Below are positions 1 through 64,000 of a stretch of DNA of 64,000 nt, in pieces. The stretch's first letter is position 1, and each line of letters begins with the position of its first letter. The notes under the pieces were generated by a model. That model had not been told where the DNA came from, made no database searches, and worked only from the letters and a program-made list of their open reading frames with translations. A program made the translations under genes and the position numbers. Source of the stretch: Trissonchulus latispiculum (lineage: Eukaryota > Nematoda > Enoplea > Enoplida > Ironidae); contig JASAND010006797.1 of assembly GCA_030248195.1 (NCBI GenBank), positions 1-64,000 of the forward strand, given 5' to 3'.

Positions 1-2725
1 CTTTGTGACTTAGCCTATTACATTTTCGTGCAAGTGGATAGTGGATACCGTTACGTTAGGCAAGACCGTCTCATTGCAAATTAGTGCACGTTTTGAATTT
101 ATTTCTGTTGCTGGTAACCAGAAGCATCGAATCAGAACCCAAACTTTGCGACAGTGCTTGCTATAGTTCAGTACAAATAGAAAAGGTGGCGAAAGGTGGC
201 GAAAGATGGAAAGTCCGCCACCTTACCAGCACACACATGTTAACATATAGTTGCTATGCACGCAAACACATACATACTGCTAAGTGGAAGGTGGCGAGCA
301 AATACTCTTCTTAGTTCAAATATGCAAATTAGGTGTTACATAGTCACCTCTGCTGTCTTGTTTGCACAAGTGTACGTGGTAGCTGCGAAGAGAAAAAGAG
401 TTTGTAGCTAAGTATGTTGCGCCTGTAGACTGTACAGATGTTTGTACATTAGTTCGAGCTCTATCTCCCTCTAGAAAATATATCTCACTAAAACGGGCCA
501 CACGAGACGGTCAGGTATAATAGACTATACTAGGGGCGAGTTTGGATTCGTTCTGGGGCCTCCGTGTAACGGCTCACCAGGCAACTGAATTTAGAGAGGC
601 GAGAGTTTCCGTCCCTGAAAGTGTAATTACAGTTACGGGCTGGAGAGTGTCGGAGGATCGAAATGTCGGAGAGGCCAAGTGCTAATATAATAACGTAATT
701 TAAAGCAGAGACAAAATGTCAGTTTAGTCTTGAACAGAGTTATCAAGCAGGAAAATGTTGACTATGGCTCAGAGGATTTAGCTGGTTATTTTCATGTTTT
801 CTTGAAAGTTGGCGTAAAATGAGTTCCAAACGATGAATCAGGTGGATGCTGACGTCACTGCTTCTAGACCAAACGACTGTGCTAAACTTAGTTCCAATTA
901 GCTACCTCTCAAGGATTCGGATTTGAGCCAGAATATGGCTGTCCTGAGGCGGGAGATACAGGATCTTTCGGATCTGCAGGGCTCTAACTTCTGATATCAA
1001 ACCGCGTCCAGGCTGGGCACTGAGTGGCTCCTTCCCACAACAGGCGAGCAGGATTCAGCAGCAGGACGGCAACCTAAATCAAATGGGTTAAAACCCATCA
1101 GAAACAGCGGTGGTGGGGATTCAAACCCCAGCAACTATTATCCGGACCAATTGGCTTCCAAGTGTGGGTTTTGACACCCAAAACGTGCCTTGTGTATGTG
1201 TTACTAACTGTTCTTTGCTTTTAGGTGAGATTCGAATGTATGGACGGTTTTGGTGTGAAATTGAACATGATTGAACGTTTTCCTGGCCGATCTGGTGTTC
1301 TTCGGGCAAATATGCAAATGAGGTTGGCTTGGACTGAGAACGGGACATGGAACGTGACCTGCACTACTCAACACTGCCTAATGTACTAGAATTAACTACT
1401 ATAAACACTATAAACTTAATACTAGCTACTTTGTCTAGAAACTTACAATTTTGGCCTCTTGGCGGCCACTTCAAGGCCTCTTAGCGGCCAGTAGAAGGGG
1501 TCTTTATTGCGTTATGTAACATAAAAATTAGGAGTAAAAGCTGTAAAGTTTAGTTGAAATTCCTACAATTAATACCAGCCAGCAAAATATTTACGACGTC
1601 AGGGAAATTTTTCCGGAGGGAAAGAATTCCCTAGTGAAATTTTTCCGGGAGGAAAGATTTCCCTAGGGAAAATATTCCGGGGGGAAAAATTTCCCTAGTG
1701 ATATTTTTCCGGGGGGAAAGATTTCACGGGGGAAAATTTTCCCTGTGACATCGGCATGCCCTTTGTTATCCCACCCTAGCTCCTCACAATAGACAAAGAC
1801 GTTTAATCAAATACCGTAATTACCTGCTAGAAAATACAGCACTTACTGGACGAGTTTCAGTATAAATGGTATTTATGTGTAAAGTTTGGAAGTTTAAAGA
1901 AAATACGATTCTTACCAATAAATACAGTATTTACTGAAGACAGAAATTACCTTAGGTAAGCCGTATCTCTGCATTTTGAGTTGAGCTTCCTGGAGCAAAC
2001 GACAATGAAGATTGGCCGACTTAATGTTAACAATCAAAAGTCTGTGCAAAAGGACAAAGGTTGCATTAGTAACATTTAGATTAATTGTAGGCCTGCTGCG
2101 CAGTAGAATTGCTTACGCCAATTTATGCGCAGTTACTTCCTATCGGAGCAAAAGTTTGTTCTTTTTGTAAAACCCTGCCACTGGTACAAGATCTAAAACA
2201 ATACATCTTCTTTTTAGAATCTTTTTCTATAATTTCGTGAGTGAGTTCATGAGTTCAGGACATTTTCTTATTTTTTCTTATTTCGTCATTTCGCAGGAAT
2301 CTCCATTATTTCTTGACTACAAGCTTGGCAAGCTTACAAAGATTAGACTAATGGTGCCAGTTTGAAGGCAGCGCAGAGGCAAATTTTCAAAGGTATGGTG
2401 GTTTTTCAATTTCAATGTCTCATTGGTTACAATGTTTGTAAATGTTGTTTTTGCCAAAATACGAATCATTCTTGCAGCTATTGTTTCGGGCATTTTTGCT
2501 TGTATGGACTTGCTGACTGCAGCAATTTGTTCAGTTTACCGGAACAAAAGGAGATTTTCGATTTAAACTTCCTAAATTTAGCTATTTCCAATGACTCTGC
2601 TGTCGGGGTAGTGAGCAATGAGCATTGAGCATTACTAACTAATTAGCTGAAAAGTGCTGGAAGGTTACTAGGAATCAAGTCACCATTAAACAATAGTAAC
2701 TTTAAGAATCTTTTCATTTTCAAGC
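1..2725. other. Intergenic stretch, no supported gene
   Basis: I find no exon chain, signal peptide or recognisable domain here on either strand. Open frames are short, many begin at TTG, and none is bounded by convincing splice sites. The stretch holds a short imperfect tandem repeat (listed separately), a duplicated GGTGGCGAAA word near 186-204 and a duplicated GGCCTCTTRGCGGCCA word near 1453-1492. It may be the flank or intron of a gene that lies outside the window. Confidence 0.5.
1600..1745. repeat. Imperfect tandem repeat, about 33-bp unit, four copies
   Basis: The sequence repeats a unit of roughly 33 bases in which an AAATTTTTCCGGGGGG block alternates with a GGAAAGATTTCCCTAG block. 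Four diverged copies are visible. Each unit is close to self-complementary (TTTCCC against GGGAAA), so single strands could fold into hairpins. No coding capacity is seen. Confidence 0.7.
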
Positions 2726-4381
2726 AAGCCCCAGGTCCAGATTACGGAAACTTGACCAGATTTGGCACGGGTATGTTTTTTACCACGTTGACTTCAAATA
2801 TCGCAAAATTTTTCGTCCGTAAAATTGAATTTTTTTCGATTCGCAAGCGTAGACCAAGGGAAATCGAAAAATATTTTCTTTGATTTTGTTAAAAAGGTTT
2901 TTAAAAGGTTTAAATAGGTTAAAAAGGTGCAGGATTTTCGGGGTCGCAGAACAATAATCTGAAGTCCGATTTTCGATTCAGCTCTTTGTTAGGTCATTAG
3001 TAAGCTAAACCTGTGAGTCTGTACAGAGCTAACGAAAAACTGACTCGAAAGACGGACTTCAGATTCGTGTTCTGCAACTTCAAAAACGTCTTTACGCAAG
3101 TTTTCTTTTTTTTTTTTGGTATGGGCCCAACCACTATTAAGGTACACGTCGTGACCTGTAAGTGGTGCTCTCCGCAGACCGCAGTCGAGAGGCGGAGAGA
3201 CGAAGATCACGGACAGAAACATGATCCCCAAGCGAAACTACCATACGGTTATTTCAGTCACGCCCAGGGCAGTAATTATCGTTTATCTGATAACTACTGC
3301 CCCCCGCTTGGTAACAGCAACTAAGATGGCTGAAAACTACGTGTGCCCGCTCGTTAGGCTGATATGGGCAAAATAGGCTGCAGAAAGAGAGAGGGTAGGG
3401 GGTTGGCGAGCGCTAGTATAGGAAAGTAGGAAAAATGCGGTCTGTACGAGCACCTAAATACAAAAATTTTAAAACGTGTACCCAAAAACTTTAATCTTAG
3501 CCAGTTTAGAATGCTGCCTCCGCTTTCAAAGCCTCAGCAGACTGGCACCAAAATAGTGTTAACTCCAGTTGAAACGCTGCAAAGGCACAAGGGGACCTTT
3601 TTCACCCCCCATGCCATTTGCTACGTTCCAGTGCATCTAGTCAAACTAGCTTATGCAATCTTATTCGAATTCATCTAAGATTTCAAGTTTAACTTATGTG
3701 TATAACTTTTTAACTTGATTCCATATTAAGGGCATAACAGCCACCACAACAAGGCAAACTTAGCTGACTTGGGTGCTAATGACATCAGACTGCGTCCACG
3801 TCCTGGTTCGTTATTTGAATTCCGTCCCTCCTCCTCCAGTCGCTATGAGACTGGGACCAATTTTTGTGAAATCGAATGTCCCACTGCTGGCCCTGCATTT
3901 AATACAAACATCAAGAGCAGCAAGCGTTGTTAGAAGTACATTTGTTGCTTCAGATAAAGAAGTTTTCCAAATAGCTACGCAAAGCGAAAAGGCATACAAT
4001 TTTTAGCGAGGCACTACACTGTTGCCTGTGCGTGTCTAGTAATACAGCAGTGGTTTATTCTTCTTAAATTTCTGTAAATTTCTTTAACAAATAATAAAGA
4101 ACTTTTTAAACCACACAAAAACTGAACTTATCTCTAATTCCAAAAAAGCGGCTGCTCTTTCCAAGGTGGTAGATCAGATCTTACGCAAGTTTTCAGCAAA
4201 CTCTACGACAAAAACGTTTCGGCTCTCCTTGCCTCCCCCTTAGGAATCTAAAAAATCAGCTTTCGCGAAATCGGAAAGTTTTCGGAATCGGAATATTTGA
4301 AGTCAGCGTTGTAGAAAACATGTCCATGCCAAATTTCAGCTCATTTGGTCTAGTTTTGTGGAATCTGGGCCTGGGGGCTTT
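2726..4381. mobile_element. Old TIR element with about 100-bp diverged inverted arms
   Basis: The segment starting AAGCCCCAGGTCCAG near 2726 returns in reverse complement ending near 4381. The arms match over about 100 bases (2726-2830 against roughly 4285-4381) with many substitutions, including the words ATATTTGAAGTCA and TGCCAAAT. Inside, a second inverted pair (2941-2980 and 3045-3083) forms a hairpin of about 39-bp arms around GTTCTGCA and TCTGAAGTCC. No transposase frame is visible, so this looks like a non-autonomous, decayed DNA transposon. The superfamily is not assignable and no target duplication was found. Confidence 0.6.
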
Positions 4382-5059
4382 CCGGGAAAGATCCTATTTT
4401 AATTTTCAAATCCCATTTCCACACTTAAATTACTTAGGAGTTCTAGCCAACCTGGCCAACCGCAAGTTCGGCGTTTCTCTGTCCGTTCATTCGAACTAAC
4501 GTTGAAATTTACAGTGTCATACTGTCACACTTTTGTTCGAGAAATAGGTTCCGCGGTAACGAATGTTATCAAATTTGTTTTGAAAAGGTTTACCGAGCTT
4601 GAAACCAACGCCCCCCTTTATTTCATTTGTGATGTTTAATTTGTGAAAGTAATTTATTTTAGCAATTAATGTGATAAGTTGATGTCATCAAATTATTCCA
4701 TCGCGTTTATTCGGATGACGGAGGTAAGTGGGCCGTTATTGTTCAGTGTCACGTCATATTGTAAATACCAGAAAGACACAGCGTGGTTTCATACACGTTG
4801 TGAAGATCCATAGGCGGAAGCTTATCAAAACTTATATGCTTATATAGTTACTTTAGATTAATTGCTAGCTTCGTTTGTGAACACTATATTAATTTTCCAG
4901 TTTTGTAAATTTTGTCATGTGGGTTTGTCATAAATTTATAATAGTTACATCCATGTACATGTTTTGCGGTCTACATTTTAAGACTTACAACTCACAGTGT
5001 TGTGCCTGTGCGTACATATACAGCTACTGTCATATTTGAGTGCAAAGAAAAAGAAATTT

Positions 5060-5353
5060 TAAAGAAGGAAAGAAAGAAAGAAAGAAAGAAAAGAAAAAGA
5101 AAGAAAGAAAGAAAGAAAGCCCAATAATTAGAATTTACCCTAGCCAATGTTGTGATATTTGATATGTACCTTTGACCTTTAACACAGACTTTGACATAAA
5201 CTTGGATTCTTCCACTATACTACGCACGATATATGCTCGGCAAGTCCTCTGTATTAAACCCAAGGTTTCCAAAACAAATGTCAGTCAAATGCCTGGACTG
5301 ACCTTAATATAAAAAAACTTCGTCGCTTGCCCCCTCTTTTCTTTCTTTAAGGA

Positions 5354-5401
<48 letters not shown>

Positions 5402-5440
5402 AAAGAAAAAGAAAGAAAAGAAAGAAAGAAAGAATCTTTC
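5060..5440 (+). repeat. Two GAAA microsatellites framed by an inverted repeat
   Basis: (GAAAG)n/(GAAA)n tracts occupy about 5066-5120 and 5350-5440 in the same orientation, separated by unique sequence. Just outside them, ATACAGCTACTGTCATAT near 5022 pairs in inverted form with ATATGACAGTGGCTGTAT near 5450. The minus-strand reading of the second tract gives a spurious Phe/Ser/Leu-rich frame that I do not treat as a gene. Confidence 0.8.
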
Positions 5441-5497
5441 TTTCCACTAAAATATGACAGTGGCTGTATAGTGATTCTTCTGTATACACACATCTGT

Positions 5498-5690
5498 GCG
5501 TAGAATTCGCAAAACTTAACCGATTGAGCTCAAATTTGGTATGGGTACATTTGAACAAATTTTTCTGATTGATCTGTGACAAATATTTAAAATTTTAAAA
5601 AATTAGAAATGTGTTCATCCAATGTACCCATACCAAATTTGAGCTCAATCGGTTAAGTTTTGCGAAGGTTAGTCATAGATGTGCGTAATG
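5498..5690. repeat. Foldback: inverted arms of about 42 bp
   Basis: The arm at 5510-5552 (GCAAAACTTAACCGATTG onwards) is repeated as its reverse complement at 5612-5665, leaving a loop of about 60 bases. Weaker pairing continues outwards through a shared ACATCTGTGCG/ATGTGCG word. It resembles a foldback or MITE remnant next to the GAAA tracts. There is no coding content. Confidence 0.7.
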
Positions 5691-5816
5691 CGTATACGAA
5701 AGAATCTCTTACATTTTACTATAGTCTCCAATTTAAAATAAATTGCTTAAAATGTGCAAAACGATAAGTTACGTGGCTACTAGCTTACTCTTTTTTATTT
5801 TAAAAGCATTATAAAC

Positions 5817-7003
5817 TAGAGATGAGTATTTTGGCTCGCGGCTCGGCTCGGCTCGCGAGCCGAGCCGAGCCGAGCCGGCAACAATTTTTCCCGAGCCGAG
5901 CCGAGCCGGAGAATTGAAACTCCGAACCGAGCCGAGCCGAGTCGACCCTATCGAAAAGTTTTAAGTTTACTGTAATTAGTTCAAACAAAACAGCCAACAA
6001 ATTCTATGAATTCTGTTTTCTGGTTTCAACTTTGTCGTCTAATTTTCCGTTTTTCCTTGTCTTTATTCATACCTTCCTTCCACGCCAACTTAGTTTAAAC
6101 GTTAGGCTGTGTTAGAAGTCGTCTTGTTTAGTTACTAGTTACAAAGAAATATTTTGACTTAATTATTTCAACGTGTCATATTTACTTTTATCAAAACTAT
6201 TACAATTAAAATTTGCATTGTCATACTACTGTGGCTTTGGGTTGTTGTAGTAATTTATATGATAGCAGAAAAGGTTGTAAAACTGCTGATTATATACCAG
6301 AAATGCTTATTATTAATTTAGAGTTTGAAATTATTCTGCATAATTACAATTGACAACGATTATGGCTACGATCGGCAGAGAGCAATTAAAGGAGTTGAAA
6401 TTTGTTTAAAATTTAAAAAAATTATTTAAAAGAATTCTGAATTTTATTGCTGAGTTCTCAAGCATTTTGCAATTTATCAGATTATATATTCCTTTTTTCA
6501 AGACTGCGGAAAACAAAAAGTTTTCTCGCGATTTTTTCGGCGTTTATCAGTGGTTTCTTTCCATATTATATACACAGAATAAAATAATGATAAATTTTAA
6601 GAAACAAGCATGAATGGGTGCCCGGCGCCCGCCCACTTTCGTAGAATATACATTTACCAAATATCAATATCATTAAACCTTATAATCCTGGACTCTGTAG
6701 CTCGCAGTGTCTCGGTAATAATGGAGTTTTGGTGATTCACACTGGTACACAAAAGCTAAACAGCTGTTTTCAGGTTTTTGTCAAAAACAACGTAGAAAAT
6801 CCACAATTTGATGCAATCTGGCAAACTTCAAATTTCAAGCTGGGCGAGCCGAGCCGAGCCGAGCCGACCCACTTTCAATATTCTTCCGAGCCGAGCCGAG
6901 CCGAGCCGGGTATGCCCGCGAGCCGAGCCGAGCCAAGCCGAACACATTTTCTCCCGAACCGAGCCGAGCCGAGCCGGAAAATCCCGGCTCGTCCTCATCT
7001 CTA
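5817..7003 (+). mobile_element. Non-autonomous hAT-like transposon with GAGCC arrays, copy 1
   Basis: The element is 1187 bp. It starts TAGAGATGAG and ends with the inverse CTCATCTCTA. It is flanked on both sides by the perfect 8-bp duplication TTATAAAC (5809-5816 and 7004-7011). An 8-bp duplication and a TIR starting TAGAG (YARNG type) are hallmarks of the hAT superfamily. Behind each TIR lie dense GAGCC/GGCTC repeats, as expected for subterminal transposase-binding arrays. The AT-rich core has no transposase frame, so mobilisation would need a transposase supplied elsewhere. Short frames in the GAGCC arrays (Arg/Ala/Glu/Pro-rich) are repeat artefacts. A sister copy sits inside the LTR element at 56363-57538. 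Confidence 0.93.
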
Positions 7004-7485
7004 TTATAAACACACATTTTATGCTGCAGCGTGAGAGAGATCGATTGGACTTTCTAGTGAATAAAATTTTTGTGAAACGAGATAGAAAATGAGGGGGTGA
7101 TAATTGTAGCGGTTGTTCATCTTCTGGCTGTATAATACTAGAGATGAGTCACGTCGCATCAGTATTACAGTTGTGCAGAATTAGGGCAAGCTAACATTTG
7201 ACTTCACGGATATTATATTATATTATTTGACAAGATATCATTTAACGGGTGTACTCAAGGGAACAATCTGTAACAGCATATGTGGATATTAATCCAGCAT
7301 GACTGATTGATTAGGTGTAAAGTGGTGTAAAATCCTTCCTTATTTTCACTGAGCCAGAAAGACTTAAGCTAAGCAACAACAGATATAATTAATTAGTAGA
7401 GTGCTGAAGTTTACCGTTTAAAGTTTGTTCTGTTCACCGTAACACTATTCGTTGGGAACGTGCAGTTTCAGCAACAGCCAATTAG

Positions 7486-7692
7486 GTAAGAAATGATTAA
7501 TAAATTTTAGCCATAACAAGACCGGACAAAGCTAGATTCATGAGAGATGCCAGAATACAACTCGTGCACGTGCATACTGTACCTTTACACTATGTTTACT
7601 TTGTAGCTTTTTGGAACCGTGCAGAAATAAGCAGAATATGTACAACAATGTAATATGTAGTGTAATTAGGTTAATTTAATTTGACATTTCAG
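7486..7692 (+). other. Probable 5' UTR intron of the peptide gene
   Basis: A strong donor (ATTAG|GTAAGAAA) at 7486 and acceptor (GACATTTCAG) ending at 7692 would splice an upstream non-coding exon to the short leader GCAGAGCAGGCACA just before the ATG at 7707. The splice assignment is inferred from consensus only. Confidence 0.5.
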
Positions 7693-7706
7693 GCAGAGCA
7701 GGCACA

Positions 7707-9316
7707 ATGTTTGTGAGTTTGCCACAAGTTTTGCTACTAACTCTGAGTGTGGTGCTGATAAGTGAATCTGGATTGGGATGCGTATTTAATCACGACTGTC
7801 CAGCTGGCCAGTACTGTACTACAAGAAAAATCGGTATGTCATCGAATCGGCAACTTATATTTTACGATTCACATATTACTTATCAAACTGTAGTGACAAT
7901 AGGATAACGTGGGGAGGGGAGAATTGGGGTGCAGACTCACCCCTCCCTGTTAGACAAAAAACGGGCAGACCCTCTCGCCGAGAAGGGAAAAAGGGCAGAA
8001 GTAAAAAAGGTGGGCCATCCCCTCAGCGATTTTTACTCAAAATTTAACATTTTTTGCAAATTCAGGTGACTGTTTCAAAAAATTTCTTAAAAATGGCTAA
8101 ATTATTTTTCACTAATTCTTAGCCTGAGCGAAAAGAGTAAAAAATTATGGCGTAGATGCCCTTAAAATTTTGGAATTTGTCAGGAGTAGACCTCTCGTCA
8201 AAGTCGGCGTAGACTCCCCGTGTTAATGTATGGTAGTGACATTTTACAAAAACTTTCGCGCCAGCCCATAAACAGTCTCATGAAGTAGCATAAGTTGGCA
8301 TATGAGCAATTAATATGTAGATAGAGTGTCAGCAAAATACCGTAAAATTTTTATAAATAGATTACCAATGGTTATGGACTCATGCTGTTAGAGTAGTATA
8401 TACCCGTAATAATTCTACCTTATATCAACTAAACCGTTTGTTTAATCTCAACCTAGATTTATTCGAAAAGCTGTTTCGGCGAATCGACAATTATTTCAAG
8501 ATAACGGTCAAGGCCCTCTTTAGATTAGATCTTAGTGATCCTGAACACTACCTAATACTATCACGGACACACTCACTCCCACACTCTCACAGTAACACTT
8601 ATTCGAAATGTTTGTATTGTGCAGCAATTTTTATATCATTAGAAAGAGAAGAAAAATGCTACACAGCTGTCGAATTAGTTTTTAATTGCATTAACCTAAG
8701 TGCCCCCCGGAAGTTAGCATACCTGCATTGCATAATTGTACATGCTAGTGTAAGAGTTTGTTACTCTTACTATTATGTACTCTTGTTCTTGTTCATATTC
8801 ATCTTTTAATGTTTCTAAAGGTTTATCTTAGGCTTTGAAAGAGACGAGCGCTTTTGCTAAAACATTATGCTTATTTCAGCTAGTATACAGTAATTTTAAA
8901 ACAAAACCAGTGTAAAATAAAAACTTTACAGATTGATTACATTTGCACACATATTTTTTGGTTTTGAATGTACAGAAATTTGTTGCAGCTGAGTTCAAGG
9001 TATTATTTAGCTTGAAAGGTATTATTCTCGTTTTACAAACTGCCCCGATTTTTTCTGCAGCATAATATTTGGATCTCAGAAAACCATCGGCCCTGAGATA
9101 GCTGCATTATCATTGACTAAGCTATTGCAATATACTATTGAATTGATGAGCAAATTGATGAGCAAACAAAACAAAATTTTGTTTTAGACTGACCTGACAA
9201 AGGTATGTTTGTTATTTCACAGTTGCGACCTTCGCTTTCTCAAGGGTAATTGCTAAATGATTGTCTGGATCGAGAGAGCTTAGTATACACAGTATACAGC
9301 TTAGTACATATGCTTA

Positions 9317-9348
<32 letters not shown>

Positions 9349-10654
9349 GGCCGATTGCACCAAATCGGACTAGCTATTCTGAGAATAAAGTTATTCCGGA
9401 ATAGCTATTCCTATTCTCATTTTATTCCGATATTCCGTTGCACCAAACAAGAATAGGATTAGCTGAGCTAATACTATTTTAATCTCAGAATAAAATAAGA
9501 ATAGGCATACCTATTCTTATTTTCGTTTAACCAATCAAACGGTACCAAACGCCATATTCAACCAATCAGATTATAGTAGGTTTTGTCACGTGCTTCTGAA
9601 TTTATTCCTATTCTTATTCTGATGTTAGCCACTTTCTGATTATAAGTTTAAGTTGAGTAAGCAAGGAACTGAAGTTTAAAAATGTACATATATAGTAACA
9701 AGGCGCTGGGTACCATGGGTTACAGGTTACATTTCGGCAAAAAGCTTCAGGCATAGAAATGGACGCAAACACAAATTGCCAAGAATTTTGCCAGTTTACC
9801 TTGATTGCGCTTAGGAAGATGGGTTTACGGCGAATTCGATTTGAATAAATAATTAACATTTTAAAAGGCAAATACGAAGAATTTGCCTTGCCTAGCATGA
9901 ATAAGCAGACATGAATAAGTCATACGGAAAGGCATTTCTTGACGTCGCAAGTTAAGAAAATATTAGTAACTCAAAAATTCAGGAAATCTTTCAAAATATG
10001 GGCTTAAACCTGCTCTTGAGGAAGAATAGGAATAAGAATAAATAAGGGACTTATTCTCATTTTATTCCTATTTTATTCCGGAATAAGTTTGGTGCAATGC
10101 TCTTAATCTAATCCTATTCTTATTCTTATTCTGATTTTATTTTTATTTGGTGCAATGGAATTCTTGCTATTCCGATTTTATTCCGGAATAAAATAGGAAC
10201 AAGCCTATTCTAATCTTATTCTTATTTGGTGCAATCGGCTGATAGTTTTCACCGAAAATATTTGTAAATAATTAAAAGTAACCAAAAACGGTCTAAAACA
10301 CTCTTTTAGTTGTGTGCAGCCAAATATAACGTTTTTAAAGCAATTTTCCAGAAATATAAAACTTGGTTGATTTTAGCTTTTTGATCAAAAATATCAATTG
10401 TAACCGGAACCGATAGCTAGAACCGGTACCGAAACCGGAACCGGTTTCATAAATCGGAACCGGCCCAGCACTAGCTACAACCCCGCTGCTAATTTCTCTA
10501 TCTCTGAAATTCGGATATCACTCTCGCCTATATTTTTGATGAACAGTAACCAGTCTTTATTTTTACAGGTATTGGTTGGGAGTGGAACGAATGTCAAAGA
10601 GTTCACAAGAGATCCCGCAGTATTTATTCTCTGCTGAAACGCTCATTTGTTTGA
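7707..10654 (+). CDS. Small secreted cysteine-rich peptide precursor, 2 exons
   Basis: Exon 1 is 7707-7833 and exon 2 is 10569-10654. The splice (ATCG|GTATGT ... TTTTTACAG|GTATTGG) is phase 1 and gives 70 residues. Residues 1-24 are a clear signal peptide (MFVSLPQVLLLTLSVVL onwards). The mature part holds four cysteines (25, 31, 37, 52) including a DCPAGQYC motif, followed by a basic tail with two KR sites and an RSR. This is the layout of a processed neuropeptide or hormone precursor, or of a small secreted cysteine-knot-like protein. I do not recognise the family. A polyadenylation-like AATAAATG follows near 10674. The 2.7-kb intron contains a TIR element and a fragment of an ACCGGAAC-type repeat. 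The frame continues open for 24 codons past the donor, so an unspliced 66-residue form is the alternative. Confidence 0.6.
9318..9347. repeat. (TA)n microsatellite
   Basis: About 14 uninterrupted TA units lie directly against the left end of the following TIR element, inside the intron of the peptide gene. This could be the target site of that element. Confidence 0.9.
9350..10239. mobile_element. MITE with 16-bp TIRs and AATAAG/GGAATA arrays
   Basis: GCCGATTGCACCAAAT at 9350-9365 is repeated as its exact reverse complement at 10224-10239. Inside each end are many copies of GGAATA, AATAAGAATA and TATTCC words, and extra TTTGGTGCAAT motifs occur near the right end. Both ends therefore carry subterminal arrays. 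There is no transposase frame, only a chance minus-strand frame of 94 codons. I could not define a target duplication; the left flank is a TA repeat. Confidence 0.8.
10401..10473. repeat. ACCGGAAC-array repeat fragment with a hAT-like end
   Basis: Five or six GGAACCG/ACCGGTACC words are packed in 70 bases and end in GGCCCAGCACTAG. Read on the other strand this is CTAGTGCTGGGCC, which resembles hAT-type terminal repeats. I could not find the other end, so it is probably one end of a truncated element. Confidence 0.4.
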
Positions 10655-11775
10655 TTGCTTGGAATCATGGGCACTAATAAATGCTTTGCGATTTGTGATA
10701 CACTTATTAGTAGCTGTTAAATAGATTTGTCACGTAATTTTAAATTTAAATGCCAAGTAATTTGAATTCGTCAATATAATATTCAGTGTTCGCCAATGTT
10801 TGCACTTTCGGTATTCTTGTCAGTTGGAACCCATGAAAAAAGTGTAATTTTATGTGTAAGTGTTATCAAAAATCGACCAAAACAACATTAATCAATTCTA
10901 ATTCTGTGTACTATTGTACTTAGACCCTGAACTAGAAAGTGTGGATTAGTTCAGAAACAGGCAAAATAATTCAATAGGGTATTTCTGGTTAAAAATAGCT
11001 TCAATTCTCTCACCTAATACTGCAGACTACTCGAATATATAAGTTTTAGACTATTTAATTCTGCAAGTTCAGCTTTGCAGCAAATCAACATTACATAATA
11101 ACTGTGCAGAATGTATATACATATACAAAATGAAAACAAAGCATATTACAACTCTAAACAAACATAAAACGTACAACAAAAGCCTGACAAAGGCATTCCA
11201 TTTAATGATAATATTAAATGTAATGAACCCAGGTCAGGAACGGCTAAAACCTTAATAGAATTGTGAAATGAGGTAAATCAAGACAGCTCAGCAGTATGTG
11301 CCAAAATACGTTTTTGAAAATGCAAGCAAGAAAATTTCAGATTTGGAATATCACAAAATTATATAGACCATAATTGGCTCAAGAAAACTCAGGAAGCATT
11401 TCATCCTCTCTTTGAAAAGGAATTGTTTGAAGCATTAAACTTTCGTAGACAATCATAACTTGCATGATAACAGTTCCCATTCGTAGCAGTAATGGAGTTA
11501 CAGAATATCAGATATTTTACTGATGTGTCTTAATTCCTCATTTGCACCAACTAACTAAATACCCTGAAGTAAGTAAAGATTAAAGTTAGTAGGAAATGCG
11601 CAATCTGTTACCCTGTACCTTACAATTCATGAATGCAGTGGTGAGACAGCATAAAAAGAAATTGAAAATATATTTGATTTATAACGAATTTTGTCAGAGT
11701 CAGTTCAAAATAGTAATTTTCTTGGGATTAAATTTTTTTACAATTTTATGGGATTTTTATACAACGAAAATCCTC
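10655..11775. other. Convergent spacer between peptide gene and ZP gene
   Basis: This 1.1-kb AT-rich spacer separates the 3' ends of the peptide gene (+) and the ZP gene (-). I see no domain-bearing frame, no tandem repeat and no TIR pair. The plus frame ending at 11823 overlaps the last ZP exon and is a shadow. Confidence 0.6.
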
Positions 11776-14152
11776 TCATTTATGCCGTCTACACAAAAGT
11801 ATGCTGACAATTCCAGCGACTAAAACAACGGTTGCAAGTGCTGCAATCAAAAGTCCCAAACTGTTGGCGGAAAGACAGAAATCATTGGAATGGGAAGATT
11901 GAGTATAGAATGGAACATGATGAGTTAATTGTTGAGGTAGAGATTTGGCATCATCTTCGATTTCCAAAGCATCAATACTGGCCAAAACATCCAGGGTACT
12001 TGCAGCCTCATAGGCTGTCAGGGCGCGTCGCTTTCCTCGAGTTGGCTCGGCACAAGTGGGCAGTGGGCAGGCTTCGTTAGGTTCCTGAAACAATACATTT
12101 AAACTAATCTTGCATGCACGAAATTGGCAAAGGCTTCACTGTGACTTAATTCCGTGTATACGAAGTATTGTTATGATACATTCTCACAGGTGCGAATAGT
12201 TTATACACAAACGACTACTGCGAAAGAGTGTGATACGGTGACATAATTTAGCAGAGCGTGCAAACAATTTATATCTACCTTAATAGTTATCGATATTTGA
12301 CACTGGAAGAACAATTGTGGTCGATCTGCGTATTTGAAAACGTGAGTCTCCTGACCAGCCATCAAGTCAGTTAGATATTCCAAGTTCCTCAACAAGTACT
12401 GATCTATTGCGCATCCGTTGACATCCAGTAAGTCAACTCGGTCACCCTGAAACATAAACGTGGTCATTTTGATTGAAAAATTGAATATTGTTTCTCAATT
12501 TTTTCTACCATATATGCTTCAGAAGAAATGATAAAATATTTTGTTAAGCAGAACTTATAAGGATGTTGTGTACGTGCTCCAAAATCATCCTCTGTGTTGG
12601 TATGGTACTTGTATAGAGCTATTACTCTCGTCCTTTCTTGCATACACCCAAGCGGTGGTGCTTATTTCTGAACTCGTAACTGTAAGTTTTGGAACGAATT
12701 CATTATGCCTTGGTTCTATTATGCCTAGACAGCCGTAGAGCGTTGGATCGATAGAGCGTTTGTCTAAATCGCTAAATTGGTGGTTCAATCCCCATCTCAG
12801 GCCCGAATTTGCTGCAGTGGCAACTATTTCTTTCAGTTCTACCATCCTTGAATTTTCAGTCCTTAAGACAATTGAACCCCATGCGAACTTACAGCTCCAT
12901 CATCCACATAGCAGGAATGAACAACCATACAAAATGTGTCCACAGTTTCCGTGTCACACGTCCATTTGTGATATACTGCCTGACCAACGATAGCGTACCT
13001 AAAACAAATTACGGACGTTGGTACACTAGGGGTTTACTGTCACACAACTGTCAACAGTATTTTACATATGTACAATGGTCTCAAAATATGGAGCTAAACT
13101 GAAAATAGAAATCCAGAGCATGAACACAGCAAACCATACTAGAGTATTTCCTTTTCTTAACAGTACTCAGTACTTACTGTATTGGTTGACCGTCAGGGCC
13201 ACCGTCCAGAATCTCGTAACGACAAATGGGCATGGGAACCACTTGCGTCTGGAATCCTGTAGTCAGCATGGATACTTCCAATTCAGTGCTTACGGTCTTA
13301 TCGGCTTCCATGTAGAAGCACTGAACTGTATAAGCTCGATCTACCTGAAGCAACAGGTTGTTTAAATATACAAATGGCAGAATACAGAATTATGACTGAA
13401 GCTGTGCAGGTAATATATGTATTACAGGTGCCGTTTTAGTCCAAGATTTCACCTTGCAGTTAAGAAATAGATGTAGGATATTTTCAGGAAACTGAAGACA
13501 CAAACCTTAACAGATGAGCTAACATACGGTATGGTATGCTTTCGACTAACTTTGAATTATAATTAAATAAAGGTATCGATCCCCAAACTTTGATTTTAGT
13601 AGATTGAAAAGTCGAAACAGAGAATCATTTGCTGAAAAGTTGCCTCAAATATTTCTTGTTTCAAATTTTTTTATTTCAGTTCCAGGATATTATACGTGGT
13701 ACCTACTCTCTGACAGAAATTTCAAGCTTAGCTGTAATTTTGCGTAATGGTATTGCTCTGTTGGTATGAAGCATCATCAAGTTATGGACTACTATTAAGA
13801 ATTTCAATGAAAGCATTACCTTCGTAATAAACTGAGGATGAAAAGTGATAATGACCGTGGCAGTCACAAAGACGCCACGCGGCTCCAGGGATCGGATCCT
13901 GCGAACGTTGCAGGTCTCAAAGGGGAGACTGATCCCGGCCACCTGTCCGCCGGCCTCGTCATTCCGGCAACCCGGCTCATCGTAAAGTCCCTTCACATAG
14001 ACGTGGCCTTCAAAAGGGTTTCGAGTATTAAAATTAATTGTAATGGAGGTGGGTCCGCATTCTATCTCTGGTTCACCTTCAACTCCGTTATCAATTGGAA
14101 TGGCGGCTGCGTAGCCAATTAGTGCAAAAACTGCAATTAATTTAAGGGTCAT
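11776..14152 (-). CDS. Cuticlin-like ZP-domain transmembrane protein, 5 exons
   Basis: Exons in order are 14152-13820, 13344-13178, 12998-12893, 12446-12279 and 12084-11776. All have GT-AG borders and kept phase, and encode 360 residues. Residues 1-17 are a signal peptide. A zona pellucida domain begins near residue 30 ([13 protein letters not shown]) and runs through exon 4 with the expected spaced cysteines. A basic RGKRR at about 274-278 fits the consensus furin-type cleavage site that releases ZP proteins. A transmembrane helix lies at about 334-355, followed by a short CRRHK tail. In nematodes such proteins polymerise in the extracellular matrix and cuticle (cuticlins), and the family organisation matches fully. 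The exact paralogue cannot be named from sequence alone. Confidence 0.9.
12738..12822 (+). repeat. tRNA-like repeat (SINE candidate) in a ZP-gene intron
   Basis: Within intron 3 of the ZP gene, TAGAGCGTTGG resembles a polymerase III A box. About 35 bases further on, GGTGGTTCAATCCCC matches a B box and T-arm. The ends GCCT and AGGC can pair like an acceptor stem. It looks like a degenerate tRNA or the tRNA-derived head of a SINE. The anticodon arm is not clean, so I do not call a functional tRNA. Confidence 0.5.
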
Positions 14153-16126
14153 AATTCAAACAGTATTCAAACGGTAAACTTGCTATATACCGAAAATCCA
14201 AACAATTTCTTCCACCTACTAAATTAACCCTTTATATAGCAAAATTAAGGTGTCCCAATTTTTTCACCTTTAGCAACTTTTTCGCCACCCTAGTGCGCCC
14301 ATTTTAGTACCCTGTTTGAAACATTTTGAACACTGTTTAAAATTACACCATTGTTTTAACCTTGACTTTTTCAGCATAGCACTAAATATGAGCTCAAATT
14401 TTGGCAGGGTCAGCCCTGGGTTAGGCCAGGTTGAAACTAGGTTTAAAATCAGTTGACAAAGCAACTTGTTGGACTGGTTTTCACTTAAATTTATTCTGTT
14501 TAATGAACTAGAAAAACATAAATCTAACGCTTAATTTTCAACAAAACTGTTAAAAACAAAACTATGTGATCACTTCCGATTATGTCATATGCATAGCTGC
14601 AGACAAATTAACTGCTCGCATGTGTCATTTTGTAAAGTTAAACTTTCCGAATAAAAAAATTGAATTTTGAATTTCTGCTCCATCCAATCATTAGCTAAAG
14701 ATGTACTCTTGGCTAATGTAATACACACACGCGCACACACAAAGGGTAAGTAAATTGCAAGTTGCATAGAAATTTAGAATGTAATCAGCATAGCGACTAG
14801 CGAGGGAATGAATTATACACTGAATATTTTATAAAGTGACAACATTCATCAATTAGGTTAGGTAGCTAGCTACATCAAGAGTGGCGGACTTTACTACATT
14901 TGTGTTTTTCCAAAAATTCATTAGAAGCCTTGTTTTTTGTTTTCATTGTTTCAGGAAATCAAATATATTACTTGCACTGCACTGCAGGAGGATCAAGAGA
15001 GTGATGCAGAGTGTGAACAATTGAGTGAGGTTTGTTTTTGGAATCAAATTGTAACCAGACAGAACCAGATAATCCCTGTGAAAACGTAGTATCCTTGTCT
15101 TATATCACGTTTTTCAGATTTGGGCACTCTAAAACATAACTGGACTAGCTAGGTACGTATAGCTAATATAGCGGATCTTTTTTTGCCTGAGTTCCATTTC
15201 TTAGCAGTGGGAGTTCTTGGGACTTTCCTATTCCAAGGGCAAAAACCGATGATTAAACTTTGGAAAACCGTTGCGTGACAGAGCTGTTCTGAGGAAGCGG
15301 AAACCACAGTCTTGTTCTTTTTACTGCCAAAGTTTCTGTTCCTTCATAAAACCTGGAGACCTGAGGTGAACGGCCTCTGTGCCAATTTTCTGGTTGATTT
15401 TTCAGGTTTCCTTGGTGATGGCAAATAAACGAACCAAATAAATATTTAGGAGGGTCTCTAGTTACAGAAAAATGATAAGTTTATCTAAATCAATCCAATT
15501 AATGTTTGATGCTTTGGTGTCTGCATCAGGTACTCACTCCTGTAGCCTACAAAAACTAAGGATAACATATTATTTTGCTAAAAAACAATTATATATTGTT
15601 CGTGATAGGGTACACTTTTAAGAGTATGCAGTGGTACCCCTTTTAAGCTGTTAAGTGGTACTTAATGCGGTTTATATCACTTAAGTAGCCCAGGTTGCTA
15701 GGTAATATACTTTGGCGCATGATGTGTGACTCAAATTTTCTCAAGAATTGAACTGTCTTTGATATTGTTTTCAGTCAATAGATTTTCTTTCGGGAAGTCT
15801 GAGAGCCTAAATTTCATTTCAAGTTTGTTCTGCAATAGTTCTGGAAATTCTTACGTAAATCAAACTAATGGAGTTTTATCACTAGTTTTCTCCTTTTGGT
15901 AGGGTAGATGTTTAGTTTGTAGCAGTTCGGTACTGTAGAGGCTTTCAGAGCTAGTCTTTTTTAGTTTCTTTTGTATACTTAGCTTTAGACCATTCCTTGT
16001 CCTTGTCCAACACTGGACTTAAAATGTGGTTTGACGATTTTTTAAAGATTTTTATTGTAATCGTTGAAAACTTTACGAGTTCAATTATCCATTTAGAAAA
16101 TCTTGGCATTGACGTAGCCGTTAGCC
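14153..16126. other. Divergent promoter region between ZP and lustrin-like genes
   Basis: This 2-kb spacer must hold the promoters of both flanking genes, which point away from each other. Apart from the TATA-like site on the ZP side I see no domain frame, no tandem array and no TIR pair. Short frames here are unsupported. Confidence 0.5.
14230..14239 (-). promoter_or_regulatory. TATA-like box of the ZP gene
   Basis: On the minus strand the sequence reads CTATATAAAG about 80 bases upstream of the ZP start codon. That spacing would put the transcription start roughly 50 bases before the ATG. It is a consensus match only. Confidence 0.5.
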
Positions 16127-19100
16127 ATGACAACTAACAAATTATTGCTTTTATCCGTTTTTGTGGAGCTGACTTTGGCAGCAAATGATCCATTTTGCCT
16201 GCAGTATCCGTCTCACATCATATGCAAAATGAGCGATACCATGGACAAGACTTTAAGTAAGACTGGACTGTTACATAGAATCACAAAATACGGTTTAACA
16301 ATGTCTTTACATAGCCCTCTTTGATTGTTCATAATTTGCATTTGAGCAGCTATTTCGTTACTGGAACGTTTTTTATGGTTTCCTGTTTTTTGAGAAAACA
16401 AAAGTAGATAAAGGATGATGAAGGAAATACAACACAATATTCGGGCCAAAAAAGCCATAATATAAAAGTTCGGGCGTAATGTGGAGATTTAATCCACAAC
16501 CCTTGGTTTCAACCATCCAGGCAATATCGAGTTTGAAACAGTCCAGGCAACCAGGAGCAATCAAACCAGGCTGCGTTCGTTGAACCCAAACCGTAGTGAC
16601 ACGTTTTTTGAATGATTATATTGCTGTAAAAATTAAATTTATTTCAAAATCAGGACAATTTTGTGCTTCCACATCAAAACTTTTAGTCAGATCAACGGTA
16701 CTTCTTATTTATCGCCAGCTTAATGGTATATTAATCATATCCTAATCCGGATGAAGTTATTGTGTTTGTTTTAGAACAAATGGGAGCATTCGACTCTGAC
16801 GAAATGACCATGAAGGATACTGTTGAACAAATGGGCAATAAAACAATAGAAGGTTGTTTTCCATTTAATCGATGTCATTTTCTTGAATTTATTTTACACT
16901 TTTTCCTGTCTGCTTTACCTAACAAAAAGCAAATCTAGCTCGCCTAATTTTTCAATTGATTGCAATTTTCCTTGACATAAAGCTGTTGTTATTAGATTTA
17001 ATAGACTTTACATATTGGCTTGATTTCAGACATCATGAGCCGCTTGGATACTCATACCAATAAACTCATGGGCCACGTGAAAGATAATGGATTCTCAGGT
17101 ATCCATTGCGTCCGGTCGCTTCGAATTCCAAAATAAATGTATTGTGTGATTTATATATTAGTTCTTGCTGTTAATGCCGCCGTCAGCGTTAAGCACACGT
17201 GGGGTGGTCTGTTACGTTTCATCACCAATGAAAGCATATCTCTTAGTCCACAAGAGCTTCTAAAAACTATTTCAATGTGATGTCTTGCTTTCCACCCAGA
17301 TAGTATTTTAAGAGTGATCAAATGAAGGTCTTATAGAGCTTTAGTTATTTCCAGCATCCAAAATCTATCCATTATGCATTGGTATGCAATTTATGTAACC
17401 ACACAGCACGACAGCAGACGCAATGAGTTTTGTACTTGAAGTAATCCACATTAATTCGGCTTCATTTCTTAAATTCTTCCCTGCACACTCTTAGGAGCTA
17501 GGGCCTTTTCGTGCAGCGAGTTAAAATTGACTCCATCCTTTTCGCGCACGGGGTTAAAAAATTATACAAAACATTTGTTGTTATTGTTGTTGTTTGCCAC
17601 ATTAGATATCACAATGTAATGTTCATTGCCGGAAGGTGCAAAGTGTTTAGCCAGGGAACTGGCCCCGTAGGGTTGGTAAAAAACAGCTCAACTAAGTTGC
17701 CAGAAGGAGACAGGAGTCCCAAAGCTTGGTCGACATCACGACGGTTGATGTTTCCTCCTGTTTAGAAAATATGCTCCGTCGGCCTCAGTGTTGCAACATT
17801 TGGCGGCTAGCCCGAGAAGCAGCACATAGCACACGTCTTCATTGCAAAACAGCGGCAATCATAGCCTTTGCTTTAAATCGCTGTGCTTCCACCCGTATTA
17901 GGCTATATCATTGAACAGCACACTTGGAGGTCGTCTCACTTTGGTGCAAAGGCTGTCATGCCGTTGTTTTTGCATTGAAGACTCGTTGCTGTGTGCTGCT
18001 CCTCGGGCTAGCCGCCAGATATGGCAACGCCGAGGCCGACGGAGTATGTTCTTTTAAAAAGGAGGAGACGTCATCCGTCGTGACGTCGACCAGGCTTTGA
18101 GACTCCTTCTGGCAACTTGGTTGAGTTGTTTTTGACCAGCCTTATGGGGCCAGTTTCCTGGCTAACACTTTGCACCTTCGGGTGATGATCATCACTTTGT
18201 GATGTCTAATGCAGCCAACAACAACAAAACAGCGGCAATCATAGCCTTTGCACTAATGTGAGACGCCTCCAAGTGTGCTGTTCAATGATATAGCCTAATA
18301 CGGGTGAAAGCCACAGGTGAACAAGGGGGGGAAAGGGGGGGAAATTTCCCCCCCTCGGCGAAGTCGTCCACAAGGGGTCGCAAAATTGCTCCCACAAGGG
18401 GTAAGAAAATTGGCCACAAGGGGTAAGAAAATTGCCCAAAAAATAGGTTTTACGACTAAAATTTCCAAAAATTTTCCGGCTTCGCCGGAATTTTTCGCTT
18501 AAAATCACTATTTTTGCCAAAAAACGTCCGAAAATCGCGTTTTTGCTAAAAAATAGCTGTTTTTGTTGAAAAAAATGGCAAAAATCGCTTAAAAATTGCC
18601 TTCAAAAGTACCCTTAAGAAAAATCGCTCTCACAAGGGGTACGAAAATATGCTTCCACAAGGGTCAGTGAAATTTGGCCTCCCGTTCAGGTATGGTGAAA
18701 GCACAACACACAAGAAGGCAGAACTTTAAATTTAAAAAATTTAACTCAACTGGAGGGTTAAACGAGTCAAAAAGTTTTAACTCTACTCTTTTAATTTGCC
18801 CGCAAAAAGGTCCTTAGGGATTGAATCCGGAGGAGTGGTCGAAAGTAGTTTTCCTTTCTCTACTAAAGTTGTCTTTCCATGTTTTCTTCAGATGACAGTC
18901 CAATGTCAGATGCCATATCCGAAATCAGAAGAGCTGTCACTGAATTAAATGATCACGGTAACAAGCTTGTTTGTGTTTCTTTGGAATTTTTTATGTTCTC
19001 TGAATTTCTGATAAACATTATGAATGTTTCATTAAAGAGCCAGCCTTTGATTTCATCATTAATAAATAGGCTTTAAATTTTTATTTTTTCAATCTTTTAC

Positions 19101-22100
19101 TTTCCTTTCAATTTCAAACTGTCCTTAAGCGGTATAAGTCGGAATTTTTATGAAATTTCAGGGAAATCAATAAATGACCTGAATTAGTTTTACAGGGATG
19201 TGTCCTCCGGGTTGTTTGTGTCAGGGAAAATGTGTGACTTGTGACAACTACAGCAAATGTTGGGACTCGGATATGTCAATGCGTAAGTATGACAGTGTGA
19301 AGAAGTAAGAAAGACCGTCTTTAGGCGAAGTACCAGCTAAGAACAATTTGATATTGCTTACTACGTAACCTACGTTAAGCTGAGAATTTATGTGGAGGAA
19401 AAAGGAATAAATTGATAGCAAATGACAATAAACCCACACATGCGCAATGCCTATACTGGGCCTATACATGTATAGGCCAGAATCCGAAACCCCCGCGCAG
19501 TGCGCAGCAAAATTTTTGACCCCCGCGCAGCGCGAAGCGCTGCGCAGAAGATCTTCAACATTTTTGGAGTCCTCGCGCAGAGCAACGCGTCCCTGCGCGG
19601 GGGTCGGCACTGTTGGAACCCTCGCGCAGAGCAACGCGTCCCTGCGCGGGGGTCGGCACTGTTGGCACCCTCGCGCAGAGCAACGCGTCCCTGCGCGGGG
19701 GTCGGCACTGTTGGAACCCTCGCGCACAGCAACAAGTCCCTGCGCGGGGGTCGGCACTGTTGGCACCCTCGCGCAGAGCAACTCGTCTCTGCGCGGGGGT
19801 CGGCACTGTTGGAACCCTCGCGCAGAGCAACGCGTCCCTGCGCGGGGGTCGGCACTGTTGGAACCCTCGCGCAGAGCAACGCGTCCCTGCGCGGGGGTCG
19901 GCACTGTTGGAACCCTCGCGCAGAGCAACGCGTCCCTGCGCGGGCGTCGGCACTGTTGGAACCCTCGCGCAGAGCAACGCGTCCCTGCGCGGGGGTCTTC
20001 ACTGTTGGAACCCTCGCGCAGAGCAACGCGTCCCTGCGCGGGGGGTCAGCACTGTTGGAACCCTAGCTCAGAGCAACAAGTCCCTGCGCGGGGGTCGGCA
20101 CTGTTGGAACCCTCGCGCAGAGCAACAAGTCCCTGCGCGGGGGTCGCACTGTTGGAACCCTCGCGCAGAGCAACTCGTCTCTGCGCGGGGGTCGGCACTG
20201 TTGGAACCCTCGCGCAGAGCAACGCGTCCCTGCGCGGGGGTCGGCACTGTTGGAACCCTCGCGCAGAGCAACTCGTCTCTGCGCGGGGGGTCAGCAATGT
20301 TGGAATCCTAGCTCAGAGCAACAAGTCCCTGCGCGGGGGTCAACACTATCGGAACCCTCGCGCGGAGTAACGCGTTCATTCAATGCTAGGAGTTTGTGGT
20401 TGGCTTTTATGCACTATTAAATATTTTTTCCAATTCTTTGAACAAAATTTCTAAACTCGCTCAAAAACCAAAAAAGTTCTGTTTCTGATACTCAGAAGCC
20501 AACGTTAATAGATTGCTTTATATAAGTGTTGAGCTACAACACTTTCGAGAAAAATTTTGCGTCTTTGGCGCACCGACTTTTGCTTCGATCTGTCACAAAT
20601 CAACGGCCCATGTCCAGATAAAAGTCACTTTATGCTCGTTCTGATCCTCTAATAGTTTTTCTGAATCTTTTAGTTTCATGGGGGTTATAGGGGCTCTGGG
20701 ATTCGTAATTTTACTAAGAGATTTGACCCAGAACTTTTTATGGGGCTTCTTGGGATTCTCAATATTTCGATGAGAGTTGACCCGTTACTACATTAAAATG
20801 TCTAGTTTTAAGATTTTGTTGGGGGTTATTGGCCCAAGAACCCACAACAAAAATCGCCCACAAGCCGAGACTTGGCCATTCTCGGTCTCGGTCTCGGCAC
20901 CCTGGTTTTGGCATTGTTCTCGGTCTCGATCTCGGTGTCGGGGAAGTTTTGGTCTTGCCCAACCCTGTTCTTGGGGGGCTCTTAAGTTTTTGGAAGCGAT
21001 TTAATTCGCAACTACCTAATTATAAGTTTTTCCTGGGAGTGTATGGGTTCCGGAATCTCTGGGTTCCGAAGGTTCTGGGGTTTCTAATGTCTCTATAAAC
21101 TTACACATACTACTTACGGTGGTCTTTTGCACAAAAATACCCCGACAGCGTTTCTACATAGTTGTCCTGATTTCTGCTTTCTAGATAAAGTAATCTCTTG
21201 ACAAAGCCGAGAAAAGCAGGCAAAATCCAGGTATGCAAAATTATAATAAACAAGTTTAAGGGGGGTCCATTTTTGGCCGATTTTTCGACCATCTCCTATT
21301 TTGCTCATTCTCACAGATTTTGTTGTCCGATTGGTATATTTTAGCGAGTTTTGAAATTAAAGTAGGGTCAAGACATTTCGAACGGTACCAATTGATCTTG
21401 GTTAGCTCTGCCCGATTTCGAGATTTCTCTGGCGCAGAAATCTGAATTTTTAGCAAAATTTTGGAAATTCCCGTTTTTTGGCAAACAACATAGAGCTATG
21501 GCAACACAGACCAACAAAATGTTAGTCTATCTATTTGCGCACCATTATTGATGACTTTAGGTCAAGTTTGGGTACAGGGTAATGGTGTAGGTTAGTACAC
21601 CCAATTGGTCGCTGGGGTAAAATATGAGGGTCTGACAACCATAATCTCAAAAATAGCGATTTTTCAAATTTTTCGGGATATGTTAAATTTTATATCAATC
21701 GAAAGCTCTCAAACATGTTTTCTTCTTGCCCGAAAATGCGCCAAATTCAGGTTAAATGATTTTTGAGGTCACGGCTTTCCAGCGTCGGTGCTACTCCCTA
21801 AAATCACTAAATAAAGCCATACAGTAAACTTTCCCCATTAAAAGCCACCCTAAATTTTTTGTTTAAATCAGTTATCAAATATACAACCCAACGAAGCCCC
21901 ATTCTCAAAGACGTTCAAGTGGAAAGTGCCTTTATTTACTGCGGCACCTCGTTTTCACCCATTTTCAAATTGCATGCAATTAATAGACGGTTACTCGTTA
22001 CGTCCAGAACAAAACTACTCAAAATTTAAACTCGATGTGCAGGACATATGTAACAAAATTTTGTGTGAAAATGAGCAGAATCCCTGACCATAAAATTTGT

Positions 22101-24446
22101 CATGGTGGACCCCCCTTAATTAAAAATATTTTGACCCCCGCGCAAAATTTTCGTTGGCTGTATAGGCCACGCTCGCATCCATTGCCCATGTATGAATAAA
22201 CCTATGACTTCAGATCTTCTTTAGGTGCCAAGAAATTGAAATTAACTGCCACCATCAATACCAACTGTAAACAGTTACTTTTCAGCTTATATGGACACAT
22301 GCCCGGACGGTGCTTATCCTCTAATGCGAATGGGGATGGTGCTAAATTGCACCAGTGAAAATGTGGACTGTCCTACTGGCTTCAAATGCCAGGATGTAAA
22401 CTCTACATACTATCTCCAGGGATGTTGCCCAACCCCGGCCAGAACCAGCGTCGTTGATGTCGCGGACAGTATGAACTGTTTATTTTTTATTAACGATTTG
22501 CTGACTTGCTAAAATCAGTGCGCTACAAACTGTACTGTAAGACAACCATAATGAACATCATATCGAAGTTGATATTTCTTCCCACTAAACATTTGCATAA
22601 CATTAATGTTTAGAAACTAAATGCCCATTGGGAAAGGAAGCTCCATATAAAAAGTCAAATGTGATAACAAATGATTGTGGAGACACAACTGTGTGTCCGA
22701 CCAACTTCATGTGCACCATCTTAAATGAGACGACTCATTATTGCTGTGAAAATGGTAGGAAAAGGATATATGATATTTGATTCAGTTTTGTTTTGTGTGT
22801 AGATTATTGGATAATTCGGTCAACAAACAAGCTGAGGATTGGAAACCATCTGTCATTTATTCCTCGACGCTTATTTATTTACTCATATTGGATTGATATT
22901 TAGTTGTCTTTAATCTTATTTTTATTCTTTGATCACCAACTTGTTTATGAATATCCAAAGAAAGTGTCAGCATTAATGTTTATCTAAACAATTGTACATT
23001 AATATTTACTAAACCGTTTGCAGCTGAAGACAAGGCGGTTTCGGTGAAAACTATTATCAAAGGAACCAGACCCACAAGCAGAGGTCAAGGTGTTACTCAA
23101 GCCAAGTGCGCCATTTACTCAATTCAGACACAATGGAATACAATGCTGGTGAACTTCGGCACCTCCTGTGACATGGTTTATGTGCTTAAAAGTAAATAAG
23201 ACTTGCTTGGGGATATAGATTTTCCAGGATTTGCTTCATAGATTTACATCATTTACTTAAGCAAATTGCCTTATTTTGAAGAAAGCAAGCTGTGACAATC
23301 TGTTTAATTAAATGATTGAATTTCTCAACTTCTTATAATTTAGAAATGAATCAAATGAACATCAAGCCCTATGATGTCTCTTACAAAATCATAACCAGAA
23401 ATAAGATAGACCTTATTGGTGCCATGGGAGCCTTCAAGGATGGGATCACTCTAACGCCGGACGGTGTCATGACCATGTACGATAACCTCTGGAACGGTCC
23501 ACTGGCCTTCAATGCTGTAAGAAAATTTCATTCGTTCTTTTATTGCAATTACTATCTATTAGACCGTCTTGTTTTCTAAGATTTGTAAAAAAATATCTAA
23601 ACTAAAGCAATTGTAGCTGCATAGTAGACTTTATGTTTTAGAACAGCGGAACACCTTTTCCGGTTGATAGAAACGTTGAGCTTGTCTACACACCTCTAGG
23701 AACTAATATTCAGGCACAGAGCGCCATTGTTTACAACGTACCTAAGCAAGGAACTGTGGCTATCACTGGTAATTACTTGTTTGAATACGTAAATATGCCA
23801 TGTTGAAATGTATCACATAAGTTTTGCCGAGACTAAATATAATTTTAGAATTTTAGGCAAGTTTTAGGCTTCAGGCTTAAAAATAAGTTTTAGGCATAAA
23901 GGCGAGTTGCTAATTTTGTTAGCGCAGTTTTTCAGATTAATCGTTAGGTGCAGATAAGATAATAATGCTGGAATAGGATCAGCATAACATTTCACCATTG
24001 CAGCTGCAGCTTAGGTAATCCATAAAATCAAGGAAGGGTTCTAAAATTTTATCATCAATATAGCAATGAAAACTTTATTGCAACAGGTGATGTGGTTGGA
24101 GGAGAGTACGTGTTTACTGGAAAACAAATTCCTACAGATGCTGTCTGGAAGAAGAGTTTTAAACGGGTCGTCTGCGTTGCTAACTGGATCTATCCTTGCT
24201 ATGGTGATCCTTTTGAAGTAGGTTGTTTCCTTCACTGTTTCCTCCCCCCCCACTTCACAATAAGTAAAATTAATTGTAATATTGTAATGAAAACTTCTAT
24301 CTGAAAATTTGGTGAACCGAAAACTTCGGTCAAACATTTCTTATAAGGAGAAACGACGCTAACTAGGAAAATTTCAGTAAAACAAAAGTGGCTATTTTAT
24401 ATTCTTTTAGGTTACTGCTGCCTATCGGACTGCTGCGGGTTGTTAA
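16127..24446 (+). CDS. Secreted protein with lustrin-like cysteine modules, 12 exons
   Basis: Exons: 16127-16256, 16775-16852, 17030-17098, 18892-18957, 19196-19282, 22286-22468, 22614-22754, 23024-23191, 23344-23516, 23642-23768, 24087-24217, 24411-24446. They join in frame to 462 residues. Residues 1-18 are a signal peptide. Exons 2-4 (about 44-114) encode short amphipathic helical pieces. Exon 5 carries CPPGCLCQGKC. Exons 6 and 7 each carry a CP-x-G ... C ... CP-x-x-F-x-C ... CC module typical of the nematode lustrin/WR1 cysteine-rich repeat, with N-glycosylation sequons. Exons 8-12 encode a C-terminal region I do not recognise. The first eight introns are phase 1, typical of shuffled extracellular modules. 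The role is probably extracellular matrix, venom-like or secretory; the sequence does not decide. Confidence 0.82.
17577..18308. repeat. Large imperfect palindrome in intron 3 of the lustrin-like gene
   Basis: The arm 17577-17873 pairs with 17945-18237 in reverse complement over nearly 300 bases. It includes GGTGCAAAGTGT, GGCCCCGTAG/GGCCCCATAA, TTGCCAGAAGGAG and CTCCGTCGGCCTC words, and it ends in (GTT)n/(AAC)n tracts. A second nested pair, 17887-17968 against 18228-18308, extends the structure. The (AAC)n ends suggest two head-to-head copies of a retrotransposon tail. The longest plus frames in it are short and unsupported. Confidence 0.75.
18312..18693 (+). mobile_element. CCACAAGGGGTAAG-array element with 9-bp target duplication, copy 1
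   Basis: The 382-bp element starts CACAGGTGAACAAGGGG and ends CGTTCAGGTAT. It is flanked by GGTGAAAGC at 18303-18311 and 18694-18702. The left arm of the neighbouring palindrome (17882-17900) preserves an uninterrupted version of the same target, which supports these borders. Several CCACAAGGGGTAAGAAAATT units sit at one end. A 9-bp duplication is typical of Mutator-like elements, but long TIRs are missing. It has no protein frame of its own. A second copy lies inverted at 28578-28984. Confidence 0.75.
19569..20377 (+). repeat. 49-bp GC-rich minisatellite, about 16 copies
   Basis: A 49-base unit (CGCGCAGAGCAACGCGTCCC, then TGCGCGGGGGTCGGCACTGT, then TGGAACCCT) repeats about 16.5 times in intron 5 of the lustrin-like gene. 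Units differ mainly at one slot (ACGCGTCCC, ACAAGTCCC or ACTCGTCTC), and two late units read AGCTCAG for CGCGCAG. Because 49 is not a multiple of three, each frame cycles through all phases. That is why long stop-free frames appear on both strands; they are artefacts. It is strongly CpG-rich against an AT-rich background. Confidence 0.95.
20378..22285. other. Rest of intron 5 of the lustrin-like gene
   Basis: No exon or domain is visible here. A (CTCGGT)n-type array of about 70 bases lies at 20876-20945 and looks like the end array of another small transposon. The word TTTTGACCCCCGCGCA at about 22128-22144 repeats the sequence just before the minisatellite (near 19511), so the minisatellite may sit inside a larger repeat spanning roughly 19450-22180. 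Open frames in this stretch have no support. Confidence 0.55.
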
Positions 24447-24702
24447 AAGAACTTGCTGCTGCGGGAATATTAACGTGTACATTATGCTCGTGTTAAATAC
24501 AAACTTTATTACATACATTTCTTGTACTAAATGTTCTCTTTTGTCACAGAATTTATTGATTTTGCATTCTATTTGTTTGTAGTCTGCTGTGGTGATTGCG
24601 TAGTGTTCGGTATAAATGTGTTGTTATATACCTATTAGTTGGTCCCTGGTTTGACCGAAGCCTCTCAATTATTACCTAACCACACTAACCATAAACGTCA
24701 AT

Positions 24703-24708
24703 TTTATT
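24703..24708 (-). terminator. Polyadenylation signal of the SDR gene
   Basis: AATAAA on the minus strand, about 65 bases after the SDR stop codon. It lies in the 326-bp convergent spacer shared with the lustrin-like gene, for which I see no canonical signal. Confidence 0.6.
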
Positions 24709-24772
24709 GTTAAAATTGTCACAGTAGGAAAAATCATAACCAGCGGATCGGTCAACGAACAATCAAAATAGT

Positions 24773-27700
24773 TCACGTTCTTGCTGTGTCTAGTGAGGAT
24801 GGCATGGCATAGTGAGTCGCTCCATCGATTTTATGGCAAAGACCTGTTATAAAGGACGCATCGGGACTGCACAAGAAAATAATGGAGTTCACAACATCTT
24901 CTGTGGTTCCAAACCTACCAAGCGGATGAATCAGCTTCATTTCGTTCAATGCCTAAAAAATATTCAATTTGTCTTCCATTTTTAATTATATAAAAATTTA
25001 AGATGTTATTAGCTATTAATTAGAATTATTCTAATAACTGATTTTGGAATATTTCAGTAATTATTAGCAATAGTTAAAAATTATTGCAAATGAGCGTTGT
25101 AGAAACTCTGCATTAATGTTTGATTCATTCTAATGTCCATAGTCCATAGCTATGGAATCTCTGTGAAGCCAAAATTTTGAGCAGCTAGTATAAAGGTAGA
25201 TCGAAGAAATAGTTAGGCAACCACCGTTTGAGCAAGGTAACGGCCACTGAAACCAATTAATTAATGGATGAACCCTGAGTTTGCTCTCAGTAGCGTTATT
25301 CTTGCAGTTTACCAAAGGTGCTTCGGTTAAACTCACATATTCCAGATGCTCCTTCGTTAAACCAAAGCGATTCCATATATCAGTGTCTTCTATTACTGCA
25401 GGGCTTAAAAAGAATGGGTGATTTTCAGTTTGGCATAACGTCTAATAACAGGAGAATTAATTGCCAAAACTTGATTATCTTTTCAGTTTTTTAAACATAG
25501 AATTAAAGGAAAAGCAAATTACCGCAAAACGGGATAATATGTGTACGCTGACCGATTCCATCTTAATATTTATTCAGTTTTATAAATAAATATTACTTTA
25601 TTGCATTTACTCGAACACCGTGAGGAGCAGCTTCAAGTGCTAGCACATTAGTCAGCATATTAAGCGCTGCTTTGCTGATACTATAACAGGCCATCGATGG
25701 TACCTAAACAAAAAACATTGAATTTTGATCTATTGATAGAAAATTTTTATTTCAATCAAATCCTATTGCACTGCTGCAATGCAAATAACTTCACTAATAC
25801 AAGTGAACTATAAATAAGTAGTTGTTAGCATAAAGCACAGCGGAATTTAATCAGAAATGCGGAAAAATCAGCAACCAGATTTACTAAACTTACAGGTTTC
25901 GTTCCAGCAAGACTGGAAACATTAAGAATGCAACCTAAAGTACTCACTCATTATGCATGCTATTACTCTTGATACTATTTGATCAGGCATACTCACTTGC
26001 ATAACCTGGGGCATTTCCGGGTGTGGGTAAAACCCGGCCCCGGCTCCGGCCCCGGCCCCGGCGCACCTGGGTAAAACACGGCCCCGGCCCCGGCGCACGC
26101 ATTTGTTTTAGGTGGGTAAAACACGGCCCCGGCCCCGGCCCCGGCCCCGGCGCAGGGTAAAACCCGGCCCCAATGTTTAGAAAACCCGGCGCAACTAACA
26201 CGTGCGTATACGTGTGTGTTATGCATGCAAATACAGAATACGCTGTATATATTTGCTTAATGTGGTGGTATCCTTTTGTGCAGTGCTTTTGTGGTGATTT
26301 CTTTGAAACGCTATAACTTTCGCAGTTTTGGGAGTTGCAAAGAGCTTTATACATCGTTTTAAAGCTTATTATCTATACGTTCACATGAGCTTACAGAACT
26401 CGCAAAATTAGCAAAAAAATAGCAGAAATTTTCTGTCATGCTGCATCTAACAGGATGAATATAGACCAAAAGTTTTTGAACATCGATTTCTCAAAACTGA
26501 AGAATCGGCCAAAAGTTCTTTTTGTGCCTCGATATGAAGGACATATGGGCCGAGGGACGTGGATTTGGCTCAGCAGGTCTTAACGGTCGAGAAAATCGGC
26601 CAAATGCACAGTTACACGAAATTTCGCAACTTCGCATTGAGTTTTCTTGCAACTCAATATGTTTTAGGCCAAACCAAGAAAAACGACCCTCCGCAGAAGT
26701 GCGAATTTCGATTCTGCCGAAAAGCTCCGGAATCCGTCGAGTAGTTTTTGAGAAATCAATGTTCGAAACAAAATAATAGCAGTTTTGCCAAAATGGTTTT
26801 TCGGCCAAATCTCTAGCTGAAAGCAATAAAGTCCGGCTAATAGGCATTCATAAAATGTGCATTTGGACGATGTATCGATTGAGTATAACTAAGCCAATTT
26901 TGTCCTTAACATGTGGCAGTAATTTTGAAAAAACTGATTTCCTCGAAAATGGCCATTTTTTGACCCTAAAAACAGTTTTTTGCTTATACTGACTTAACCA
27001 CTGGAGATAGCTCAAAGGTTGTGAGCAAAAATGTTCATTTTGGTGTCGTTTTTCCAGCCATACCAACCAATCCCGTGTCTTGTCTACCTACTGGGAGCCT
27101 AAGGCCAAAAACCAAAACTTTCTTATCTTTTGGCCTAAGAATACGGGACTGGTCCTAAAATGTTAAAGAGTACGGAAATAAGTTATTTCGTAAGTTTTAG
27201 CCCTTTGCGTAAAGGATTAAAGCCGTAGGAGTCAAAAATACCCGAAAGGAAACCAGCACCTTAAGATAATGCAAACAGTATATACAATCCCTTGCAACAA
27301 TGGTAACATTTATTATGACATTGTTTTGTTTTCATTATGATTTTTTTCAGTTAAGTCACCCAATTACATATTTTTCTTATACATGCTTTTAATGAAACAT
27401 TTGCATATAATGAAATAAATGCACTCCAAAAGTTTTGAATTTATTTTTACCATACATCACGAAATTTTAAAACAATTTGAAACTACGTATATTTAGAAAC
27501 AATACGTAATTAAAAAGCATTCAAGAAATTTTGCTGACATAGTTACACCAAATAAAGAAAACGACGATAAATTTAAATTTTAAAATTCCAAAGTATTAAC
27601 TTGTAAAGTTTACTATGGGGGGGATAAGACATACCAAAATTTTCCAGTTCTCCTTGATGTCCTCCTTGAAAAACGTAAAAGTTAAATTTTTTAAACTTTA

Positions 27701-30700
27701 GGAATGTCTTAGAAATTAATATTGGATAATTTTATACTTTTTAATCGGTTCTTACAAAACATAATTCGTAAATATATTTCAAAATTATTTATTTTCACAT
27801 GTATCAACCTTGGATTAATACAAAATGGCTAGAAAAGGTTGCGTAACACACTGTGTAAAGTATAAAATAAAACTCAACTCATAAACTACGCCTTAAATCT
27901 TTACACATAAGCGTAATTACACATACACCCCTGTTATACTGCATAAGAATTTACACTGTAAGTGCGCCGGGCTAGTGCGCCGGGTTTTACCCACTTATTA
28001 AACTCTGTTTGCGCCGGACTGGGGCCGGGGCCGGGTTTTACCCATGTGCGCCGGGGCCGGAGCCGGGTTTTACCCAGACCCGAATTTCCCCCTACCACAA
28101 AGTGATGAAATTAATGGACTGACCGGAAATTAATGTAACTTGAAAATACTGGTTTCTACTGGAATACGCATACATAGTTATAATGGCGGATCCAACCAAG
28201 CTCCCCATTCCAGAAAAGGAACTAGGAAGGAAGCCATCCCGCCGTCCGAATAAAGGTGTAAGGGAAAACTGGCAAGGAAGTAAACTAAATAGCCAAACAA
28301 AAGTTTTAAAACACTAAGCTCTCAAACCTAGCCAGCTTCGCAGGAATTTATTGAATTTTTTAATTTCTCATAGGAACTGACCAAGATAGAATTTTCTTTA
28401 AACGTTAAAAGTGTACTGCAATTATCTTAAAAACAGCACATTTAGATTATTGCAAATGTTGATTTTGTGACAGATTGCGTTTATTTCATTCTTTTAGTAC
28501 AAGCCTCCCTCAAACTTTCGTCCAAGGTACAGGTCCCTCTACCAATTTTTTAGGGACATGCTCCCCAGGACCCGACCATACCTGAACGGCAGGTCAAATT
28601 TCACTGACCCTTTTGGAAGCAAAGTTGGGTACCCCTTGTGAGAGCGATTTTTCTTAGGGGTACCTTTGAAATCGATTTTAAGCGATTTTTAAGCGATTTC
28701 TGCCATTTTTTAACAAAATACGGCGATTTATTTAGACAAAACGCGTTTTTCGGACGTTTGTTTTTGCAAAAACTGATTTTAAGTGAAAAATTCCGGCGGA
28801 GCCGGAAAATTCATGGAAATTTTAGTAGTAAAACCTATCTTTTGAGCAATTTTCTTACCCCTTGTGGCCAATTTTCTTACTCCTTGTGGCCAATTTTCTT
28901 ACTCCTTGTGGGAGTGATTTCGCGAACCCTTGTGGACGACTTCGCCGATGGGGGGGGGAATTCCCATCCCCTTGTCCACCTCTGGACCCGACCCTATGTT
29001 ATGCATGCATACATACCACTTCTACCTGCCACATGTACACTGTCTAATTTGTCAATTCAACAAAATCTTAAAAATTTAACATTCAACTCTTCAATTTTTC
29101 TGTAATATACTCATACTGAATTAAAATGTTTCAATTGATTATTTGCTTAACAGCCTTTGTCATGTTCAGCATAAAATTAACATTATTTGGTTAGTGCCTT
29201 TCGTCCTGTACAGGTGTGGTAAAATGAGCTTTGTGAGGGCTACAACAGAGACGAGATTTGTATCCAGAATGTTTTGGATGTCTTCCGTTGTTGATTCGCA
29301 AATAGTTTTCATAATAGAAATTCCAGCATTATTTATCTAAAAATAATAAAGTAAAGTTTGGTTGTTTATCTATTAAAATATTTATCAGACAATATATTGT
29401 AGGTATCTATCTTATACTTCTACGTTTTCATTATTACAAAACCGAAAAATTGGTATTTTCCCGCTGTGCAAACCGTACCGCTGTGCAAACCCTGAGTACC
29501 GCTGCGCAAACCCTGAGTACCGCTGTGCAAACCGTTAATAATGCAGTGAAATTAGCGGTGAAAAGCGCCATCTTGCCGTCATTAGCGTGACAAATTAGCC
29601 ACGTGACAAAGGCAAAGGTTAGTTTGAAAATTAGTTCAAAGCGAAACTTGACATTTTCTTTTTTGCTGTATGGTCTATGAACGTGGGTATAACAAGCGTC
29701 TTATAAAATTTCCGTAAGTGTGTTCGCTTCCTACTCAGATTGGTGAATTCTTCAGGGGTTGAATGTTTCCAAATCTGTATTTTCGAATAGCTCGCTCGGA
29801 ATCTTACATACCTGATGCAAAAAAGCAAAATTAGTGTTCTCACCAAAATATTAATTTCCCCTGTGAACAATAGAGCAGATCTTAGAATTGCTTCCTGGAC
29901 TTCAGTTTTTCGTATGTCGCCTTCCACTTTTGCAATCTAACAGAAAAACATTGCACTGGGTATAAGTCGGTGATTCATTTCGGGACATACTGTTTAATGA
30001 AGGCTCCACTTGCTCTATAGCTCCATGAAACTAACCAATCTCATTTTAAAAATTCATGCGCATCGCGCACAATCCAAGGATTGATCTAATTTAAATCAAA
30101 TTCGTCAACTTATCGGTGGCTACTAAACCAACTACATATATAACTAGATTCTGGTCACTTTCAAGATTTGTACATTTTTTGCATTTTTAAATCCAACATG
30201 TATCTTTTACCACCGACAGATAAGTATGAGTCCAACTATTTATACCTTATTTAACGTTGATCCACTCTGAGTGCACTCTTGTTTTGTGGTCTCCAGTTCA
30301 TTGACATTCCTACCCGTGATCAAAACATAAGCACCTTCTTTGGCAAATCTAATAGCACATGCTCTACCAATCCCGGAGCTGGCGCCTAAAACAAATAAAT
30401 CAAGAAAGCATTCTCAAATGTCACGGAGTTATTCTACGAATGGATGATTCACTATTTTTCAGTGCATTTTATAATGGCATATTACGTGGTTATATAGGGA
30501 GTCTATATCAGTCGCGGTAGAATCCAATCCCATAGGCCCCGAGACGTCCTTGTTGTGTTGTTAGCAAATTTCGTTTGGGGCCCGTTGCATTATTACTCCT
30601 GAGTCAGGGTAGAAAATAGAATACAAGTTTACGCTTACTGTTTGCACTAAATTTGGTCGCCTAACTAAAAAACTAAAAATCAATGATTCACTTAAAAATA

Positions 30701-31037
30701 TTGATTTACAGAAAGCAGCCGGCATTATTCTTGGCCGGTGGCTGGGCGGTAGCCGGTTGGCCGCCGGCTGGTCGCCGACCAGCCTCCCGTTCAGCCACCG
30801 GTTCAACGGCTTACCCACACACTCACACCCAGGCCATCCTCAAACACTACCAACAAGTTCTTACGGCCTTTTCGCGAGTGAGTTAAAACACTAAAGTTAA
30901 AATTATTTAACTCGTTTTACTCGCTGCGCGTTAAGGCCCTAAGAAGTCGAATATAAATTAAAACAAAACTATGAAGCGCATAAATTATCTGCAACATTAC
31001 CTGTCACAATAACAACTTTTTCTTCAAACCTGCCCAT
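24773..31037 (-). CDS. Classical short-chain dehydrogenase/reductase, 8 exons
   Basis: Exons in order: 31037-31001, 30385-30246, 29936-29844, 29336-29198, 25934-25894, 25703-25597, 25403-25337, 24952-24773. They join in frame to 267 residues, the usual classical SDR length. The Rossmann cofactor motif TGASSGIG is at residues 12-19, NNAG at 92-95, the active-site serine in NVSS at 141-144, and the catalytic Tyr-x3-Lys at 157-161 (YSISK). The C-terminal HPLGRFG...FITG segment is also typical. The enzyme would reduce or oxidise a hydroxyl/carbonyl group with NAD(P); the substrate is not predictable. All introns are GT-AG except the long 29197-25935 intron, which must start with GC (AAAG|GCACTA) to keep frame. 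That intron is 3.26 kb and holds two transposons. Confidence 0.9.
26006..28094. mobile_element. TIR element with GGCCCCGG and GGGTAAAAC arrays
   Basis: The left end (26006-26190) and right end (27970-28094) are inverted copies built of GGCCCCGGCCCCGGCGCA blocks alternating with GGGTAAAACCC. The outermost inverted match is about 30 bases (GGGGCATTTCCGGGT / GGGGGAAATTCGGGT, then TGGGTAAAACCCGG). The 1.8-kb core is AT-rich, with no frame that looks like a transposase. It lies in the long SDR intron. No clear target duplication was found. The Gly/Pro/Ala frames across the arrays are artefacts. Confidence 0.8.
28578..28984 (-). mobile_element. CCACAAGGGGTAAG-array element with 9-bp target duplication, copy 2
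   Basis: This is the inverted sister of 18312-18693, 407 bp long. It is flanked by GACCCGACC at 28569-28577 and 28985-28993. Its minus-strand start CAGAGGTGGACAAGGGG and end CGTTCAGGTAT match copy 1, so both borders are independently confirmed. It sits in the long SDR intron. A plus frame of 155 codons crosses it but mirrors repeat sequence and is not a gene. Confidence 0.75.
29462..29531 (+). repeat. 21-bp tandem repeat, three to four copies
   Basis: The unit CCGCTGTGCAAACCCTGAGTA is repeated with few changes inside SDR intron 3. No other content is seen in this part of the intron. Confidence 0.8.
30861..30945. repeat. 85-bp hairpin repeat in SDR intron 1
   Basis: CTTACGGCCTTTTCGCGAG and CTGCGCGTTAAGGCCCTAAG form inverted arms around an AT-rich centre with paired GAGTTAAAA/TTTTACTC words. 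A related GGGCCTTTTCGTGCAGCGAG word occurs at about 17502-17525, so this is probably a dispersed miniature repeat. Just upstream, at 30720-30800, is a GCCGG-rich block whose open frames are compositional. Confidence 0.6.
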
Positions 31038-33680
31038 GGCTGAAAAGTGTGCAAAAAGAACAGTTATATACAAGTAAAAGACAAGGCTTATCAAATGTGC
31101 GCTAACGCTAAGCTCTCGAAGCTAATGTTACAACACAGGTTGTCTAGAACCTAATATAAACGTCAGAACGCTAGAGTGTTGATGTATATATAAGCACTTC
31201 ACTTGAAAAGACAAGCAAACCCCGATAGAATTTAAAAGTCGAATTGAAGAGCTCCTGCTACCGAAAATTCCCGGTCTTCTCTGCTATAAATATAAAAGAA
31301 ACGAAATTGTCAATTCAGCAGCTGCAAGGTTGGAAGTGGGTCGCAATTTCGTGACAACCACGACCCGCGATCCACTGAGATTTCGTCGATCCAATTTACC
31401 CACTTCTCTAATTTGGCATTTTTGCATATTTAAGTATGCATCGAACAAAATTCAAGCAGTAAACACGTGCATAGTGAAATTTCCAGCAAACATTTGGCGT
31501 TCAAAGCTAACTGCATCAGATTTCATCTGCGTTTTCAGTAGCTCTAAGGACGCTACGCTATCGCAATTGTTGGGACCTCGATCAATCAATAGAATCAGTA
31601 TTTAAGCAAAGTATTGAAGATAGATCCTAAAGTCTTCAAGATAAGTGTATCTATTGAGTTCATTAAGATACACGTAATAGCAGCAGTATTCAGCGATGAT
31701 TGTAGTCAGATGTAATGGAAAAGGCAAAATAAAACCTAAAAATGACCAAGAAAAGCTCAGTTCGTCGCAGATGGTGGTTCTTGATGGAATTGGTTTAATT
31801 GTCTAGTGCACTGGTGATGAGCGGCGTGCTTGTATAATCTTGATGTGAACTATGAAACGTCCAAGCACTGTACAAAGTAATCGTTATGTAATTACCAGAG
31901 TTGCCAGTCAGTGTGAAACCCCCAGAAATTCATCATTAGGGACATAGGTTCTAGTGTAGATAGGAAGAATAAGACTAGATGTAGCGTACTCTCACGCAAA
32001 TGACACGAAAATGGAATAGAACCTCAGTGGAATGTAGTCTAAGGAAGTTTCGGTAGGCTATCAGTCAGTAATGGAGGGGTCGTTACCCTTCCCGGGTCAG
32101 TAATAGGCCCTAACATGGTTTTTCTGTATGATGGAGGAGACGTTACTCTTCCCAGGCCACGAATAAGGCCTCACATTGTCAAGAAGTCATTTAAAAACCG
32201 ATTAAAACAGCTGAAAACTATCAAAGGAAACGAATCCAAAGAAAGAAGTTGTTGAATAACCAACAATTTAACAAGAAACTTCGAGTTTAAATCGTTTTAC
32301 GCAGCTGATAAGTGCGCATATTGGAAGATGGGTCAAAATAGGGCCATAATTTGTCCATTAGTAGCATGGAATAATGTTAATTGGTGGTCATAGGTGCTAA
32401 TTAGGTGTAATTTGCATTAGTTAGGTGATAATTAGTTAATCTGTCAAATTTTTGGTCAAAATATAAGTTGGGTTTATCTGAAAGGCAATTCTCTGCTGAT
32501 TTCAAAACTCCAAACCCGGTCACCTAACTCCCAATATTGCGAAAGTTATACGTAAAAGAAGTTTTGATTAGTTACATTTTAATTTTGTAATATTGGCCTT
32601 GGGTGACCTTACAATGATGCGTAACAGTTGTGTGTGGTTACGCCCATTCATGTTTCCATTCATTCCCTTGAGCCTCTGCTGGCTCTCTCCCAGCAGAGAC
32701 TTGCCTCGCAGAGAAGAACTTAACACACACCCTAGGTGTGAAAATACGTTCGGAGGGGGCTTAACTCCCTCCCAAGTAATTAGAACGAAATAAAAAGTAG
32801 GTATCCTAGGTAGTTAAGTACGTAGAATAATAATGTTTAGTTTTTATTTTGTGGAAAATTACGTAGTTATTAGTATGCATATTTTTTATGCAACAATTGC
32901 CCTTCCGCCTCCTTTCCAGTGATACATAGAGTTTTGGCGAGGAAGAGCAATTGTTGCTAAGATTAACGGGCGGCTCTCCTTGTCTGTGGCCGAAAGGTCA
33001 CGCCCAAAAGGAAAGAAAGGGGCTTGGAGACAAGGGAACCAATAAAAATAATAAAACCAAAATTTATTGAATAAGTTCACTAAACTAGCAGTTAATGTTT
33101 TGTTTTCCATAAAGGGCCCCGAGTGGCCGTCATTTCGTACTAATCCATTTTTTAGTTCGTGAAAATTAATTTTTATTCAGGAAATTTTCCCTTTGGTTAC
33201 CTTTACGTGGTAACCAAAAAGTCTGCAAAGTTTCCCAAAATTCAGCTTGGGAAATCCATCAAAATTAGGGTCAGTTGGAGGGTCATAATTCCTTTTCCTC
33301 ATTAATCTCCCCTCCAACGGACCAGCCGCGTGGCCAGCCCGAGTTGGGCACACGCTTTAAGATAGGGAGCTTCCAGAAATTTCTGGAAGCTCCAATGAAA
33401 ATCAAAGAGACTCCGCCAGAAAGGCAAACACCATTGAGCTGTCAGACTCCTGTCAGCTCACTGGAAAATTTCAAATTTTAGTTAGTGTTCGTCTGAGACT
33501 CGGCCGAGAGCGGTAGCTTGCTTCCCCCCTATTACTGGCACGTCTTCCCGTTGTGCCAGCGTTTTGGCCGGGAATACAAGACGTGCTCACCCCGGTTAGA
33601 ACACGAGTTAGGGGCCCCTTCTGACCCACACTGGTCAGAAGGGATGAACTGAGCGCACACGACGAACACCTGTTCTTGGA
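31038..33680. other. Upstream of the SDR gene: no supported gene
   Basis: A minus-strand TATA-like TTATATATA at 31185-31193 lies about 150 bases before the SDR start codon and may be its promoter. A plus-strand TATAAATA near 31284 with a TCAATTCAGC initiator-like word 25-30 bases later looks like a core promoter pointing the other way. However, the frame that follows starts at TTG and has no recognisable content. From 31.6 to 33.6 kb I see only AT-rich sequence and short unsupported frames. Confidence 0.45.
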
Positions 33681-34110
33681 CCGGTAGGCCCGGCCCGGGC
33701 CCGGGCCCGGTCGGCAGCGAAGGCCCGGCCCGAGCCGGGCCTGCCGGGCCTGGGAGGCCCGGCCAGGCCCGGTCGGGCCCGGTGAGGCCCGGTCGGGCCC
33801 GGTGAGGCCCGGTCAAATTTTTGCAATCCATTTTTCTAATTTTTTCCTCAATTTCTTCACTAGAAAGTCCAATTTAAGCTTACGCGAGTTGTCTAAGTTG
33901 TAATAAATATCATTAACTATTATTTGGTACTGTTTTTTGTATGCCGGGCCTTCACCGGGCCGACCGGGCCAACACCGGGCCGCCGGGCCCGCCGGGCCTA
34001 CCGGGCCTTGAATCGGGCCTCCGGGCCCGGGCCGGGCCCGGGCCGGGCTCGGCCCGGCCCGAGGCCCGGCCCGGTCGGTTCAGCAGGCCCGGGCCCGGGC
34101 CCGGCCCGGG
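33681..34110. mobile_element. Paired GGCCCGG-array element
   Basis: Two blocks of GGCCCGG/CCGGGCC words (33681-33818 and 33943-34110) flank an AT-rich core of about 120 bases, the same architecture as the hAT-like GAGCC elements in this window. Clean TIRs and a target duplication were not found, so the borders are approximate. The Gly/Pro/Arg/Ala-rich frames on both strands are compositional artefacts. Confidence 0.5.
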
Positions 34111-34689
34111 AAATTTCTTAACGGCACAACTCTGCCTGTACTAAGTTTAATAAATAATTGGTGTGTCAGACCTATCGTCTCAGAGTCTAACAGAGGCGCG
34201 ATTGTCTCTGAAAGTCAGGCGCGTTAGCCGAAAGGATCGGATCAGGACTGCTCAAGGTAAGTTCTGGTCAGGAATCAGAAGACTCATCATCAATCCAGCG
34301 ATCAAGTCAAAGCAAGTGCTGACCCCTCTTGCTGATCAGCTGGAATCCAGTGCACTAAACGAACTCACAAAGAAGACCCCTACAAAGGTTGGCTGCAGGG
34401 AATCTCTGATTTTGGAGCACCACCTTTCGGAGATCCGGTGCCTAAGTCTACTTCTATAAGTGGACGTGCTGACCTTCCGTGTAATCAAGTGCAGAGCGAC
34501 TTCTGACACTAGATCGGAGAGCAGAGCGATTTTTGACTCCGGATCCTAGCAACTTCATTACACATATCTGGTAGGCAATAGGCATACTACTATGTAGTCG
34601 AAATCATCCCTTTTATCATATACCTTATTGAAAAACTTAGGTACCGTTTTCAATTCGAATGTTAATATCCAATACGTCGGCCGAATCAA

Positions 34690-35400
34690 TTGCTGTGTTT
34701 ACCTTATCTAGAGTGTCCGGATATATATATCTGGTTAGCTGTTATCAAATTCCCCATCATCATCCGTTGCCGTAATATCATCAATATACCTGAACATCTT
34801 CCTCAAACGTTTAACCTTATTCCAGCCCTTTTCCTTAACACATTTCTGAATAAATTTGAAGGATATGCATGAAGGAGCAAGTTAGTTATAAAAGGTCCAG
34901 CATTGGTTCCCATAGGTATCCCGATTGTTTGTCTAAACACTAAATTTCCCACTTGAAAACATGCATTTTTGATAGCAAATTTTAACATTGAAATTACATA
35001 TAGCGCATCCTTAGCCATTGGGTTGGCTATATTTGTGCATCTTGTATAAGATTTATTAATAACCATAGCCCTAGTTCCATTTGAGAAGGATAGCTCCAGA
35101 AGTGGTTTAATTTAATTCAAAATATCTTCATGTCTCAGACTTATATAAAGTTTCCCAAAATCATAAGTTGCAATACTTTTAGCCCGTGACGAATAATTAA
35201 GACACTTTAAAATTTCTTTAGAACTATCAAATATCCAATAAGCGTTGATAAAATGTGAATTACGCTTTATAGCATTGCAGTACTGCTTTTGTCTAGTCTG
35301 CACTAGTTCAGCTGCAATGCAGCACTTAAATTTTTGGACATAGGTTTAGTGCAACACTTAGCTCCAGCGGTGTTTCTGTTTTTCATTTCATTGGACTCCT
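34690..35400 (-). pseudogene. Broken reverse transcriptase, Penelope-like family (tentative)
   Basis: Read on the minus strand, the order of RT blocks is a KCCTKPMSKNL segment near 35350, FDSSKEIL and then ATYDFGKLYISLRH near 35130-35230, VFRQTIGIPMGTNAGPF near 34900-34950, and a catalytic RYIDD near 34780. This order and wording resemble the Penelope-like RT family. The frame has an in-frame stop near 35112, a frameshift between the PMGT and YIDD blocks and another upstream. No endonuclease domain remains. It is a truncated, dead retroelement fragment. Assignment to Penelope rather than another non-LTR group rests on remembered motif style. Confidence 0.65.
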
Positions 35401-35979
35401 GAAAAATAAAATCATTTAAGGTGGTGATTCCCTTTGGTCACATAAAGTTTGCACCATTATAACTCATTCATTACTTGAAGTTAAGAAGCCATTTTATATC
35501 AAAATGCAGCTTGACATTTTCTCTTTTTAATGCATGGCACGAAAAATGTTGGTAGATCGCATCATCCACGTGCCGAGGAGTAGCCGTGATTTCAGAAGCT
35601 AAGTTTAATTTATCTTTGTTATTTAGAATGGTATTCTAAAATTGTGTGAGGAAGGATAAGTTTCTTATCTTTTGAACTTAAAATAGTTTGACCTTAAATA
35701 CTAAAGAATGGGCAACATAGATTATGCAATACAGTTCCTATGAATTATCTGTCACGACTTATATAAATATAAGGTTTGGTCTATACTTTTCGGATTAGAC
35801 TCAGACCACTAATACTTAAACAAATCTTACAATGCCGATTTGAACAGATCACAATCACATTTTGGCACAAATTAATGAAATTTTATGACTTTTTACTAAA
35901 AGTTGCCCGTCTAGCTAAAGTAATAAGATTTTGGTATATGCAAAACAAGCAGTTTTTCCCCGTGAGCGCGACTAAAGCC

Positions 35980-36666
35980 CAGTTTACACGACCAAACTTT
36001 CGCCAAACCAAACTCAGACCAAACTCAAGTTTGGTGTAAGTTTGGTGAAAATTTGGCCGTGTAAACAAACACCAAACCGCACCAAACTTTGACCAAACTC
36101 CCACCAAACTGTAAAACCGGATTTGGTGTAGGACCAAACTTTTTGCAAAGTTTGGTGAAAACAGCCAATCAGATTGCAACAAATGACCATGACAGGAGCA
36201 TATAAACTACATCAATACGTACGTTTTATTACTTCAGTTGGGTCTTGTGGATTTTTTGCACTTCTACTATACTTTTGTTTTTCTATAAAATAGTTTATCT
36301 GAATGGCGGGATGGAATTTTGAAAAGGAGATTGATTAACTGAATTTTTACTCCGAAAATCCGTTTAGATTTTATCCTGTTGCAATTTCTATAAAAATTAT
36401 AGGGGAAAGAGAGGGAAATTCCCTCCGCATCGCCCACACCTATGACTATGAGCACACTAATAAAATGATGGATTCTAAAACGTTAAATGTCACAAAATGG
36501 AGCATATTTTAAACCTGATTGGTTCCCTCCAAAAGTTTGGCACTAGTTTGGCAAACGTTTGACAAACTAATGTTTGCTCGTGTAAACGGACAGTTTGCCA
36601 AACTTTTTTCACCAAACTTGAGTTTGGTCTGAGTTTGCTTTGGCGAAAGTTTGGTCGTGTAAACTG
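35980..36666. mobile_element. MITE with about 58-bp TIRs built from ACCAAACT words
   Basis: CAGTTTACACGACCAAACTT at 35980 is mirrored at the right end (36666) over about 58 bases with very few mismatches. Both ends carry repeated TTTGGT/ACCAAA words, and a second GTGTAAAC motif lies inside each array. The 687-bp element has no transposase. A target duplication is not evident from the flanks (AAAGCC and TAACTC). Confidence 0.85.
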
Positions 36667-36952
36667 TAACTCACTTCGTTTGCTGCATTTGTATTTTACT
36701 TTTCAGTTAATATGGTGATATTTAATTGCACAATGGGGAGAGTATGATGTACTCTCCTGTGCCTACTGAAACGCAGCAATAGCTACAAAGAACTGAAGAA
36801 AGGCCAGGATCCATTTGGCATCAATTCAGCTAAGTCGATCTTTCCATTTCATTTCAAAAAATTTATTTGGTTTGTTTGACACTAGACTTGGGGGGGGGGT
36901 GAAAAAGGTCCCCCCGGGTTTTTTGTCAATTTAAAGAAGAATTTTAAATTAA

Positions 36953-37863
36953 CCCTTAAATGCATAAGCTATTTTACCGACGTTAACGCATAACCTGGGT
37001 CAATTTGACCCAACACTAATTTTAGCTTCGTGGAGCATACTATGTTGAAACAATGGTAACAAAAACCTCAGAATAGCTTGGTAATTGGCAGGAAAACTGA
37101 TAATTACTATCCTATTGTGGAATAGCAGCTGAAAACAATTTTTTGTCCAACTGCCAGTACCCAGGCACATGTGGCAGTCAGTTAAAATAGCAATAGTTTT
37201 GAATCTATAAATCATCATACAATACTATTTCTGAAAGGAAAACAACTTAGACACCCTTTTAGAAGCAATCTCCACTGTTATACAATTCTTACCAGGAAGA
37301 GCCAGGACCTCACGGAATTGGCGAGTTAGGACCGTTCTACCAGCACCTTTGGGATATCTAACGGTAGTGCTTATATCTGTTTGTTGTTGATACTGATTCC
37401 ATAACTTGCCAGACGTTACCCCGTTACTACACAAGACTGTTTAGGACAGCCAACACTGGTCTTTGACGTCTAGCAGAATCGTGCTACTCAAAACGCTGCC
37501 AAACAAATTCTGCTTGGTCTCCAAAACGAAAAAGAGATAGAATTGCATGAAATTTACCACAATTGAGCAAGAATTCAGCAGCTGATGCAAGAAAACGCTG
37601 TTCCTGTTACTCAATAGTCAAGTCTGAGTGTTGCTTTGTGGATTTCATGACCTGGGTCAAATTGACCCAGGGGAAAATTATTGAAAATAATTTCTTCTGT
37701 CCAGAAGCAAGAATTTTCTTGCGACTTTGACTTGGTTTTTAGTTGTATCAGAGAATTTTGTGAGATGTCACAAGAAGTCGTCGGACAGCAAGCCATTCTA
37801 CGCTGTACACAGCTGTTTAAACAAGGGGGTGGGTCAATTTGACCCAGGTTGTGCATTTAAGGG
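36953..37863. mobile_element. piggyBac-like non-autonomous element
   Basis: The left end is TTAA followed by CCCTTAAATGCA. The right end is the reverse complement TGCATTTAAGGG followed by TTCA, one change from the expected TTAA duplication. A near-palindromic GGGTCAATTTGACCC motif sits just inside both ends and once more internally near 37654. TTAA targeting with CCCT ends is characteristic of piggyBac elements. Internal frames are short and I cannot recognise a transposase. Length is 911 bp. Confidence 0.75.
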
Positions 37864-39654
37864 TTCAGCAATATCCACATAATTATCTTTGCATACAATA
37901 TGGGCCCTGACATATTTTACGCAACACATTAGGCTGATCAGATTGGGAGAAGGTACCATCTGCATCAATCGGCCGCAAACATGAAATTTTGGATCCTACG
38001 GATCCGTCAATGAAATTTAACAATCCGTAACTTTCAACCTGAAATCTCGCAACACAAAGTGCTCTGTTGTCGGCCGACAACAGGAAATTTATTATTATAG
38101 GAATGGTACCTCGGTGCCAAAATTCCCCTCTAATTGTATTTGTACTTATCCGAGATTTTCAAGGAGTTGGCCAGTCAAGGGGGAAACCCCTTTGAATGGA
38201 GCTAACGGGTGTTCACGATGCGGTGAAAGCAGCGTGGCCACTTCTGCTCTGGCAGTAGCCTTGCCTATGCCTCGGGTAATTGCGATATGCAATTATTCAG
38301 TGTCATACCGTGGACCCAGTACAAGATTTGGTATGGCACTACCCCTCATCGCGAAAGCAACTGGGGTGTGGCACTAAGGGAAAAAAACTAATGTTGCTTT
38401 TCTTAAATATTTTTAACACATTTTAGAAGAAGTGTAATTTTCCAGAATTTTTGCAGACTCGAGTAAATTTTTTCGCGAGACATCGGTTATATCATTCGAT
38501 ACCTCCATCAAATAGCTAGGGACGATTTTTTATTTATTGTGAAATCGCTCTTCGTTATAGAGATATAAGCTGAAATGTGTGCGTAACCTGGATTTTGCCT
38601 ACTTTTTCCAAATTTGTCAAGCGTTTACTATAGCTAGAAAGCAGCAATCGGGGCAACTAAAAAATCGTCCCTGGGTATATTTGTGGAGAACACATTTGTT
38701 CAGTAGCAGCCCCTCAGCTCGCATTGTGAATGCTCCACAATCTTTGAAATAAATTGGTCGTGTTTTTGCAAAAACTGCATTTTTTATGATAGCAGCCTAC
38801 AGGATAGCAGTTGGAAGACGATCATGCGTCGGATTATTTGTCCCTGTGAGACCTTGCGTAGTTCAAGAAATGTTGGATTATTTGATTTCTGCAAAAATGA
38901 CAAGTTTTCGACGCCAAAACAAGAAAATCGGCTATATCTCACGGTTGAGAAAAGCTAGAAACTTGTTTTAAAAAGCAAAAATGTGAAGCTCAATGAGATC
39001 TTTCAAAAGAATATGGTGATAACTGTATGCCTGCTGTCAAACTGTCAGAAATTGGGAAAAACCACTCTGACCGGAAATCTCGAATTTTTGAATCGGGATT
39101 GCGCGGAGGGTGTCAGAACGCTAAAAGAACTTATTTCGAAAAGTTTCATCAAATTTTATCTTGATTTACGCCGCCAAATAACAATATGTGCCCAAAAGGA
39201 ATCACCACCTTAAACGGTTAATTCTATCTTTAAAGTTTAAACGCATTCTTAATACACCTTTTCCATATCACTAGGTATGAATTTGTGAGGAAGCTTATCA
39301 ACGTAGCTATTTATTTATATCATACACTTGATTAGTACTAACAAAATTAGGAATGATCATCACTCTGTGAACTATGTCGAAATTTAAAGCTTGACATTAT
39401 ATAATTATTTACTGGAAGCAGCTCACGCCTTTCTTTTGGTGAGGACTCGACACCGTTTAGGTTCCTCGTGAGTCCTGTCAGGTGTTCCTCTACGCAGACA
39501 GCAAACGGACAAGAGGCGGAGAAATCATGCATTTTACGAAAGATAGATTGCAGGCTGTTGTAGTAAGGAACCTCATCCATTTAGCAAACGTAAATTAAAA
39601 CAAAGCTACGGTAAGCGTAGCGTATATTTGAGCGTAGATTTAAAGCGTAGCTGG
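37864..39654. other. Gene-poor stretch before the LTR element
   Basis: No supported gene. A plus frame at 38114-38377 and another at 38786-38971 have no recognisable motif or splice context. A run of CGTAGC/GCTACG words at about 39604-39652 immediately precedes the LTR insertion and recurs near 59530-59600 on the far side, so the retrotransposon may have landed in an older repeat. Confidence 0.5.
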
Positions 39655-40193
39655 TGTGAAGTTTGACTATGCTGAACTTAGTAAAATGCTGTTGCCTTAC
39701 TTTGGACTACTAGGATAAGACTAAACTACAGGTGAATACCGGTGGTGTGTGATGTTGGCGAAATGGAGGATCCTGACCGACTAGAAGTCACTTTGGCGAT
39801 TACAACGGTTTATTAAATTCTAAGCAAAACTTGATGACAAGAGTTAATACAAAACATTAATTTTAACCAAAAGCATAAACTTTGATAAACACCAAACAAA
39901 CAAAAGCCCGGCAGAAGCCGACAGTGCGACAAAGGTGACTTAACCAAACCCAAAGATAATCTCCCCAAATCCGAACCTAAGCGTCACTACCCAACCACTC
40001 TTGATTAACTTACACCCACAACTGCCACAAACCTACCCAATATGGCGAATCACAACTATTAGCTAGCCAGACCTATGAATTTAGACAGAAGTGATGCAAA
40101 ATCATTGAATGTTTGTCAAAATGTAATACTAATTCACTTAGGCTTAGCAGCTCGCATAGAATTTATATCTTTCCTGTCGGTGCTAACTTCACA
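39655..40193 (-). repeat. 3' LTR
   Basis: 539 bp, TGTGAAG...CTTCACA with 7-bp terminal inverted repeats. Compared with the other LTR there are about nine substitutions and a few short indels, including AAAGCCCGG against AAGG near 39901. Confidence 0.95.
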
Positions 40194-40200
40194 TAATACA

Positions 40201-40209
40201 CCCTCTTTT
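40201..40209 (-). other. Candidate polypurine tract
   Basis: On the minus strand AAAAGAGGG lies seven bases before the 3' LTR. A polypurine tract usually touches the LTR, so the priming site could instead be degenerate. Confidence 0.45.
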
Positions 40210-43086
40210 GGCCCCGGGCGGCCTCGGACGGGTCCACTCAGTTAGACGATAAAAAGAATGTTACTCACAGGTACCTTAGGTACTAGTAAAGATAAAACTT
40301 TTGTGAAAATTACGTAAAGATAAAATGAAACGACAGCGGTGAACATACACCATACCACGGTTGAGCACACAACTTTTCTAACATGCTAACCGGCCAACGA
40401 TAAAACTACTCGTAACTGAATCGAGACATTTTTGACAAACTACTACTACAAAACTTACTTACCTACGTCAAAGCCTACGTAAAATTTTCAAATTCCCGCC
40501 CGAGATCACCCAGGTACCAAAAGAGTAAGGTGCAACGACAGGAAACAAGATCAGAAGAGAGAACAAGACCCTATTGTAAATATGTATAAAGATGACAAGT
40601 AAAATTATTATGCATGTAGATATCAAACAAAAATGCAAGAAATCAAAAATTGTACATGTAATTAGCAGCCGTAATGGAATGAAGTAGTACGAATAATGCC
40701 AAACAAAGAGAATACTAGATTAGTAAAAACAAGGCAAGAAGGAATAATGTCATCAAAGAATTGCATTTTTTCATGAAAAGAACAAAGAAAATTTGGAATG
40801 TCGGAGAAAGACCAAACCAAACCGCTTTTATTAAATAAACAAAACAGACAGAAAAGTGATAGTGAAAAACTAGCTATACCGACACCGACGATTACAACGG
40901 CCATACCGAGGTGGCGAACACCCTGACGAAAAAAGAAAGAAAATGTAGTCAACTGAACCCCAATTTTAAAATTTGATCCCTGCGGCACCCTCCCTTCAAA
41001 TCACAACCAATATAATAGGACCCGAAAGAAATACCAATCACCAATACACTGATTAAACAACAACACAAAAATCACAAGATTAGGATGGGGGGACAGTGTC
41101 ACAGGTGTGCGATGGAAGAGACACCGGCGGTATACTCCCCAGCACCGCAGACAATGCAATTCCAGACCGGAAACAATCACTGAACCAAAACCCCTCTAGC
41201 TGGACCCTACCAGAGCGAACCGTACCAGGCCTCGAAGGGTCTCCTGTCAAAATCCACGGAGTCTAACCCAACCCAACCAAACCAGGACCAAAGTCACGCG
41301 GGACTGGAACCAGGCACAAATTATGGCCAAGCAAGCCGTGCACCGCCTGGCCCAGCAACCCCATGGCGGCAGGTAGACCAGGAAGAGTTCACAGACCGAA
41401 AAGGCCACAAGGCAAAGGCAGAAGGCCCCCAAACCTTCCAAAGGCCGGAAAACCGACGGCCAAACCTGACCAAGAGCCGGCAAGATGGCAGACGGAAGCA
41501 GGCAGAATAAGCCTGCCCCACGGCAAAATAGGCAGGAGAGCCACAGGTACCAGAACGACCATGGCCCCAGTCACCATAGAAGCAACAATGGAACGCAAAG
41601 CCCCCCAAAAGTCCAAGAAGCCAAGCCAAGGAGGCCAATAGAGCAGCGCTCTCCAAGATGGAACAGACAAGCCAAAAAGCATGCCCGCCGACAGCAAAAG
41701 GAGGCCGGACAGCCATAGGCAGACCACCGGGGCGAACACTATCCCAGATGGAATCAAAGCAAAGGACGCAAAGCGCCCCACAAAGTCCACATAGGAGGCC
41801 AAAAAGGCCACCACCAAATGGTGCCAATCCAAATGGCTACCACACAAAAGCATTGTGCGGCCCAGAGTCAAAGCCGACGGCCAGGCCAACCAGACCGAAA
41901 CAAATCCTCAGCCGCCCAACCAAACAACCAAAGACCAGACCATGGTCAGAACCAGCAGTTCAAAGGCCTGGCAGGAGAAGAACCCAGTAGGGACCCAGCA
42001 CCTACAACCACCGACCCGTCACGGCGGTACCCAACCGCGCCAGACCCAGCGCCGAAGCAAATGGCCGGTAAAATCCAACCCAAACCAGCTGACACAATTC
42101 CTGGGGAGCACACCCGGCACTGAGGATGGGGGGTCGGCACCGACACAGCAGACAAAAGGTTAGCTAAAACACACAAAACAAAAAAGTAAGGCAATCAAAT
42201 AAAGCACGAAAGAATCATGATTAGCAAATGGCAAAATTAAGCAAAACAAAATATTGACGATACATAGTTACAGCCCCACCTATGACTTTAGTAGCTCCAG
42301 AACCAATGGGAGAGACGCAGCCCCGCTTAGCGGAGGAGAAACCCCATAGGCCTGTGCTTATCAAAGAGAATCTCAAGGCTAAACTAGATGAAACGGAATC
42401 AAAAAGGAAAAAGAATGTTAAGGAGCGTGCGGCCCACCTCACCCGGTGTGCGGAGACCGGAGCGACCCGCAACTTAACACTCCAAAAGAGAGTGGGAAAA
42501 AGGTAGGAGCACCAAAAGTTAAAAGTTGTAAAAATGTTAAAAAAGAAAAAGTCCAATCTGCTGTGTGGAATTTAGAAAAAGCAACGAAAATCAGAGGTTA
42601 AAGTTTATTCCAGTGAGAAAATGAAAATTCAAACGAGATATAATCGGGAAAATTAACTTTAAAGTATCAAAGAGAACTGTCTATACATACTAGAATCAAA
42701 GGAAGAAGAAAATTTTTGAAATATTTACAAAACTCAAAGGATTTAATAAATAAAATACTCAAGTGAACAAGAATTTATAAATTAAATCAAGAGACCAGAA
42801 AGAAGAGAAATTTATCAAAGGACTTTCTGATTCATTTGTAAAGAAATCATCTAAAAGAAAAACGAAAACGACATACGTCAAGAAATCAAGTAGAATAACC
42901 CACACAGCAGATAAAAGTTAATTGTAAAAATAGTAAAAAGAAAAGAAAACGGAAAGAACCCCCCGCCCCCCATAATAATACAGTAAAAGATGAAAGAAAA
43001 AGGTAAAAAGACTTTTAAGCACCAAATTTTAGCACCAACCCGTTAAGAAAGGGGCAAGAATATACACAAGAAAACTGCATGAGAAC
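40210..43086 (-). other. T-poor (plus strand) non-pol stretch of the LTR element, coding status unclear
   Basis: This 2.9-kb part lies between the NADAR region and the 3' LTR. The plus strand is strikingly poor in T from about 40.5 to 43.0 kb. As a result, antisense frames such as 41658-41990 are Pro/Gln/Lys/Arg-rich, and sense frames such as 41889-41389 and 41827-41321 are very hydrophobic with several possible membrane spans. These could be an env-like membrane protein, an antisense product, or only composition. I see no envelope-type signal peptide, furin site or cysteine pattern and do not call a gene. Confidence 0.4.
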
Positions 43087-43772
43087 TCAGGGCGGGACGA
43101 TCCGACCGATCGCCGCCCGGTGGGCCTGCTGCCGCTCATTCCAAAGATCTTCCATTTCACGATTCAAATTTGGAAACAATTCGGCGCGCAAAATCATCAT
43201 AACCTTTCCTAACCAGTTGCGATTTTGTTCCATATGCACGCGGATAACCTCGCTGATAATCTGATTATGCGACAAATTGTTCAATTGATTTTTGTTCAAC
43301 CCAATTCCCCAATATGGGTCATGGGTTGCTTCAACCAGCAGTCGGCAACCAGAATCGCGCAAAAAATCTACAAAATCTGGGCAGGATTTGGCCTTTGCAC
43401 GAAGAACCTCTAGCGTAACAAACGCCCGAACATGCATATCTTTGCCTTGCCACATTTTGCGAATAACCGAATCAGGTGGCAACCAACCCAAACTTTGTTC
43501 AGCCGCAAATTTGCAGTAGAATGGATTCAAATACCGCGCGCAGGCCTCGGCTGGGGCGTGCCAGCAAGTGAAAAAGAAAAGTTTCCGAAATTGATAAGCT
43601 TGCTCAGATGTTTGAAAATATAAACCCACAGTTCGACCCACCCGTTTGCACCCGGAACCTTTTTCGGCTCCAGACGAAACATATTAGAAGCCGGGTCATT
43701 AGCGCCTTGAAAACTAGCAATCGGATGAAAATAGTTAAAATTCGATGCACGCATCAAAACATGACCCAACAT
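43087..43772 (-). pseudogene. NADAR (YbiA-like) domain in the LTR element
   Basis: The 184-codon frame 43641-43087 matches the NADAR family pattern. It has SEQAYQFRK (E13, Q17, K20, the family's SEH-x2-Q-x2-K block), a central W-x-G-K-D segment, LLVEATHDPYWGIGL (E104, D108, W111, G112) and NRNWLGKVMMILR (N142, G145). The family N-terminal SNF-x-P-I block is in another frame just upstream (43772-43640, SNFNYFHPIASFQG), so one frameshift near 43640 splits the domain. NADAR enzymes are N-glycosidases; members act on riboflavin intermediates, and related ones remove ADP-ribose from guanine in DNA. The C-terminus is a short coiled-coil-like LNREMEDLWNERQQAH. It is on the same strand as pol, inside the LTRs. 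Confidence 0.78.
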
Positions 43773-46700
43773 TCATCAGTGACTTCCTTTGCCACCTGAA
43801 CCATTCTCTTAGACCTTACTGACCAGATCCTAAGCAAATCTGCCGACTGCTGGAAGCGCGAAACAGAAGGATAAATATTGAGAAACGGAAAAAAAATCGC
43901 GAAACAAGATCAGCTAATGCGGCAACTTTCTAATGAGCAAAACCAACAACTTGAAAAGACTGAAAAAGCCGGAAATAGCCGGAAATTTGATAGAAAGTTT
44001 CCAATATTCAGGTTCTTCCAAATGAATGCGATAGGAAGGATGCGAAAGAGGTAGGAAGGATGCGAAAGAGGCTCCAATTTATCCCATTTGATATCAGGAC
44101 TTGCCTCTTTATAATAAATAATAAAATAAATAAATAAATAAATAAATAAATATAAAAAGGGTCTTTATAATATCGAAATACTTTTCCATCGCAAAATCAG
44201 TCAGTGAAAATGGAGCATATTTCAAAGTCCTCAAATAGTTATCCCAATATTTGAAAGAATGCGTGAAATAAGGATTCATAAGTGTAGGATCCATTTTGGA
44301 AGAAAAATCAGGCAAAGTCACAACCTGCCACTCAAATTCCGAATAAACCCGCCACGGGACTGCCCTGCGGTCATTTAAAATAGCTGACCAAACTGCCTAA
44401 TGGTAATGCGGGTCGATTTCTTGTGGACCTTCGTACTTAGGAGCCCCCAAAAGGGCACCGTCATCAGTGGCAAGGGCCAGCGACGGAGGTTTCATAGACT
44501 TGATTTCCAGATCTAAAGCAAACCCGCTAGGACGCGTAATGTGCGGCGGTGGATTCGCACAAAAACGAGGAACCGGTTTTTCCACCAAACAACGCGCGGA
44601 ATACTTGTACAATACTGACTTCGAATTTGCAGGATGTTCCCAAGGGGCTGCCGAACACTCAAACTGCTGATTCATACTCGCAAAAGACAAGAAATGTTCG
44701 TCAGGCCACCGAATCGTATGAGACGGTGGGATTGTTGCAGGGTCCTTCAATGAAAAGGTCTGCAAGGGAATATCCAATTTCAAAGGAGGAAGATGTTCAT
44801 CTTTGTGAAGTGGAAAAGTCCGTTTCGCATACCTAGGATCAGTCGAAAGAGACTGTGAGGCCTCCTGAGCATCCGCAGATGCGGAAGTCCCAGGTTGTCC
44901 AGAAACGGACGAAGCCTCGTCCGAGCTAAAACGTAGCGTAGTACGTGAAGCCGGGACTGATGATGAACGAGAAGGGCGATTTGTGCCCGGAGTAGGAGCA
45001 AACATCGGGTCGGGAGTCAATCCCAAACCTGCAGATGGAGTGCCGGCAAGCGGGACGCCCCCTTGCTCCGGAAAAGTCAAACCTGGAAAAATAATTTGCA
45101 AAAGTTGAGGCATAGAAAAATCAGCGCGCGACATCAAAACATAAACAATTTCAATAGCATCCCATGGAACTGGATAACCAATCCAGACAGACAAAATTTC
45201 CCTAGAAAAACCCAAAGAGGCGAGGACCGCAAACTGAAGGTCTGTTGAAATTTGAGGCATGCGGTGCCAAAATGCATCAGAAAAAGAAGTAAGAGCTGCA
45301 ACAGGTAATGAGCCCAGACAAGGAGTGCGAAAATTTAAATGTGGCATATACCACGCAACATGTGAATAGTCCGCCTGTTGTAGATTCGACTGATTTTGCA
45401 CGTTCCAGATAGGGACTGTAGGGGAGGGGGAAGGAGAGGTAGGGGCGGAACGGGAGGAAGAACGGGGAAGGGACATACGCAACGGACAACTCATGCGCGG
45501 CTGAAAAGTAGACGTAGGCACCGGTTGATTTCGTAAAAATTGAAAAGATTCACTAAAAGTGGGAGGGCGCACAACCCCTGTTTGAGTCGAACTAACAGCT
45601 GCACAGGTAGAAGACGCAGCTAAATTTAGGCGTTGCGGATCCGGCCAAGCTCCGGGGGGAGCTGAAACCGGCTGGAGAGAAGGTTCCGCAGCAATTTGTC
45701 CCGACAGAGAAAGAGAATCAGACACCAAATTTGCAGGTAGCAAAACTGAAGCAAGACGCGGGGGCCCTTGTTCGGCCTGCAGCGGCAGAACCAATTGAAT
45801 ACAGGGCTGTTCTAAATTTACCAACGAAAGCGAGGAATTTTCATTCGGGTGAAAAACTACATCGCCCAAACTAACTGTCGAAGCTGTAGTAGCCGGTGGA
45901 AAAAGTTGATCCATAATTTCATCTTGAGAGAGAGAGACCGGAGGGGGAGGGGCAGGAGGAGCCGAGAGGTCCTCGGTCTCCATAGGGACAACGACAGAAG
46001 GAGCCGGAGAGGGAATGGGAGGGGGGGAATGATGTTAACGGACGGAAGGGAGGAAAAAGAAGACGTTTGCGTCAAAAAAGGCTCTGCAAATGGCTGAAAA
46101 TTTCCGGAAGCTGGACCCGGAGTGCTGCAGGCAGCGCCTTCCTCGCCGACAACCGCAGCCGGCCCAGGTGGAGCCAGAGGCAAATCCCGCTCGGTGCGGG
46201 ACGGAGCCTCCACCCCAGAAAAACCGACCTGCGACGGCGGAGCCAGCGACGAGGAAGGGCCTACGAACACCGCCGAATCCGAGGGAGACTGATTTTCCTC
46301 TGTATAAACAACATGAAAAGCCGCTGCCGGCTGATTTGACTGTTCAGAAAGGGGAGAACGGGTAGCGGATGGAATAAGAGGACGGAGGGGGGTGGAGGGA
46401 AAAGATATATCCCCAGCTGGAACTTCCTCCTGGGATGGTGGCCGAGAGGGCACCTCCCATTTCGGAGGAGGCGTCTCCTGCCTGGGCTCATTTTCAGCAT
46501 CTGAAGAATTTGAAGAGATGTCCAAAATTTGTGAGGGAAGCCCCTCTGGCACCTCATGCTGCTCTGCAGCTTTTTCGTCCAGTTTGCGCTCCTCGCGCGC
46601 TTTGTCCGGTTTCTGCGATTTTGGAGCAAACGTGTATTCCGGTTCCTCCCCGGCTAACTCAATTTGCTGTGCACTCGTAACCAAGACAGGGTTTGGACGA

Positions 46701-46873
46701 TCCCCAACAGAAGTAAACAAGTCAGAATTCAGCTTATCTTGATCGGGCAAAAGTTCCAGACGCGGAGATTTAGACAAAATTTTTACGTCCACTAACTTTT
46801 GAGAGTGACGCCTGTCACCATCAATATGCGCAATTTGAAATTTGGACAAAGGTCGAAAAACAGGCTCATCCAT
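43773..46873 (-). pseudogene. Proline/serine-rich accessory ORF upstream of NADAR
   Basis: It begins with an ATG at 46873 (MDEPVFRPLSKFQIAH) and runs 338 codons. It shifts frame near the G-run at 46021-46028 and continues as a 528-codon frame (45983-44397) to a TAG at 44397. The same frame resumes to about 44161, with PWRVYSEFEW and YWDNYLRTLKYAPFSL segments, before a (TAAA)n tract at 44112-44150. Composition is Pro/Ser/Thr/Glu-rich and probably disordered for most of its length. There is an ordered-looking patch around 45000-45330 (WYMPHLNFRTPCLGSLP onwards). No known domain is recognised. It likely formed one protein with the NADAR region, a flexible tether ending in the enzyme. Confidence 0.6.
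44112..44150. repeat. (TAAA)n microsatellite
   Basis: About nine TAAA units interrupt the accessory ORF of the LTR element. This is consistent with decay or a later small insertion. Confidence 0.85.
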
Positions 46874-46948
46874 AATATGCGCAAGAGCCGAGCCTTAAAG
46901 ACGTTCTAGCGTATCAAACTGCGAAACTTGACTCACAGTTTTTGTGCG

Positions 46949-48327
46949 CTACAGCAATTGAAAATGTTCCGTAGAAAAGGACGGGCAAGCGTGTAACAAG
47001 CGCTGAACCACGAGAATCAAGTCAACTGCATCTTTTATCGCATACGCAATTTCTGAAGGTTTGAGAAAAGACATGAAACCATGCGCAGAAATTTCTTTAC
47101 ACAACCGCCCCGGATATTTGAGAACGTGTTGCAGCAACCACCCCATGGAGAGGTTATCATGCAGTTTGGGAGGGGGAGACACCGCTGATTATTCTCATCA
47201 AACCAAATATGTGGGCCCCGCCATGGATGTTCAGGGTCATTCTCAGGCGGGAGTCCCTTTAGAGCCATTCTGCGATAAGTAAAACGATAAAAATGATTGA
47301 TATCTACTAAAGAATTTCTGGCATCAATGCCCAGGTTGCCGAGAATCCGACGCGCATCACACAAAGCGCCGACCGCCAAAATTGGAAACGGAGTGTTATA
47401 GAGCAGCGGTTGTAACGCATAACGTAATAATTTTCAGGACGGGACTTGGAGGTAGATGGCGTGAACCATCACCACCGTGATTCTCAGACCAGACTCGCAC
47501 TGGGATTCTACAGTCGGATTCAAGGCGTCAATTCGTTCACGAAAAGCTGTGATATCTGTTGGGACTGCAATGTCGTCGCAGACTGGCCCTTAGGGATATC
47601 CAACCATTTCTGAGAATGGCCCTCAACATCCAGAACAAGAAAGCCCGCCTCCCTAGCCCAGAAAAATAAATCTTGGACCTCACCAAAGAGGTCTGCAATG
47701 TCCGTGATAATACAAGTGGCGGAACGTAACTTTTCAGGCAAAAACGTAGCCTGGTGAATTGTATTCAGCCAGTCTTCCCGCCAGCGTCTGTCGGCGTCGG
47801 AAGCGAAATCAATCTTAGGGGGAGGCTTTTCTGCAAAAACAAGGCTCAAATCTCCTAAAGAAATGGGGGGCAACGGTTCTGTGTTAGATTTCCGTTTTTC
47901 TGAGCGTTCCCGTTTCCGAGAAGATCGAGACCGGCGTGGAGTCACTGCCTTTTGTGAACGTGTCGCTTTCTGAGATTTCGAGGCAGGACCCGGGGAGGGG
48001 TCCGAGACTGTATCGACATCAACTGTGACCTCCTCTGAGGTATCTTTTTCAGATGGCTGGTAACTCGCATCCGATTCCGAAGTAAGAGATTTTTTCGTCC
48101 GCTGAGAGCGGCGTAAAGGATTCTGAGAGCTAGGAGGGGCACCCACTTCTGAAAGCTTTTTCCAGTCCCGGGTCGCCCCTTTTTTCCTGGAAAGTTTCTG
48201 ACAACGGTTGCTCAGGGCTAGATTCCCGTTCCGACGTTTCGGATTTATCTTGGTGACGGCGTTTTCGAACAATCTTTCTGCCCGACAGACGCTGTGGCAG
48301 ACTAACTGACCCTACACACTCAAACAA
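46949..48327 (-). pseudogene. DEDDy-type 3'-5' exonuclease-like accessory ORF
   Basis: Three overlapping frames carry, in order, the motifs of a DnaQ-fold DEDDy exonuclease (RNase D/WRN/EXD type). Motif I is VLDVEG (Asp at 47630, Glu at 47624). Motif II is AVGALCDARRILGNLGI (Asp at 47358) followed by a VDI step. Motif III is SEIAYAIKDAVDLI (Tyr at 47044, Asp at 47032), the Y-x3-D signature, preceded by a WLLQHVLKY helix and an SAHGFM segment. The N-terminal 180 codons are basic and serine-rich (RSRSSRKRERSEKRK), probably nuclear-localising or RNA-binding. Frames shift near 48180, 47575, 47400 and 47170. No ATG opens the first frame; a possible splice acceptor (GTGTGTAG) lies at 48305. Such enzymes trim DNA or RNA 3' ends with two metal ions. 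Confidence 0.68.
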
Positions 48328-49017
48328 TCAAAAATACCACATGATGTTTCTTCCTGAACTGGTCCAGAAAACAAACCAAACGTGGACAAGAACCCCAGAA
48401 GGCCTCCTGACCACTGAACCAAAACAGGACTCGCAACCAAACAAGTGACCAAACCAGCTCTGAAACACAAATAAATGTAGTGCATTACATAGAAGTGAAA
48501 AGAAAAGCCACGTTCATTACGACAAACAGAAAAATTTATAGAAAAATTAAACCCAGAGAAATAGAAACCAAAATACAAAGAAACGTCAAAGAACGAGAAC
48601 CTCAAGGGTACCCGAAAGTACGTATTCAAGAAATTTCAAGATTCAATGCATCAAAATTAAAGAAATACGTATTGTACAATTTAAGAGGGGTCAACGGTAA
48701 AGTTTTAAAAGAATGAAAAGGACAACAGAATTTGTAAAATTTAATCTAAGAGAGAATACGTATATACGTATACAAGAAAACATCCAAGAAAATCTATGGA
48801 AAAAGAATTTTATTTACCAAAACGGTAGGAACCAGGTTGGTGCCAAATAGAGTACACAATTATATAAGCGCCTAAAATAGTAAAAAGTAAAATAGAGTTA
48901 AAAGCTAAAACAAAGAAAACGATGAGATCACGCTAGAACAAAAGCTATAAAAGTGAACAAAGACATAGGTGAGGCATACAGACAAAATACATAAGATACC
49001 AACAATACAAGACGGAA

Positions 49018-50103
49018 CTAGGTGAGGAACGGCTTGAGACGATTTACGTGAATTTTTTCCGTAGGAGGGTCTGTTTTAGTAGTGGGCTGGATTTCGACAT
49101 TAGGAGGTGCGAGAATTTTGACCACCCGGAACGGTCCCTCGAAGACTGGCAAGCACTTGCGGCTTGCACCCTTTGGTATATTCGCCTTTGCAATATCTTT
49201 TCATACTAGCATACCTTCTTTGTAATCAAGTTTCTTAACATTCGCATCATAATCGTTTTTACGCTTTTTCAAGATTTTTTTCATCTCTTTCAGTAAATCA
49301 CGAGAAAAACGTAAGCGTTTGCGCAGGTCTTGGACGCACGACGAGTTGAAAGGTCTAGTTGTCGGATCAGGCATTTTCAAAAAGTTTTCAGAAAACAAAC
49401 GAGGATCACGTCCATGCAAAAGATAATATGGAGACTCTCCGGTAGAGGCATGTGGGGCTGCCCGGTACACGAACAGCACCCAAGGGAGAAGGGTGTCCCA
49501 CTCCCGCTCAAAAGCCAATATACATTTGCGTAACATGCCTTTAAGAGTACCATTTAGGCGTTCACAAGCACCATTCGACTGTGGGTGATATGCTGTAGTA
49601 CGTACTTTTCGCGTTCCCATAAGTTTGCAAAGCTCATCCATAAGAGTAGAACAAAAAGGGGTGCCCCGATCAGTCAAAATTTCGCGAGGGGCCCCATGAA
49701 CTGCAATAATTTGTTCCGCCAAAAGTTTTGCAATAGTGTTGGTCTGTTCATTAGCCATAGCGAAGGCCCACCCCCAACGCGTCAGAAAATCAACCATTAC
49801 CAAAACTTTGGAATGACCCGCAGAAGTAGTAGGAGCATGCATGACATCCATGCTGATCCTTTCGAATGGTGCCTCTACCGGAGTAAAAAATTTCATATAG
49901 GCTTGAGGCTTGCGAGGACCAGGGTTGCAAGCCGCACATATTTGGCAGCATTCGAGGAACCGTGTGACATCACGAGAAAGAGTATCCCAATAATATCTAG
50001 CGGCTATAATTCCAATCATTTTAGGTCTCCCAACATGACAACCCCCCAAAAAGTCATTATGATATTCTTTGAGAACATATTGACGACAATCATTGGGGAC
50101 CAC
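49018..50103 (-). pseudogene. Ty3 integrase with GPF-type C-terminus
   Basis: The 300-codon frame contains the zinc-binding H15, H23, C53, C56 and the catalytic triad D86, D145, E181 (35 residues between the last two), within MDVMHAP, LTDRGTPF and NGACERLN. A TGA at 49201-49203 stops it. The same frame continues to a TAG at 49018 with VFEGPFRVVKI and HVNRLKPF, the GPY/F-like module that targets or multimerises Ty3 integrases. A frameshift near 50100 joins it to RNase H. Integrase inserts the cDNA into chromosomal DNA. Confidence 0.93.
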
Positions 50104-50873
50104 ATAAGCCGAATAGCATCAGGTAGGGGAACGCCTGTCTTATCAGTTTGAAAACGGTATAGCATGTCATTTTCATAGACAAATTTAGAAGCAGAACTAC
50201 CTACGTACGCGGCCAGCTGTAAATCTTTCGGAAGTTTGTCATTTTGCAAAATCTCAATCATTGCAGAAATAAACGGGTCAGCCTTAAGGGCCTCAGACCA
50301 AATTTCCTTTGCCGCGAGCATCGGCACAGGGTGACCCGGACCATCATCGGGACCTTCGTCGTCTATGACGTCATCTAGCAGAGCAAAAAGATATTCCGGA
50401 ATTTTCGGATATTCTGCAAAACCCCCAGCAATAGCAGGCGGATTGCGAGATAATGCGTCCGCTGCCCCGTTAACTGAACCAGGTTTTTGAATAACGCGAA
50501 ACCGAAACTGTTCAATAAAAGCACGCCAACGGGCCACCCTCCCTTCAGCCGTCTTAGGTTTTGCGGCATCGCCCAAGATGTATTCCAGGGCCTGATGGTC
50601 CATGATCACGTCAACTTTATGTAAAATCAAATAGTGTTGAAAATATGAAATTCCAAAAAAGATAGCAAGAGCCTCCAATTCAGTAACCGTATAGTTCTTT
50701 TCAGATGCATGGAGGGCTCTGGCCGCGTACGCTACTGGATGAAATTTTTCCTTATCATCTGCTTGTTGCAAAATAGAGGCTATACCCTGATAACTAGCGT
50801 CAGTGACAAGAGTAAAAGGTTTCGTAAAATTTGGATAGATCAAAACGGGTGCTGTAATTAATTTTTCCTTCAA
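50104..50873 (-). pseudogene. Ty3 RNase H and tether
   Basis: VTDAS (D25), TELEAL (E65/E67) and MDHQAL (D92) are the RNase H catalytic positions of Ty3/gypsy Pol. The preceding FETLKEKL thumb-like segment is only partly present. Between the RT frame ending at 50870 and this frame, about 20 codons typical of the connection appear to be deleted, along with a frame change. It removes the RNA strand during reverse transcription. Confidence 0.92.
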
Positions 50874-52053
50874 GGTCTCAAAAGTCGAGTCAAAGGATTG
50901 GCAATTTTAGCAAAATGAGGGACAAAACGCCGACAATAACCCGCTAGACCCAAAAAACTTTGAATGTCCTTAACAGATTGAGGGACAGGGAATTGACGGA
51001 CCACCCGAATTTTATCAGGATTGGTAGCAATGCCAGATTCTGAAAGGATGTGACCCAACAAGGCCATCTGTTTACGTGCAAATTCGCATTTTGACAATTT
51101 TAGCAAAACATGCTCTTTTGCACAACGTTGGAAAATGTCAAGCAGACGCTGCAGGTGGTGGTTCTGAGTCGGACTAGTAACTAGAATATCATCAATGTAA
51201 ACAATAAACCCTTCCATGATACGATCAATTATCCGTTGGAAGGTACTGGGGGCATTACACAACCCAAACGGCATAACTTTGAATTCATACAAACCAGAAT
51301 GGGTAATAAAAGCCGCTTTTCCCGATCAGCAGGGTAAACCGGAATTTGATGAAAACCAGAAGCTAAATCCAATTTCGAAAAAATACAATGCCCAAGAATA
51401 AGTTCAAAAAGACCATCAATTCGAGGAAGAGGATAACAATCTTTCTTGGTGACCGAATTTAATTTGCGATAATGAACACAAAGGCGCCAATCCCCATCTT
51501 TCTTTGCGACTAGAATAATCGGGGAACCCCACGGAGACCGAGAGGGTTGTATGAGGCCCTGCACCAACCAAGCGGATAATTTCTCGTCTATAATTTTCTT
51601 CTGTGCTGGGTTAACCTTGTAAGCCCGAGCACGAATAGGCCGTTTTCCGGGCTCAATTTCGATATAATGATAGTCAAAGTCGGCTTTACCAAAACCGCCA
51701 GTAGCGTCCCAGATATCAGGAAAATTGAGGATCATAAGTTTTAACCGCCGCTGCTTCCGACGGGACAGACAACTATCTTTCAAGCTAATTTTCCCATTCA
51801 AAAGAGCACGTTTTGCGGCATCTGCAGTGACCAGTGACCATTCAGGCATCAAAAGGGCAGTCGCTACCGATTCAGCTGCAGTTAGAGGGTCAACTTCGAC
51901 CTCTTCTTCAGGAGTACGTACAATATCCCCGTTCTGAGGGATACGTGAAAAGGCCTCATCAAAAAACAAATCAGTGGGATGATATTTTTCCGTGGTCACT
52001 CTATACGTACGGGGCTCGAACCCAGGTTCTCCCGGATGGATCTTACGACGCAA
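50870..52053 (-). pseudogene. Ty3 reverse transcriptase
   Basis: The frame 52053-51229 carries the fingers and palm start (RSPWGSPIILVAKKDG, DWRLCVHYRKLN, FSKLDLASGFHQI). The frame 51292-50870 carries MPFGLCNAPSTFQR and the catalytic YIDD at 51188-51199, then SFLGLAGYCRRF. A single-base loss in an A/G run near 51318 separates them. Both parts are well conserved, so the break looks recent or may be a sequencing error. Confidence 0.95.
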
Positions 52054-52244
52054 AAATTTTCGAAACTCTTTTTAGGCATGTCAGTAAGAACAGGAGCGGA
52101 AAGTACCTGTGTGGGGTCCACGCCCTCACCCTGGGGCCCCTGACCCGCAGGGAGCTCAGGGAGAGGCTGAGACTCTGACGCCCAAGACTCTACAATATCT
52201 GAAAACGCAACTGGTACCGTTGGCCAAGAATCTTTCGTTTTCTG

Positions 52245-53657
52245 TCAAAAATCGACCAAATTCTCACCCAAAAACAAACACGACTGCAAAGTTTTAACCT
52301 CCCCATCCAACATTTTGGGGGTGACCACCCCCTCTTTTAGAGGAGACTGAGGCTCAGGAGGGGCCGTAACCCCCTTGGCACACGAAGTCACTTCCGCGAT
52401 TTTTTCAGATTCGTCAAAAAATTCATTCGGATGTAGGGAATCCACCCCCTCTTTTAGCAGGAGGTCCCCTTGAGTAGAGTCAACATCACAATTAAGAACC
52501 AACCGGTCATCAAAAGGAGAGTCAGACAAAGACCCAGTAAATGGGGAAGAAATTTGCGGAGGAGGGGTCCCGAGGTCCTCATCAACAATGAATAACATAT
52601 CGTCAGTATACGTATCGACATTAACTTGGGCCCTCGTGACTGCCAACGGTACATCTAGGTTAGGGTCTGTGGCGAAATAGTCTTCAGCCGGGCTAATGGA
52701 CCCCAACACAGTAGCTTTTGATAATTCAACCGGGCAGTTTGTGGGATTTGCAACCAAAAAATCAAAAACTGTTTCCCGAGGCACAACAATCCCCCCATAA
52801 GGCAAACCACGATTTATATGTACAAAATCATCAAAAGGTTCGAACAGGTGGGGAGTCTCGGTCAGTCTTGGGGAGACCCAGGCCTGAGCCCAGACCTCCG
52901 AGGACGGAGGGACCACCACATCAACTGCCAAAACCACTGCCAAAACTGTAGAATCCCGGGTGTTCCATTCAGCTCTCAACTGATCAGGGGTGAGCAAATC
53001 GTGGTTCATCGTACCCATATAAACTTTATTCTGAGAAAGAATAATGTCCCACGAAAAAGCCTTCATAAAATCAGTGCCTAACAAAATATCCCGATAGAAG
53101 TCGGGGGCGACGTGAAAATGCCACGCAAATTGGATTTGACCAACTTTAAAAGGCAAAAATGCTTTCCCGTTAATTTCAAATAGTCACTTCCTGGTGGACG
53201 TGCAACGTGAATAGGGTCAGGGTAATGAACCACGATTTCTGCGCCCGCCCTGAAGAGACGTTCAAGGCCCCCTACTGATGATCGAAATGGACGCTCCCGT
53301 ATCTACAATTGCAACCAATTTTTGACCGTTGACATCAATCAGAATTGCTGGAGTGTTTTCATCCGCTGCTAGAACAGATTCAATGTCGATTTCTGGGACA
53401 TCCCCCGGTTCTGCGAGAGCTGAATGACCCATCAAATCAGAAATTTGCACCACACAGTGAGGACTTACCTGTGAGGCTGGTGTAGCCTCTGTTTCTGGAG
53501 GAGAAACTTCCTCCCCTTGCACATCCTGGACCCAGTTTGCAACCTCAGCTGGTGCAGGTTCTTGGGCAGGTGGTTCGGGAGGAGCCGTATAGGGAATCCC
53601 TGGACCCGCCAAAATGGGAGCCCCCCGCACACCACGAATCCGACGGCTCAGCTTCAT
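52245..53657 (-). pseudogene. Retropepsin-like protease and linker
   Basis: The catalytic VDTGAS is at about 53286-53306 (frame 53657-53262). The second half with the conserved DILLGTDFM is in another frame at about 53066-53090, so the domain is frameshifted near 53200. A long acidic linker (to 52245) of about 230 codons leads to RT. It is unusually long and Pro/Asp/Glu-rich, with no recognised fold. Confidence 0.85.
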
Positions 53658-53975
53658 TCATCCAAATATTATTCGAATCAAATTTGTTTGGCCACAACCG
53701 AAGAAAAAGGTCAGTCATCTCGCCTATATGCAGCCGAATAGCGTCAAAATACTTATTCATAAATTCGTGAGTTTGGCCATGAATAGCTGCTAATGTAGAA
53801 AAATTTCGATGAAGCAACTGAAATTTTTGAGCTACTTGATGTTCTACTGAGTCAGCGTCAAAGGACAAATTGCCCCCAAAACTTATTCCGAGGTATCCCC
53901 CGGCTGATCTGTGAGGCCCAAACGTTCATAATCGGGCTCAATCTGTAACATGTTGACAGAAAGTTGGTTGACCAT

Positions 53976-56900
53976 CTAATTTACTTGCTGAGCTGTCGGG
54001 GGTGGAGCAATTTGGGGGTTCCTACCCCCTCTTTTAGGCTGGGCCCCGCCCCCTACCGGACCATGAGAAGCTGGTACAAAATTTGCATTCAAACAGGGAG
54101 GACCGGAGGCTCTCGCTCCCGCCCCCTGGTACCGCGGCTGACCCATCGGCAAAGCCACCCGCGGACGCGCCACATACCCAGGAGCCGCCACACCTTGTGA
54201 CTGCCACTGGGACTGCGGCTGCGGCCGCGGCTGACCCTGCGAAGCTGCTGCCACGGGGGCAGATACTGTTGCGGGGCCACCGCGTAACCCTGGGACTGAT
54301 GCGCCGGGTCAGGCTGTGAATAGTATACCGGCTGAGGAGGCATCTGAGGGTAGGCCCCCACCATATCAACTTGTGCTTGAACATTTTGGTTATTCCTACC
54401 TTTGTAGCCGGGGGGAGCTTTGAAGGGTCCTTTTCCCAACAACGATCTGGGTGATGCCCCCGTTTGTTGCAGTGACGGCAGGGAGGGAAGCGTTTTTTCT
54501 TCTCCTCCATTTCTTTGAGCTTATCAAGAAATTTTGTCTCAAACCTGTCCTTCATTTCCCGCAGCTCCAGCCTGGTCGCAGGAGTCGAATCAAGGGGGGC
54601 AGCCCCGTCCCTGGAAGAATTCTGGGCGCCGACATGAAAAACTGGGACAGCAAAAGCTTGTTGATCTGCCAGTCAAGGTTTTGAAATTCGTGATTCCAAT
54701 TTGTCCAGGATACGTAGGATTTCGTCCAATTTGGGCTCACCTTTTCCAAAGTTTGATGCCAAAGCCGTCGTATATTCCGAACGAATACCGTCAAAAAGTT
54801 GTTGCACGCAGTGCCTGTCCAATTTCCAAAGCCTGAGATTGCAGCTCCGACACATGCTGGCGGACGGTTTCCCCAGGCTGCTGGACTCTCTGGGCAAAAC
54901 GATGAAATTTTTCCGAAACTGATTGTTGAGGCTTCGGGAACTGAGCGGACATCATACGTATAAATTCGTCCAGTGACTCAACAACTTTAGGACCAATTTT
55001 CGAAGCAAAAGTGAGAGCCTTACCAGACAGTTTGTTGAACATTAAGCGGGCCCACTGGTCCCTAGGGATCCCTTGCACGGTAGCTGCTGAAACAAACTGT
55101 GGTAACCAATCTTCAAACTAATCAAAAGTCGGCTCAAAACGGGGAATATCATGTAAAATTGCCATATACGTACGGTATAATTGAGCATTATGGCGTCCGA
55201 CTGAGGCGTCCGTAGCCTGCATAGTAGCTGGAGTGGGATGAGGCCTCGACCGAGGACGAGCCCCCTCTGAGTGGTCAGTGGCCACCCAGCAAACTGTCTG
55301 GTCCGATTTGGAGACTGCTGGTCCGCCTGTTGTTGAGATGAAGGAGGAGTCTGCTGAGCAGCAGGCTCTGGCGGACTCAAATAATATCCATAATTCTGCG
55401 GAGTACCCGGCACAGGGTCCGGATACATAGGAGCCAACTGGGGCTGAGACTGCTGAGACTCAAAATATTGCTGCTGATTGAGATCAAAATACAAATTCGG
55501 ATCATAATAGCCATACTGGGCATAATAGTAGTAATTTGGATCATAATAACCATAGCCATCAGCCTGGGGGCCCCCCGCCTGATGTGGCGGAGCCTGCTGT
55601 TGCTGAGGCTGCGGTTCAGGCACTGCGTGCGACGCTGATCCAGGATTATACTGACCAGGCCCATTCTGTTGGGGAGGCGGGACATTTGACTGAGCTGGAG
55701 GCGGTCCCTGGGCCGGAAGAGGCGCTGAAGACTGAGGCGTAACATTTTCTGGCCGCGAATTTTGCTGGGACTGATTATGGGTGGAAATCATCGTCGTTTG
55801 TCCAGTACCATATGAATATTGAGACTGCGGAGAGACTGGAGCTCCCCCTCCATTCGACTCTGACTGGACATGGCCGGCCACTGGGAATGAAGGACCGGGT
55901 TGGGGGGCAGCAGGGGTCGAACCCCCCGCGAGCCCGCCTGACTCTGGTGGAAGTCCGAGAAAAGCACGCCGCTCTGCAACAAGCTTATCTGTCATCCAAC
56001 CCCCGATAAAAATCTGAAATTTTTTCCAAGCTCCTAGGGTGCCCCTGAGGGAGATCTCGCACTTCCGGGTCCCGCACGACAGCAGCAGCCGCCGCAAAAA
56101 TGTCTTCCTCAGACGGTAGCACAGACTGACCCGGGGAAGCTGCCGGACCCCCCGTTGCCTCCGAAGGAGACGTAATGACAACACACACTTGCTCCAGGCC
56201 CGCAGCCGAAGCTGAATTTTCTTCCTGAATTTCTGGAGTAGGAGTCGGGGGAAGGGGGGTTGGGAGGAATTTTGGGGGGTTCGCCCCCCATTCTGCACCA
56301 ACTGATTGGGAGAAGTAACTGGAGGACCAAAAGCTTTATTCAACATCTGAGAATATGACGGCTAGAGATGAGGATTTTGGCTCGCGGCTCGGCTCGGCTC
56401 GGCTCGGGTCGGCTCGCGAGCCGAGCCGGCAACAATTTCTCCCGAGCCGAGCCGAGCCGGAGAATTGAAACTCCGAGCCGAGCCGAGCCGAGCCGACCAT
56501 ATCGAAAAGTTTTAAGTTCACTATAATTAGTTCAAACAAATAGCCAACAAATTCTATGAATTCTGTTTTCTGGTTTCAACTTTGTCGTCTAATTTTCCGT
56601 TTATCCTTGTCTTTATTCATACCTTCCTTTCACGCCAACTTAGTTTAAACGTTAGGCTGTGCTCGAAGTCGTCTTATGTATGGTGTAGTTACTAGCTAGA
56701 AAGAAATATTTTGACTTAATTATTTCAACGTGTCATATTTGGTTTTATCAAAAATATTACAATTAAAATTTGCATTGTCTTACTACTGTGGCTTTGGGTT
56801 GTTGTAGTAATTTATATGATAGCAGAAAAGGTTGTAAAACTGCTGATTATATACCAGAAATGCTTACTATTAATTTAGAGTTTGAAATTATTCTGCATAA

Positions 56901-57999
56901 TTACAATTGACGATTATGGCTACGATCGGCAGAGAGCAATTAAAGGAGTTGAAATTTGTTAAAATTTAAAAAATAATTTAAAAGAATTCTGAATTTTATT
57001 GCTGAGTTCTCAAGCATTTTGCAATTTAACAGATTATATATTCCTTTTTCAAGACTGCGGAAAACAAAAAGTTTTCTCGTGATTTTTTTCGGCGTTTATC
57101 AGTGGTTCCTTTCCATATTATATACATAGAATAAAATAATGACAGATTTTAAGAAAAACAAGCAGGAATGGGTGCCCGTCCACTTTCGTAGAATATAGGA
57201 TTTACCAAATATCAATATCATTAAACCTTATAATCCTGGACTCTGCAGCTCGCAGTGACTCGGTAATAATGGAGTTTTGGTGATTCACACTGGTACACAA
57301 AAGCTAGACAGCTGTTTTCAGTTTTTTTGTCAAAAACAACGTAGAAAATCCACAATCGGTCAAACTTCAAATTTCAAGCTGGGCGAGCCGAGCCGAGCCG
57401 AGCCGACCCACTTTCAATATTCTTCCCGAGCCGAGCCGAGCCGAGCCGGGTATGCCCGCGAGCCGAGCCGAGCCGACCACATTTTCTTCCGAGCCGAGCC
57501 GAGCCGAGCCGGAAAATCCCGGCTCGTCCTCATCTCTAATGACGGCCGCGGATTTTGCTGTGTATTAGAGGCCGACGTTTGGGGCTGGGAGGAACCTCCC
57601 GCCTGGGTCCAGTGGGGGGTGGACCTCTCGTACTGACCGGGACTTGCGCACAACAACATGGAATATTTTGATTTCGCGTAGAATTTTCCCCCCAAGTTTG
57701 CAAAGGGATCGTGGTGGGAATATAGGGGATTCCCCAGGTGCGGTAAGGGCCTCCCCTGGTCCCCGGTGGGACCCCATCCAGAAGGGGAGGGTCACGATAT
57801 TCACCCAACTCGCGCGGATCCCCCCGATCCATTACTGGCGCCTGTGTGCCTGTGCGCACCTCTGTCGCAAAACTAAATCGTTATATTCGTCCGGGTAATC
57901 TAAATTTTGTAAAAATTCAAAAAGACGTTGAATATCTTGAAGCCGATCTTCTAAGTCTCGTAAAAATTTTGGGTCAAGACCGTCACACTCCTCCAACAT
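53976..57999 (-). pseudogene. Gag polyprotein, interrupted by a hAT insertion
   Basis: It begins at an ATG at 57999, only 22 bases past the primer-binding-site start. A 55-codon helical N-terminus (LDPKFLRDLEDRLQD) ends near 57832 by frameshift. The hAT copy splits it at 56363-57538. The next part (about 56330-55240) is low complexity, rich in Gln, Tyr, Pro and Gly. A capsid-like retrotransposon-gag segment follows at 55078-54673 (DQWARLMFNKLSGKALTF). The nucleocapsid knuckle CX2CX4HX4C is at 54439-54480, followed by a Gly/Pro/Gln/Arg-rich tail to 53976. There are several frameshifts. Gag packages the RNA and forms the particle. Confidence 0.88.
56363..57538 (+). mobile_element. Non-autonomous hAT-like transposon with GAGCC arrays, copy 2
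   Basis: 1176 bp, same ends as copy 1 (TAGAGATGAG / CTCATCTCTA) and same orientation. It is flanked by the perfect 8-bp duplication ATGACGGC (56355-56362, 57539-57546). It lies inside the gag region of the LTR element, so it is younger than that insertion. The core is about 95% like copy 1, with small indels. No transposase is present. Confidence 0.95.
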
Positions 58000-58007
58000 C
58001 TACCACA

Positions 58008-58021
58008 TGACACGGTCGCCA
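58008..58021 (-). other. Primer-binding site
   Basis: Two bases after the 5' LTR the minus strand reads TGGCGACCGTGTCA. The TGG start complements the tRNA CCA end, and GACCGTG would pair with an acceptor stem of tRNA-Arg type. The tRNA identity is recalled rather than checked. Confidence 0.75.
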
Positions 58022-58023
58022 CA

Positions 58024-58555
58024 TGTGAAGTTTGACTATGCTGAACTTAGTAAAATGCTGTTGCCTGACTTTGGACTACTAGGATAAGACTAAACTACAG
58101 GTGAATAGCGGTGGTGTGTGATGTTGGCGAAATGGAGGATCCTGGCCGACTAGAAGTCACTTTGGCGATTACAACGGTTTATTAAGTTCTAAGCAAAACT
58201 TGATGACAAGATTAATACAATACATTAATTTTAACCAAAAGCATTAACTTTGATAAACACCAAACAAACAAGGCAGAAGCCGACAGTGCGACAAAGGTGA
58301 CTTAACCAAACCCAAAGATAATCTCCCCAAATCCGAACCTAAGCGTCACTACCCAACCACTCTTGACTAACTTACACCCACAACTGCCACAAACCTACCC
58401 AATATGGCGAATCACAACTATTAGCTAGCCAGACCTATGAATTTAGACAGAAGTGATGCAAAATCATTGAACGTTTGTCAAAATGTAATACTAATTCACT
58501 TAGGCTTAGCAGCTCGCATAGAATTTATATCTTTCCTGTCGGTGCTAACTTCACA
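58024..58555 (-). repeat. 5' LTR
   Basis: 532 bp, TGTGAAG...CTTCACA. It should hold the promoter of the element. It differs from the 3' LTR by about 2%. Confidence 0.95.
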
Positions 58556-58559
58556 CTGG

Positions 58560-60930
58560 GAAAGCACCTACGGTAGGTTTTTATCTCGCCTTTAGGCGAG
58601 ATAGCTGTCATCGTTTCTGGGGCTAAATGAACTGCATATCCTTAGTGCTAGATTTTCTTCCTATGCTCAATGTGTACCCCACTACAAGTTCTAGTTTTTG
58701 TACACAGGGGGCCAAGTTGAAACACGTCATCGGTGGTCACCATTTTTTCAAAACTGCAGTGTGTAATTAAAGTACATCTTGCAACTATGATTTAAATTGA
58801 ATTTTCAACGAGGGGGTCCATCGGTTACTGCAGTAAAAACTGTTTGAAAAATTCTTTTAACAAGACCCCCTTCGGTTGAATACAGAAAAGCTGTATCACT
58901 AAACGCAATATGCAAATTAGCTTTCGCAGGCTCGTGTCAGTTAACCAGAGCAAGTCAATGTAAGATGTTGCGTCACAACTCTGAAAACGGAGTGAGACTG
59001 ATTTAAAAATCAAGAGCTTCAACAGAAGGTTTTGCCTGTGTAACTTCTCGTTTTATTTTCTACGAGTTCTATGAGATGACTGTGTCTTGTGAGAAAAGGT
59101 ACTTTTATAGTCGTGAAGGATACTCGTGGATATTCGCCCACCCTTAACATGCCGTTTTAGAGGTATAAAATTACATCTCAGTGGGTTCACGGCTCACGCA
59201 CACAAGCGACTGCAGACGCTAAGAAGGGTCAAAGGGTCACCATCTTGAAGCGATATAGGAGTTTTAACTTAACAATTAGAAGCACTTTAAGAAAACGAAT
59301 CTGCAATTGTCGATCAAGCTTACAATTTGTAATTGAAAGTATGGCATGTTATTTTCAAAGATCAGCGGCGAGATGCTGCTCCTTTTAGGAGCCCACTTGT
59401 TGCTTTAGTTTTTGTGTAGCTTAACTTTTTGCCTCTATTGTATTCCATTTCACAAAGAAAAGATAAAACTAACAGTTCAGTTAGGGCCTATAAAACTAAC
59501 ATTGCAAAATTGCAGCTCCGCTGACACGTAGCTGAGTTTCAAAAACAAAGCTACGGATAGAGTAGACATACCGTAGACCTATGTAAATAGCTACTTTTGA
59601 GAAATGGATGAGGTTCCTAAGCTGTCAACATTGTTTTCGTTTGTCAATCAATGCAGAAGCATTAAAAGCTTGCGTGATATGATGACTTATGATTTTTATG
59701 ATATGATTCATGATTTATATCAATGACTGTCAACTGCAGAAATCTTTTTGACTGAAGATTCAAGGCAGAATAGAAATAAATAATTTTATCATAGAAGCAA
59801 TATTATAATGTATAAAGACATACAAAAGAGCAAAAAGTCAGAGAAAACTGAAAATTTAACATAAATTGCAAATTTTCTGGGGAAATCAGGCACAAATTTA
59901 GCGTGAAATTGGTGTGAACAAAAATAACTTTTGACCCGCGGGTACCCACTGACCAGAAAGTCGACCCACGGGAATCCTCTACCCACTTCAAACTCTGGCT
60001 GATACCCAAAAATTTTCCGGATTAGTGCTCTTTCTTTGCTGGGCAATGTAGGTTTGTGCCCTGGCCAGGCACCACACCTGTAGATGGTACTGCACCTGGC
60101 GCCTTCTGGCTAAAACATACGCCCCCTCTGCACTTTGGCCAAACTAATGCTTGTCTTCTCACCATAAAAGAGGGGAGAAGATGGATATTTAGAGCGTGGT
60201 TAAGAGGCGGGAATTAAGGGGTTATATAAAGCAAATAAATAAAATTATATATGTGCTTTCGTATATTCATAACTCGCGGTTGCGGACGCATTATCATTTC
60301 CAGAATCGGCAACAAACTGGCTTATTGGAGCAAATGGACTGATACTGTAAATATTAGACAAAGGTGCACATTCACATATAAAACAAAACTAGATGGGATT
60401 GTGGGTTACAGTTAGTCATAATAGGTGTGGTAGCAAGAAGTATACGAATTAGACGTAAGTTGTGTTGTTATATGATATGAATCAGTCTTTCGGCCCTAAT
60501 TCCTTAGACTCTGACGAATGCAAGAACTAAGACAGCAAATTGTTAAGATATAATAGACACGTAGGGGTCACGAACTGAATTGGGAACACATGCGCCAGAG
60601 CGGGTAGGACCGGAATGAGTATGTCAGAGGGATCCAGTAGATGACAGTTGCAATTTTATTATAGAAGACCCTGTTTTTTGATTAGAAGGATTTTGATACT
60701 ACTGCCTTTGCTACATTCTAAGGCGGACCTAGTTTTCCTGTATCCCCTGGTGCCCGACTACCACCCAAGGTCATCTTTTGAGTTTCATATTCGTTACCAC
60801 TGTTAACACTTCATGCAATTCCGGCGCGGTATCAACAATAGGATACTGGTTTGTCTACCGGGTCCGGGATGTGGTTGCTAATAGAGACCAGCAGTTCCTA
60901 TTGTAGACAACCAACGTTCTTGGTCTATCT
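58560..60930. other. Intergenic, no supported gene
   Basis: Short hairpins occur (TCTCGCCTTTAGGCGAGA at 58587-58604). A block of ACCCGCGGGTACCC/GACCCACGGG words at 59934-59975 looks like yet another transposon-end array. I see no exon chain or protein domain. Confidence 0.5.
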
Positions 60931-60936
60931 ACAAAC

Positions 60937-61242
60937 ATGTATGAGCAGTTAATGGATGTCTTACTACCGGAGCCGAAAGGCCAAGAAGGTGTCTGCTCCA
61001 GCTTCCCATTGTGGGACAGCATTCAGGCGTATGAGCAGTTAATGGATGTCTTACTACCGGAGCCGAAAGGCCAAGAAGGTGTCTGCTCCAGCTTCCCATT
61101 GTGGGACAGCATTCAGGCGACGAAGCGAGAGTCATACTAGCTATGACTGATGGGGAGAGACAAAGGTTACCGCCCTCATATAGCCTCTTGGCTGAGTAGC
61201 CCGGCAATAATAACAACAACAACAACAACAACAACAATCTAC
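60937..61242 (+). repeat. Retroposon tail with 90-bp tandem duplication and (AAC)n end
   Basis: A 90-bp unit beginning ATGAGCAGTTAATGG at 60941 is repeated exactly at 61031, then unique sequence runs to an (AAC)n tract at 61210-61238. This is the look of the 3' end of a LINE or SINE with a simple-repeat tail. A stop-free frame crosses the duplication on each strand, but neither matches a family I know. Confidence 0.65.
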
Positions 61243-62764
61243 AAACATTGAAACTCTGAGGCATCATATCCAACCTAGCTCCCTTGTCCGGACGTGATTG
61301 CTATCACAGAGATCTTCGTTTAATCCGACCACTCTCAAATGCTTTTCTCCCTTGCGGCTACAATCATTATCGTCATGCGTGGCCGCAAATCGTGAGGCGG
61401 TATGATTAATGGAACCCTCCTTCTTAACCGACTGGAAAGCTTTGCTATCGTCCATGATTTTTAATGCCCAACACGAAAATATATATTACTGATCTACAAA
61501 AACAGAACATATACTCAACAACATCAATCAGGTTCGCGAAACAGTTCCAGCTAAACACAAATGACACACGTATTCCAATCAGCTACATCTCCTTAGCTAG
61601 AGATGGCAACTTAGCAGTGAGGTACCAAAAAGCTTGACAATGAGCTATTTCCAAAAAGTATCAAATTTTGACGTGCTATCAAACTAACTGCAGTCCTATT
61701 TAGTTACTGTTCCTATTTTGAGTAGATCTCAAACCGAAATTCCAAAATATGCATTTTTCGTCGTTGTAAATATATCGCGTAGATTATTTACAGATAGACA
61801 TCAGACAGAGTCTTGAATATGACTTGGCAAGCCAAAAGGCAAGCCAAGCAAAAAGCCAACGCAACCCTTTACCAAACATTATGGATAATAACAAATGATA
61901 CACGAAACTGCATGCAATGAAGAAATAAAGTTACGCACCACGCAGAATCAAAAATGAAAAAGCATAAAATATTAACAAAAATTCAAAGTGGGTTAATAAT
62001 ATTAATTTCATATCATAAGGGATTTTGCACCAGTTTTACTTCTCATAAAACGGAAATGGTTACATAGATCCCCAAGCAGCCATCTGACATCTCAATAGTT
62101 AGTTTAAATTCCGATAAATTTCAGCAAAAGATTACATTATGTATAAACAAAAAATCAAAAACGAAACCACTAAACAATACTAAGCAGGCAAGCAAAATCT
62201 AAAGCTCATCATAGCAAAATGCTAGAATAGACAACCAAACACAGATAAAACAAACATTACGCTGCAGAACATAAAAATAAAAGTGCATAAAGGGTGGGAT
62301 TACGTTTTAACGAGCCAAATTGAGACATTGAAAACATTCATACGGTGAAGGAGGATTTATACAATAAGAAGATTAAATGTTTAGTACTGATCAGAGCTTC
62401 GTTGAATTCCTATGACTTTTGAAGCATAAGTATGTTTTCTAAACTAAGACAACTGGTAGCAAGAACTTGCTTCTGAAGCCGAGAAGCGTGAGAAGCGTTG
62501 CAACTGCATTATTGTGTAGGCGCACCAGTTTGCAATGAAAAGCAAAACTTCAGTTGCAACAAATATTATAGCTCCAAACAAAAAAGAAAAAATTAATTAC
62601 TCTCAATTACGAGCATTAGACACAAGTATATATTTCGGATTGCGCAACGCTAGCACTGGCCAGCACATTTTTAGACTCCCAGCCTAACCAACGAGACAAC
62701 GTGTTCACTCAGAATGAGGTATAGTTTGTTTCTCTAGGCCCTCTCGTAATGGAGAAATTAAAAC
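61243..62764. other. Intergenic, nothing recognised
   Basis: AT-rich sequence with short unsupported frames. No tandem array, TIR pair or domain seen. Confidence 0.5.
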
Positions 62765-63316
62765 TATAAGTGTCGGGGGAAACCCAATGCGAGGAAAAAT
62801 CCATCGGCGGGAAAAAACCCACCCGGATTTTTTGCTGGAAGCGTGCCAGAACAATTTTGACTGTGCTATTCGAAAGAGCGGATTATTTTTTAGTAGGTTT
62901 ACATCGAAAAATATGAACATTTTTGAAAAATTTTAGGAAAAATTGAATTTTGAAAATTTTGTATGTTTAACACGTAGTAAACTGGGCAAATTTAGGAAGT
63001 TTTTGAAATTTGCTAAATCTTTGTATTTTAAGCATCCTTTTCCATAGAAAACGTGTTTTATTGCATTTAAAGCCAATCAGGACCCATTTTACTGAAAAAT
63101 TGGTCATTTTTGACGAAACTGAAAAATTTGGCTTGAAATGGCATCATGACAGATCTTGGGAAAGAAGCTAGTTAAAACCTATACTAATTTAGCTTACAAG
63201 CTCTATTATTAAGCACACGTATGTGTTTATTTAAAGTTACCTGCTAATGGTTAGAAAAATTTTCAATTTTAAAAAGCGAGATTTCCCCGCCGATGGGCTT
63301 TTCCCCGCCAACTCTA
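62765..63316. mobile_element. hAT-like TIR element with GGCGGGGAAA ends
   Basis: The right end, read inward on the minus strand, starts TAGAGTTGGCGGGGAAAAG and continues with CCCATCGGCGGGGAAAT. The left end has the matching AGTGTCGGGGGAAACCC and ATCCATCGGCGGGAAAA. The TAGAG start fits hAT ends. The left terminus is eroded and no 8-bp duplication is visible. The core is AT-rich and non-coding, 0.55 kb in all. Confidence 0.6.
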
Positions 63317-64000
63317 GATCACCCCCAGATCGCACCGGAGGGTCAGAGCAGTATTGCTCCATCGGAGCATTTTTATTCATATCCTATTTCATTTTTAAGA
63401 TTCTCAGTAAGCCTTAAGTAAAAATGTCAAACATCTCGCTCTCTAAAAGCTCTAGCGCTCCCCTAGAATAGGCAGGTCTACGCAGTGGTTTAGTTCAAAC
63501 TTTAGTGACAATATACGAACGAACATCACATTAACGTGAAAAATGCCATACTACTACATTTGAGTCCAAATAGCCCTCCTTGTCAACCCCTTTATAATCT
63601 CATTGTACAATCTCATACAAATACATTAAACTTAACACTAAATGCAAAAAGCAAAATAGCACGCTGAATTTTTGTGGCAGGTATGAGTGACCATCCGTAC
63701 CCGCAAAAATTACAAAATTGACAACAAAACTAAAAAAACTACATTCCTTCAATAGGATGATACACATCAAAAATAACATTTAACATCAAGCAATTGCAAA
63801 CCATTACAACTAATCAAAGAAATGCATTGAAAAAGCCGCTTTAAATTTGACTTCAAGCTTCAAAACTTCTTGGTAAAAAGGTAAGATATCTCCGTCCTGC
63901 CACAGGACATGGAGTGCCTGTCGTCATCACCGGGCTCTCAGCCGTAGGTAGGGTCAGGAGTGTCACCTCAAATGATGACCGCATCCGTGGATGGGAGCCG
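63317..64000. other. Window end, no supported gene
   Basis: AT-rich to about 63880, then a sharp switch to GC-balanced sequence (63890-64000, CCACAGGACATGGAGTGCC onwards). This may be the start of a retroelement or an exon continuing outside the window. No frame of useful length is present. Confidence 0.4.

What the first reader, a model, noticed from the sequence alone, without database searches (positions are those of the whole stretch)
43087..43800. A NADAR (YbiA-like) enzyme domain carried inside a Ty3/gypsy retrotransposon
Seen: in the pol-sense strand and inside the LTRs, a frame has the NADAR blocks SEQAYQFRK, EATHDPYWGIGL and NRNWLGK, with the N-terminal SNF...P block in the adjacent frame. 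Known: NADAR enzymes are N-glycosidases, and some reverse ADP-ribosylation of guanine. Inference: the element may use it to erase host ADP-ribosylation marks on its nucleic acids, or to alter NAD/ADP-ribose signalling, as a counter-defence. I cannot tell from memory whether NADAR-bearing Ty3 elements are already described.
Basis: partly seen in the sequence, partly recalled or inferred. Interest (0 to 1): 0.88.

Follow-up and report, generated by a model that had tools for sequence, protein, structure and literature searches.

The report
Eraser-enzyme gene inside giant retrotransposon
A giant virus-like jumping gene carries, behind its usual copying genes, a broken copy of a gene for a NADAR enzyme, a type known to strip ADP-ribose tags from guanine; a few other retrotransposons are already known to carry one, but not in this position.

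Summary
The NADAR domain is real. The frame 43683-43090 (minus) passes Pfam's cut-off (40.5 vs 35.1 bits), is the only significant hit among 1600 six-frame segments (E 8e-14), keeps 6 of the 7 active-site residues I could match, and its model matches the two solved NADARs at probability 1.00, everything else at 0.06 or less. The SNF block in the next frame exists as letters but has no statistical support. It lies inside an 18.9-kb Ty3/gypsy element (LTRs 98.5% identical, gaps set aside; CTGG target duplication), 5.5 kb behind integrase, on the pol strand. The copy is broken by frameshifts, no faster than its LTRs predict. Whether other copies carry the gene is untested: 17 own-genome searches did not complete. 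NADAR-bearing Gypsy elements are already in print for Ectocarpus (in Pol), and NADAR LINEs for oyster: a new variant, not a new kind. Counter-defence is plausible but untested; the nematode host is unverified.

The parts
58024..58555 (-). 5' LTR (532 bp)
   Evidence: Alignment with 3' LTR: 8 substitutions, 2 indels over 532 aligned bases; TG..CA ends
39655..40193 (-). 3' LTR (539 bp)
   Evidence: As above
39651..39654 (.). Target-site duplication CTGG, one side
58556..58559 (.). Target-site duplication CTGG, other side
58003..58021 (-). Primer-binding-site-like stretch starting TGG, 2 nt inside the 5' LTR
   Evidence: Read from sequence; no tRNA match tested
40194..40209 (-). Purine-rich stretch (AAAAGAGGG..) just before the 3' LTR, PPT-like
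   Evidence: Read from sequence
54037..56361 (-). gag-like region in several frames, with a CCHC-type knuckle read by eye
   Evidence: no Pfam hit for the pieces tested
53265..53657 (-). Aspartic protease, N-terminal piece
   Evidence: Pfam RVP E 1.3e-4, 22.6 bits, cut-off 20.7
50873..52071 (-). Reverse transcriptase, split over two frames
   Evidence: Pfam RVT_1 E 2.4e-8 (51232-52071) and 7.9e-17 (50873-51325)
50019..50906 (-). RNase H
   Evidence: Pfam RT_RNaseH E 1.3e-30, RT_RNaseH_2 E 1e-29
49204..50118 (-). Integrase (zinc-binding and catalytic core)
   Evidence: Pfam rve E 1.2e-14, Integrase_H2C2 E 3e-13; 82 relatives at E<=1e-10 among 623 candidates, top hit 42% identity over 82%
46949..48311 (-). 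Accessory pieces in three frames with DEDDy-exonuclease-like motifs (47639, 47370, 47050); a lead only
   Evidence: Ordered motif triple once in the window, in 0 of 100 Markov-resampled 64-kb sequences (recalled motifs, chosen after looking); Pfam, NCBIfam, PHROG, PDB and RNase D comparisons negative
44400..46034 (-). 545-codon Pro/Ser-rich open frame, no family
43530..43772 (-). Adjacent frame with ..SNF..P letters, possible NADAR N-terminus
   Evidence: By eye only; profile E 34
43090..43683 (-). NADAR domain from the SEQ helix to the C-terminus; the stop codon ends at 43087
56362..57538 (.). Later DNA transposon nested in the element (terminal inverted repeats, TSD ATGACGG)
   Evidence: 92.5% identical to 5816-7003, which has its own TSD TTATAAA

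Best explanation
The element is a giant Ty3/gypsy LTR retrotransposon that acquired a YbiA-type NADAR gene in the env/ORF3 position. Shown: the domain, its place and strand, its residues, the fold prediction, the breakage. Inferred: before this copy decayed the protein was made separately from gag-pol (probably from a spliced 3' message, as reported for ORF3s of other LTR elements) and hydrolysed an N-glycosidic ADP-ribose bond, most likely on guanine of the element's own RNA or cDNA or on host signals, freeing the element from a host ADP-ribosylation block.
For: NADAR profile hits, sole significant hit of 1600 segments. Of 11 side chains named around ADP-ribose in the P. nicotianae NADAR I could match 7 through YbiA; E43, K50, W89, E125, D130 and W133 are kept; Glu at the E125 place marks the YbiA class. 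Model pLDDT 83.7, pTM 0.79; 8bau and 2b3w at probability 1.00, the other 35 matches at 0.06 or less. No inverted repeat of 18 or more and no direct repeat over 20 nt in 40194-49200, whereas the truly nested transposon upstream shows clear ends and TSD. The LTR indel rate predicts 1.35 indels in a NADAR ORF of 717 bases (assuming the ATG at 43803), so a frame break is what decay since insertion, or assembly error, would give. Guanine de-ADP-ribosylation is shown for bacterial and oomycete NADARs (PMC11543638 passages and section 12). Other Gypsy elements carry NADAR or a working RNA demethylase (PMC9289625 abstract and two sections). Spliced 3' messages are reported for bdelloid ORF3s and Cer1's CERV (passages).
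Against: Only one copy seen. The frame is broken and the N-terminal block has no statistical support. The seventh matched residue, R79 of the LGR motif, which holds the pyrophosphates, is W or unaligned here. The phage tblastn matches are weak one by one (best E 5e-3). The codon-use scan does not prove coding: the NADAR frame scores 0.08-0.13, but the low-complexity window 41401-41700 reaches 0.13 in two frames, and the sense strand wins in every window from 40201 to 55500, apparent non-coding ones included. No relative at E<=0.001 with the single sequence; in a tree its branch is 4.2 changes per column, so its place means nothing. No call shows host ADP-ribosylation of retroelement nucleic acid.
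Confidence: 0.4

Rival explanations
1. Private passenger: a host or bacterial NADAR gene got into this one copy (transduction, template switch or insertion) and the family as a whole does not use it.
For: One copy only; own-genome search unanswered 17 times; the accessory region of about 9 kb is long, and codon use does not set the NADAR frame apart from a low-complexity stretch.
Against: Same strand as pol, no insertion boundaries found, and it follows three open frames of 263, 345 and 545 codons in the same sense.
Confidence: 0.32
2. RNA-processing role: the protein acts like SNA-3, the nematode factor with three NADAR domains needed for SL1 trans-splicing, steering splicing, capping or export of element RNA rather than erasing marks.
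For: SNA-3 biology (PMC9303266 passages); Cer1 of C. elegans uses a 3' protein, CERV, for RNA export (PMC10309623 passages). Both matter only if the host is a nematode.
Against: Host not verified; one significant NADAR segment in the window, not three; SNA-3's sequence was not obtained for comparison; active-site residues are mostly kept, as an enzyme would need.
Confidence: 0.14
3. Metabolic passenger: it hydrolyses riboflavin intermediates like YbiA and has no role in transposition.
For: NCBIfam's only match is the riboflavin N-glycosidase model, E 9.2e-10.
Against: 39 bits, far under that model's cut-off of 73.7; a retroelement has no evident use for it (inference).
Confidence: 0.07
4. No enzyme: a degenerate NADAR fold kept, if at all, as a binding module.
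For: LGR arginine not kept; frame broken.
Against: 6 of the 7 active-site residues that could be matched are kept.
Confidence: 0.07

Closest known systems
NADAR-bearing Gypsy lineage of Ectocarpus (e.g. Gypsy-12_Ec32), PMC12477816 (passages seen)
   Same: Gypsy element with a YbiA-family NADAR domain
   Different: [quoted passage not shown] here it is a separate frame behind integrase, in one copy
Tx1 LINEs of Crassostrea gigas with NADAR in ORF1 (same paper)
   Same: Animal retrotransposon with a NADAR domain
   Different: Non-LTR element, ORF1 position
Phalaenopsis Gypsy elements with AlkB m6A demethylase, PMC9289625 (abstract, sections 12 and 17)
   Same: Giant Gypsy element (25 kb) with an extra ORF for an enzyme that removes a nucleic-acid mark
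   Different: Different enzyme, plant host, activity proven in vitro
Bdelloid Juno/Vesta elements with DEDDy exonuclease or GDSL ORF3, PMC5408684 (abstract and passages)
   Same: LTR elements with enzymatic genes in the ORF3 position; DEDDy-like motifs also suspected here
   Different: The word NADAR does not occur in that paper; the exonuclease here is not supported by profiles
SNA-3, nematode SL1 trans-splicing factor, PMC9303266 (passages)
   Same: NADAR domain in an animal nuclear RNA pathway
   Different: Host gene with three NADAR domains, not in an element
DarT1-NADAR antitoxins, E. coli YbiA, P. nicotianae NADAR, PMC11543638 (section 12 and passages)
   Same: Fold and most active-site residues
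   Different: DarT1-linked members have Asp where this and YbiA have Glu; R79 of the LGR motif is not kept here

Membership tests
NADAR (PF08719) | Profile score above the curated cut-off | tested here: met
   40.5 vs 35.1 bits
NADAR (PF08719) | Active-site residues E43, K50, W89, E125, D130, W133 (P. nicotianae numbering, matched through YbiA) | tested here: met
   E27, K34, W78, E118, D122, W125 of the piece; K75, Y84, D86, R93 were not matched
NADAR (PF08719) | R79 of the LGR motif | tested here: not met
   W in the profile alignment, E in the other alignment
NADAR (PF08719) | All columns invariant in other NADARs | tested here: inconclusive
   Of 12 columns invariant in 67 other NADARs 9 match; one match (S3) is a misalignment, F and S belong to the SNF block outside this frame, G61 and R62 differ; the G is matched at G66 in another alignment
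NADAR (PF08719) | YbiA fold | tested here: met
   8bau E 4.1e-5 and 2b3w E 2.7e-3, both probability 1.00; 12 matches at E<=0.001 in the viral library, 9 of the 12 named NADAR. The model was built on a NADAR-only alignment
NADAR (PF08719) | N-terminal SNF block | tested here: inconclusive
   Letters present in the adjacent frame, profile E 34
NADAR (PF08719) | Hydrolysis of ADP-ribosylated guanine or riboflavin intermediates | not testable with these tools
   needs protein
Ty3/gypsy LTR retrotransposon | Paired LTRs with TG..CA and target-site duplication | tested here: met
Ty3/gypsy LTR retrotransposon | Order PR-RT-RH-INT with Gypsy-type relatives | tested here: met
   named relatives of the integrase include transposon 412 and Tf2 Pol. 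The order alone would also fit BEL/Pao (recalled); no RT tree was built
[quoted passage not shown]
   NADAR lies about 5.5 kb behind the integrase
SNA-3 | Three NADAR domains | tested here: not met
   One significant NADAR segment in the window
DEDDy exonuclease ORF3 | Profile or structure-sequence match to DEDD exonucleases | tested here: not met
   No such hit for the pieces searched; RNase D scores within shuffles: 838, 144 and 775 of 1000 reach the three scores
DEDDy exonuclease ORF3 | ExoI, ExoII, ExoIII motifs in order (recalled patterns) | tested here: inconclusive
   Present once, 0 of 100 resampled sequences, but chosen after looking and spread over three frames

The most novel reading that the evidence does not exclude
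An animal retrotransposon lineage has independently assembled a nucleic-acid maintenance kit in its ORF3 region, a DEDDy-like 3'-5' exonuclease plus a NADAR guanine-ADP-ribose eraser, because its host ADP-ribosylates guanine in retroelement RNA or cDNA as a defence. That would be a further, separate NADAR capture by retroelements and would point to an undescribed animal defence.
Probability: 0.1. Interest if true: 0.85.

Novelty: new variant of a known kind. Interest (0 to 1): 0.5.

Why it matters
NADAR enzymes reverse guanine ADP-ribosylation, yet their physiological role in eukaryotes, animals included, is largely unclear (PMC11125620 passages). If several retroelements (Ectocarpus Gypsy, oyster Tx1 LINEs, this one) captured it separately, which is not shown here, that would suggest that removing such marks helps a retroelement and would make guanine ADP-ribosylation of element nucleic acids a testable host defence. 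The separate 3' position would also suggest action in trans rather than as part of Pol.

Tried and rejected
Own-genome search for NADAR copies: the same request was sent 17 times and never answered. Protein search with the single NADAR piece: 136 candidates, none at E<=0.001. Viral-contig scans with the NADAR piece (1 stretch, not confirmed) and with an integrase alignment (3 stretches, none confirmed). No Rfam match at gathering score and no tRNA in the window.

DEDDy exonuclease: profiles, PDB and RNase D comparison negative. The genome-contig scan with E. coli RNase D found 202 relatives and kept 80, all of enterobacterial genera as I read their titles, too alike for a useful profile; none was used.

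Tree of NADARs: the window branch is 4.2 changes per column, so origin (bacterial, phage or animal) cannot be read from it. The 67 rows were picked by hand from the 120 listed hits, themselves the best of 6769.

The invariant columns include the window itself; one search recounted on the other 67 and showed mismatches (G61, R62). The codon scan does not separate the NADAR frame from a low-complexity stretch and favours the sense strand everywhere; I therefore lowered the main reading from 0.42 to 0.40 and raised the passenger reading from 0.30 to 0.32.

Paper searches for novelty: in open-licence PMC papers only, several with capped listings (20 of 104, 5 of 12321, 12 of 349, 10 of 91). In what was listed, PMC12477816 is the only one I found on NADAR retroelements, and none had a title or abstract start about NADAR behind integrase or in a nematode LTR element. 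De Souza and Aravind 2012 is not held.

Full report
What was claimed and what is there. The frame 43683-43090 is open for 198 codons and holds the three blocks. Pfam NADAR matches residues 6-155 of the 184-aa ORF at 40.5 bits, cut-off 35.1, E 4.4e-10. PHROG 1017, a family of unknown function, matches at E 2.1e-10, and NCBIfam's riboflavin N-glycosidase model at E 9.2e-10 but far below its cut-off (39 vs 73.7 bits). By tblastn 202 phage records match at an E limit of 10; the 20 listed have 27-30% identity and E from 5e-3 upwards, and 5 of the 20 are annotated as NADAR. A profile of 67 other NADARs gives 48.2 bits, E 7.9e-14, and none of the other 1599 stop-to-stop segments of the window is significant.

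Residues. Section 12 of PMC11543638 names 11 side chains around ADP-ribose in the P. nicotianae NADAR: E43, K50, K75, R79, Y84, D86, W89, R93, E125, D130, W133. I matched seven of them through E. coli YbiA (E48, K55, R79, W89, E125, D130, W133). The window piece keeps six, as E27, K34, W78, E118, D122 and W125. R79, in the LGR motif, is W in the profile alignment and E in the other. K75, Y84, D86 and R93 were not matched. Glu at the E125 place is the mark of the YbiA class, Asp of the DarT1-linked class and His of phage gp30.3. Of 12 columns invariant in the 67 other NADARs the window matches 9, one of them (S3) by misalignment; F and S belong to the SNF block outside this frame; G61 and R62 differ. 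Activity is likely but not assured.

Fold. With the 67 NADARs as alignment AlphaFold2 gives mean pLDDT 83.7 and pTM 0.79. Foldseek finds in the PDB first 8bau (P. nicotianae NADAR with ADP-ribose, E 4.1e-5, probability 1.00) and 2b3w (YbiA, E 2.7e-3, probability 1.00); the other 35 of 37 matches have probability 0.06 or less. In the viral library 12 matches reach E 0.001: nine named NADAR, one part of an RNA-dependent RNA polymerase protein of Ingleside virus, two without a name. The alignment was NADAR-only, so this is a consistency test rather than independent proof.

The N-terminus. The letters RASNF..HP lie in the neighbouring frame (43772-43530), but that frame scores 0.7 bits, E 34, and its best local match is another stretch. 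That part of the claim rests on position and eye.

The carrier. LTRs 58024-58555 and 39655-40193 differ by 8 substitutions and 2 indels over 532 aligned bases, begin TG and end CA, and are flanked by CTGG on both sides. The whole is 18.9 kb. Pol pieces in order are protease, reverse transcriptase, RNase H and integrase. The top integrase relative has 42% identity; named ones include transposon 412 and Tf2 Pol. I file it as Ty3/gypsy, without an RT tree. A 1.18-kb DNA transposon with inverted ends and a 7-bp duplication sits in its 5' part; a second copy is at 5816-7003.

The accessory region. Between the end of integrase and the 3' LTR lie about 9 kb. Open frames of 263, 345 and 545 codons precede the NADAR in the same sense. 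A codon-use scan trained on pol gives the NADAR frame 0.08-0.13 per codon at 42901-43500, but 0.00 at best at 43501-43800; of the 18 windows from 42901 to 48300, 14 have a sense frame above 0. This is weak evidence: the low-complexity window 41401-41700 reaches 0.13 in two frames, and the sense strand wins in every window from 40201 to 55500, including ones that look non-coding. No inverted repeat of 18 or more and no direct repeat over 20 nt was found in 40194-49200. One 18-base AT-rich direct repeat pair (42927 and 48874) brackets the block, probably by chance.

Breakage. Between protease and the end of integrase (about 4.6 kb) the Pfam-supported pieces change frame four times, with further in-frame stops; the LTR pair gives 0.0019 indels per base per copy, which would predict about 9 indels there, frame-keeping ones included, and 1.35 in a NADAR ORF of 717 bases counted from the ATG at 43803. 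The rate rests on two indel events, so it is rough. The NADAR break is no more than decay since insertion, or assembly error, would give, and is no sign that the gene was dead on arrival.

A second enzyme? Pieces at 48.3-46.9 kb show FLVLDVEG, GALCDARRIL and EIAYAIKDA, which I recall as ExoI, ExoII and ExoIII-like motifs of DEDDy exonucleases. The ordered triple occurs once in the window and in 0 of 100 Markov-resampled sequences, but I chose the patterns after looking, the motifs are in three frames, and the profile and pairwise comparisons were negative. It stays a lead, worth following because bdelloid LTR elements carry DEDDy ORF3s (PMC5408684 abstract and passages).

What is known. [quoted passage not shown] the authors suggest a part in processing RNA intermediates (PMC12477816 passages). 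Orchid Gypsy elements of 25 kb carry an active AlkB demethylase as an extra ORF (PMC9289625 abstract and sections 12, 17). NADARs also occur in nidoviruses of nematodes, crustaceans and insects and in other RNA viruses (PMC9503650 passages). Nematodes use the three-NADAR protein SNA-3 in SL1 trans-splicing (PMC9303266 passages), and Cer1's 3' protein CERV exports its RNA (PMC10309623 passages). No call tells which organism the window is from.

Reading. Most likely an element gene in ORF3 position whose product removed ADP-ribose from guanine; the private-passenger reading cannot be excluded because the own-genome search did not complete (17 calls, listed under Tried and rejected). Novelty: a new variant of a known kind.

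Noticed in passing
56362-57538 and 5816-7003: Two copies of a ~1.2-kb DNA transposon with inverted TAGAGATGAGG-type ends and 7-bp target duplications (ATGACGG; TTATAAA), 92.5% identical; one is nested in the LTR element.
   Followed up: partly
46949-48311: DEDDy-exonuclease-like motifs in three frames of the accessory region; not supported by profiles.
   Followed up: partly
44400-46034: 545-codon Pro/Ser-rich open frame with no family; the same frame goes on after one stop to 44112.
   Followed up: partly
41100-42000: GC-rich (56-57%) stretch, long open frames on both strands, no single frame favoured by codon use; low-complexity.
   Followed up: no
19564-20375: Array of 16.6 copies of a 49-bp unit, 92% matches.
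   Followed up: no
60939-61118: Perfect 90-bp tandem duplication.
   Followed up: no
17579-18231 and 5485-5687: Stretches that match their own reverse complement at 78-79% (large imperfect palindromes).
   Followed up: no
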